From contig NC_092671.1 of NCBI RefSeq assembly GCF_964355755.1, positions 3,235,001-3,299,000 of the forward strand: 64,000 nucleotides of DNA. Direction: 5' to 3'. This document shows, piece by piece, positions 1-64,000 of the stretch. Each line of letters begins with the position of its first letter. Within the stretch, counting starts at the first letter, position 1. Position numbers and translations under genes: made by a program. This DNA is from Antedon mediterranea (lineage: Eukaryota > Echinodermata > Crinoidea > Comatulida > Antedonidae). The notes beneath the pieces were generated by a model. It was not told the origin of the DNA. It made no database searches and saw only the letters and a program-made list of their open reading frames with translations.

Positions 1-3000
1 CGCATACTTGATCGTGATCTATGCATGTGAATTTATCTTTACATTGGAATTCAGTTTGGTCGCAGCTATGTATACAGTGCGTCTCGTCATCATTTCCGTA
101 CGGACAATCAACGATTCCATCGCAGACACTTGAGAACAGTATACACGTTCCGTCGTTGCAGACAAACTCCGTAGTTTTGCATTTAGAGAAGCAGTTTGTT
201 TCATCCTCAATGGAGTTACCACAATCTTTAATACCATCGCATACTTTTTGTTTTGGTATACAAACACCGGAGTTGCATTGGAATTCACCTTTTGCACAAT
301 TTGATAAGCAGAATTCATCATCTCCAATAGGAAGACAATCGCGGACACCATCACAGACACGATCAGTCGAAATACAGTTTCCCTCTCTGCATCTGTATTC
401 AGTTTTCTTGTCACACGGCCACTTACAATGTTGTTCATCTTCGCCATATGGACAATCTTTCTTACCGTCGCAAATATTTTCAAATAACACGCAGCTTCTA
501 TCTGGACATTGGAATTCATTTTTCTCACAAACTCTTAGGCAATGTTTTTCATCTTCGTTCTCTGGGCAGTGTTTATGGCCATCGCAAACTTGTTCAGTAG
601 GAATACAAGAACCGTCTCGACACTGATGCTCACCGAATTCACAGACGCTCTTACAGACCTTTTCATCTTCACCGGATGGACAATCGATGATGCCATTACA
701 CAGCTTGTGAATGCTTATACATGGCCCATGTACACATGGAAACTCTTCCTTTTTACATCTTTGGTTGCAGTTAAGTTCGTCAGCGCCATGAGCACAGTCA
801 ACGTGCCCATTACACACTTGTTCACGAGTGATGCACGTGCCATCGTAAGGACAGAGGAAGTCATGACCAGTACATAGTGGATCACACGTCTTTTCATCTT
901 CGCCTTCTGGTAAACAGTCTTTAACGTGATCGCACACTTTTGTGTACGGTATACATGTGTTGTTTCTACATTGGAAATGGCCCGGTTGGCATTTGAATTC
1001 ACAGTTATGTTCGTCTTCGGAACCTGGACAGTCTTTGTAACCGTTACAAACTTTACTCTGCACAATAGACGATCCGTCAAAACATTGGAATTGTGTTGGA
1101 GAAGAAACTTGATCACAAAACTGCTCATCTTTCTGGGTTCCATAACAATCAACAATTGAATCACAAACTTGCGAATACAATATACAAGTACCGTCATCAC
1201 ACGAGTACTCGTTATGGCTGCATTTAAACTTGCAATTTTCTTCATCTATCCAACTTGGTTTACAGTCTGGTTGACCATCACATACCTTCTCTCGTGGTAT
1301 ACACTCTCCGTCAGGACATGTGAATTCTGTATCGACGCAATAAGTAGAACAATAAAATTCATCCTCACCGTCAGGCTTACAATCTTTAGCACCGTCGCAT
1401 ACAGTTTCATAATTTAGACAAGTTCCATCAAGGCAAACGAATTCACCATCGTCGCACGGTTTTATGCAATGCTTCTCATCTTCACCTGTAGGCTGGCAAT
1501 GAATGGTACCATCACACACTTTATGCAAGTCAATACACGAACCATCTAAGCATTGGAATTGATGGTAAGTACACGCAGCGTGGCAGTTTGCTTCATCGTT
1601 GTCGCAGTTTGGTTCGGTATTACAAACGTTCTCAAAAGGTAGGCAAGAACCATCGTTACATTGGAATTCATGATATTGACATACTTGATCGCAACTGTGT
1701 TCATCCTCTCCGGTTGGTGCACAATCAGTCTTGCCATCACATACATCTGAATACGGTATACATGTTCCATCGGCACATTGGAATTGGTAAGGAGTACAGA
1801 TAGGTAGGCAATGATGTTCATCTTCACCTTCAGGCCAACATTGTTTTTCACCATCACATACTTTACTAAATGGAATACACGTACCGTTGTGACATCGGAA
1901 CTCCCCATAGTGACATTTCGATGCACAGTGATTTTCATCTTCTCCGCTGTAACCACAATCAAATTTACCATCACATACCTGTGCGTTGTGTATACACGTG
2001 TTGTCGGCGCACTGGAACTTAGTTGGTGAGCAGCGATGAGAACATGCGGTTTCGTCTTCGCCGCTTGGATAACAATCCATTACACCGTCACAAATATTTT
2101 GGTATGAGATACAAGAGAAATCGTTACATTGAAATTCATCCTTATGACATTCTGGCGCACAAACCTTTTCTTCTTCGCCCCAAGCACAATCCGCGTATCC
2201 ATTACAGATTTGATCGAATGAAATACATTTTCCGTCTTTGCACTGAAACTCGCCCTTTCTACATTTGTGTTCACAGTTGTTTTCATCTTCGCCGTTTGAG
2301 CACTGTTGTTCTTTATCACATACGTGTTCGTATTGTATACATTTACCATCTAAACAGCTGAATTCATCATATAGACAAGGATGTTTACAATTATGTTCAT
2401 CTTCCCCGCTGCCACGACAATCTTTATTTCCATTACAAAGTAAATCATTTTGAATACATGAACCATCCGGGCAGAGGAATTCGTGATGTCCGCATGGGCC
2501 CGAACAAAGTTTCTCATCTTCGGCTTCATGGCAGTCCGATACTCCATTGCAGAGGCTTGTAATTGAAATACAAACACCGTTCAAACATCTAAATTTCCCA
2601 ACGTTGCATTCAAATTGACAGAATATTTCATCCAGACCGGACGGCCAGCAGTCTACCTTACCATCACAGACATTGTTTGGGTTGAGACACTTACCGCTCG
2701 GGCATCGAAATTGATGGAATGGACATGGAGATTCACAGAAACTTTCATCTTCGCCGTCAGGCTCGCAATCTATATAATGATTACAAACATCAGATTCTCT
2801 TAAGCATTTACCGTCGTTACACACGAATTTACCTTCACAGTTTGAGACACAGTTCTTCTCGTCATCGCCGGTATCACTGCAGTCCATCACGCCGTCGCAA
2901 ACCTTCTGAAACGGCAAACAAGTCCCGTCCTCACAATGATACTCCCCGGCTTCACATACGTAAAAGCAATGAGTTTCGTCGTCCCCGAGTAAACAGTCCT

Positions 3001-6000
3001 GATGGCCGTCGCAGATTTTAGATTTGGATAGACAACGCCCATCGCACGGGAATTGGTAGCGATTACATTTATGTTGACAATTTAATTCGTCTTCACCGTC
3101 TTCACAATCATTATAGGCGTTGCAAAGGTTACTAGAGTGAATACATGTACCATCTATACATTGGAATTCATCGGGTTTGCACAAAGCAATACAGTGGTCC
3201 TCATCTTCTCCATGCGGAAGACAATGTATTACGCCATCACACACCTCATGCGTAAAGATACAACTTCCGGAATGACATTGGAACTGATCAGACGGACACG
3301 GTGCTCGGCAACCTAATTCGTCTTCGTTATGTGGACAATCATGCACGCCATCACAAACCTTTGATTTTGGGATGCAATCGAATTTACAGGCATATTCTTC
3401 TGTTTGGCAATTTGGCTTACAGTTTTGTTCGTCTTCTTTTGCGTGTAAACAGTCAATGGTTCCATCACATACTCGCTTGTAATCAATACAAGTGCCGTCT
3501 AAGCACTGAAACTCCTCGTGTTTACACGGAGAATGGCAAAACTTTTCATCATCTCCTCCAGGAAAGCAATCAACAGTTCCGTCACATAATTTATCAAATG
3601 GTAAACATTGTCCATCCGGACAAATTGAATCATGAACACCGCATATAAAGTTACAATTTAACTCATCTTCGCCTCCGGTACAATCTTTTACCGCATTACA
3701 TACTTTTGCTTGGTCTAGACATTCACCATTATAGCACTGAAACTTGTATTCACACGGTGCTTTGCAGTAGTCTTCATCTTCCCCGTACGGTAAGCAGTCA
3801 ATATTGTGGTCACATACGTTATCGTAGGAGATACATGATCCATCGCTGCATTGGAATTCCCCAGAGTGACAGTCGGGGCGACAGTGATTTTCATCATCGT
3901 TTGTATATTCGCAGTCAATCTTACCGTCACAAACCTTGCTAAACTCAATACACGTTCCGTCGTTACATTTGAATTCTTTATGTTCACAGTTCGGTGTACA
4001 ATGTAGTTCGTCTTCACAAGATGGATGACAATCTGCGTGCCCATCACATATCTGATTGAAATCAATACAAGTCCCATCTATGCATTGGAACGACCCTGGA
4101 TGACAATGACTGTGACAATGTAATTCGTCGTCCCCATTTGGCACGCAATCTTGCTCACCGTTACAGACTTTACTTAAAGGAATACATTTTTTATTAAGGC
4201 ATTGGAATTCATCGAATTGACATTTAGAAAGACAGATATCTTCATCATCACCCGACTCGGGACAATCTCGAATTTTATTGCATACTTTTGATCTTGGAAG
4301 ACAACTACCATCGGCGCATTGATACTGGTCCTCACGACATGTTGGGTTACAATGAAGTTCGTCTTCGTGTCCGCTCGGACAATCTACAGCACCATTACAA
4401 ACGTCATCGTATAGAATACAGGAACCATCAATACACTGGAAATGTCCGGGTTCGCAAATCGGTCGACAATTCTTTTCATCGTCTCCATGGTGACAATGTT
4501 TGACCCCATCACAAACGCGCACTTGTAAAATGCATTCACCCGATGAACATTGGAACTCGTCATCGCGACATGGTCTTAAACAAAACTGTTCGTCTTCTCC
4601 TCCTTTGCAGTCGTTTTTTCCGTCACATACATTAGTTATTGCGATACATGTTCTATTGAGGCATTGGAATTGATCTGGTAAGCAGATAGGATTACAGTTT
4701 AATTCATCTGCTGATGTGAACAGGCAGTCAATAACACCATCACACACTTTATAGTTTATGATACAGACACCTTCAGGACATGAGAATTGATTGTAACTGC
4801 ACCTTGGATTACACAATGCTTCATCCTCCGCACCTACACACGATATATGTCCGTCACAGATTTTCGAATATGGTTGACATGTACCATCGTTACAATGGAA
4901 ATCACTGGAACCACATTTTGAATAGCAATTATGTTCATCATCTGCATCAGGCCAGCAGTCTTTTACCCCATTACACACTTGGTCGTTACTTATACATGTT
5001 CCATTCTTGCACACGTATTGTGTTTCGGTGCATGGCTTTTTGCAATTCCATTCGTCATCTCCAGTGATTGGACAATTTTTGTACCCATTGCATAGTTTGT
5101 ATTTTGAAATGCATGTACCGTCTCTACATAGATATTCCTTACTGTCGCATTGTGGAGAGCAACTTGCTTCGTCTTTACCGGAAGGACAATCTTGGTTCGA
5201 ATCGCACACATGATCGATTGTTATACATGTTTTGTCTTCGCATTGGAACTCATCAGTACGGCAATTAGGAAAACAGTTTAATTCATCTTCTTTAAATAGA
5301 GGGCAGTTAGGATAACCATCACAGATATTCTCATAGTCAACACACGTTCCATCTTTACACTGTAACTGACCGCGTTGACATACCGGATGACAGTTTAATT
5401 CGTCTTCACCAAATAGTTTACAGTCTTTTGTTCCATCGCAAACATTTTTAAATGGAAGACAAAGCCCATCAAAACATTGGAACTGTTCTGTTTTACATGG
5501 CGGAGAGCAGTTTTTCTCATCTTCACCTGCAGGTTGACAGTCAGTGTTACCATCACAGACGCGGTTGTATGAAATGACAGTTCCATCGAAACACTGAAAA
5601 TAATGATGAGGTACAGATGGTATACAGTTTTCTTCATCTTCTCCATCCGGGTAACAATCTACGTGTGAATCGCATACGCTAGAATAAGGTAAACATGACC
5701 AATCACGACAGGAATACTCGGTAAGATGACAGTTATAATCACAATGTTGTTCATCGTCAGAACTTGCACAATCATTATTTCCATCACAGACTTTATGTAT
5801 CCCAATACACGTTCCATCCGCACACTGGAACTCATCAGAAAGACAGATCTTCTTACAGTAACTTTCATCCTCACCTTCAGCACAATCGATCACAAAATCG
5901 CATATTTTCTCATAAGGAACACAGAGACTGGAATTGCACCATAAATCTCCAACAGAACATTTTGTTAGACAGTCTTCTTCGTCGTCACCAAAGCGAGGAC

Positions 6001-9000
6001 AGTCTTTATTACCGTCACAAACCATTTCTTTATTAATGCAAGAACCGTCTCGACATGTGTACTTGCCTTTTTGACAAGGCTTATCGCAATGTAGTTCGTC
6101 TTCACCAGTAGGGCAATCTTGGAGACCATCACAAACACGATTTAATGAAAGGCATTCTCTATTACTGCAGATAAATTCGTGATCACACACGGGAAAACAG
6201 TCAGTCTCATCTTCGCCACCATCGCAATCTTTCTTGCCATCACATACGATAGAATCCGGTAAACAAACCCCATATGAACATTGGAATTCTGCAGCCTTAC
6301 AGCCTGGAGTGCAAAACAGCTCGTCTTCATTTGTTGAACAGTCTTTTTCACCATTACATACGTCAGGTAGAGGAATACATAGCCCGTCAAGACATTGATA
6401 TTGATTTGCTTTACAAGGTGGGTGACAATGTGCTTCATCATCTCCTGTTACTGGACAGTCTTTCATTCCATTGCAAATAAGTTCACGATAAATACAAGTA
6501 CCATCAATACACTTGTGTTGGTCAGCATCGCAATTAGATTGGCAATTCGATTCATCAGCGCTGTTCGATGCTCTGGCTTCTTCTAAACAATCTGGTTTAC
6601 CATCGCAAACTAAACTATACGCAATACATTTACCGTTCGGACATTGGAATTCTTTGCATATTGGTCGACAGTTCATTTCGTCTTTTGCATGTGTGCAGTC
6701 TTCTTTGCCGTCACAAACTTTGGAAAAGTGAATGCATTGGCCGTCACTACATTGGAATTGTTGATGTGAGCAATGAGCGTGACAATTCCATTCATCTTCG
6801 CCATGTGGACAATCGTGATTGCTATCGCACAAGAACTCATTTGGAACACATGAATCATCATTACAACGGAAATGGCCATTACTACATTCAGTCTGGCAAT
6901 GTTGTTCATCTTCGGCACCTGGCCAGCAATCTTTCTTACCATCACATATTCTCCAATAGTTAATACAAGTACCGTCAGGACAACGTAGTTCACCGTTAAA
7001 ACAGTTATGACAGTCGACTTCGTCTTCTTCCCACGTACAATCAGGAATATTGTCGCATTGTTTCGATAAATCAATACATGTTCCATCATTGCATTTAAAT
7101 TCATTGTGTGAACAGCCGCAATTCTTTTCATCTTCACCCCAAGCACAGTCATTTTGACCGTTACACACTTTTGAACTAGAAATGCACGATTCATCTTTGC
7201 ATTCGAATTCGTATTGTGAACACCGACAGTCTATCTCGTCTTCGCCCCAGGAACAGTCGCTATGACCATCACATATTTTGGATTTAGGAATACAGGAGCC
7301 ATCTTTACATTCAAATTCGTGACTGGTACATTCACAATCTTTCTCGTCTTCACCCCAGGAACAGTCGCTATGACCATCACATGTTTTAGATTTAGGAATA
7401 CAGGAGCCATCTTTACATTCAAATTCGTGACTGGTACATTCACAATCTTTCTCGTCTTCACCCCAGGAACAGTCGCTGCGACCATCACATATTTTAGATT
7501 TAGGAATACAAGAGCCATCTTTACATTCAAACTCATGACTGGTACATCCACAATCATTCTCGTCTTCGTCCCAGGAACAGTCGTTGTGACCATCACATCT
7601 TTTAGATTTAGGAATACAGGCGCCATCTTTACATTGGAACTCGTGACTGGTACATTCACAATCTTTCTCGTCTTCGCCCCAGGAACAGTTGCTATGACCA
7701 TCACATATTTTAGATTTAGGAATACAGGAGTCATCTTTACATTCAAACTCGTGGCTGGTACATCCACAATCTTGTTCGTCTTCGCCCCAGGAACAGTCGC
7801 TATGACCATCACATATTTTAGATTTAGGAATACAGGAGCCATCTTTACATTCAAACTCGTGACTGGTACATTCACAATCTTTCTCGTCTTCGTCCCAGGA
7901 ACAGTCGCTATGACCATCACATATTTTAGATTTAGGAATACAGGAGCCATCTTTACATTCGAACTCGTGGCTGGTACATCCACAATCTTGTTCGTCTTCG
8001 CCCCAGGAACAGTCACTATAACCATCACATATTTTAGATTTAGGAATACAGGAGCCATCTTTACATTCAAACTCGTGACTGGTACATCCACAATCTTGTT
8101 CGTCTTCGCCCCAGGAACAGTCGCTATGACCATCACATATTTTAGATTTAGGAATACAGGAGCCATCTTTACATTCAAACTCGTGGCTGGTACACTCACA
8201 ATCTTTCTCATCTTCGTCCCAGGAACAGTCGCTGCGACCATCACATATTTTAGATTTAGGAATACAGGAGCCATCTTTACATTTAAACTCGTGGCTGGTA
8301 CATTCACAATCTTTCTCGTCTTCGCCCCAGGAACAGTCGCTACGACCATCACATATTTTAGATTTAGGAATACAGGAGCCATCTTTACATTCAAACTCAT
8401 GACTGGTACATTCACAATCTTTATCATCTTCGCCCCAGGAGCAGTCGCTATGACCATCACATATTTTAGATTTAGGAATACAGGAGCCATCTTTGCATTC
8501 AAACTCGTGACTGGTACATCCACAATCTTTCTCGTCTTCGCCCCAGGAACAGTCGCTATGACCATCACATATTTTAGATTTAGAAATGCAGGAGCCATCT
8601 TTGCATTCAAACTCGTGGCTGATACATCCACAATCATTCTCGTCTTCGCCCCAGGAACAGTCGCTGCGACCATCACATATTTTAGATTTAGGAATACAGG
8701 AGCCATCTTTACATTCAAACTCGTGGCTGGTACATTCACAATCTTTCTCGTCTTCGCCCCAGGAACAGTCGCTACGACCATCACATATTTTAGATTTAGG
8801 AATACAGGAGCCATCTTTACATTCAAACTCGTGGCTGGCACATCCACAATCTTGTTCGTCTTCGCCCCAGGAACAGTCGCTATGACCATCGCATCTTTTA
8901 GATTTAGGAATACAGGAGCCATCTTTACATTCAAACTCGTGACTGGTACATCCACAATCTTTCTCATCTTCGCCCCATGAGCAGTCGCTATGACCATCAC

Positions 9001-12000
9001 ATATTTTAGATTTAGGAATACAGGAGCCATCTTTACATTCATACTCGTGACTGGTACATTCACAATCTTTCTCGTCTTCGTTCCAGGAACAGTCGCTATG
9101 ACCATCGCATCTTTTAGATTTAGGAATACAGGAGCCATCTTTGCATTCAAACTCGTGACTGGTACATCCACAATCTTGTTCGTCTTCACCCCAGGAACAG
9201 TCGCTGCGACCATCACATATTTTAGATTTAGGAATACATGAGCCATCTTTACATTCAAACTCGTGACTGGTACATTCACAATCTTTCTCGTCTTCACCCC
9301 AGGAACAGTCGCTACGACCATCACATATTTTAGATTTAGGAATACAGGAGCCATCTTTACATTCAAACTCGTGGCTGGTACATTCACAATCTGTCTCGTC
9401 TTCACCCCAGGAACAGTCGCTACGCCCATCACATACTTCAGATTTAGGAATACAGGAGCTATCTTTGCATTCAAACTCGTGACTGGTACAACCGCACTCT
9501 AATTCGTCCTCACCCCAGGAACAGTCATCATAACCATTACACACTTTAATTTCTGGAATACAGTTTCCGTTTTTGCATTCAAATTCATAGTTTGTACAGG
9601 CACAGTTCTTTTCATCTTCACCCCATATGCAATCTTTGTAGCCATCACACTGTTTAGATGTTGGGATACAATCATCATTGCTACACCTAAATTCCTTACA
9701 ATCACAGTTTTGCTCGTCTTCCTCGCTGATACAGTCCACAGTCCCATCACACAGCCAACTTTTATCAATACACGCACCTTCCTTGCACCTAAACTGATCT
9801 TTAAGGCAAATATTAGTAGTACACACTTGTTCGTTTTCGTCATCATGTTTAGGACAATCCAAAACACCGTCGCAAAGCCAGAAAGATTCTATACATCTGC
9901 CACCTTCACACAAAAATCTTCCGCCAGGGCATGCCTTTCTGCCCGAGCATTCTTTTTCGCTTTCATCTTCGTGGCCACTGCAATCGGGTATTCCGTCACA
10001 TGTGAATTCGTAAGGTAAACACACGCCGTCGTTGCATTGAAATGGACACGTGGGTTGATAGCCTCGTTGATGAATACTCCTGCATGTTTCATCGTGTTCA
10101 TCGCCGTGATCATGGCAGTGCGGCACGTTGTCACAAAGGTGGCGCAAGCTCAAACACGTGTTATCATCCGAACATGAAAACCCGGATATTCCATTGTCAA
10201 GACTACATAAATCTGTAAACATAAACAACATACGTTATGCATACAAGTGTAACCTAGTTTAACTAAATGAAAAACCTTACACGTGTAAACATCAATACAG
10301 ATTACACGTGATTTATTATGGAGGGACACCAACCTGACAACACTATTACTTTAAGATACTCAATTAAATGGAGTTTCTTGTAGTAGTTTTATAAATTTTA
10401 GGAAATGTGTGGGTTTCATCTTGCAGTAATGTTATAGTTTATGACTTTCTACATCTTTTATTTACAATAAAGACGACCACATTTTATAATAATGTTATTA
10501 AAGTCAGAAATTGAACATGATGTCAAATCAGTGTTACGTGTCGTGGAGTAGGAATCATACAGTGTATTAAAGAGGCACACGGTATACTTACCCACTCGAT
10601 AGTTTAAAAGAGAAAATAACCCGCCATTAGTACGCTTCGCTGTTACGTTCTGTAAATGAATTGAAATGGATGACCTTTATTCACTGGTTTATATAATTAT
10701 AATAATATCCTGGATTTATAAAGTGCCTAATGTTGTGAAACGTTTAAGCGCTGTACAAGCCACTAAAAAAAAATGATAAACCCAAACCAAAGTTTTTTTT
10801 CATTTGCATTTTAATAAATTAATAGGAAACATTATCCAGTTGTGTAGCGGTCTACATTATTTTTTATGAACAAAACTTGAATTTTATTTGTCTAAATCAT
10901 TTTAATTAAAATTATATAACGCCCTCTATAATAGCAGCCCATACGTTATAACAAGTACGCCCTCTATACCGTCACACAACTAATGTTCTCCCTCTAGCGG
11001 TGTAGGAAGTTTTACCATTTTTTGAAAAAACAAGACTATATTGTGTCTTTCGCTGATATACGTTTACCTAAAATAAAATAAAAAATAATATGCTGAAATG
11101 TATCAGCGACCGGGATTTTATTGAAAACGATTAAAAGAGCAAGGGTAGAAAATATAATCATCTCGGTTTGCAGTTATTGAATTATTCACTTGGTTGTTAT
11201 AATTTAATTTTTGAATCAGGTATTGTACCACATTAGTGTACCAAAATTATAGCCCCTATTTACAAAGATGCTGATAATTACATAGGGATGACTTTACTCA
11301 GTTGTATATGGACATATTTACGGTCATTATTATTTTATGGTGCAAGAATACCAGGGTGAAGAGGAAATTCAGAGATGGTTACTCAACAAATGAAACATAT
11401 ATTCGTACTCCATTCTTTATTAATTATATTTACATAAAAAACTACTACAAGAAAGCGTTTGACCGATCTTTGTGGAGTAACTGAATACCATGTAGTATAA
11501 TGGTAAAGTCATTTAGAAGTCTTGTGTTAAATGCAATGGTTAATTTCTTTCTATGCAAAGTTTTAGTACGACAAAAAAACTTGTCCCCACTTTTATTTGT
11601 TATTTATCTTTAGGTTATAAGTGATTTCAGAAAAGCTAATAAAAGATTTGGAAAAACTGCACACGCGGGTTTATAGAAAACCAACAGGCATAAACTTATT
11701 ACTGCGCTACGATAGTCACGTTGTATACGCAAGTATAAAATGTCCCTCATTTAACTATATAAAATCGGGCATACATGCTATAATCGTCTCATTTTTTAAA
11801 TTATGAATGTGACAATTATTTAAGGAAGATTTAAGCTAGAGCTTGAAAAACCCGGATGAACTACTAACCACCATCATACAGAACTTAAAACCAACATACA
11901 GCAATAACACTACAGAAATTGAAACAGATAAAATTGAAATACCAGTCCAAATAATCATCAAAGAAAAGAAATCTGCAAACTCGGCGAAACAACAACTAAG

Positions 12001-15000
12001 CCAACTAAGTAACAATATCAATAAAACATTGTCCCTATATTTACACGTAGAAAAGTTAATAATGTTAATAACATTATTGAAGTTGAAAGAAAACCAACTA
12101 TAATATACATTTGAATGTGTGATGCAAGTTATGTTGGATGTACATGCCGACATCTCTACCAATGCATTACTAGGACGCAAACGATTATTGTACTGCTGAC
12201 GAGAAATGGTTCTCGAAACATGTCACTCAAGAGAGTTCCTTTTTATGTAGCTGAATATGTGGAAACGACCAAATATAAAAAGAAAGGCATTAACATTGAG
12301 GGGGGTGTTACGAAAATGGACGTGGTACTCTAGGGAAAAGCAACTGAGGAGGAGGCGAACAAACTGGTAGTAGGCCTAGGGAATAACAATACTATAACGG
12401 CCCTACTGAAAAAAAACCCAGATCGAGCACCATTGAAGTAAATATGAATTTAATATTTTATTTAAAATACTACGATCATTCATGTTTGTTTTGATGCAGT
12501 TAGGTGAATATGTTGAAACAACAAAATACAGAAGGAAAGTTTAAAACTTGAGGAAGGTTGCACAATAATGGACGTGGTACTATGGGAGCGACTGAGGAAT
12601 TACATTGAAGTATGTATAAATTTTATATATTATTTAATATACTATGATCATGCATATTTGTTTTCCCTTTTATGTAGCTAGGTGAATATGTTAAAACCAC
12701 CAAGTACAAAAGAAAAATCTTAGCACTAAAAAAAATGAATGGACAAGAAATATGCTATGCAAATTAGCTTTGACAGAATTCATACCGAAAGTAATACTAC
12801 AAGGATTATTTTAATGTGTGTAATGTGTGTGTGTTTTAAAGATATATTGTCCCCCTGAAAAATATTTTTTATTTCAAAATTGTTTTTGAATGTGTCATTT
12901 TATTGTCACATAATAGTAGTTATTCACGTTAACCAAACAATTATTTACCTGAAAAAATACTTAAATTGTCTGTCAGAAAATGGTTTTTGGGTTATAATTA
13001 AACGTTTCTTTTATCTTTTTATACGTGAATAACAATTTTTTTTTGTTTGTTACAGAAGTGAATAACTTTTGTATTTGAAGTAAAATACAAGAATTGTGCA
13101 ATTGAAATTGAAAAATAAAAAATACTGAATCTGTAAAAGATGACGTGCTTATTAAATAATTTAAATCAAAATGATCTAAACAATATTACTTTATTATACT
13201 AAACAGGTTCAATTTCTGTCACTTTAGTTTATTTTATTGCTAAGGTCAAGTCTGGGGGTCACTTCATCAAGCCTAGATGCTTCAAGTGTGAAACAATTGT
13301 ATCCTATTACAAACAAAAACTTTAATATTATATGAACTGTTTTGATAATAATTCAATGATTATCTGACAGCGAATCACAGTATTATTTATCGGTCTAGAT
13401 TGACAGTCAAATGGGACTCATTGTAAATAACAGAAATATTGTTTTGAGTATTTGACAGTGAATTATTATAATACTAGCCTAGGTTGACAGCAAGAACAAA
13501 GTCATTATTTATTGAACAAGATTTTACAGATTACTGTCTACATGCATCTATATAATACTGTATTATCAGCAATTTTTGTCATAGACTCTTCTCCCAGATA
13601 TGCTTTGGGGTTTGTAATTTTAGCATGACCCGTCCTAGTTTACACATTGTCAAAAACATCGGCCTCTAGAACTGCTGCTTGCTTATAGCTTCTGAATGAG
13701 TAGTCCTCTTGGGACGTAGCTGGCAAAAGCAGAAGCGTGAAAAATTCGGTTAACAAGCACGCCCTCTATATCGTCACACAGCAACGTTCACGGCGCGGTC
13801 TGAAATGTAGTAATATATTCTCCAAAAATTGCCTCGCATATTAGCTGTTAAAATTAATATCCAGTATATAAAGATACATAATAATCAGATTTGGTCTGAA
13901 TGGATCACCCTTGTTAAATATTTTTTTGGAGGGAGACCTTCAAATTTTGTACCTTCCTGGGTTTTGCCTCGTTTATTATTTATATTTAAATTTTTATTTT
14001 GTTTACCTTGAAAGAGAGAAAGAAATAAATGTTATGAATGAAAAAAAAATTCTTTATGAGCTGTTTCCTATTTGTGTCATGCTAACTGGTCATAATGTGT
14101 GTCTTTAATATTAGGTCCTTTCTTAAGAGTGCCGCGAGTGGATAGTTTGAATATCATTAACAGTATCAATTTTGAAATTAAAGTCCCAGCAAATGGAATG
14201 TGCATATTATAATCGATATTCACGACCTGATAATAATAATACCATGGATCCAGATCAGACTTATTTTTAGCCCATGTGGGCCACCCATAATTCAAACGGT
14301 ACCGGTACTACTGTACTATTAACTATTCCAGATGTTCCTCTGGAGTGAGCAAGAGTTTGAGACTGAAAACAAATGATAAAAGGACGTTATCTAAATCGTC
14401 AGGAATACTAAATTAAATGGAATGTTAATTAAATTTTCTTCCTTTCGAAATACATGGGAATCCGTTCAGAATCTGAATTCTACTACTCTTAAATATATAG
14501 ATACTAATCCTGTGAGAATTACTGGGAAAGGTAAAGGTGTTTGAATTTGGATGATAAATGGAGTAATTGGTACAAATATGGCTAAAATATTTATCATAAA
14601 TATACATATATTTTTGACTTAATTTTTTATTTTACTGTTTTTGCAAGTTGTAAAGAATTCTGTATGCATGTTTTAACGTTTTAATTTCTATAGGACCATA
14701 TGTAAAACAGGTGATACATCTACACCTGATATGTTTTTATCCTGTATTATTTTGTATAACTGTTGGTATTATCCATATGAATAATTATTCTCATCACTGT
14801 TCGATTTGTTCGATTTTCTTAGAATAAAAATATTAAGCAACACATTACTTTTGTAAAATATAAAGGGAATTGAATTGAATAGTCGGTTGTGTATGTTGCG
14901 ATATTTATTGTTGTAAAGTCTATAAATAAAATTGTTATACAAATGACAATTATATAAATTATTCACAATATTTTTAATTTAAATGAATTATAATAAAAAT

Positions 15001-16325
15001 GTTGCACAAAGGACAATCCAAAAAATTATTTGTAAATACTGTCTAAAAATTGAACCCTGGTCAGCACCAGTTTCGGGCGCCCCATACTGTAGGAAAAAAA
15101 TCTCAGTAAGCATTACTGATATTAGATAAAGCTAGATATGTGTCTATCTGTATCAGATTTTGGAAGGGTTAGCGTATATTGTGAAGTGTGGTCTTTTGTG
15201 TGACGCAAAATTAATTAATTTGCATATTTGCCACATGTGGATATGTGTAAAATAGACGAGATATTTGTGAAAGGTGGTTTAGTTTCAGTTGAATTAAAGT
15301 GAACGTTACCAAATACCTCGTGATTCGTATTCATTGGTTAATCATAACACTACGAAGGCCTAGTACAATTACATGTCATAGAATAGAGTTTCAATAACAT
15401 TTATTTCATAATGGTCAATATTAAACATATTTAAAATAGCATTATAATATCATGCTACATATAAATAAATCACAAAATAGCGTAGCGTTAACGAATCTTT
15501 TGTTTAATATCCGACTTGTTGATTTTGTGCATTTTAAGTTAATTCTGCTAAATGCAAGAAATGGGCGAGTTGATTTTAATAATTTTTGGAAACCTCATTT
15601 TACTAAGTTTTATTCGGAATAAACAGTTGCAATTTCGCTCATTATCATTCCTTCATTCCATTTTAAAGAATGTTGGTTCATATTGAATACTCATTGTTTT
15701 ATGGTAGTTGTCTGTCTAACTAAATTCATACATCGCCCCTTTGTATAATACCGTACGTGGCATTTTGTGTAATTAGTCAACGTCACCTGGACCTAGTGAA
15801 AACATAAATTACAATATCCCCGCATGCGCACAATGAAATAACATGACGTATTCCTACGCCACCACAATTACTAAAACAAATTTAATAGTTTAAGGTATTA
15901 ACTAATCGTTTACCATTTGATTTATATTTTATTAAATTTTATTTTAGGGACACATTGGAAATAAATTTGCTTTGTACTTTTTAATAAATAAATAAAATAT
16001 ATGAGACACAAATCAAATAAATCGATACACAGTAATTTGGTGCCTGCTAACTATTGCGAACTGAGACCAACCCACCACGCTTCGGATTGTCGTTACGCTA
16101 TCGCGCCATATATTTCGTTACGCTGTCGGACCAATATCCACAAAATCATTGCTATTGTTATTCTAGTCACTAAATGATTAATAAAATAAAAATGCTTAGG
16201 CCTACCTTATTGTCTTTCTTATATGAACGTTGTACAAATGCTTGGTTAATGGAAGCGGTCGTTGTTAGTAAAACGATGAAATAGAGCATACACGCCTGGG
16301 CTAGTTTTACCACAGTCCCGTCCAT
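1..16325 (-). CDS. Gene A: giant secreted LDLa-repeat protein, 3' end outside the window
   Basis: Reconstructed exons on the minus strand are 16325-16206 (40 codons, ends phase 0), 10649-10592 (58 nt, phase 0 to 1) and 10212 down to position 1, still open at the edge. Exon 1 codes for a signal peptide (MDGTVVKLAQ start, then a hydrophobic YFIVLLTTTA core). Exon 2 has a tttacag acceptor and a GTAAGT donor, and its last G completes the Asp codon that opens exon 3. Exon 3 is one uninterrupted frame of LDL-receptor class A modules (six Cys each, CDGxxDC...GEDE signature), roughly 80-85 copies estimated from length. I translated the 10212-9450 part, a unit near 7.2 kb and the first 50 bases; all are in one frame. 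About 3460 residues are visible. LDLa modules are calcium-dependent ligand-binding domains, so an extracellular binding or scaffold role is inferred. The C-terminus (membrane anchor or coiled coil) is unseen. Gene B starts head-to-head 149 bp away. Confidence 0.85.
7201..9500 (-). repeat. Homogenised 117-bp LDLa units inside gene A
   Basis: About 19-20 near-identical 117-bp units, each one 39-residue LDLa module (for example EFECKDGSCIPKSKICDGHS). Neighbouring modules on both sides are much more divergent and vary in length. The unit length is a multiple of three, so all other frames stay open too and give long meaningless ORFs on both strands. The pattern points to recent unequal crossing-over or gene conversion limited to this part of the exon. 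Confidence 0.85.
11621..12230 (+). mobile_element. Decayed Penelope-like retroelement remnant (RT and GIY-YIG-like pieces)
   Basis: Two short frames resemble parts of Penelope-like elements. At 11621-11800 the peptide contains HTRVYRKPTGINLLLRYDSH, like the VYRKPTxTNxYLxYxSxH segment seen in these reverse transcriptases. At 12115-12180 a second piece reads CDASYVGCTCRHLYQCI, like the YVGxTxRHLHQRI block of the C-terminal GIY-YIG nuclease. The two are in broken order with stops and frameshifts and most of the element is missing, so this is a dead fragment inside intron 1 of gene A. Assignment rests on motif memory only. Confidence 0.5.
12236..12730 (+). repeat. Three decayed copies of an exon-like block
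   Basis: Blocks starting near 12243, 12499 and 12673 each follow an acceptor-like tttatgtag or gatgcag and begin (g)ctgaatatgt-g-aaacnaccaaa. Copies 1 and 2 also share aatggacgtggtact, and the AT-rich spacers (ttaatattttattt..ctatgatcat) are similar too. The shared peptide would start GEYVETTKYKKK and include MDVVLWE. Stops and frame breaks occur in each copy. They may belong to the adjacent retroelement remnant or to a lost gene. Confidence 0.45.
15059..15349 (-). mobile_element. Partial LTR retrotransposon: one LTR plus primer-binding site
   Basis: On the minus strand a 262-bp segment (15349-15088) starts TGTTATGATT and ends CCTACA. After a GTA spacer comes TGGGGCGCCCGAAACTGGTG (about 15084-15065), which has the form of a tRNA-complementary primer-binding site (starts TGG) directly downstream of a 5' LTR. 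No gag-pol coding sequence and no second LTR were recognised below 15059, so it is a truncated relic in intron 1 of gene A. Confidence 0.5.
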
Positions 16326-16474
16326 CTTCCTACGAGACGAATGCCGTAATGCTTCTGTGTAAATTAACACCATGCATGCCGTATGCAAATTAACTACCAC
16401 ACTTGTGACACTCGCGAAATTAGCATATCACGGAATGTTATGAATGAATTGTACCAAGAAAAAATGTCAACAGT
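16326..16474. promoter_or_regulatory. Shared start region between divergent genes A and B
   Basis: The start codons of gene A (minus, 16325) and gene B (plus, 16475) lie only 149 bp apart, so both 5' untranslated regions and the core promoter must fit in or overlap this interval unless further 5' exons exist. An octamer motif ATGCAAAT lies at 16383-16390; a similar ATTTGCAT lies about 97 bp before the gene C start. In DNA this AT-rich the octamer is expected by chance several times per window, so its role is speculative. Confidence 0.45.
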
Positions 16475-19400
16475 ATGGGTTGCAAACGCTGTTTGATTAT
16501 TTTCACATTGTTGCTGTTTGTTTCAATTGTTTGTACACAATCAACAACTGACAAGAATGGCTTCAACGTTAGTATGTTTATGTTGTCTATGCTTCATTGA
16601 TATTAACTATACTTAGGTACATATTAAATGCTATAGAGTAAACTAGACGAATATAAAATGGATCACCGTCATTAAAGGCAAAGGTTATTAGTAATGGATT
16701 TCCTCTTTAAAGGTGCATTTTAATTTTAATACTATTTTTATTTCTAATCTATATTATCATCATACTTTTGTATCAACATCAATGTAATACTGGGTACGGT
16801 GACGTCATCATAATCAAAGTTGCTACCAAAATTAAATAACTTTCGTCATCAGACGTCATTACTATGATCGTCCTCGTGATGTCATCGTAATTTATTGTCA
16901 TCATAGTCAACGTTCTTGTTCTTATTAAAATTCAATCACCCTCGTCATTTTCAAAATTAACGTCGCCGTCATTCTCATGATATCATTGTCGTCGTTATCA
17001 TGATGATGATGATGGTGATGATAAAAATATTATGCATTATTATTGTAATCTATCATTACCATCCTCCAACCATGGTTAATTATTAAAATTATACTTATAC
17101 AATAGAACCTCTATTAAAGGGACACCTTCGGAACAAAACAATGTGTTCCTTATATAGAGATATCCCCTGATCGTAGTGTCATAACGCATAACCCATTTTC
17201 CTTCGTTTATTTTAAGGGAAGTGTCTTCTTAATAGTGGTCCCCATTAATAAGGGTGTCAACAAGGAGGAGTTCTAATCCATTTCTTATATAATCTAAATC
17301 GTATAGAGTTTAAACAAGTGTATATTTTTCAATTTTGGTATGCGTAAAGCTTGAAAATAAGTTGAACGACAGGACAATAAGACAGGATACGTACATGATT
17401 GGTAAGCTTTTTATTTAAATTTTAAAAACAGAGAATGAACTGACGCAGCAGTGACAAAACACCCCCACTCACCACCACCCCGACCCACCAATCACCACCC
17501 CGGCCCCACCAATCACTACCCCTCCCCCACCAATCACCACCCCGCCCCCACCAATCACCACCCCGCCCCCACCAATCACCACCCCGCACCCACCAATCAC
17601 CACCCCGCACCCACCAATCACCACCCCCGCACCCACCAATCACCACCCCGCCCTTCTGCAATAAACAAAACAATCTCTGCAGCAGAACTTCATGTCTACG
17701 TAATTTTAGTTGAGGTGGAATACTATCTTGAGATGAGAGCGCGTGTTGTAGTATTTAGTCAGTACAGTTTATTTTTGTACGTAGGCCTATTGTTACTTTC
17801 TGTGGACCAGATATTCCGAAATATGAAATTGAATGAATGAATAATTTATGTTTGTCAACGTTTCGTTACGTAATTTGGAAATGTTACGATTGATATCAAT
17901 ACAAGCGATTTTACGTTGTATTACCAGGATCAAATATATTCGAACAATTGATGAAAGATGTGGATACTATTAAAAGGCAAGTTATTTCCGTACACGATAA
18001 TCGTAAGTAGCATTGTTATTGTTTTAATTTTTAAAAAGTATACAACGTACGCGTATGAGTGCGTTATTAGTGCGGTTCACATGGAACTATGTCTACTAGA
18101 AGAAGTGGATTTAACAATTTTCTACTTGACAAATCCTGTTCTTTGGTACAATTATGTCTAGTTAATTCAATTTCATAAAAACCTGGTATTGGAGATTTTA
18201 AATTCTATTTTATGTATAAAACCATCTCTTTCTTTTATTTATTCTGTATGTTGTTTACTTTTAACTTCTGATTAAAAACAATTGGTCATGTTACTTTCTG
18301 TGTTTGTTTTGTATTCTACTTTTAAGTATAGTAAATATGTTAGGCCTATCATCTTCTCTTAATATCTATTAGACCTCTGTCCTCGTCAGACAGTTCATTT
18401 AATTTTTTAGGACATTTTATGGAGTAGACAATGAAGAATAACCATATTCTTTGCAATTCAAATGTTAAATATGAAAATGAATCAATTGGGTTAAAACATT
18501 CTTCAATCTCATTGGTGCAAATGAGGCTGATGGATTACCCTCATAAAATAACTTGCTATCCTTGGATTTACTTCTAAATCCAAGCAGCAATAATTGTACA
18601 GAAAAAAACATCATCCGGACATAATTGAGCGTTCACATCCAAATTATGGCGAGATCATATAGATAATCTAGTTAAATTAACTAGCCAGAGTTCGATGTGA
18701 ACGCCACTAATTAGGCCTATACAATAGAATACATACTATTTGTAATATTAATAAAAACACCAATAATGATTTTGTTAAAATGGAATAAAGATATATTTAG
18801 AATTAAATGTCAACGGTTTTTTCACTTTTCCTTCACGTAACAAGAACAACACAAAATGTTATTGTAAATGGTTTTTTAAAAGTTATTTTTATATAATTTC
18901 TTTTGGGAAATTTCTTTTCAGAACAGTATATTACAAACCGTTTGAATGAATTAGAGTTAAGGATGATATACCGTCAAAGAAAAAAATACAAAAATAATAA
19001 ACTCAAAAAGCCATCAAAAGAAACATTGGTATTAAAATCAACAACAGCAACCAAAGTACAAATAGACACAACAGCAGTGGCAAGAACAACCGAAGCGGCA
19101 ACGCGGGAAACAATAACATCAAAGGTAATAACAAAAGGCACGACAAAAAAACCGGACACAATAGGAAAAACATCAGTAGCAACACACGCAACATCAACAG
19201 TAAAAGTAACAGAAATAGGAGAAGGAGATATGACACAAAAATCAGGGAAATCAGCACGAACAACAACATCACCTGCAAAAGCGACACTGCAAGCCATATC
19301 AGTAGCAAGGCAGGCAACACAATTTGGAGGAGCAGACAGTCACAAGGAAACAAATGTAGAGACAACTTCAGCAACAACAACAACTAAAATATCATCGGCA

Positions 19401-20031
19401 ACACCGGTAACAAATGCAGTATCTACAAAATCAACGACAACAATAAGAAACTGGAATAAACCAACTGTTGTAAAGATTACCTCCCAGTCAAACAGTTTTA
19501 TAGAAGATCAGAAACAGAATACCAAACCACGCCAAGAGAAAGAAAAGAAAACAGTTATAATTTGGAAATTAGACAGAAAAGGTGTTTACTCTTTATTATC
19601 TCGTTTATTTAGATAGTTTGACAAGTAGTTTAGGTTCTAAACCAAATTATTAGTAAAAAGATAAATATTTTGGCACATATGACGTTTCATACGTATAATA
19701 CATGAACTCGTATTTCCAGACACACTTGGGGAAAGTCTATCTGACAAATAAAACCGACGAATAAAAAAAAATCCAATACAAATGTATAAATAACTAAATG
19801 TTGAAACCATTTAAAACGAGTTTTTAATTATTCTTTCTTACATTTTCAGAACGATATATTTATGCTATTCCGATTTTGTTAGCTTCATCAACCATCATCT
19901 TGACTGTTCTGCTATTTTGTGTACGGTATATTTGTCGTGAGATAATTTGCAGAATTGAAGATGGTAATGTAGAAAGGTATCATAGAATATTGGGAACAAC
20001 CTCAAGGCTGGATTGGAGGACTTGTGGATAA
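16475..20031 (+). CDS. Gene B: coiled-coil, Thr-rich type I membrane protein
   Basis: Exons are 16475-16567 (signal peptide, MGCKRCLIIFTLLLFVSIVC, phase 0), 17350-17401 (phase 0 to 1; an alternative acceptor gives 17362), 17928-18002, 18922-19581 and 19850-20031, all later junctions phase 1. The sum is 1062 nt, 353 residues. The order is signal peptide; short helical exons with heptad-like spacing (FEQLMKDVDTIKRQV, then ITNRLNELELRMIYRQ); a basic stretch; about 170 residues rich in Thr, Ala, Ser and Lys, probably O-glycosylated; then one membrane helix (YAIPILLASSTIILTVLLFC) and a short tail ending LDWRTCG. Without the last splice the frame stops at 19616, giving a form lacking the helix. Function unknown. 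It shares the exon and phase plan of genes A and C but has no LDLa module. The weakest junction is the acceptor of exon 2. Confidence 0.65.
17107..17270. mobile_element. MITE-like repeat, family C copy 1 (intron 1 of gene B)
   Basis: Imperfect inverted ends (ctattaaagggacacc at one side, aataagggtgtc at the other) and a close relative at about 38313-38445 in the hedgehog intron, which shares ggacacc..., cccttcgttYRtttta and ataagggtgtc in the same order. No coding sequence. Consistent with a short non-autonomous DNA transposon. Confidence 0.4.
17461..17655. repeat. 21-bp C-rich minisatellite (ccaccaatcaccaccccg)
   Basis: About nine copies of a 21-bp unit, C-rich on the plus strand and G-rich on the minus strand, with runs of four to six C. 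Both strands stay open, giving spurious peptides (TNHHPAP or GGDWWGR repeats). It lies in intron 2 of gene B; each frame from the nearby acceptor-like site at 17448 meets a stop, so I do not treat it as an exon. Confidence 0.8.
18628..18706. repeat. Inverted repeat, MITE-like (intron 3 of gene B)
   Basis: Arms gcgttcacatc and gatgtgaacgc face each other across about 55 bp of AT-rich sequence. Similar short words occur near 61690. No coding content. Probably a small non-autonomous transposon relic. Confidence 0.35.
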
Positions 20032-20594
20032 AGATGCTACTTTGAACTAAAAGCACAACACTGCGCAATAGACAACGGAGCTTTGAGAGATGATAATCTG
20101 CGCGCACACAAATCTCAATCGCTTTGCTTGATTACTGGAGCTAGTGAATTACTGAACCCTGATTGGTTTATTTATTACAAGCACACCTTCAATGAGCTAA
20201 CATAAAATTTGCCAACTTATTGGATTATAGTTATTTGTTAAAATTTGTTAAATTATTTATAAAATATTGTATTCAAATTAAATGCTGTACCACTTGCAAA
20301 CTGTCCTCTTATTTTAAAAATAATATTGAGAAAGAGTTTTGTTTTTGTTGTTTAATTACTGAATAGAAAACGATTGATAAAAGAATCACCCACAGCTTTT
20401 TTTAGCCAACAATGCAGGGAAAAATTTAAATAAATTAAATAAATGCATGAATACTCGCAGTAGATGAATTTACATCAGGTGTGCGATCTCATTTGCATAA
20501 TATGCACATTCACAATTTAGCTGTACAGCCACTTACGTCCATTCACTCGGTTGTGGTCATCCGATCCGCAGTGTCCGTCTAAAACAGCAAGAAC

Positions 20595-23500
20595 ATGTTG
20601 GATGTTCAAGTATGCCTGCTACTTGTTGCCATTTTCGCGCCACTTTCCTTGTCGTCTGAAGAACCCCATCGTAGGGTAAGTTGTTATATTTTTACTTACT
20701 TTATTGGGCGGTTAATGGCCTTTTATTGCGTATAATATTTTTCTTTAGCAGTTAGGAACTATATTATGACTAACCATAAACGTGACCACGGTATATTCTA
20801 AATAAGGCACGGTATATTCTAAATAAGGCACGGTATATTCTAAATAAGGCACGGTATATTCTAAATAAGGCAGGTTTGTACTTTACAGGGCTATTATAAT
20901 ATACTGTAGGAGTAATATACAAAACTTGTATTAGACGGGCAGGATATTGTGGCGAATTGCTGGCGTATTTATAAATATTGCTCAACGTATGCCTATCTTT
21001 ATAACATGAAATAATTTTCTACATAATAAGTTGACATTATCTAATTTAGATTTAACATACGCCATTTTGTTTATTCGTATACTTTGAATTGGTGGAGGGT
21101 GACTGTTTAAACATATATTGTTATACATTTTAAGCAGGCTTTAGTGCGGCGTGGAAATTGGGCCTATATTTTTGAATAACAATAATTTAGATATCGTACA
21201 TTTTATGAGCTTTCGACAGAATTGGACTATTTAAATTATACAACTGTGTGTTTTATTTGCGACTATTGATAGTTTAAGTTGTTCAAACAATAACCATAAT
21301 ATTTTTACTTTCAGACGAAGAATCCAAGTAGCTATGTGAAACGTGAAGGTAAAGTTAAAATATGAATTGTGTTATGGTTATTGTAGATAGCTAGGTCACG
21401 GTTACACATTACCTAATATTACTATTAAATGTATTATTACATTACAGTTCCTGGGCTCCGATTGGATGGGTTAGGTTTTCGTGTCTCAAAGAAAGGATAG
21501 ATATAAATATTAATAGGCATGCGCATTAACCAACGCTCCACGATTGAATTCAAAACCTGCTTATTTCATTTCACATTTCATCTATCGCTTTTTGATGAAC
21601 AACTCTAAAATGTATATAGGAAATATTTTTTTAAATTTTGTATCTATTATGTTGTGTTTATTGTTTTATGTTTTTTATGTAAAAGGGTCCTGCGAAAACA
21701 GAAGTGTAAACTTCTCTATGCAGGATCCTTGCCATCATTTATGCTATGAAACTGTATTTATAAACGATGAGTAAATAAATGTGAATTGAATTGAATTGAA
21801 TTGAATGCATGTTAATACAAATAATCTGTATATTATAGGATAAGAACCGAACCGAACCGAAACAGGTGTAGGCCACTGGTGGTCCAAGTACAATAGACAT
21901 ACAATAGGCGTACATTTAAATTTAGTAGTAAATTATTTCTATTTTTATATGCGAAAAACGCAAATCTTACTAGGTTATTGATTCTTTGTTTATTGTTCAT
22001 TAGTAAAATAAATTTATTGATTTAAAAAATAAGGTTTTAAAGAAAAACATTCTAAAACAAAATCATTTTTAACAACATTGCATCTTCGTTTTCCTATGAA
22101 TTCCTGTCCATCTACCCTTTTCGTTTCCAAGATCCAAAATTCATAACCTTGCATGATTTGTTTAAACTTGAATATAAATATGAAAATCTTCTAATTTAAA
22201 ATTCGGTAAAAGTTAAAAAAGTATATAGTTAAATACATTTCTATTTGTTTCCATTTACTTGTGCGCATGCGCATACGCATACTTCTGTAGCTGGGGCTAT
22301 TGTCGTATTGTGCTACGTCGTCCTTATATCCCTTGATTACCTTTTTGTTTATTTAGATTTATTTAGAAAAACATATTCGGGCGGGACAACCCAAATTATT
22401 CCTTTACAGAAAGGTGATGAAAGGTCAAAGGTTGATGTCTAACTTCAATTAACTTCAATTAACTTCGATTAATGTGCCCGTACTTGTATACTAGCCTTTC
22501 TTGTTTCCTAAGAACCCATTTCAAAATTGTATTTAAACATTGTACATAATCATAATAATCATAATCATTATCATTATTTTCACATTATGATTTGATTTTG
22601 TATTCGTATATACAAAAAGTGGTAAAAATGGTTTGTGTAGTTCTAACATAGTAGCACATGCCTTGTACATTTCAGATAGTTGTGAAGGATTTCGATGTAC
22701 CTCTGGACTATGTATCGATTTTGAGTATACTTGTGATGGGGATGCTTCTGACTGCCAATTCAGTGGCGAAGATGAAAACTATTACATGTGCCGCAACCGT
22801 AGAGAATGCAAAAGAGCTGACCAATACCTCTGTCCAAGCGGACGATGCATCAAATTCATCTGGATTTGTGATGAAGTGAACGACTGTGGAGATTTCGCTG
22901 ACGAGCCTGAGAGTTGTAAAGAAAGATCATGTGATAGCGATCACTTCCGATGTAGTACTGGGTCATGTCTTCCACGAGAGTTTGTCTGTGATAATCATGT
23001 ACATTGTAGAGATGGAGAGGATGAGTCCGAGTGTAATTTGGAAGTTGGCTGTAATGCTGATGAGTTTCAATGCGAAGACAAGTCATGCATAGCAAACACA
23101 AACGTCTGTGATGGCTCGAAGAACTGTTGGCCTGGTGGTGAGGATGAAGCGACCTGTAACATTGAAACCGGGTGTAAAGATGGTGAATTCCAGTGTGAAG
23201 ACGAGACTTGTATTCCAGAATCAAAACTTTGTGATGGATGGAAAGACTGTTGGCCCGGTGGTGAGGACGAAGGAGCTTGTAACATCGAAACGGGATGCAA
23301 AGATGGTGAGTTCCAGTGTGAAGATCAGACTTGTATTCCAGAATCCAAACTTTGTAATGGATGGAAAGACTGTTGGCCTGGTGGTGAGGATGAAGCGACC
23401 TGTAACATTGAAACCGGGTGTAAAGATGGTGAATTCCAGTGTGAAGACGAGACTTGTATTCCAGAATCAAAACTTTGTGATGGATGGAAAGACTGTTGGC

Positions 23501-26500
23501 CCGGTGGTGAGGACGAAGCAGCTTGTAACATCGAAACGGGATGCAAAGATGGTGAGTTCCAGTGTGAAGATCAGACTTGTATTCCAGAATCCAAACTTTG
23601 TAATGGATGGAAAGACTGTTGGCCTGGTGGTGAGGATGAAGCGACCTGTAACATTGAAACCGGGTGTAAAGATGGTGAATTCCAGTGTGAAGACGAGACT
23701 TGTATTCCAGAATCAAAACTTTGTGATGGATGGAAAGACTGTTGGCCCGGTGGTGAGGACGAAGCAGCTTGTAACATCGAAACGGGATGCAAAGATGGTG
23801 AGTTCCAGTGTGAAGATCAGACTTGTATTCCAGAATCCAAACTTTGTAATGGATGGAAAGACTGTTGGCCTGGTGGTGAGGACGAAACCGCCTGTAATAT
23901 CGAAACAGGATGCAAAGATGGTGAGTTCCAGTGTGAAGATCAGACTTGTATTCCAGAATCAAAACTTTGTAATGGATGGAAAGACTGTTGGCCTGGTGGT
24001 GAGGACGAAGCAGCTTGTAACATCGAAACGGGATGTAAAGACGGTGAATTCCAATGTGAAGACAAGACTTGTATTCCAGAATCCAAACTTTGTAATGGAT
24101 GGAAAGACTGTTGGCCTGGTGGTGAAGACGAAGCAGCTTGTAACATCGAAACGGGATGTAAAGACGGTGAATTCCAATGTGAAGACAAGACTTGTATTCC
24201 AGAATCCAAACTTTGTGACGGATGGAAAGACTGTTGGCCTGGTGGTGAGGACGAAGCAGCTTGTAACATCGAAACGGGATGTAAAGACGGTGAATTCCAA
24301 TGTGAAGACAAGACTTGTATTCCAGAATCCAAACGTTGTGACGGATGGAAAGACTGTTGGCCTGGTGGTGAGGACGAAGCAGCTTGTAACATCAAAACGA
24401 GATGTAAAGACGGTGAATTCCAATGTGAAGACAAGACTTGTATTCCAGAATCCAAACTTTGTGATGGATGGAAAGACTGTTGGCCTGGTGGTGAGGACGA
24501 AGCAGCTTGTAACATCGAAACTGAATGTAAAGACGGTGAATTCCAATGTGAAGACAAGACTTGTATTCCAGAATCCAAACTTTGTAATGGATGGAAAGAC
24601 TGTTGGCCTGGTGGTGAGGACGAAGCGACTTGCAACATCGTTACTTGTCCAAAAGATGAGTTTAAATGCCAGGATAACACTTGTATTGATAATCGATTGG
24701 TATGTGACGGCTGGAAACATTGTTACCCACACGGTGAAGACGAACAGAACTGTATAAGCTGCAAAGGCCAGTTTGAATGCAATGATGGATCGTGTTTAGA
24801 CACAAATAAAGTATGCGATGGTACGAAGCACTGTTTTCCAGAGGGCGAGGATGAGATATGCGTTATTGATCCATGCAAACCAGGCGAGTTCCAGTGTGAA
24901 GATGGTAAATGTATTGGCGCAGACTACGTTTGTGATGGATGGACACATTGTTGGCCAGGGGGCGAGGATGAAACCACCTGTAATATCGAAACAGGATGCA
25001 AAGATGGTGAGTTCCAGTGTGAAGATCAGACTTGTATTCCAGAATCAAAACTTTGTAATGGATGGAAAGACTGTTGGCCTGGTGGTGAGGACGAAACCGC
25101 CTGTAATATCGAAACAGGATGCAAAGATGGTGAGTTCCAGTGTGAAGATCAGACTTGTATTCCAGAATCAAAACTTTGTGATGGATGGAAAGACTGTTGG
25201 CCTGGTGGTGAGGACGAAACCGCCTGTAATATCGAAACAGGATGCAAAGATGGTGAGTTCCAGTGTGAAGATCAGACTTGTATTCCAGAGTCCAAACTTT
25301 GTGATGGATGGAAAGACTGTTGGCCTGGTGGTGAGGACGAAACCGCCTGTAATATCGAAACTGAATGTAAAGACGGTGAATTCCAATGTGAAGACAAGAC
25401 TTGTATTCCAGAATCCAAACTTTGTAATGGATGGAAAGACTGTTGGCCTGGTGGTGAGGACGAAGCAGCTTGTAATATCGAAACTGAATGTAAAGACGGT
25501 GAATTCCAATGTGAAGACAAGACTTGTATTCCAGAATCCAAGCTTTGTAATGGATGGAAAGACTGTTGGCCTGGTGGTGAGGACGAAACCGCCTGTAATA
25601 TCGAAACAGGATGCAAAGATGGTGAGTTCCAGTGTGAAGATCAGACTTGTATTCCAGAATCCAAACTTTGTGATGGATGGAAAGACTGTTGGCCTGGCGG
25701 TGAGGACGAAGCAGCTTGTAACATCGAAGCTGAATGTAAAGACGGTGAATTCCAATGTGAAGACAAGACTTGTATTCCAGAATCCAAACTTTGTGATGGA
25801 TGGAAAGACTGTTGGCCTGGTGGTGAGGACGAAGCAGCTTGTAACATCGTTACTTGTCCAAAAGATGAGTTTAAATGCCAGGATAACACTTGTATTGATA
25901 ATCGATTGGTATGTGACGGCTGGAAACATTGTTATCCTAATGGTGAAGATGAGGCAAGTTGCAACATTGTAACTCCTTGTAAGGATGATGAATTCCAATG
26001 CAATGATAAAAGTTGTATCGGAACATTGTATGTATGCGACGGATGGGTCAACTGCCTACCTGATGGTGAGGATGAACATAGTTGCCAACTCCAAGGTAGG
26101 CTTTTCGCCATTATCTTTCAACAATTATCTGTTGAAATATAGTGCCTCTCTCCATTTAAAATACATTCTGAAATCTTAATCTTATCTTGTATATATATTC
26201 ATATATACAATTTATTTTGTTTACACATATAGATTTTAATTGCATTAATATGAAATACATACAAAAATAGATACTGTACTAATACAAATAAAAGCAAAAT
26301 AAAGTAACTTGTTCATACCTTAGTTAAGCATAGTTAAGCTTAGTTACTTTTTTTTTTCTTTTTCACATTATTGATTGTCTCCATCCCCGAAACCTTGACT
26401 AAGAAATACCGGAATGGTGTCCGGCGGGGGATAGTTTATTACCATTAGTTAAGGTCCAATGTAAAGCACCTAGAGGGGTCAGTGATCCATTAGGCGCTAT

Positions 26501-27366
26501 ATAAATACTGTTTATTATTATTATTCTGTCAAAATTGTTTTGTATGACCAGCATAGCAAGGTGAAATAAAACGTACTGATTAACATACATTATATAAGAT
26601 ATGTTTATAAAACCAATGATTACTAAAGAATGACAATTCTATTCTTTTTACAGACGAATATGCCTTCAACGAAAGACTACACTCAATGGTTGAGAATATC
26701 GGAAAGCTGGCGGTGGAAGTTGAATTACTAGAAAAGAATGGTAGGTTCATTTGTTTTTCCAGAACGTGCATCCAATTCGACTTAATATTGGTAAAAAGAT
26801 GAACATTCTGGCACATATGGCGTTTCATACCTATGTATCGACTACATAAACAAACTAAGCCTTCCATACAACACAAATGTATCAAAATATGTAATGTTCT
26901 TTAAAGAGGAAAATAATTTACAAAATAGAGAAAATGTTTATATCTACGGTACAGCAATGTCCTCTATCCGTTTAAAATGTTATTGTTTTTAATTGCAGAT
27001 GAGGACCTTGCTAATCGTGTTGCGTATTTAGAAGAGCAGTTACAACATGTAGGTTATTATAACAGAAATAAGAAAAGGCATATCGTTAACACACTGTTGA
27101 AGAAGCGTCTCATTGCCCGACATCTAGATAACGGAACTTCTGAAAAACAACTAGATAAAAAGGCATCTACGCCCGCAGGTAAAGATTCGTCAAAGAAAGA
27201 ACTTGGATCCGACGGGCAACTCAGCAAAAATTCACCAACAAGTCATGTAAGATCAAGCAGACAACCTGGAAGCACCCAGCGACGCGACTCATCAAAGAAA
27301 AAAATAAAATCGCTTTCAACACGGTTAAACGAACTCCAATATCTGTTAAACAATGCACACAAGTAG
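20595..27366 (+). CDS. Gene C: secreted protein with 28 LDLa repeats and a coiled-coil tail
   Basis: Exons are 20595-20675 (signal peptide, MLDVQVCLLLVAIFAPLSLS, phase 0), 21315-21348 (34 nt, phase 0 to 1), 22676-26095 (3420 nt), 26654-26740 and 26999-27366; later junctions are phase 1. The sum is 3990 nt, 1329 residues. Residues 39-1178 form 28 LDLa modules of about 41 residues, typically C-KDGEFQC-ED-TCIPESKLC-GWKDCWPGGEDE. The first three are more divergent. After the array come two helical exons (YAFNERLHSMVENIGKLAVE, then LANRVAYLEEQLQHV), a basic stretch and a Ser/Lys-rich tail; there is no membrane helix. A secreted, possibly oligomeric, multivalent binding protein is inferred; no ligand can be named. 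Reading past 26095 without splicing adds an unrelated tail and stops at 26142. Confidence 0.88.
20787..20870. repeat. 21-bp tandem repeat, four copies (intron 1 of gene C)
   Basis: Four exact or near-exact copies of cacggtatattctaaataag plus g. No coding role; lies between exons 1 and 2 of gene C. Confidence 0.85.
21640..21806 (+). mobile_element. Possible LINE or SINE 3' tail ending in (TGAAT)n
   Basis: A segment ending gagtaaataaatgtgaattg followed by several gaattg units looks like the 3' end of a non-LTR element, whose tails are often short tandem repeats. A nearby pentamer run (ccgaaccgaac at about 21848) follows. The 76-residue frame over 21544-21774 has no recognisable domain. Lies in intron 2 of gene C. 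Confidence 0.35.
23150..25850 (+). repeat. 123-bp LDLa units in gene C, with a 246-bp higher-order period
   Basis: Twelve modules at about 23161-24640 and seven at about 24985-25850 are nearly identical at the DNA level. In the first block a two-module unit alternates EDETC..CDGWKDC with EDQTC..CNGWKDC and repeats about three times at a 246-bp period. The divergent NIVTCPKDEFKCQDNTC module closes both blocks, which points to a duplication of about 1.2 kb containing many modules. Confidence 0.85.
26398..26527 (+). mobile_element. SINE or LINE-tail relic ending in (ATT)n
   Basis: A segment containing gtaaagcacctagaggggtc and ggcgctatataaatactg ends in ttattattattatt. The phrase 'gcgctatataaata' followed by a short ATT or polyA-like repeat is typical of CR1/L2-mobilised SINE 3' ends. 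Lies in intron 3 of gene C (26096-26653). Confidence 0.45.
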
Positions 27367-27808
27367 CAAATATTTGCTTCCCATAATTAAACTAATGAAT
27401 GAGTTCCCAACTCATTAAAACTTGTACAGTATTAAGAAACATAACTACAACTTATCTAATGTATATTTGGTTTTGCTATTAAACCCGGAATTTGCTCTTA
27501 AACGGTGGATTGTATATTTGTTATTATCTGTAGTAAAGCAATCGTCTAATAGCGCCATTTCTGTAAACATCCTTTTCCAATCTATTGTGCCGACGACGGT
27601 GTCTTTAGACATAGGCATATTATGAGAAACAACAGTTGGCAAATGTATTCAATTATTTAACGTTTGCTCAACTCGGCAGAAACTGTCGATGTATTACCAT
27701 AACGGAGCTGTATGTAGGCCTACTTTAACATTGTTGTGAGCAGTTTTGTACACGGGATTGCAAAGGTTGTATACAGAAACCCTACTATAGGAACTACGAA
27801 TTTGGAAA
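27367..27808. other. Intergenic region between gene C and the TLR gene
   Basis: 442 bp holding the 3' untranslated region of gene C and the 5' flank of the TLR gene, which are on the same strand. I see no further gene. It includes one copy of the over-represented TAGGCCTA word near 27715. Confidence 0.5.
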
Positions 27809-30499
27809 ATGTTACTATTTCTTTTGTTTTTCGGTTTCCATCTTATTGTAATTAATGAAACGAAATCCGGTCTTCCATGTAAAATCTTCAAATATCATAA
27901 TGCAGATTGTGTAGGTCGAATGATTGTCGATTTTCCAGATAATTTGCCTGTAAACATTAAAGATGTTGACCTTAGTGGTAATCATGTAAGAATATTGGAC
28001 AAACCAACACCATACATGAAACTGGAAAAACTTACTTTACGCGAAAATGGATTGGAATCTATAAGCGTAGTTTTCTTTAGCAAAGTGACGTCATTGAAAC
28101 AGTTGGATCTATCGTATAATAAATTAAACGATTTAAACTTATCATCTTTAACAAATCTAATACATCTTGATTTAGCAGCTTCTGGGGTCAAAGATGAGTT
28201 ATTGAAAACCCGTATGTTTCAGTATTTGGTGAGTTTGCAGTCGTTGATTCTTCGTAAGAACAACCTTTTTCGAATACCGGCCAGCGCCTTTAAGGGCTTG
28301 GAAAATTCGCTAGAACATCTAGATTTATCGTACAACAACTTTGATTATATACCATCGGAAGTTTCAAAGCTAAAGTACTTATCTAAACTTGTGCTTAATC
28401 ACAATTCGTTCGGAATTCAATACGAATTTATTTTGCCAACATGTTTTGCAGAATTAAGTAATCTAAAATATCTCTATTTATCATCTTGTGGGATTAAATC
28501 CATGTCAAAGGGTGCCTTTTCTCTAATTACTCGCAATAATCTTACAGTTTTAGATCTTTCACAAAATAACTTTTCATATTTAAACGATTCTCTTCGGTTG
28601 ATGCATATTGACCTTTTTAATTTGTCATCAAGTAATATCAAAACTCTATCGGAGCTTGATGGTGTTAAAATTCGTCATTTGTCTTTAAATAACTGTACAT
28701 ATTTATTTAAAAATGGATCCGTTCTTCGGGAAACTTTACAAAGTGTATGCACCTGTGAATTGCAACGCTTGGATTTGTCCTGGAATGGAATACACACCAT
28801 TGAAGATGGCGCTTTATTTTGTTTAAGTGCGTTAACATCCATTCACCTAGATAATAATATTTTGGGTAATGAATCTATCCAAAAGGATGAATTTCAAAAA
28901 ATGAGAAATTTACAAACATTATCATTGAACAATAACGAATTTACATCGTTCGATTTACCTTTACTTGAACATATCAAACGCACTTTAAAACAGTTAGACT
29001 TGTACGATAACCAAATTTTAGGTTCCAAAATAAAAACTGGTAAAATTAGTTTTCCAAATTTGATTGCATTGAAGATAACTATTCCAAAGGTTAATATAAC
29101 AAAGTTAATACTTTCTATCGATATTAAAATGCCACACCTTGAAATTTTACATATTAAGCAACAGACTAATCATCACCGGAAATGCAAGGGTAAAGGTCAT
29201 ACCCCATATTCCAAAGAAACTCCACCATGGATACGTAACACATCCGCATTTGAACATCTCAAAGAACTTGCAATAATTGGTTATCAGTTTAAAACACAAT
29301 ATGATTTTGAAAGATTATTAAATTTTCTTTCTCCGAACATTGCAAAGTTGAGTCTTGAGAATTGTAACATTGAAAGTACATGGTTGCAATGTCTAAATAT
29401 GGAACGACTGAAGTATCTATCGCTTGCCGAAAATACAATCGACTCGCTACCAATTGATATATTTTGGAAAACTGATAAACTATCACATTTAGATTTATCA
29501 TCGAATTGTTTTACGAAGATAGATTATTCCATTTTATCTAACCTTAAACATATTAATATTATTGATTTATCGGACAATAAAATTGATAATAACATTAATG
29601 TCGATTTATTATCAAGTTTTTACAACTTGACATATTTTGATTTGAGTGGAAATAAGTTCCATTGTAATTGCGATTTGTACGAATTTAAAAACTGGTTGAA
29701 AATTGATAGCAAAGTTTATTTTCCAGAGTTCCAAAAATATGAATGCAGTAGTACGACACCGGAAAGTGTTTTCCTGTTGGAGTACGATCTATCGAGGTTT
29801 TCTTGTTACAATAAAACTATGGTGATTTGTATTTGCTTAACAACAGGAACCATTGTTCTAGTGTTATTTGTATCAATTGTTTGTTACCGTCGACGTTATT
29901 CTGTCCGGTTTGCTTGGTATTGGGTTAAGATTAAACTGCGGCCTAATTCGCATCATTATCAGCCTGTTCCAACATCTAGTGATACCACAGACTTTGATGT
30001 TTACGTTGCCAGCAACTCAAATGACTTTCAGTGGGTGAAATGGACATTAATTCCAAATTTGGAAAACTCATCTTATGCAATCCGTTTATGTATAAAAGAT
30101 CGAAACTTTCCAGTTGGTGGTAATGTAATGGAAGATATTATCGAGTTTATCCACGCTAGCCGTAAAACACTACTAATTCTTACCCCTGATTTTGTGCTGA
30201 ACGAATGGAACTACTTTGAGCTGCAAAGAGCTATGATTCGAGATCTTGAAGAAAAGCAGGACATGATCATTCCAGTCTTGCTTAAACCTATTAAAGATAA
30301 AGATCTACCGCGTCTTCTTCGTGAAATACAACTTCGAAAGGGATTTATAGAGTGGACAGAACATCCACTAGGGAAGGAGTTATTTTGGAAGGATCTCGTG
30401 AAAGCAATACAAGAAGATTCAACGTTGAGTCGATACAAAGATAACGAGATCAACAAATGGCGTAAACGTACTTCGATGACGTATAGCCACGTAATTTAA
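27809..30499 (+). CDS. Toll-like receptor (LRR-TM-TIR), intronless
   Basis: 896 residues in one exon, starting at a Met followed by a clear signal peptide (MLLFLLFFGFHLIVI). A short Cys pair (residues about 24-34) is followed by many leucine-rich repeats of LxxLxLxxN form up to about residue 614, one LRRCT cap (615-666, CNCDLYEFKNWL), a membrane helix (about 671-692, VICICLTTGTIVLVLFVSIV) and a cytoplasmic TIR domain (729-868). TIR landmarks are box 1 FDVYVASNSND, a BB-loop with KDRNFPVGG and box 3 ELFWKDL. TIR domains recruit MyD88-type adaptors in innate immune signalling; the ligand cannot be predicted. Single LRRCT and lack of introns match the vertebrate-type TLRs that are multiplied in several invertebrate deuterostomes. 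The frame is intact, so it looks functional. Confidence 0.95.
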   Translation: MLLFLLFFGFHLIVINETKSGLPCKIFKYHNADCVGRMIVDFPDNLPVNIKDVDLSGNHVRILDKPTPYMKLEKLTLRENGLESISVVFFSKVTSLKQLDLSYNKLNDLNLSSLTNLIHLDLAASGVKDELLKTRMFQYLVSLQSLILRKNNLFRIPASAFKGLENSLEHLDLSYNNFDYIPSEVSKLKYLSKLVLNHNSFGIQYEFILPTCFAELSNLKYLYLSSCGIKSMSKGAFSLITRNNLTVLDLSQNNFSYLNDSLRLMHIDLFNLSSSNIKTLSELDGVKIRHLSLNNCTYLFKNGSVLRETLQSVCTCELQRLDLSWNGIHTIEDGALFCLSALTSIHLDNNILGNESIQKDEFQKMRNLQTLSLNNNEFTSFDLPLLEHIKRTLKQLDLYDNQILGSKIKTGKISFPNLIALKITIPKVNITKLILSIDIKMPHLEILHIKQQTNHHRKCKGKGHTPYSKETPPWIRNTSAFEHLKELAIIGYQFKTQYDFERLLNFLSPNIAKLSLENCNIESTWLQCLNMERLKYLSLAENTIDSLPIDIFWKTDKLSHLDLSSNCFTKIDYSILSNLKHINIIDLSDNKIDNNINVDLLSSFYNLTYFDLSGNKFHCNCDLYEFKNWLKIDSKVYFPEFQKYECSSTTPESVFLLEYDLSRFSCYNKTMVICICLTTGTIVLVLFVSIVCYRRRYSVRFAWYWVKIKLRPNSHHYQPVPTSSDTTDFDVYVASNSNDFQWVKWTLIPNLENSSYAIRLCIKDRNFPVGGNVMEDIIEFIHASRKTLLILTPDFVLNEWNYFELQRAMIRDLEEKQDMIIPVLLKPIKDKDLPRLLREIQLRKGFIEWTEHPLGKELFWKDLVKAIQEDSTLSRYKDNEINKWRKRTSMTYSHVI

Positions 30500-32212
30500 G
30501 TTCATTTACTCCATTGAATTATGCTTTATTCAACTCATTTAATTTTGTTTGTTGTAGTAGTAGTAGTTTGTATGTACGTATTCAGTAAAGATTCTTAGTA
30601 CTGTATCTTTAAATATTACAATATTTGTTCATTAAGCATATCGTAGTTAGATTCAGTAATACAGCATCTCCTGTGTGTATCACACGGTGCCTGTATCATA
30701 GAAGGTTATGGAAGATCCCTCACTTTACAGTATTTGATTGTAGAGCAGTCTACTATTGAGGAACAACAGGCATTTAATGCTCGATTCATGAGCATGCGCA
30801 TTGTATGTCGCGTCGCGAAAGTTTAGTTTGGTACAGATACAAAATGATAATAAATATAAATACATCCACATTGTAAGTCAAATATTTATTAAAATTCAAT
30901 AAAAGCTCAACTAATTCAGAAGATAAACATTAAAAATGTGTACATTTGTTATTTTTTACAATATTTACAAAATAAATACATTTAATATTTTCTTTTTCAA
31001 AGTCAAAAGTTGCAAAGAAGTTTATACTTTGCCAAAATGCTAAAGACAATTTAAAATTCATTATCATTATTAAAATATATAAACACAATTACAAAATCTC
31101 TATCTTTATAAAACTTTCGACTGCGTTTCCTTATTATAATTCGTAAAAAAAGATGTAGTTCATATCTAAAATATTTGTCATATCTGGTGTCACAAAATAT
31201 CAAAAAATTATTTGAAAACTTACTCAATTGTAATTGATTTAAATCTTACAAAATGTCATATAAAAACAACACGCCTATAATATGTTATAGGAAGCTTTCG
31301 ATTTGAAACACACTAATGCTCAGTCTACTTTATGTGAACACAAAAATGTGATGTATACCCGTCGTATATGGATGTCATATCACTACCATGTTTGGCCATA
31401 TCACCACCATATTTGGGCACATCACACTTTTTTGTCAAACTATTTTGATAGTGTAGACAGAGTTTAAGAAAAAGAGCCCACAGTACGTGTCATTGGTCAT
31501 CGTTTGGAACAAGAAACCGCCAAAACTGTGATGAGGATTCGAATGAGGAAAGTACGTGTCATAAAAGCACATGCGCACGGTTAGTCAACACAACGTGACT
31601 AGGCCATATGCCCTCGCAAAAACAAAACCTCCCTAATTAAATTAATTTACAATAAAGTTTAAATCTGTTCTATTGTTTGGTACTTAACACTCCCAAGCAA
31701 GCTAGGTCTAACGTCTGCTGAATTTGCTCTCTTCTGAGTCCAACTCCCGAATGCAAGTCGAAAAAGGCAAGCCTATCACTACCGATGAAAGCTCACTTGA
31801 TCAAGTCATGCCAAACCAATTACATTATCATAAATACTATTTCTTTGTTATAATTATACGTTGATATAATATTATTTTAGAAAATAAATATTATATTAGT
31901 GATTTACAAAACAAATCTGCTTCAAAATTTACATTTGCACAACTTTATGAAAATATTGTACTTTTTGGTTGGTAATTGAAAAAAAAATGTCTAAATTTGT
32001 TTCGTTTGAACATCATACATTTTTAAAAACAGCTTTCATTTTTCAAAAAACATCTAAATACTCCGATAAGTTTTCCGTTAGGCAAACTTCGTCTCAAACC
32101 ATTAATTGCGCGCGCGCGTGCGTTTGATCATCATACGCTGCCTTTCTATCGCAACGGATTTCCTCGTCATCTTACTTCATCAATATTCAATAGAATATAT
32201 TACATCTTTAAT
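30500..32212. other. Intergenic region between TLR and hedgehog (tail to tail)
   Basis: The TLR (plus) and hedgehog (minus) genes converge here, so both 3' untranslated regions lie inside. Contents are AT-rich sequence, a short palindromic repeat at 30657-30706 with relatives near 39083 and 41967, and a family A MITE at 31318-31467. No supportable gene. Confidence 0.5.
31318..31467. mobile_element. MITE family A, copy 1
   Basis: Ends gctcagtctac and gtagacagagttt are imperfect inverted repeats. The interior carries ccatatttgggcacatcaca and ttttgtcaaact. Two other copies lie at 60321-60445 and 62969-63156. No coding content, as expected for a non-autonomous DNA transposon. Confidence 0.65.
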
Positions 32213-35200
32213 TCAAAACAATATATCACCTGGATACATATAATTACTCACTAAATGTCGACCATACGTATGAAGAAGTTTCGGATACCAATGGACATTA
32301 TCATGCTGCGGTAGCTCTGACGGGCGTCCCCATAGTTGCGATTTAAGACTGTATAACCACCTCACGGGTGTGAAACACGCGTGCGCAATGAATTCATTGT
32401 CAATTAAAGCATACGACGACACTGCAACATTATCAACAACTATCGAACCTTTATATGTTAAAGGTGCGAATGCACCAGTCCTTTCTGTCATTGTTACACT
32501 CAAAACCTTCTCAGGAATCAAAACTTCTTGGTTACCACTTTTAACAACAGTAAAAATATATTGTCCTTCCATAATTCTACTCGCAAAAATTGCTTTCGAT
32601 TCTGAAAAAATTGAATTTGTATTCGATACGTAAATTATGTGTTCAGCCGTGAGTGATAACGTTTGGGACGGTGTAGAAACTGTATAAAATGACATATTTT
32701 TATGAGGTTTTGCATCGAGCATCATTATGACGTCACTGTATATAATACTGCCCTCATTGTCAACTGCTTTAACTCTGTCTCCTATTCTTACATCATTCAT
32801 TCGTTTGGTTTCTCCAGTTTCCAACGTCACTTCCGATTGCGCGGGAAAACATCCTCCTTCTTCTGAAGCTGGATTTGAATCTAAAATAAAAACAAAACAA
32901 ATTTGAAAGACAACGAAAATAATTTATTTTCGCAATAACCAAGGCCACTAACCTAGAGGTGACGTTGTGACCTTTTAAAACGTTGGTAAATAAAAGTATA
33001 ATGTTGAATTGTTACTCATTTAAGTTTATTGCATTATCACAAACAATTACCTTTTCTACGAACCATTATTCACTTTATTAACACACCAAGTTTTTCTAAA
33101 CAGATTCACACATTCAACTTTCATAGTTTCTAAAGGTTTATACTTAATACATTTTGTGTATTCGTCGAACTGATTTAAGAACATCCCGATTACTAGATGA
33201 ACTTTTGGCAGAGGTCGAATCAACAGGGTTTGATATTTCTTATGAAATTATGGTCCAAAGTTTACTGATTGTAGACAAACATGCGATATAGGACCACACT
33301 AAACACCAACTAATAATGGCAATAATGTTAACATGCATTGATACAGTTATACCAAGAAATGAAAACACTTTGCTATCGAATGTTAATAGATTATTTATGT
33401 TTTCTGGCGAATTTATCACTTCTACAAACAGTTCAAATAGTCACATTTAGTCTTTATAATTGAGTATACAATAAATGTCAATCAGTTATTCATAAAAGTT
33501 TGACTTTCTTACGATTAATGAATGTTAACTTACCAGATTTGACAGAAGCGTGGATGTATGACTTACTCTCGTAGTAAACCCAGTCAAATCCCGCCTCAAC
33601 AGCAAGTCTGGCCAACATTCCGTATTTGCTAGGGTCTATATCACTAGTAGTGATATCTACGGCCCTTCCTTCGTAGTGTAAAGAGTTACGAGGATGGCGG
33701 CCATCTTCATCCCATGCTTCTACCACCCGTAGTTTTATGTTTTCGTCTTTCCAGTGGTTCATTACCATGATTGCCAGTCGACTGAGACGATCGTTACATC
33801 TCTGTAAAATAAAAAACAAGGAATAGTTTATAGTCTAGTTTCATCATCTAAAATTAGAACTAATAGTGGTATGTTCAATAATATTACACCATTCCTGTTT
33901 CTTCTAGATTTGAGTACCAACAGTATTATTGCTTTTTGCTGCGTCACTGGAATAACTTTTTGGTAAGTTTTTTTGCAAGATACATTAGGTATTCTTCTTA
34001 AAACTGAAATGTTTTTATACGTTTTGGTTTATAGATAAAACTTGAGACAAACGAATTTCTGGTTTTTAGAGAGTTTTCAGTATTTAGAAAATTTTGTTCG
34101 ATTATTTACAGTAATTAGGCAAGAGTAGGCCTATGAATTTTATTTTTCATTTTATTTCATTTATATTTCCGAAAAGAAATGCGATTACAAATAAAAAATT
34201 AATCTTAGTTTTGAATCTGGATTTGCATTACAGTAGCTACATGTGAACCTTAAGACCAAGTTGAGACCTATATTGTACCATTAATAGATTAATTTAAGTA
34301 CAGTGGAACCAACAACAGTACATGTAAAATCATGAATTTTCATTAGAAGAGGAAGTATTCCATTTTTGGCAATTCTAAAAGAACTTAAAATTGAATCAAA
34401 GGCACATTGAAATAAAAATAGAACTCGCTAATCGGTGACTCTAGGGAGATCCTAATTCAGTTCTTTGACAGATTTTAAGATGTTTGTGTCTAGTGTTTTC
34501 ATACGGAATTTAAAAACTACTAAACTAACAATCTTATGTACATTTGGGACACTTATTAATTTAGGAGTTCAGTGATGCAGAAGCAAGATTTCTTTAAATA
34601 ATTGAACGGTAAGATGGGTCCATTCAAAGACAGAACAGTGCACAGAGGACATAGGTTCAAATGTTCTTTACAGTTGTTTGTTTAGTGGTAAAGAACAAGT
34701 TGAAATCACATGCGCTGTTGATCATTAGACAACATCAGCAAAATACCTGAAATGTATAATACTATGAGAAACCTGCTAAACAATTTGTTACTGACAATGT
34801 TTCCATTTTTTTTCTTTATAAAATGTATTAAAACGATAACTTATAAAAACATGACATTTTAGATAGACTTTACGAATTTCTCAAATGTAGGCCTACTTTA
34901 TATGACAAACAGGATTATTTTAGTAGACTTAATTTGATATGAACATATAGTAAAAACAGAAAATCGACCTAGTTCGTATTTGTAGGAGCTCTAAATTTTG
35001 TTTCTCCAAACCAAATGACGATATTTGCTAAATAGCCATTGGTGCTATAGCTTTAGCATTGGAAAAAATGGCCAATGAACAAATCGATCAACTTAAAGGT
35101 TATGTATAATATCATAAGCGAGTCTAAATCTTGGTTCCCACACTATGTGGCAACGCTAGGATGTAAGCGCAACGCAACTAGTTTAACCAATCACAAGATA

Positions 35201-38200
35201 TCGTTTTGATGATCCGTCGTCTGTGATTGGTCAAATCACTTGTGTTGCGTTTTCGTCCTAACGTTACGTCCTAGTGGGAACAGAGTTTAGTTACACCAAA
35301 ACATTAACTATATATTAAATAGACGGATAAATGTAGTAATGATTATTGGTTTCCATCAAAACATTTGTCGATAAAAGTATGTCTATAGCTGGCGCTGTAG
35401 ATACTTGCAAGCCTCTGCGCCGAGCGTATCATGCGTACAATCACGCACAACGTAAACTCGTGACGGGAAAATGAAGTGAATGCGTTACGCTCGACTTGAA
35501 ACGTCAATCAATCTATAAAACTGACGTGTTGAATCGAGCGTATAATAGTAACTGCCTAGTCTTTATTGTTCTGTACACAATATTTGCACAAATCTGGCAG
35601 CTATCTCTCCAACAAGTGTAAGCACCTTGACTATTAACCATACTGATTGCTCAATTTATAAAAATGATAATAAACAGGCTATAGTAGTTTATAATAACGC
35701 ATGGTGTTAAGTTTCATAAATCATGACTATACAGAAAATATAGGAAGATGTCTTTGAATTATTTTAAAAACACAATTCAGGAATAGAACGGTGTGAAATT
35801 TCATCTTTATTGATTATTAGGTGTGTCAAAGATAAAAGTTGTTGTCATCTTCATATTAATTGATGAAATACAAATACGCCCAGCTTCTATTGGAAGATCT
35901 ATATAATTATGAAACTGATATCCCCAAATACGCCCACACATGAACAAGCTATTGAACTAACGAATACACCTCATATCTACTGTGTACACATTGGTCTAGG
36001 TACAAGATATTGTGTTCATGATTGCTGAGTAGTCATAACAGCTACATCGTGTAGTTACAAAGTATAGTTCAACGTCATTTTTAAACGCGAATGTCGTTTC
36101 GTAATGCGTCGCATGTCTGTCCTATCTACGTTTGTAACGATTAACTTTATACACACTACCAAATTACAGTAAAACAAGCCTGTATAAAACTTGATCTCAA
36201 CTATTGACTAGACAATGATTCATGTTTACAACCAGGTATAAAACCTCCAATAGCGGCTCTATTATTACACTCAATAGTGTGTTTTAAAGACCATAAAGAT
36301 TATTATATTAATTTAATATGGATAAGACTGTTTGATTTTAATTTTGTTATTAAGCCGAAATAACAATCATTGATATTTTGTCGTTATTATTTTTATCCCA
36401 TGACCCTCTCGTGCTTAGTTATTTGTACGGTTGGATTGGCATAGTACACAGACTGTATATATTTGTACACTGCAGACTAAATGTCTTTTAGAAGAAAGAA
36501 CCATTTAATATACAAACTATGCTTGTTTACAGAACTTACACATCAATACAATAATATGAGGAATAACTTTGCTTGGCGGCTCGTTGTTCATGATTTATGT
36601 CTACAGCGTTTCATTTCGCTCTTTTTTGGGAAGAGAATTCTTACGTTGTCACGTTACGTAGGCTTATAACTAAGCTTAGTTCCCACTGGTACGCAGCAAC
36701 ATGTATAAGCGCAACGCAAGTAATTTGAACAATCTCAACAGTCGCTTGTGATTCATTGGTCAATCAACTTGCGTTGCGCTTACGTCCTTGTAAATCAACT
36801 TATATGATGTTTGGTTCCCAGTAGAGACGCAAGGTCAAGCACGCAACGTAAGTGATTTGACTAATCACGAGCGATGTATATTATTTGAACTGTCGCTTGT
36901 GATTGGTCATCTGTAGTGGGAACCAAGCTTTAGTGAGTTTCCACGACGTATCTCTCATCGACTACGCAGCAGCTGCCAAGTAAAATGCATTATGCGCATG
37001 CTCATATGCTACGTATATTATGCAGTGAGAATCAGTTAGAGCCTGGTACCGCGGCAAATTTAAACATTTGTTCATCCTCATTAGTGATCTTAATAACGAT
37101 ATACGGTTATGGGAATTTAGAAAAAGCCTATTGATTGGATAAGATACGGGACACCTTATTGACTTTTAAAGTTGGAGTTTGCACTAGATATGGCCAGCCA
37201 TTAGGGCAAGTGTTAGCTTAGCTAGATAAGTAATTGCTTTAATCCGAGTGCAACAAGGTCGATAATGTTAGAGTTAAATAAACAAAGTTAAATATGATTA
37301 TAAGAACCAACGATATACATTTATTCGTGATTTCGATACGCGTACGTACGTAAAAATTTATTTTAAAGACATTTATTAGGAACTCCAATTATTTCAATTT
37401 AGTCAAAATTATATTCTGTACACATTAGGCCTATAGTACTTTGCGAGATTTATTTCAACAAAATCTAATTGTTTCCAAACGAGCACCGAAGTAAAAATGT
37501 ATTCCAACCCGTGGCCGTATTATAATTTACCATCCAATCAATAAAAACGATTCCCATGAAATGTTTAGGACGAGCCTACCACGCGGAGTGTGTGATTGAG
37601 TTCAGGCCTATTACTTGAGCATGGTCGACATCCAAGTCTGTCTCAGCATCGGCTCATTAACCATACAACCAAGCGTCAATGCCCCTGACAAAATGTTTCT
37701 TTTGTCCGTAATAACCGCCTAATAGTCATAATGAATGGAACTTAATAATTGACAGCGAAGGTATAAAGGTAGTAGGAAATAATGAATATATTGACAATTG
37801 TAACATGTGGTCAATTATAGAATATTTTACCAATGCAATTTGTCTTTGCTTTTAAATAGAATAAACTTTATTGTCCAATGTTATTGTATAAGTTTATTTT
37901 ATAACAATTGAATGTGAGCTAAAGTTTGTTATTGCGATTACAATTGAACAAAATAAGTAGAACGTCGAACTTTCCAGTCAATAAATACCACACCTACTTG
38001 GGGTTGTCCAGAAAATAGAAGAGGCGACTCCTCTTTCCCTCAAAAGAACATAATATTTCACCTCCCCCTTTCCCAACATATTTAATCAACCTCAATATTA
38101 ACTGTACAAAGAGCATTTATCGTTAGTATAATATGCATAATTCAGTGGAACGAACATTGAGGATTGATTCTAACTAAAGACGCAACACGGACATGGCGCG

Positions 38201-41200
38201 CAACGTAGGTGATTTGATCAATCAAAAACGATAGATTATTCGAACTGTCGGTTGTGATTGGTCAACACGCTTACGTTGTGTCTACATCCTTGCGTTGCGT
38301 CACTATCCATGCTAAGGGGACACCTTTAATGCCAAACAAAGTTCCCTCATTAATAGGAATGTTCACCTACTAAGAGTTGGTCGCAGTGTTACATTATTTC
38401 CCTTCGTTCGTTTTACATGTGTATTAAATAAGGGTGTCGCCTGAATTGGGTCAAATCCCAAATAAACGGCCTTTATAAAACATATTGTTCACTTTGAGCT
38501 AACTATAGGTTACTTTAACATTGTTCCACCAATGTATACACAGTTCCACCCATTTTATAAATAATAGCCATACTAATATCCCTAAATTATTTGTAATTCA
38601 ACTGTGTTAGAACTGTAGTAGATCATGGCACCACGATGTTTACTGAAGTATTGTGGGATTCTATGGGATGGCAATTAAATGTACGTTTTGAGTTCGTAAG
38701 TACCCATTACATGTAAGTACGTATAACTTAATAACCACAAATATAAACCCACGCTCATCTTAAAGCAAATAGGTCTGCTGTCTAAACTATTATAATAGGA
38801 TATACTTACTACGAGAAGTTGATTGACCTGTCAAAGACTGCTCCTAGTACAATTTTCTATAATATTTTTCAATAGTTAGTTCTAGCTTAAGAAACAAATT
38901 TAGGTCTTGTTACTTTTACAACCCATACATGGTCTTACCACAAAGTTAATTTATACCCCTATATACCTTACTTCTTCCAATAATTTTATCCCTTATAACT
39001 TGAAAATGTCTCAGTTTTTGCTTTGTTACTTATGCACACGATTCTCCTTAAAATTTGTTTTTCTTGTATCTTAGGCGAGTTCCGTGATACAGCGGCGCAT
39101 GTTATAACTGTATCATAGGAATTATTGTTAACGTTAAGTTAAGATTGGTAACATGTGACATTGTTTTTTAGAAACTTTCCTATGATACTATAACATTTAA
39201 CTTACTGTGCAGTTTATCTAAAAATATAAGCAAAATTGTCTGTCCATTTACTTCAGGTGAACAAACTGTTGTGACCACTTCGCTAAAGTTTATCAAAATA
39301 TGGACACAGAGTCCTCATGCTTCAGTACTTTCATGAAAAGACCACAAAGAAAAACAGATTTGTTTACTATAGAGGAGCTAATAATCTCTGAATAATGTAG
39401 AAAATGATTAGAAGAAAAAATAGAAATAGTATTAAAATGGTTATAGAGAGAAAAGAACGATATATAGTTGAGAGAAGGAGAAAGAGGAACGTAATCGATA
39501 AGTTTAATAGAAAAGAACAAACTATTACGTAATAATGTTTTTCATAGGGAAATATGTCTTTAACAATCAAATGAATAACGATTCATATACAATATAGAAT
39601 ACAACAGTAAAACTTACGGTAAACGATTATTTGACTTACCTACTAGGCTTATACTTTTTTTATACGACATATTTTGCTTTATCCTTCACACCTTTGGGTT
39701 CTTAATTTACATGAAACAAACTGTTTGTAGTATTTACCAAGTACTTAGTGAGGTAAAGCTGACCTTATAGGGGTTCTATCCCAAATCAAACAATGACATA
39801 AAGGTTTACAAAGGACAAAGGGCGGATTGACATTGCTGGGAAAATATTTTCCTTCATTTTCGTAAGCTCAGCAGAATGCTAAGATATTAGGTAAACATTC
39901 AAATTCTGTTTATCCCAGTCAAATTCGCTATTTCCAAAGTTTGGGTCATGTAGGCCAGGCCTAGAGTGTTGGCAATTATGTAATAACCGTGTATACTATA
40001 TAACTTCATAATGTTTGTATTCAATGAAATTTATCTAATTTTCTTCTGAATTTAGTACCGATGTATTAAGTGAAAATATTTGCAAAATTGTTGTTTCAAA
40101 TATATAGAGATACGCAAGACATTCTGAAAGTGCTAGATTGTAGGCCTATAGAGATACGCAAGACATTCTGAAAGTGCTAGGTTGTAGGCATATATCCTAT
40201 TTATGGTATTAGAGTACTTGTAATTATCACATACTCAATAACATAGAATGAATGTTTTAAAAACGATAACATTAATGTTACAAGTTGTATCTGTTTCTTT
40301 TTGTATAGCTAAGTAACCTGGTAGTGAAGGAACCGTTTTTGGAGATATGTGTCTTTTCCTCATATAAACTCTGAACCATTAACGTCTGTTCAAGCACTTA
40401 TACCCTACTCATAAACAAAAACACTTAATTCCAAAATTCTATTTTTGACCAACAAGTAAACCACTAACTGGCAAAAGCTAAGAAATCCTATCAAATAACC
40501 TCAAGATAATAGTGTCGCAAGTATGCAAATATTAGCCAAGTACTAAGTTATGACCGCGGGAAAAATGGTGATTTTTACTGCCTAACTATATTTGACTACG
40601 GATTTTCTTTTTGAATGAGTCTATCAAAGTGTCTAATCGCTAACCTTATAACCTAACTTCTTTGAATGCAGTCCTTAACTCTTTGACATGTCATATTCGT
40701 AAGACTTTATTACTGCTGTTTAGTGGTAGATTTATTTTTAACCATATAAGTAATGGGTTCCTAGGCAGAGAAAACACCTCAGAATACTCTACCTTGGGTT
40801 TGCATTGCTTGCAGCGACGGTCCCGTGGCAGAGAAAACACCTCAGAATACGTCAGATTTACCATGCTTACAGCGACGGTCCCGAGGCAGAGAAAACACCT
40901 CAGAATACGTCAGGTTTACCATGCTTACAGCGACGGTCCCGAGGCAGAGAAAACACCTCAGAATACGTCAGGTTTACCATGCTTACAGCGACGGTCCCGA
41001 GGCAAAGAAAACACCTCAGAATACGTCAGGTTTACCATGCTTACAGCGACGGTCCCTACCTCAAAATATCTCGGATTTTACCAAAGAGTTTTTAAATGTT
41101 TAAATTTTCACCAATGCCTAGGCAGAGAAAACACCTCGGTTTTACAATGATGGTCCGAAGGAATTTGCTTTTGCTTTATCTTTGCCACAACTCCATCCTT

Positions 41201-43581
41201 GCCATATCATGAGCTTGGCCTAATTGTATAACAAAGCTAACGTTAAAATGATCGGGAAATGGAAATGAAGTTGTTATTCATATAATTAGAAATATAACAA
41301 TATGTTATAGGTGAATTTAAAATTAATTTGGTAAATTCATTATTAATTTAATAAGTAAACATCCAACCGAGCCTCGAACTCGAAATAATGCGCAGAAATC
41401 TATATTTTTAATAAATAAAAATCTCTATAAATTATGTATTGTTAACTAAAAGGTGGAAACTTGAAATTGTAGAGCGCGACATACTGAAACAAATGATGAA
41501 TTTATCACAAAAAAACCACAAACTTTAACTGCTTTATGTGATACAAGAATTGGACAATGCTCTAATTTATACTGAGACAAAAACGAAATAAATTGCTTAT
41601 TCATCAATCTAATAAAATGTCCTTTAGTTGACACTGTCTTGAGTCATATATATTGGATTTTTTTTCCATTTGAAACCATTTATACAATAATTCGTTATGT
41701 TCACGTTAAGTGCGAATTTCCGTTCGTCTATCCCAATGTTTAAGCAAGTTGCTCATCTTTAATTCACCGCAAGAAAATAAGTCCCTATAGCATATATCTT
41801 GGTACTTGGTGCGTAGATATCTTTGCAGTTTATTAGCAAGATATATACTGAAATTGAGAATAAAGTAATAGGCCTCCTAATAATGCAAATTACTTAATTT
41901 GAATTGGCACCCGATTCTCAGTGCTGTATCTCCAAAATAATATTATCCTGTCTCAGAAACAGTCGTAATACAGCATATCATGTGTATCACATGTGATTCC
42001 TGTATAATGCAATTTTAGATTAATGGTTAAGTTATGGTTTATGTTATACATTTAAAACCCATGTGGAGCTGTATCATGGTATTTTCCATGATAAAGTACT
42101 AATTTAGATAAAGTACCTAGAAATGAATTACAGGACATGTATACGAATGTAATAAAATAATACTGATAATCATAATGTAACCATATAAACCAAAATATGT
42201 TAATAATGAAATCATAAATTTCTATTTTTAAATACAAAATATACGGTTAATGCATTAATTTTGCCGGTTAATTTATGTATACACAATAGTGTGAGATCGT
42301 GTGTAAAACAAGCAAATGACTCGTGTTAAACAATATCAGTTATATTATTTTAAATGTATAATATCTATTATACAGGTGTATATATTGTTGGTGTAAGTAT
42401 TGTAAATATTTAGTTTATCAAAGTTAAATAATTGGAGTTAAAATAATAGTCAATTATACTATTGTGCGGTTTTTTCTTATTCTCGTAGATATTCTCATCT
42501 TCATCGTTTTATAAATAATTCAATTCATTTCCAGTCTATCTCTAAGCGGTGTTTTAGAGTTGTCTATGCCTGTCTATGTGTATAATATTTCACAAAATTT
42601 CACAGCCAAAGAGAAGCTCGAAACCGGGCATAATATTTTATTTTTACTTTACTGCACATCCCTAAAGCTATGTATCATAGTGTACCGTATATAGGAATTT
42701 ATGTTTAGCGGAACAGTAATTAGAACACATTGCCAATATTATATTTAATGTTTCTCAGTTTCTGTCATCATTATTCCTAAACCATTGAAATGCATTACTG
42801 TGATTATTTAAAATTGGGTTGGTTTATATTTGGTTTTGTAAAAGAGTAGGCCTATTTCAATAACAGTGCACGATTCTTAGTCTTAGCATGGAGAAATAAG
42901 TTAGTTAATAACTTATTTCTCCATGGTCTTAGCAAATATTGATGACAATTGTAATAGCTAAACAATTGAATATAAAAACATGGTAGGATGAAATTACAGC
43001 ATGTTATAGAATAACAGTTTGTTTTTGGTCAGAAGTTTTCTATTAGTTGCGTGTATGTGTAACGTGGTATATGCCTTGTGCAGTTTCATTGATTCTCGTT
43101 GTATGCTTGTAGGACAATGTGCATGTACAAGAGTAGGCCCTAATTGTGAAATGCATATCCAGGTCTTTCTAAGCCTACAATTCAATAGGCATATAAGTGT
43201 AAAGCCCAGACATATATCGTTTGCTAATAAACTTAGGCTACAAATTAGATAAGAGAAATGATAATATACCTGTGTCATTATCTGATCGGCGCCTGTGTCT
43301 TCTTCATCTTTGAACTCAATATCTGTATTGACATTTTTAGTGAGCTCATTGAAAGCGGCGTCATCCCGATAAATCCTACCCTCGGCTTCTCCACTTGCAG
43401 GCACTTTGCATTCAGAAATACTGGGAACGTATTCTCTATAGTTGAGGGGTCTCAGCGGTTCCTGTCCCCTACTGCTACCACCAGGCCGGCTTGGAGAGCA
43501 CGCAAAAGTTACCCCAACAAAAACGATATAAACGAACAAATGGTATAGTTTCCTATGTTTTCTCATCGTGTATGTTTCCAA
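32213..43581 (-). CDS. hh: Hedgehog signalling protein
   Basis: Three exons on the minus strand: 43581-43270, 33801-33534 and 32880-32213, 1248 nt, 415 residues. Both introns sit where hedgehog introns usually do (after MTQ, and near the end of the signalling domain). Residues 1-27 are a signal peptide; Cys28 is the expected palmitoylation site. The N-terminal signalling domain keeps calcium-site residues ([19 protein letters not shown]) and zinc-site His/Asp/His ([17 protein letters not shown]). The Hint autoprocessing domain starts at GG|CF (Gly203/Cys204), where cleavage and cholesterol attachment occur, and has TAEH as the conserved TxxH. Odd points: the mature N-terminus is CSPSRPGG rather than CGPGRG; the usual Cys of the ASCYA motif is Ser (SSYAL); the zinc-side second His of AHIH is Tyr. 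The start could also be Met6 (43566). Confidence 0.95.
35130..35288. mobile_element. MITE family B, copy 1
   Basis: Starts ttggttcccacac and ends gtgggaacagagttt (inverted). The interior is an imperfect hairpin with gtaagcgcaacgcaa on one arm and tgattggtcaaatcac, ttgcgtt.. on the other. Related copies lie at 36672-36800, 36810-36933, 38175-38312, 56550-56655, 61994-62130 and 63529-63676. No coding sequence. Confidence 0.65.
36672..36933. mobile_element. MITE family B, copies 2 and 3 side by side
   Basis: Two family B elements in tandem: 36672-36800 (aagcttagttcccact ... ttgcgttgcgcttacgtcc) and 36810-36933 (ttggttcccagtag ... gtagtgggaaccaagctt). Copy 3 keeps both inverted ends (ttggttccca / gggaaccaa); copy 2 lacks its right end. 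They lie in hedgehog intron 1. Confidence 0.6.
38175..38445. mobile_element. MITE family B copy 4 followed by family C copy 2
   Basis: 38175-38312 shares gcgcaacgtaggtgatttga and gttgtgattggtcaacacgc with the other B copies but has lost the gggaacc ends. It is followed at 38313-38445 by a segment matching the repeat at 17107-17270 (aaggggacacc ... cccttcgttcgtttta ... ataagggtgtcgcc). Confidence 0.5.
40090..40190. repeat. Tandem duplication of a segment of about 50 bp
   Basis: The stretch tatagagatacgcaagacat ... gtgctagRttgtaggc occurs twice in a row with one or two differences. Lies in hedgehog intron 1. Confidence 0.85.
40763..41150. repeat. 58-bp minisatellite (ggcagagaaaacacctcaga unit)
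   Basis: Five tandem copies of a 58-bp unit that ends with tacagcgacggtcccg, at 40763-41056, plus a degraded copy at 41119-41150. Because 58 is not a multiple of three, each plus-strand frame is cycled and three overlapping open frames appear; they are artefacts. Lies in hedgehog intron 1. Confidence 0.85.
42450..42620. repeat. Dispersed repeat shared with 60575-60690
   Basis: Both regions share tcttattctc.tagat.t, tcatctt.atcgttt, aaataatt.aatt and a gcggt near the end, in the same order. The distant copy is in intron 1 of the P450 gene next to a Penelope-like segment, so both may be pieces of one retroelement. Confidence 0.4.
42887..42925. repeat. Perfect hairpin, 17-bp arms and 5-nt loop
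   Basis: catggagaaataagtta at 42887-42903 is followed by loop gttaa and by its exact reverse complement at 42909-42925. It lies 345 bp inside the 5' end of hedgehog intron 1. It could be the core of a small MITE or a structured RNA element. Confidence 0.8.
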
Positions 43582-44224
43582 TGAAAAGTTGTAGATGTCC
43601 CAAAGTCAAGCTTATAATAAACTATTACAAACCAAGTTGGTTTTTAACGGTACTTTTCAATCTTCCAAAATGTGGAATCAACAAGTGGTTATAAACTTCC
43701 GCTCTGATTTAATCGATGAATGAAGTTATCACGATACCAGAACTACCCAGTTCCGTGTCAGTAACAGCAGAACAGAACACTCACCAGTCAAATGTACAAA
43801 TGGAAATTGTCAACAAACTCTCTTATTTAATATATTGATAGTTTAGCTTTGAGATAATAGCAACTGGACTCTATTGTTTAATACGGACTTTTCATTGGTC
43901 TATACTATGTGACGTATACTAGTATACTGCTGCAACCATGTTTCCACAATGAAACGGGCAAACAACGTACACAATATTAGAACACGTTTCACCTTTTCCA
44001 AGATCTAAATCAAAGATAAAATAATATATTGTTAATATAATAAATATTATCTAATATTTTCTATAAAAAGAAGAATGTTTTTAATTCTATTTCGGCCACG
44101 CCTATTTATTATTCTATTGATTTAGTGTTATAATGAAATGTGAAGATATTGCGCGTGTATTTTGTGACGTACTTTTTTATAATTAGAGTTATATATTTTT
44201 TTAACAAAGTGATCAAGAACATTT

Positions 44225-44463
44225 GGTTAAAACTTCGTATTTAACCAATATTAATAGATGTTATTCTATACGAATTTCCCACGATAATGTTTTCTTTTTA
44301 AAATAATAATTTCGATAATTTAAACAATTAAACGTTTGAAATATTTTGGTGTATGTACAAAACAAGGTTATAACCAATAGATGTCATTCTATTGCGAATT
44401 TCCCACAATAATGTTTTATTTGAACAATAATAATTTCAATAATTAAACAAATTAAAAGTTGTG
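44225..44463. repeat. Imperfect tandem duplication, about 110 bp each
   Basis: Two neighbouring segments share ccaatagatgtYattctat, cgaatttcccacRataatgt and ataataatttcRataatt. They differ at many sites, so the duplication is not recent. Confidence 0.7.
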
Positions 44464-47400
44464 TGGTATATGTCACAAAGTTACCATTTGATAAGTAGGC
44501 CTACCATATCAAATTTATTTATAAAGTATTAATTGTTATATAACTTAATACGATATGGCGATAGAGTAAACACATAAATCACATATTCGTAATCCCGCAA
44601 CAAGTGATTGAAATGGTTATTGTTTTCTCAGGTTTAATCTCACTAAGCTCATTAAAGTTGATGATTATTGGTTTAATCGTGGTTTCAATTTTGGCGGATA
44701 TAATATATAATTTAAATATAAATGTGTAAGATAGTGGTTGTGGAATTTTTAGGAACTCGCTTGTTTTAAAGAAAATATTAAAATTTGATCGACATACAAA
44801 ACAAACAAAAATACGTAGTTTAAACATGTTTCTGGTAAAATGGAACCGTTTATTTGGTCTTGTTTAACAAATTGAAAACATTATTATTGTTGTTTATATG
44901 TTTTGGCAAAATTGAATGATTTTATTAAAACTACAAAATGGCCTATTCATATTTCGATTTTATACGTCCATATTTTTTCATTTTGTTTGGGGAACAATAC
45001 ATCTTTAATAAAAAAAACCTAAAATAATTTTTAAAAAGGAGAATTTTATAATTAGGCTAAACTGCTTTTTTAAAATTTCTTCGCTTCATAAAAGGTGAAT
45101 ATATTTATTTGTATTTTATGGAAAGACACTACATTGACAACATTTCTTCTTTATATGAAAATTTTGTTTCATACCTTTACATAAAAGTAAACATTTATGG
45201 AATTAACAACTTGTTGTGATGCTAAATGTACCGTGTGCCAATCAATTCTGTTATCACAAACTAATGTATGCCTAAAGAACAAAAACACTTTCTTTCAAAT
45301 ACACTTGATAGAAAAAAAAAGGAAATGCTTGGCGGTAAATAATTGTTTGAAGATCTTTACTTGGCCTTGAATTTCACCTTCATATTACCGGAAATGAAGC
45401 CAGCAATTGACATGTATTAAAGCATTAGAAATAAGCTGGTGTGGAATGGCAATGCCTGCAGCTTACACTCGGCTTGTCCACAAGAAAACAATTAATTTGT
45501 TTTTTTAACAACATGCCAATCAAGATATTGATACCAAATCAATTAAAAGATGAACAATATTGGAAAATGATTGACAATAATGATTGAGTGATATTGGTGG
45601 CATATTGGAAATCTGCCACAAAACGCAAGTCAACGACTGATAATCAGTCTAATGGTCCAAAACTTACTGTTCATAATTTGAATGAAATAGCGATTCGGTG
45701 CTTGTCAACACGTTTGTTACAGCATGTAAATACCTTGTTTCTTTACACTGTGAGAGTATTAAGAGTGTAAAAATATGTTGTGATTTGTAAAAGTGACAGG
45801 ATCTAAGCAAACACAAACGGTATATTAAAGTTATGCGAATAAAAGTAATTGACATGTCCAAAAAGTTTAATTTCATGAAAACTTTCTTCAATCCAGAAAA
45901 TGCAGTGAATTTCTATTACAATATAACAAAGATGTTTTTAATTAATTACGAACTTTAAATCTATATAGGCCTAATTAATTAATTTTTGTATGTAAAATGT
46001 ATTCATGTTGTCATCATTTTTTTTGTAAAGAAACAGCAAAACCAATGTGTAAGAAAAATTTACTTATTCTCTAAAAACATCTCTTTTTTTCTGAAATTAA
46101 ATTATTGTACCAAATATGTTGTCAGAGGTACTATGTAAATAATGGTGACATAGAGAAACAGCCAATCAGATAGAATAACTTATACGAAGTTTAGAAACTT
46201 TTCAATTCGTAGACAGCAAAACCTAATTTTAAATCAAAATGCTTTTTTAAAATCAGAATTTATTTATTATTATTATTGTTTATATTTTATTAGAATTTAT
46301 TAAACATTTTCAAGCAAAGAATTACAAAACTTCTCCTGAAAAATTATGTTTTGTGAAGATTTTTGAAAGAATAGAGGCGAAAATTTACTTTCACTTGTAA
46401 AGAAAAGCACTATAACATTTTGGACCTCTCAACGGATACCGATGATACATAATTCAACATAAGATAGGATATGATATTGTCGGCACGTAAATCTCTTATG
46501 AAAATGAATTTCAGAACGCAAGAAACTTTTGATAAAACTCATTCACTAAGGTGCTTGAAAACGTGATGGATAATAAGGTGTTACCACTTACAGTCCTTGA
46601 AAATCCCACAAAATTCGTGCCTTTTTAGCAATGTTTTACTAGCGATTACAGTAGAAACTTATAGTGTATTTGCCTATAATAAGTCTTGCAATTATCTTAA
46701 TCCGGTTAGTTATACAAATACCACGTTTAGGCAAGTAAGCTTTACTACTCTAAGGGAAAAGTTAGCCACAACCGGGTAAATATCTTACAAAAGTGATACT
46801 ATATCTGTCTAGCCATCTTATTGAAATTGACACTTTTATTAATACCATTAATACTTTTAAACTTCATAGTTGATGTATTATTACTATTTTTATCCTCATC
46901 ATCGACTATTTTTATTTATAATTATTTATTATTCACACAACTTAGTATACCAAGCCAGTTAAAGAAAGTTTAAAGTTGTTAAAATCTGTCCATATGATAA
47001 TATATTACTCGTCCAGATTTGAACCCAGTAACGTGGACTTGTAGGTGAGCACATAATCATCAAGATATCTTTGACATTATGATCTGAAATTATTTTGATA
47101 ACTACTTCCATATACATTTTATATATTTGTCTTCACAAGTTGCCCTGGGGTCTTCAGGTCTTTCCGGATTTCGTGCAAATTTCTGTGGCATTCTTAAAGT
47201 CAATATTTGCATTGGTAGAAAATGGCGACAAGACTATGTAGTGTATTGAAGATGGAATGCCTAAAATCGTCAGTACTATTGTCAGAATGTCGATCAAGAA
47301 ATTCCCATGGTACCCTTTCAGACCTAAGGCGCTCTAGCAAGTTGCCTATTTACACGCAAACGATTAGCAGAGTACTTTCAATGATCTAAATACATAGAGC

Positions 47401-47575
47401 CAATTTTAAGGAAATTGGTAGTTAACTTTAGAATTCAGTTTCCACTATCGCTTACATGAATTAAATAACTATATATTACCTCTGATAGTTTAAGTTAACA
47501 TGAACTAACCTCTCGTAGGCCTATATGTATTATGTACAGGCATAAGGAATCAAATAGGCTACATAATCTGCAACT

Positions 47576-47830
47576 TTGTCATCCTTTCATCACCGGTCGT
47601 CGTCGTTCATTACCGGTCTTTGTCGATCATTATTGGTCGTCGTTTATCACGTCCAGTCTTCGTTCTCGCCAGTAGTCGTCATTTATCACCGGTCGTCGTC
47701 GTTCATCACCAGTCATTGTTTATTATCGGTTGTCGTCATCCTTCGCAAGTCATTGTCATTCATCACCGGTCGTCGTCGTTCATCAACGGTCGTTTGTCGT
47801 TCTTCATCATTCGGTCGCCGTTATCGCTCA
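47576..47830. repeat. Degenerate minisatellite (catcaccggtcgtcgtcgtt)
   Basis: About ten to twelve degenerate copies of a 20-24-bp unit rich in cgtcgt and caccggt. Open frames over it have Ser/Phe/Val-rich repetitive peptides with no domain and are taken as artefacts. Confidence 0.75.
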
Positions 47831-49619
47831 ACACTATAAACCAGTTATATAGCCTTAGTAAAGAGACATGTTACAGTTCATTATGATATATTTTAACGAA
47901 TCTCTCTTTAAAGTGTAAACAGTTTCTGTTTGACATATTTTGTCATTGTTACCGTGTACTTGTGGCTGGGATATATGTCTGTCTGTATTGTCTTCCCGAA
48001 CGTAATTTGCCAAGAGCAGGATAACCCCAACAAAATGATTTCTTTCGGTAAATATTTGTTTATTCTCCCTTGACAGTACAGACGACGGAACTTCACCAGG
48101 CCTAACAATTCACTTATCGAAGTCTCTCAATACCTTTTAATCGTGGCGATTTATATAGAAACTTAGATCAGAATAACAAAATTCAAATACGATTTTAGAT
48201 TTTTGCAATGACTTTTCGGTTTTGTCAGTTGGACCTTTGTCTGTGGATGGTTTTACGATTTGTTTGTTTTACGTGGGAGCTATGAACTAAAACGCGTTTC
48301 TTTTTAGTCCTCCAGTTAAGTTAAGTTAAGTTAAGTCAAATAAAGATTTACTTGAGAATCAATAAAAACCATAAATACCATTCTATCAAATAGAAAACGA
48401 CGTAATGTTTGCATTTATGCTTTTATTCAAAAAGCTAAAACAACTATGATTAATTTCAATAAAAATCCCATCTGTATTGAAAAACATTTTATTCGTAAAC
48501 AATTAATAATTCTCAATATAATTAGAATCTGAAGTAAGCAATTCAAGTACAGTTCCCAATTATTCTTTATTACATTCATTATAGATTTGTTGAATAAACT
48601 TGAGACAATAAAGTTGCTTTGCAGGACTTACTCGTTGTACACCCACGTTACTTAAACAAACGTTTAATGCTAATATTAGTGTAATCTCAACTTTAACAAA
48701 ACAACATTAATCATGAAATTGCCAAGCGGTACAGATAAATTTATTGTACAACATTTTAGAAAACCAAAATATATAATTTTCAAATAATATATGAAGCACC
48801 ATAATATTTTTGGGTTTGTATCATTATCAGCAATTTATTTGAAGCATCTAGATAATTCATTGATTTTACAACCAGACTAAAACATAATAATAAGTTGACA
48901 ATAGAAAAAAGTAAATTCTGTACGGAACCTATGGAACGCCGTTTTCGCAAGTTTTGGCAATGATTAAAATTACATTGAGGATGAAAATTGTATCGATGCG
49001 GCGTTCCATATAGGCCTATTGGTACGTACCCGAAAGCAAGTAATTAGGAATTTCACTCTTTTACAGGTCAAAGAAAGACCAGAAGTTATAGACTTAATTG
49101 AAACAAAAATCTGTTGTAGACTAATTCAAAAGCCACATAAAAAAAAACAAATAAACCTTACCTCACTTCCGTAAAGTTTTTTATAGTAAAAACACGATTA
49201 TAAATGAAAACCCCAACATAATTGAACAACAACTTAAAAAGACTTCATCAAAATATGTTTTTATCTAAAATGTCTATAGTTAAATAGCCACGCGAGCTGA
49301 CCACTTTACAACCGAACAAATCCCAACCACTATTCCATAACAATACAATGTTTGTTTTACTTTGTCTTAAGTTTCCTTCTTTAAACCAAATGAATAAAGA
49401 TCAACAACTTGCGGTATCGCATTGATATTGAGCGGCCAAGTATGTACTGTTTTAACTTGGCCATACACACGAGTATCGTAATTCGTATTTTCAATTGATC
49501 GTTATTTTATATCGTATATACTTTGGGTTGAAATACAAACTACAGAACAAAACTTCAGGTTTAGTTACCTGTCACGTGGATACACCGATATGAGGTTATT
49601 TTTAAAGTTATGTGCGCTT

Positions 49620-50830
49620 CATAAGTGATGTAAAGTAAAGTAATGTGACGTAAAGTAATGTGACGTAAAGTAATGTAATGTAAAGTAATATGATGTAAAG
49701 TAATGTGATGTAAAGTAATGTGATGTAAAGTAATGTGATGTAAAGTGATTAAAGTAATGTGATGTAAAGTAATGTGATGTAAAGTAATGTGATGTAAAGT
49801 GATGTAAAGTAATGTGATGTAAAGTAATGTAATGTAAAGCAATGTGATGTAAAGTAATGTAATGTAAAGCAATGTGATGTAAAGTAATGTATGTGATGTA
49901 AAGTAATGTGATGTAAAGTAATGTGATGTAAAGTAATATGATGTAAAGTAATGTAATGTAAAGCAATGTAATGTAAAGTAATGTGATGTAAAGTAATGTA
50001 ATGTAAAGTAATATGATGTAAAGTAATGTGATGTAAAGTAATGTAATGTAAAGCATTGTGATGTAAAGTGATGTAAAGTAAAGTAATGTGACGTAAAATA
50101 ATGTGATGTAAAGTAATGTAATGTAAAGTAATATGATGTAAAGTAATGTGATGTAAAGTAATGTGATATAAAGTAATGTGATGTAAAGTAATGTGATGTA
50201 AAGTAATGTAATGTAAAGTAATGTGATGTAAAGTAATGTGATATAAAGTAATGTGATGTAAAGTAATGTGATGTAAAGTAATGTGATGTAAAGTAATGTG
50301 ATGTAAAGTAATGTGATGTAAAGTAATGTAATGTAAAGTAATGTGATGTAAAGTAATGTGATATAAAGTAATGTGATGTAAAGTAATGTGATGTAAAGTA
50401 ATGTGATGTAAAGTAATGTGATGTAAAGTAATGTGATGTAAAGTAATGTGATGTAAAGTAATGTGATGTAAAGTAATGTGATGTAAAGTGATTAAAGTAA
50501 TGTGATGTAAAGTAATGTGATGTAAAGTAATGTGATGTAAAGTGATGTAAAGTAATGTGATGTAAAGTAATGTAATGTAAAGCAATGTAATGTAAAGTAA
50601 TGTGATGTAAAGTAATGTAATGTAAAGTAATGTATGTGATGTAAAGTAATGTGATGTAAAGTAATGTGATGTAAAGTAATATGATGTAAAGTAATGTAAT
50701 GTAAAGCAATGTAATGTAAAGTAATGTGATGTAAAGTAATGTGATGAAATGTAATGTAATGTAAAGTAATGCAAAGTAATGTGATGTAAGTACAGTAATG
50801 TGATGTAAAGTAATGTAATGTGATGTAAAT
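49620..50830. repeat. 15-bp satellite (taatgtgatgtaaag)n, about 1.2 kb
   Basis: About 80 copies of a 15-bp unit with variants gtaatgtaatgtaaag, acgtaaag and a few shortened units (gatgtaaagtgattaaag). Larger blocks also recur: the run with gtgattaaagtaatgtgatg at about 49745 appears again at about 50488. The unit is a multiple of three with no stop in minus frames, which creates long YFTSH or TLHHI peptides that are not genes. Confidence 0.95.
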
Positions 50831-53748
50831 TAAATTAATTTGTCTAATGTAAAGAAATTAAATAAATGTAAAGTAATGTAAATTAATGAAATGTAATGTA
50901 AAGTAAGAAGCTTAAATTTATTAGGACAAAATTTAAATTATTGCACATTATTTGAGCAAAACCAGTTCGTTGACCATATAAGGCATTCTATAGGTTATTG
51001 TTGACCTCTAAGATATTGTTGGGGGTCAAGAGAAACTCAAACAAATTAAGCCAAATGGTAATATTTGTAATAACTGCCTTTACTCGTGCAGATTAAATTT
51101 ACATAATGCGGTATGTCTAATTAGCTGAATAGTTCATCAACTTTCCGGTATTGGCAGGCCTTTTTATTTCTATGAAAGGCTTCTGAACCAAAGATCAACT
51201 ATAGTGGGGGTTAATTTATTTGTGTTTTTGAGTTGATATTTTATTTGATGTAGTGAAAATTGATAGTGATAAACTAATATTCTTTGTGCTTTCGCATTTC
51301 CCTGTGGCAATTGCAATGTTTAGGTGAGAAGACCGTCAGGTCAACAAGTTACGATAACTCAGAGAAATTGAAAAACACCTAAATAAACACCATTAGTAAA
51401 GCACTTACATATGTAAGCAGACGGTTGAGGGTAGCGGTAGAATCACAATTGAGCGCCCCTTCACTTTGTTCATTACACGTAGCGTGCGGGCATTGGTCTT
51501 TGACTGAACAATGACAGGCCTAGGATATAGCCAGATGGAAATAACAATGTTATTAAATGTTGCCTGATTTTGGTCTGATGAAAATTTAAAAAATGAATAT
51601 TTATTAATTTCAGCAATTGTTTTTAATCAATAAACTGTTTTGTATAATTTTTAGTTAATAGTTTATAATATAAGACGAAAATAAGAAAAAAGAAAGAAAA
51701 AAAAAGAAGAAAAAAAGAAGATATTTTTTCTACTTTAACACTACGACACTACGCTGGCCTACAAAGTAGGTCTACACTTAAACTAGGCTTTAGACAAACA
51801 CGGATTAAGTTAATAATTAAATAAATCTGCGCAGTGTACTTTGCATCGATGCGCAGCCAATCTCTTCTTCCTTCCTACTTCGCGTAGGTCCGCGCGTATC
51901 AAGGTCATTTAACCGGTTTTAAGAAAGAATACTTATTGTTTAAGGTGTTGTTTACTTTACCACTTGCACGAGTCACTTCCAGGGGGCGCTTTTTCATTAT
52001 ATCATTGATAATAGCAAAGATTTATTTAATTGATTTGAAACATAAAAGAACAATTACTTCCGTTTTGTATTCATCTAGACCGCAGACTGACGTTTAAAAG
52101 CGAGCCAATGGTTTAGTGAGAGGAAGTTGTTAAGATTATTAGTGATACTCGTGTCATAAAAGTAAAATCGGTTCAAGAAACTTTCTAGAAATTAGAAATT
52201 TAACGATGTTTCTCGTCTTTACCGTACATTTCATACCGATTGTTACCAGTGTGTTAAAACGTAGCAACACCATTACTGAATATTTTATTAGTGGCCGCGA
52301 AACATTTTTCGACGTATCAGCTTGACAACAGACATACTTCAATTGCAATCATAATACAGGAGAAATATGGCAATCAAAATGCCTTCTAAAATCAAATCTT
52401 CTTCTTCTAACAATTTTTAGTCTATGTGAATGTTACACCCGTATGAATTGGACCCATATATGATCAAGGTACCAAACTGAACGAAAGTATTTTCTGTACA
52501 TTGTATTTTTCTGTCATGTTTTGTGTTTCATTGTAGAGGTAAGAAGGCTACTTTTGAAGAAATTGATACGTTGAACAGTATGCCTACTTGTTCTAGTACT
52601 GGCAGGAAACAAGATTTTTTTTAAATTATATTTATTGAACTTGTAATTCAAAACAATTCAGCAAACAGTTCAAAAAGGAAGTTACATCTCCCGCCTACAA
52701 AACATTGACCATGAAGTGTTAAATCGATTTTTTTATTTTTTTACATAGGAAAAATTGGAATGAATTGTTTGTGTTGTTTTCTCCACTCTTTTCGTATAAC
52801 GTTGGTGGCGCCCTTTTAAATCTTGACACTTGTCAGAAAGGACATACTTAGCAAACATTTGATTGAGGGGAATCCATTCTGTAACCGCCTGAGGTACTCC
52901 AATATTTTAGCTTATGCCAATCTTTTCAATCTTACAAAATGTAGCCTACTTTCACTTTCTACCTTTTTTTCATAGGCTATCCTATATAACAATACTTCAA
53001 CGAGAAGAGCGTTGGTTTGTTTTAAGTGTTCTATGTACAACAATTCAACATTCAATCAGGGAAGAGTGAAATTCAGTCTTCTCTGATTGAATGAAAAATT
53101 ATTAATGAGCTTATTTACGACCAGTACGTCGTCCATTTCTGTCTCCTAGAAATTATTGTTTTTTTTTAAAGCAATCTTACTAAATTTTCCACAAAATGAC
53201 AAACTTTACTATTTAGAATTATTACTCGATTGAATAACTTTTACATACAATGTATTTTAGGAAAAAGATTTGTTTAATGACTTTCTTTGATTATTTCTAT
53301 TGTATATTCTCTGACCTGACCTCTATACTTTTTCTTTGTCTTACGAACCTTTGTACACAAACCCTGGATAAGTACAGTACCTCCCTGACTCACACATGTC
53401 TTGACGTCGTAATGCTAATTGCAACGATCGTATGGATTTCTCACTGACGGCCTTTTTAATTAATTACGTACGTAATTAAGTACCAGTATGTTTAAAATAA
53501 AGACAACCTGACTAGGCCTATATAAATTGCAAAATAACTATTTGTGAAAATCAATTATCTGTAATAGTTTACATTTTTTACTTCATTTAATTGAATATAC
53601 GTAAATAGATACACGGATTTTTTCTAAGAACACACAATAGGTCATAGCCCAAGAGTAGGCCTAGCACATATTTTAGATTGAATTCACTAAAAAATTAAAG
53701 AAATGAAATTATCGTACATCCATGGCATCTAGGTTGGACCAAAGCGAA

Positions 53749-53895
53749 ATGCATATTCTAGATCCATAGACTCTAGGAACGAAGCGACAACACATATCTA
53801 CCTTCGCGTAGACCATGCAATCCAAGAACGAAGCAAAAGAAGCAGAAAAATGCACCTAGATCATTTGCGTCTAGGAACAAAGCGAATAGAAAGAA
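53749..53895. repeat. Degenerate tandem repeat with ctaggaacgaagcga words
   Basis: Three imperfect copies of a unit of about 55-60 bp, each with an atgca.. start and a tctaggaacRaagcga or ccaagaacgaagca end. No coding potential seen. Confidence 0.5.
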
Positions 53896-54944
53896 AAAGT
53901 CATACAACTTACCGTGGTAATATTTTAGCACACCTGAGTCTGAGTAAATTTGCTTGCGTCTTTTTACGATACATCAAATTATGTCTGTTCGCCGTGTTTA
54001 CAATTAATACAAAAACAAGATAAACATCAGGAACGGAAGAAAAGCTTTACCAGAAGCATTTGAGTCTTTCATTAAGAGATTCGGTTGGCAGGTAAAACCC
54101 CTCTTACTTTTTTTCATCATCAAATTTTTAATCTAACATAGGAAACACTAAGCACGTATCGATAAATGTTGCTGCAGATATTTTCTTCAAAACTGTCGAC
54201 ATGATCGTGGTGATACATTGTCGTTTCTAAATTCAAACAAAGCCCTTTCAATGATGGGAACGTATACGCTTCATATCATTAGTGCCTTTGTCACTAAAAA
54301 GTAATATCTTCGGGCACCGGTGCTTCGGGATTATTTGATTGTAAACTTTTTCGTTTTACTATTATATTCGTTAAGACACTTTGGCAGTGAATGAAAATGC
54401 AATAATGCCATTATGTCACAGAAGTTTCAAATCAATGCTATAATAACCCTTATTGCAGCCGATTATCAAACGGTGTATTATCTAGACAACAAACTGCACC
54501 GCTGTTCCATGTCAAGCGACTGTTACAGTCCAATCCATAACACACGTATGTCAATTACACACTTACTATTAACTTAACCCTGTAAATAAGCTCTCTCGCT
54601 ATAAACATAACGTATTTGAAAAATAGGCAATACATACTGATGGTAACCCATGTGAGTTGTAGTCAGCAGCCAAGAATCTTCAGGTACTGTTTACTGTCGC
54701 TGGACATAATACCGTATTAGAATCGAACGATTATTGTCAGTAAATCTTAATTGATCATACATTTTAATTATTTTTACGATACTAAACTTAACGTTAGTCA
54801 CTCACCTTGCGTCATATTCATGGTTAGTGGTGTTAGTACAACTGGATGACATCCTCGATGGCATTGAAATGAAGAACAAGTAACCGAATGAAACTCAATC
54901 GGTGTTAACCTAACTTAATAACCAATCAAATCTTACTTATAAAA

Positions 54945-55142
54945 TAATGATTTTATTCTTTTTAATAATTCATTAAGGAGGGGAAAGCAAATACAATTTT
55001 CCGGCCTATGAGGCGCCGCTGTGGCCAATGATATTACACCAGGTTAGTACTCAAGGTCAATAACGGAACCGGTGTTAACCGTATCGAACGCTTAACAGTC
55101 GGAAGAAGCGGCTGCTCTACCGGTAGACTAAACGCACCTGCG
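54945..55142 (-). mobile_element. tRNA-headed SINE with a 13-bp target-site duplication
   Basis: Flanked by identical 13-bp copies of cttacttataaaa at 54932-54944 and 55143-55155. On the minus strand the element begins with a tRNA-like head: an A-box-like TTAGTCTACCGGTAGAGCA and a B-box-like CGTTCGATACGG about 30 nt later. The body contains TAATATCATTGGCCACAGCG and the 3' end is AT-rich (GAATAAAATCATTATTT). The intact duplication makes the limits precise. Confidence 0.8.
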
Positions 55143-56190
55143 CTTACTTATAAAAAAAATATTGTATTAGTATGGCGATTAGGCAAGAAAAACTGGATTT
55201 TAAAATCTTTGAAATACTGCTGTCATCCGTAAAATACGAGCCGGATGAAGATAGATCCGTTGAATCTCAACGATACCCCATGATGATGAAGACTGACCTA
55301 CAAATTATGGAACCTGGGGATTTTGAACTGAAGAGATAAAGTGTATTGATCATTACAAGTTCTAGCTTTGATAATAAAAAATAGAATGGAGACATTAAAA
55401 TTGAATAAAACATCAAAGCACCGTAGTATTTTTTTATTATCGGTATAGTACCTTCGGGGCACAAAAAAAGTTCATCCTGTTTTTGTTCTTTTATACCTTA
55501 CATGTGATGGTCACTTTGATTGGTGATCGCGCTTATGTGCGAATGTCCAACCAACCGGAGGTGCTGACCGGTCGTGGGCGACCCATGTTTTTTATTTGTA
55601 CATAACGTTTTTTTTGTTTATGAATGTTGTTTGGCATATGTATTGTACATTTAAATGGTTACCAAACTGACAAACACTTGATTCTTTTGGTACACTGTAT
55701 TGAATATTGTAATTGTGAATAAAGTACTTATTTATGTATGCAAACATTGAGAAACATTTTTAAACTAATTTTATTAATACTATTATTTTCAGCACTCAGT
55801 TATTCAAGAGAAGATGCCCGGGTGTGAACGTATTGAAGGCCTAGCTATTGATTATTTAAAACCAAACGTATGATATCGTGACAACACCAGACAGAACCCA
55901 AGAGAAAAAGTTAAAATAGTTCTATCACGGTCCTTTAATCTTCTTTTTATTGGTCCAATTCATATAAAAATAAAAATCAGAAACTCTTTGTCAATACACT
56001 GTAGTTTAAAATACATGTACGTCACCTTTCAAATTATCGTCCTGATATTGTTTTGCAAATAGCTATAGTATGCCAAAAGACCATGCCTATTGATTTTATC
56101 AAAATCTCTAGTTATCTTAAATATGGACCGAACTTTCAAGCTAGTTTACATTTAGGTTTAACTTCACTTGATCAGACATTGAAGTTCTAT

Positions 56191-59100
56191 CTATTCGTCA
56201 CTTTGAGGCCCGGTGATGTCAGGCTTCTGATCTCGCTCGACAAAATACATGAAGCTTTCTCCTGTTGGTTGTTGTGCAATGTCCCACCTTGTTTCAATCT
56301 CATTCAGCGACTTGCCTACCGAGTTGATGACGCGGTACCCGCGAAGAAAGACACAGAAGAACACCTTCATTTCAACCATCGCAAGGAACTGACCAATGCA
56401 GCCTTTCGGTCCCGTTCCAAATGGCACAAACTGCTCCTGATCAAGCTGAAAGAGAACATACATTCACCAGGGTGGCGCGATAGGTAAAATATTCAAATAA
56501 ATGTCCTACAATACTCAATTGAATCGACTAATTTAGACCCGGACACAGTTTAACATTGGTTCTCACTTGAACGCAACAACTCAACGACGTGTGTACAACG
56601 CGTCGTGATTGGACAAATTACGTGCGCACGCATTTACAGTGGAAACTAAGCATCACTGTTTTAATTGTATAACCGTCAGTGAAATTGCTAATAGTGGCCA
56701 GAATTGTTCCATCCATGCATTCGGATCAATCAAAAGAAAGGGAATCTACAATGTATGCAATATATGACAATTTTGGAGAAAAAAAATATAAACAAAGCAT
56801 GCAATATTATAATAAAAGTTCACCTTCTTAGAAAAGTTTTCAGGATCGAATTCATTTGGATTCTTGAAGATGTCCGGTCGTCTGTGCATGTCTGCCAAAT
56901 TCAAGATTATGTTGGTTCCTTTTGAAATTTCAATACCTTCAATGACGTCATCATCAATTGCTCTGCGCATAATAACTGGTCCGACTGGCTTATATCTCAT
57001 AGATTCTTTAAGAGCCTGCTCAAGATAGATCAGTTTTGGCAAATCACCTTTTACTGGATTTCTGTCACCTATATAAGATATCATGATTTGTTATTTCTAG
57101 GCCTAATGATATTATTCTCAAAGAATTAATTCCACTGGTCCGCCGTTTAGGATCTATCATCAAGCAAAACTTGTTTGCCTGGAAATTCATGCTGGCAAAA
57201 ATGTTTGCAGCCATCTTTCTCGCGCGTATTCTATGTTAGCCAATCACATTGTCAAAATATGAGAATAATTTTATTTCAATTTTTTTTTTCGGAAACAAAG
57301 CAATATAAAACAGGTTTATGCTATTTTATAAATGACGTCATTAACTTACCAACTACTTGATCAATTTCTTCAAGGATTCTCTTTTCAACATCCGGGTTAC
57401 TTGCCACTGACACCAGCAGATAATACATTGTTACTGATGATGTATCTGTTCCCGCCAAAAGCATTTCAAGTATACATTGTCTGACATTATTGGTCGTTAT
57501 CTCTCCACGTTTCTTTGAATGGAATAATCATTAATTAGGTGGGTCAAATTAATTATAATTACAAACAACATCATGGAGTAAAGATAAGCAACATCATGGA
57601 GCTTTTGTTGATGGTAAATGTTGTAGATCTAAGCTTTTTTATTATTTTTTTTTTTATTTTATTCATTTGAAACCAACAGCGATAATTACCGCCACTAACA
57701 GGTTTTTGATACAAACAAAGCCAGGACTGTTTAAAGCACCTTGAGGAAAGGCATAAGCCAATACGTCTGAGGCAGATACTAGATGCAGGGGGCTGCCATA
57801 AGAGTCAGCAGTGCTGATTTCAAATTCCTAACGGGACCCCGGCTTCGAATACAGCACCCGCTATTCCCAGATGGTATCCCATCCAAGCTCTACCAGTCCC
57901 AAAGTTGCTTAACTTCGATGATCTGACGAGAACCGGTGTTTCAACGTGGTAAAGCCGTATATGTTGAATATATTTTTGCAATATATTCACCCAACCGATC
58001 GAATTAGTGGTTAAAACTTAAATCTCTCTTGCTTTATACTATGGCCAACAAAAATACAATTTAAGTTACTACACATACTTCAGCTTCTATCAGTTTTGTG
58101 GAGAAGTCCGATGGAAGTGGGTTGTCCCCTTTCTGCAGATCAACCAGAGATGCTCTCTTCTTTTCTATCATGGAATCTATGGCCTCATTAAGACGATCGC
58201 TATCAAATAGAGTAAAGTAGATAAACATATAGTGGTTCTAAGCCATATGGTATTATCAATCACTTTACGACACGATTAATTAATTTTGTCATCTAATTGT
58301 TTAAATATATAATAGTAATGTTTTAATGATGTTACAATGCAATGCAGTAAAAGCTGTGACCTAGGATGTTTGTTACATTCTTATGTTTTTTATTTAAAAT
58401 AAAGGATAATTTTTTATATCAACAAATATTCTTTCTTACATTGATCTGACGTGTTTCTTGTATTCTGATGACGTCATCCAGTAATACAGTGAAGGGTTTA
58501 TAAGAAAATACTCCCATGCTTTAAAGTACTGTACAATTCGGTCCACAAGATCTTCATCTGTCATCAAAATTAGAATAACAAAGGTCTAAAGTTAGTGAAG
58601 TTAAATGACCAAGCAGTTTGAAAATACAATTCAGCCATGCCATCAACTAAATTGTATAGAGGGCGCTACATTGCAAAAATCTTACTTTTGTTTATGAATA
58701 AGAAAAAAAATGAAAAGAGTTTTTAGTATGATTTAAATTACCGTCATCAACTTGGACTCCAAGCATCAATATATTCGTGACGTCAAGTGTAATTCTTCTT
58801 ATGAAATTCAGTCCATCAATTCGCCTGTCTGCTGCCCTCGTTTGGAAATCCCCAATTCGTGCGATTTGACGATTAGTAGCGTCTATTGTGATCGACGAAG
58901 CACGATTTAACGAATCGGCATTCAATGCTAGAAAGAAAAGAAGCATGGAATTTTTTTTTAAACAATTGATACAAAGATAAAAAAAAACATTAAAATACGG
59001 TGGCTCGTAAGTATCACGGCAACTATTTTTGAAAGTTGTTATGACACTTACAGGCCACCGTAATATAGAGTTATTAAGCTCTACGTACCTCTTTGAAAAA

Positions 59101-61592
59101 ATGCGCGTTGCGTCTTCCAGCCCTCAACGTCATTGTTCCAAATAATTCCACTCTTAAACATTCCTATGTGGTTTAGACCCGTGTCATTGCCAAACCTTTT
59201 ACAGTAGTTGTTTCCGTTCGTTTTCAGTATGTACCACGCGGCAGACGGTCTATTATAAAATAGAAAGATTATTGTAATGTTGTTTAAAAAGTTTCGAAAG
59301 AGTAGGCCTATCACTCTCCCTCCTATTGCTAGATGCCAGATGTGTAAAATTTATGTCAGATAGCATAATTATGCCAGATTTGGCCACTATGTGCCGCAAC
59401 CCCACACAAGCGAGCCAATGTGGAGATAATCATGCGATACCTTACTTTTAATACGTCATCATTGCGCGTGTGAGGTGTCATTTTTTTTCTTACCTGGTTA
59501 TCAGGTATGTTGGTTCTCCTGCTATCCATACACGGACGACATCCCCAAACTGTTTATTGTAATAACTAGCAGCCCCTGGTATGCCAAAGTACAGAAATCG
59601 CAGATTACTCAGAAATGCACCCAGTCCATAATTTCTAGCAGGACCTATAAAATAAGATTACAATTATAGTATCATACTTCAAGAGTCGGTTGGCATACAC
59701 ACCCCACCTTAAAAAACATTATTGGGGTATTTTGTTTGATATGGAATAAATTAAAACAGATCAGTTGTAAAAAAAAATCATTTTGTGAATTATGGTCAGT
59801 TTTGATCAAAAGTTTGTCGATTTAATAATACCTAAAACATAATTTAACATAGCATGGGTTATTTGTGGGGTTTGTTTATTCAAGGATAGTTATGAGACAG
59901 GTTTTCTTTTAATTGCGATCCCTAAAACAGTTTTTTTACTGTCTAATGTTGTTATGAACATCGAACATGTTAAAATAGTACGGCTTAAGATAATAAGGCC
60001 AAACTACGTGGTAATCTTCTACATTGATAGTGTGTTGTTAGATTTTTTAATTCAATTCCTCTAACTCTGGCAATTGTCAACTCATGCAGGATTCGTTGAA
60101 CTCTACTATAGTATGTCTAATCGTTTCACAAAGTGAACCAGAAAAAAAATCTTCGTAACAACCAAACAGCATCAATGCTTGACCTCCCGAACAATAACGA
60201 AGGATTAGGATTCACTGGAATTCTCTCTTTAGTTACAAATTTAACAATGCCTATATCTCTTTTTGTTTGCTTTTTTTTTCAAATTGTTATGTGAAAGTGC
60301 ATTTAGAAAAAAGTGGAACTAAAGCTCTGTCTACTCAATCAAACTAGTGTGTGTGATGTGCCTAAATATGGTACGGTAGTGATATGACATCATAATGTCC
60401 ATATGGGCACAGCACATTTTGTGTCGTATAAAGTTTGATAGTAAGTGTAAATTGGAACAGGATCGCAGGAAGGAAGCTTGTAATAGGGGTAGAAATCAAA
60501 AATATTTATTTTACGAACAATACAAGAATAATTTATTGTAATCTATTTTTCAGTTCATCACATAATTATAGTATATAATAATACGACTTTTTCTCATTCT
60601 CACAGATTTCCTCATCTTTATCGTTTCAAATTAATTAATTAAATTTCAGTATATCACAGGGCGGTCCGGTTTCGAATTACTGTTCATTGCCTAATGTGTT
60701 TATATATATATATATAAACATGAGTGGGAGAAAGGACTCCCTCAAATATATATATATATATATATATAAATCCAAAGGCAAATTACTGAAAAAAATGACA
60801 ATGCTGTGGGTATCAGTGGCTGGATCTCAATGGAGATACAAAAATAAAAAGCGAAAAGCTAAATCAAAACGATAAAGTAAACAGCCAGAAAAGTTAGCAG
60901 AGCTTTCGACAACACTAGCCCTTCATCAGTGCAAGTGAAGAAATTTGGATAACGTCATAGTATAAAGCTGGCAAGTGCTGCCTGCACTTTATAAATCATA
61001 CTGTAAATTATAGAAACAGTGCTCATATTCGGAACATGATATTTGAGGGAGTCCTTTCTCCCACTCATCCCTTGTTTTGACGTAACTTTAAAAAAAAAAG
61101 GGGGAGGGGCTAAGAGGGAGCTATGTTCATTTAGAGAGTGCCCTTGTACTCCCACCCATCCTCCCCTAGTCTATTCCCTTGTCTTTATCAACAAAATTTC
61201 ACCTAAAATGTTCAGGTCTAGTCAAATAATATTTCCGCACACACTTTTCTGGAGTGTCATTTCAATTATAATGTTCGTGCAAGACACGATCGGATCAGTT
61301 AAATTTATTTACCTTGACAAAAGGGCTTAACTACATTTTTTCTTGATATTATTACTGTATAATACATAAATAATAAAAAATGCAGTAATTTTTCATTAAA
61401 ATATATGAAAGTAACTAGCGTGCAGCTGTGATACACTGTAACTCCTTATCTAAAGCACTTACCTGGGATACGCTTCGTGACAAGTCCAGTAGTAGTAGGT
61501 CTATACCGGAATTTCAGAATCAGTAACAATGGAATTATAAACAGGGAAATATAAATACTAAGATTTGTAAATGGTAGATTTGACAAATACAT
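56191..61592 (-). CDS. Aromatase-like cytochrome P450 (CYP19 family/clan)
   Basis: Nine coding exons on the minus strand: 61592-61463, 59644-59494, 59249-59089, 58927-58742, 58557-58440, 58199-58079, 57512-57350, 57068-56824 and 56445-56191. The sum is 1530 nt, 509 residues, and every junction keeps frame. An N-terminal membrane anchor (LSIYISLFIIPLLLILKF) targets the endoplasmic reticulum. P450 landmarks are the I-helix LLAGTDTSS (Asp312, Thr313), K-helix ESMR (365-368), a DPENF meander and the heme loop FGTGPKGCIG with ligand Cys441. The resemblance to vertebrate aromatase is close throughout, from memory: VRVWIAGE, the IGMFKSGIIWNN segment, AEKRGEITTNNVRQCILEML and KGTNIILN..MHR; human CYP19A1 also has nine coding exons and 503 residues. 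Differences: Lys439 in place of the heme-loop Arg, Thr for the I-helix Pro, and Gly-Pro for Val370-Asp371. Aromatase converts androgens to oestrogens; activity here is not proven. Confidence 0.9.
56550..56655. mobile_element. MITE family B, copy 5
   Basis: Starts attggttctcacttg and ends acagtggaaactaagc, with cgtgattggacaaatta in the middle. A diverged B copy inside the last intron of the P450 gene (56446-56823). Confidence 0.45.
57634..57961 (-). mobile_element. 5S rRNA-derived SINE (intron 6 of the P450 gene)
   Basis: On the minus strand 57961-57846 matches 5S rRNA along its length: TACCACGTTGAA, CACCGGTTCTCGTC, GATCATCGAAGTTAAGCAAC, GCTTGGATGGGATACC and GGGTGCTGTA. The internal promoter C-box (CTTGGATGGG) is kept. 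The match is followed by a non-5S body of about 180 bp (including CTTATGGCAGCCCCCTGCAT) and an A-rich tail at about 57660-57634. This composite head-body-tail is the plan of 5S-headed SINE3-type elements, not of a real 5S gene, which would end in a T-run after the 5S segment. Only a 6-bp candidate target duplication (CAACAT) is seen. Confidence 0.8.
58995..59066. repeat. Imperfect palindrome (MITE-like) in P450 intron 3
   Basis: tacggtggctcgtaagt at the left faces acttacaggccaccgta at the right, with further pairing (caact / agttg) inside. It lies just 23 bp from the splice donor of exon 3. Likely a tiny MITE. Confidence 0.6.
60321..60445. mobile_element. MITE family A, copy 2
   Basis: aaagctctgtctac start, gatgtgcctaaatatggta and tagtgatatgacatcat in the interior, and gtttgatagt near the right end, as in copies 1 and 3. 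Lies in intron 1 of the P450 gene. Confidence 0.6.
60719..61069 (-). mobile_element. Penelope-like fragment with a hammerhead-ribozyme-like core
   Basis: The 30-bp ends, catgagtgggagaaaggact.. at 60719 and its reverse complement ending at 61069, are inverted repeats. On the minus strand between them lies CACTGATGAAGGGCTAGTGT then TGTCGAAAGCTCTGCTAAC (about 60932-60892): CTGATGA and GAAA are the conserved hammerhead core words, separated by what looks like a decayed GGGC..GCCC stem II and followed by a very short GC/GC stem III. Minimal hammerheads of this shape are known in Penelope-like elements. No ORF remains. Tandem TA runs flank it at 60698-60712 and 60748-60770. Confidence 0.55.
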
Positions 61593-62505
61593 GACTTGAT
61601 GTTAACGAAACAATGTCCAAGTGAATACAAAGAAATAAATTTAAGGCGATCAAAATAAGCTCACTTTCACACTACAGTAGACAAGGTTTAACTGAATGTG
61701 AAAACGCCACCAATTAGCAAAATTCAGCAGCACTGGGAATTTCCAACTCTTACTCAGCTACTCTGTCGGAAATCGGAAATTCCGATTTTCGATGTTTTTT
61801 ATCATTTGTTTTGAAAGATAATTTCCTACATTACTATACATAGTGTTTATTACATACGCGATGACAAACAAGTCGATCCTGTAGTACGTGATGTCTGTTT
61901 TTAGATATTAAACATATTAATTTTGACATTTTAACAAATTAATAACTAAAGGGCTCGCGAGAGGCGGTGATGAATTATTTAGGGAGTAAAGATTTGTTCC
62001 CATATACAGTAGGAGGCAAAGACGTAATCCGCAATAAGCGAATTGACCAATCAAAAGCGATAGATTACTCCAACTGTCACTTGTGATTGGTCAATTTGCG
62101 GCTTACGTCCTCTTGTGGGAACCAAGCTTAATTAATTATAGTTGTCAAACCTGTAAGCCTAGAATAAAATAAACAAATTCAGTTTAAATTCTTTAATGCA
62201 TTTATTTAGGAAATCTACATAGATTTAGTACAACTAAATCAGATATATTATCAAAGTAGATAAAATATTTACAAATACAAAATAATATAAAAAGCCATAT
62301 TCAACCACTGATGCTCCCTCCCTCCCAAACCAGTACCCGCACTCTTTCCTTTTTCTCTCTCGTCCTCACATAAACATTGATTGAGACGGCTGTGATGTAC
62401 AGACGACATTTTGGGTTTCTGACCTCACGTGGAATTAAAACTAGTCACTTTGTACATATTAGGCGCCCTGCTATTAAATTCAATCGCTCATATAATATTT
62501 TAGAT
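61593..62505. other. Intergenic region between the P450 and NTPase genes
   Basis: 913 bp. It should hold the P450 promoter and the 3' untranslated region of the NTPase gene, both on the minus strand. Contains a short palindrome (ggaaatcggaaattccgatt, near 61769-61790) and a MITE family B copy at 61994-62130 with both ends (tttgttcccata / tgtgggaaccaagctta). No gene seen. Confidence 0.5.
61994..62130. mobile_element. MITE family B, copy 6
   Basis: Inverted ends ttgttccca and tgtgggaaccaa; interior gaccaatcaaaagcgataga and cacttgtgattggtcaattt pair with each other. Located upstream of the P450 start codon (402 bp away). Confidence 0.6.
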
Positions 62506-63927
62506 CTAATTGTTCCAAATATCGGGTCGTCGTCTTCGAATCTCGTTCACAACGATATCACGGCGTTCTTTGCGGTCCAGGACGGTAATCGGCGTATAGG
62601 AAATATTAAATTCACTCAGAATATCAATTAGTGTTTCAGTGAATACCGTCAATTCCTTCAGAGTTGGTGGCAATCGTATGTCATCTAACTCGATGCACTC
62701 TTCATGAGGGTAGACAGCGAAAATTATTGAGTTTTTGTATCTGAAAAAAATAATTATATTTTAATTTATGATAGATTTATTTGTTTATAAGGTTGGTAGG
62801 ACCTATTCACATTTATGAGTAGAAACTTTAACGGTTCAAATAAACGTCTTATGAGGTAATAAATGACGTCTATAATGATGTTCTAAAACCCATGACATTA
62901 TCGTACGTATTGCAGAAATTTCGACTTGTGGTAACGTGAACTGATCGGATTTAAACGTTTTGACGTTCAAACTCTGTCTACACTATCAAACTTTATGTGA
63001 CGAAAAAATGTGATGTGCTTACTATAGATATGATGATGTCATATCTCTACCATGCATATCTGAGCATATCACTACCATATTTGGGCATATCACTACCATA
63101 TTTGGGCACATCACACCTTTTTGTCAAACTAGTTTGATAGTGTAGACAGAGCTTTAGTTTTTTCCAATTTTCTGAAAAGGTCTAAGAATATCGTGAAAAC
63201 GTGTTTACCTCTCTATGCATTCTTTTACATAAGGTAGTTCCAATAACCTATTCTTTGCATCAACTCCGAGATAGACAGACGTATACACGACGGGGTCGAT
63301 ACTTCTATCTGCTATATAATCACGGTTTGAATCCTCGTTGTTTCGCTCCATTTCACATTGTCCCTTAAAAACCATTCTCTGCATAAATACATAATTTTAT
63401 ATAGATTATTTTAGGATAAATGATACCTTAATTATTTTATTTTAAATAAATATCTTAATTTAAAAATTAAACGCTTGCAATTTGGTACTACGGCGGTGTC
63501 ATCGAACTTTTTGCAGGCATTACAAGCGGCGCGCTTTAGGCTTACTAGAATGCAACGTAACACAAGTAAAGGTTGATCAATTCAAGCGATTGTGATTGTC
63601 GGATCTGTCACTTCTGATTGGGTAATTATTGTGTTGCGCGTACCTACGTCATTTGGGGACGAGGTGCGTTACATCCTTTTCCGCTTATAAGCTGACTTAG
63701 ACAATTATTCATTTACTTACTTGAAACTCTTCAAACACGTCTGGTTTTGTATATGGGTCTCTCTCTTCTATACTCAAATCAAGCTCCCGAATAAGTCTCC
63801 TAGCTATCTCTTCTTCGTAATGAAGACCCACAGGCATTGCCTTAACCACATCCTCCAATAGTGTAGTTTTACCGGTACTGTGAGCCCCACATAAAAACAC
63901 TCTCAATATGTCTCTTTCGTTTGACAT
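62506..63927 (-). CDS. P-loop NTPase of the AAA_28 (NadR/Ttd14-like) type
   Basis: Three exons on the minus strand: 63927-63721 (69 codons), 63378-63209 and 62740-62506. The sum is 612 nt, 203 residues, stop TAG, and phases close (0, then 2). The start MSNERDILRVFLCGAHSTGK leads straight into a Walker A motif, GAHSTGKTTL (residues about 14-23). A second conserved part, YIADRSIDPVVYTS, resembles the ISDRSxxDxxVY segment of AAA_28 and NadR-type kinases. The C-terminal exon holds YKNSIIFAVYPHEE, TPITVLDRKERRD and a basic end RRRRPDIWNN. The exact substrate is unknown; family members bind nucleotides and some are kinase-like. No signal peptide or membrane segment, so probably cytoplasmic. Separated from the P450 gene by 0.9 kb on the same strand. 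Confidence 0.8.
62969..63156. mobile_element. MITE family A, copy 3
   Basis: The best-kept copy. Ends aactctgtctacactatcaa and tttgatagtgtagacagagc are near-perfect inverted repeats of about 20 bp. The interior has two or three tandem copies of ccatatttgggcaYatcac. Lies in intron 2 of the NTPase gene (62741-63208). Confidence 0.75.
63529..63676. mobile_element. MITE family B, copy 7
   Basis: Diverged copy with gcaacgtaacacaagtaaag, gcgattgtgattgtcgg and attgtgttgcgcgtaccta in the order of the other B copies; the gggaacc ends are lost (ggggacgagg at the right). Lies in intron 1 of the NTPase gene. Confidence 0.45.
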
Positions 63928-64000
63928 TACCCACGGAAAGATATGGACAGCTCGTCTAGAAGGTATGTACGATGACTGTAGCCTTTAGTAGCCTACTGTA

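Follow-up and report, generated by a model that had tools for sequence, protein, structure and literature searches.

A CYP19-family cytochrome P450 gene in the feather star Antedon mediterranea encodes a protein without the aromatase-defining proline

CYP19, the cytochrome P450 family of the aromatases, is described as known from chordates only (PMC4229089) or, more narrowly, as confined to vertebrates and amphioxus (PMC7838161, PMC7827799), and it was not found in the sea cucumber Holothuria scabra (PMC7838161), in four cnidarians including Hydra (PMC8110760) or in Capitella (PMC4229089), as far as the accessible parts of these sources, and of the other articles cited below, extend. The closest described systems are human CYP19A1 (PDB 3eqm) and the CYP19 proteins of Branchiostoma, the latter standing at a distance from the human enzyme (40% identity for B. 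floridae, PMC7827799) similar to that of the protein described here. A 2024 paper (PMC11047327) reported the cloning of two amphioxus CYP19 genes, for which an amphioxus-specific duplication was preferred, and its tree grouped Cyp19-like1 with "hydroids and sea lilies" and Cyp19-like2 with vertebrates. Since no CYP19 was found in the four cnidarians of PMC8110760, the "hydroids" of that tree need checking. The "sea lily" CYP19-like protein belongs to the same animal class as Antedon and probably represents this gene in a different crinoid; it is known from a one-sentence mention in the accessible part of PMC11047327, and no further description of a crinoid CYP19 was encountered in the literature examined, which included few subscription papers.

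The gene studied here lies in a window, by which we mean the whole 64,000-nucleotide stretch of A. mediterranea DNA that was analysed. The initial annotation of this window had treated CYP19 as a chordate family, in agreement with the chordates-only wording of PMC4229089. The new gene goes beyond such statements, although the grouping of a crinoid sequence with CYP19 was already present in the tree of PMC11047327. An echinoderm CYP19 moves the root of the family back, and the retention of catalytic residues in a protein that lacks a proline described as unique to aromatases bears on whether oestrogen synthesis came first or an older steroid oxidase preceded it. Sex hormones in A. mediterranea are the subject of a report, as far as its accessible part shows, which provides a physiological setting for the oestrogen question.

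Structure and family membership of the gene

The CYP19-like gene of Antedon runs on the minus strand of the window from 61592 to 56191 in nine exons, which we rebuilt with explicit splice sites. All eight introns are bounded by GT...AG, in phases 1, 2, 1, 1, 2, 0, 1 and 0, and the reading frame consists of 509 codons followed by TAG, with no internal stop. The nine exons and the 509-residue P450 proposed in the initial annotation were thus recovered at the same coordinates, with canonical splice sites and an intact frame. Human CYP19A1 presumably has nine coding exons too, a number that we assume together with its intron positions. Nine is also the exon count of both zebrafish CYP19 genes and of amphioxus cyp19-like2 (PMC11047327).

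With structural elements named after PMC7827799, exon 1 (61463..61592) carries the start codon and the hydrophobic N-terminal stretch and ends in phase 1 at ...KRIP/G, while exon 2 (59494..59644) encodes the hinge after PGP, helix A and the beta-1 strands. The start codon is placed at the ATG at 61592, a choice supported by an in-frame TAA four codons upstream. The N-terminus is hydrophobic over approximately residues 8-28 (hydropathy peak of 2.22 over the 19 residues from residue 8), and this segment would fit the usual membrane anchor of a microsomal P450. Exon 3 (59089..59249) covers the B-C loop, in which I133, W141 and R145 are kept and F134 is replaced by Trp131; exon 4 (58742..58927) carries Arg191, the counterpart of human R192; exon 5 (58440..58557) encodes helix F with Y220-F221-K-A-W224; and exon 6 (58079..58199) ends in phase 0 after ...IEAE. 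Helix I is found in exon 7 (57350..57512) as EMLLAGTDTSSV, with Thr311 at the P308 site and Asp312-Thr313 at the positions of D309-T310. Exon 8 (56824..57068) contains the ESMR of helix K, the K-beta3 loop and Met377-Arg378, with a Pfam PF00067 match at C2:3291821-3292072, and exon 9 (56191..56445) contains the heme loop PFGTGPKGCIG with Cys441 and the TAG stop, with a second PF00067 match at C2:3291263-3291442. The locus is situated 3.29 Mb into contig C2, which is at least 35.7 Mb long, and within about 13 kb of a Hedgehog gene.

The Antedon protein is identical to human CYP19A1 at 183 of 435 aligned positions (42.1%), over Antedon residues 39-485 and a human piece from 44 to 483, in a comparison with this one family member. 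This value lies above the 40% identity given as the limit of a P450 family (PMC4229089). When the full human chain was used with phmmer, the match was likewise limited to Antedon residues 39-487, so that the likeness to CYP19A1 that the initial annotation had extended over the full length is shown for the P450 body, the two ends falling outside the alignment; at the C-terminus, these are the last 24 residues. A hydrophobic N-terminal stretch is nevertheless common to both proteins. N-termini differ between the Antedon protein and B. japonicum CYP19, whose cloning primers begin ATGTACGGAGTG and ATGGACCTAGGC (PMC11047327).

Among the best 60 of 403 distinct sequences matched in the PDB, human CYP19A1 came first with 372 bits (E = 3e-110), while the highest-scoring P450 from a different family reached 114 bits (E = 4.4e-32), showing that the likeness to CYP19A1 is not due to chance. 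Reciprocally, a search of the genome (354 Mb in 18 contigs) with human CYP19A1 returned five of the nine exons of the Antedon gene (exons 8, 7, 2, 3 and 9), summing to 238 bits. The top single match was exon 8 with 75.9 bits and 49% identity, which is a narrow margin per match over the 71.8 bits of a CYP3-type gene made of one long exon. CYP19A1 and the Antedon gene are therefore reciprocal best matches, rather than CYP19A1 and a member of another P450 family. Outside the locus, the best genome match of the Antedon protein was a CYP3-type gene (92 bits, 30% identity), and no second CYP19 locus was detected in the genome at the sensitivity of searches with the Antedon protein and human CYP19A1.

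A P450 phylogeny, which the initial annotation had also proposed, was built from 14 rows representing CYP19, CYP1, CYP2-type, CYP3, CYP11A, CYP97 and one bacterial P450. Of 11 genomic P450 regions, six became rows, and the other five, which gave shorter pieces, were omitted; amphioxus and clans 4, 7, 20, 26, 46 and 51 lie outside this tree, and other clans entered the comparison through their PDB scores. In this tree the Antedon protein pairs with human CYP19A1 with a support of 100/100. CYP19 was not among the rows flagged by the tree program, which were a long one (CYP11A1) and two with unusual composition. A grouping of the Antedon protein with the CYP3-type rows was rejected (p-AU 3.3e-05). 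The genome's own CYP3-type P450s (L020-L022) are among the best P450 matches outside the locus, with 27-30% identity to the CYP19-like protein over approximately its C-terminal half, yet they form a 100/100 clade with CYP3A4, to which L022 matches with 328 bits. Membership of the Antedon protein in the CYP19 family, as judged from identity, score, reciprocal match and tree, is thus well supported.

Host genome and nuclear receptors

Seven contigs of the assembly range in length from 41.4 Mb (C1) to 22.3 Mb (C11) and, set against the total of 354 Mb, suggest about 11 chromosomes and some small pieces. Several markers place this genome in the crinoids. The FoxQ2 primers published for A. mediterranea (PMC11336682) match at 24 of 24 and 20 of 20 positions, facing each other, both within a forkhead frame on contig C11. 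Elsewhere in the genome the first primer has four further matches, every one with three mismatches. For two of the four tektin genes, chains of PDB entry 8snb, which we take to be from sea urchin, score 572 versus 386 bits and 601 versus 375 bits against the best other entry, the other tektin entries being presumably mammalian. A crinotocin precursor was found at locus L033 on contig C4, where CFWRTCPVG-GKR, the A. mediterranea crinotocin, follows a signal-peptide-like stretch; the genome's single neurophysin match comes about 8 kb further on. The Antedon peptide has Trp-Arg at positions 3-4, the feature that distinguishes VP/OT-type peptides of crinoids from those of other echinoderms (PMC9793003). 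A weaker marker comes from the A. mediterranea calcitonin-precursor primers of the same article, of which the forward one matches at 21 of 22 positions; the best match of the reverse primer in the 3-kb locus, which perhaps contains one exon, has seven mismatches, and the locus shows no calcitonin motif. An amphioxus host was rejected, because the N-terminus is unlike those of the cloned B. japonicum genes, residues deviate from Branchiostoma and the crinoid markers are present. A search for mitochondrial COX1 gave no match.

The same genome was searched for receptors through which an oestrogen could act. With the human oestrogen receptor (ER) DNA-binding domain as the query, 41 matches were obtained, none above 68% identity, and the 68% match is an oestrogen-related receptor (ERR) with the P-box CEACKAF. 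Eight of the 41 matches, at seven loci, were read in sequence, and two of these are the two DNA-binding exons of one ERR. We take CEACKAF to be the P-box of ERR, CEGCKAF that of ER and CGSCKV that of the steroid receptors. Neither of the latter two was present in the other six matches read; weak matches, gaps or the 33 further matches could hide an ER or a steroid receptor. A complete oestrogen system is not supported by this result, since the eight of 41 matches read include an ERR and no DNA-binding domain of the ER or steroid-receptor type.

Active site, possible reaction and descent

Aromatases carry a proline at position 308 in all 365 sequences compared, including two from Branchiostoma, and this residue is unique to aromatase among P450s (PMC7827799). 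By shifting helix I, it allows D309 to reach the 3-keto group of the substrate (PMC7827799, PMC9366932). In the Antedon protein this position is Thr311, so the aromatase-defining proline is absent, and A307G and I305L adjoin the replacement in helix I. Around it, much of the catalytic apparatus is conserved: Asp312 and Thr313 correspond to D309 and T310 and Arg191 to R192, so that the acid-alcohol pair and R192, the residues of the proton relay, are kept, the FKAW segment supplies human F221 and W224, and Met377-Arg378 align with M374-R375. All the equivalences that the initial annotation had listed (Asp312, Thr313, FKAW and Met377-Arg378) are borne out by the alignment. In human aromatase, activity falls by 95% in D309N, by 60-70% in T310A and by 71% in R192Q (PMC9366932).

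Over the 17 substrate and catalysis residues of Table 1 in PMC7827799, nine are identical (C437, A306, D309, T310, F221, W224, I133, M374 and R192), seven are changed (I305L, F134W, V370G, L372V, V373I, L477I and S478A) and the last, E483, lies beyond the aligned end. Five of the 12 substrate contacts are identical (I133, F221, W224, A306 and M374), and the seven others are changed, several of them conservatively. The general P450 machinery is kept, with the heme cysteine Cys441 at the position of C437 and the ExxR of helix K, as are three of the four heme-propionate contacts (R115, W141 and R145); the fourth, R435, which is said to be present in all aromatases (PMC7827799), is Lys439. Thus, human CYP19A1 and the Antedon protein share D309, T310, R192, F221, W224, M374 and I133 but differ at P308 (Thr), A307 (Gly), F134 (Trp), V370 (Gly), L372 (Val), V373 (Ile), R435 (Lys) and K440 (Gln). 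Branchiostoma CYP19 and the Antedon protein both have leucine or valine at I305 and glycine at A307, whereas Branchiostoma keeps P308 and reads P/E/T/R/T at K389/K420/R425/K440/Y441, where Antedon reads S/K/E/Q/F (PMC7827799). The substrate pocket can still be recognised as that of a CYP19 protein, though in a reshaped form. The route to oestrogen-like steroids that the initial annotation had suggested is not supported as stated: the proline that all 365 aromatases have at 308 is replaced by threonine, and F134, V370 and R435 differ as well.

Our preferred reading, to which we give a probability of about 0.85, is that Antedon has an intact crinoid CYP19 gene, most likely inherited vertically, and that its product is most likely a C19-methyl-oxidising monooxygenase of the endoplasmic reticulum. 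When expressed, the protein would be anchored in that membrane by its N-terminal segment and would receive electrons from cytochrome P450 reductase. Its substrate would be a steroid, bound so that the A-ring lies against helix I close to Asp312/Thr313. Oxidation would take place at the C19 methyl of the steroid, the reaction either proceeding to an aromatic A-ring, and hence an oestrogen, or stopping at a 19-oxygenated product. We thus read the protein, from its sequence, as a probable steroid C19-methyl oxidase for which full aromatisation is possible and should not be assumed. Aromatase activity is plausible, and we place putative aromatisation of some 3-keto C19 steroid a little short of an even chance.

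How far the reaction would go depends on how the kept and the changed residues are weighed. That the protein is a true aromatase, which would make oestrogens from androgens in the gonads of the feather star just as the vertebrate enzyme does, is conceivable, with the odds somewhat against it: D309, T310, R192, F221, W224, M374, I133, A306 and Cys437 are all retained, and the Branchiostoma enzymes, which are called aromatases, show the same kinds of residue at I305 and A307, but P308T and R435K fall at positions invariant in 365 aromatases, F134W and V370G come in addition, and the eight of 41 receptor matches read included no recognisable DNA-binding domain of the ER or steroid-receptor type. 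The same substitutions could instead mark a P450 of the CYP19 family with no aromatase in its ancestry, one that hydroxylates or cleaves another sterol, aromatisation having arisen later, on the chordate line, together with P308. Changes at P308 and V370 are accompanied by others in the K-beta3 loop and at the F134 contact, P308 is the very residue that kinks helix I and brings D309 to the 3-keto group (PMC7827799, PMC9366932), and the receptor matches read in sequence agree with this proposal too; we nonetheless hold it tentatively and would expect it to fail, since the protein retains R192, the contacts in helix F and the acid-alcohol pair, and since, in a comparison made without an outgroup CYP19, a loss of P308 in the lineage leading to crinoids is just as conceivable. 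A broader scenario, which we consider unlikely, is that CYP19 predates the echinoderm-chordate split and began as a non-aromatase sterol oxidase, acting on the C19 methyl or another site in an ancestor without an oestrogen receptor, that chordates then gained P308 and a remodelled K-beta3 loop, and that the feather star retains the older form.

Two other proposals concern where the gene came from. It may be the orthologue of amphioxus cyp19-like1, vertebrate CYP19A1 descending from like2 after a duplication that preceded the echinoderm-chordate split, which would make it a cousin of human aromatase. We find this doubtful: although the amphioxus tree puts like1 beside "hydroids and sea lilies" and joins like2 to the vertebrates, PMC11047327 itself prefers an amphioxus-specific duplication, like1 has ten exons where like2 and the Antedon gene have nine (PMC11047327), and the "hydroids" of the supporting tree clash with the absence reported for cnidarians (PMC8110760). 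Acquisition from a chordate by transfer, or contamination of the assembly, is very improbable. A patchy range, with no CYP19 found in Holothuria scabra, four cnidarians and Capitella (PMC7838161, PMC8110760, PMC4229089), would suit a transfer, and a transfer of genomic DNA would be compatible with conserved introns, but the gene lies on a contig that is at least 35.7 Mb long, at 3.29 Mb and within about 13 kb of Hedgehog, it is only 42% identical to human CYP19A1, it has threonine and lysine at two positions invariant in 365 aromatases, and crinoid CYP19-like sequences are mentioned in PMC11047327.

Vertical inheritance is thus the most likely origin of the Antedon gene. The initial annotation had argued that the family would have an earlier origin if the host were an echinoderm; with a CYP19-family protein in a crinoid, its root lies at least as deep as the last ancestor that echinoderms share with chordates, barring transfer between animals. 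The family looks older than the chordates on this sequence evidence, and an intact echinoderm CYP19 implies that the gene was lost in lineages where it was not found, the sea cucumber among them (PMC7838161).

Synteny was examined with three neighbours of human CYP19, DMXL, TNFAIP8 and tropomodulin, taken from PMC1215479. Tropomodulin lies at 0.72 Mb on contig C2, on the same chromosome as the CYP19-like gene and 2.6 Mb from it, while TNFAIP8 (C11:6946642-6947193) and a DMXL-type gene (C11:7578675-7583706) lie 0.63 Mb apart on C11, where no CYP19 was found. The Pfam numbers used to find the three genes are those that we assume to be correct for them. Sharing a chromosome with one of three neighbours has a chance probability of about 1 in 4, given roughly 11 chromosomes, a number that we presume for crinoids. 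With one of three neighbours linked and DMXL and TNFAIP8 elsewhere, synteny neither supports nor refutes orthology. The TNFAIP8-DMXL linkage on C11 is perhaps old, dating from before CYP19 joined these genes or from after it left them.

Other features of the window

The neighbouring Hedgehog gene is encoded on the minus strand in three pieces (32213-32923, 33490-33834 and 42994-43605), comprising two signal-domain stretches (PF01085) and one Hint stretch (PF01079). Its N-terminus looks unusual against the CGPGRG... start that we take to be that of Hedgehog in other animals. On the plus strand, a single 902-residue frame at 27791-30499 combines leucine-rich repeats with a TIR domain and encodes a Toll-like receptor. 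A 1183-residue frame at 22591-26142, also on the plus strand, contains 26 LDL-receptor class A stretches, many of them near-identical, and looks like a tandem expansion within one exon. The repetitive region at 1-10100 probably holds a second gene of the LDL-receptor class A type, on the minus strand, since one minus-strand frame has 57 matches to a loosely defined end motif of LDL-receptor class A repeats, against none in the five remaining frames. Finally, a tandem array at 49623-50829, made of approximately 81 copies of the 15-base unit AAGTAATGTGATGTA, accounts for spuriously long open stretches, reading as FTSHY repeats, in several of the frames.
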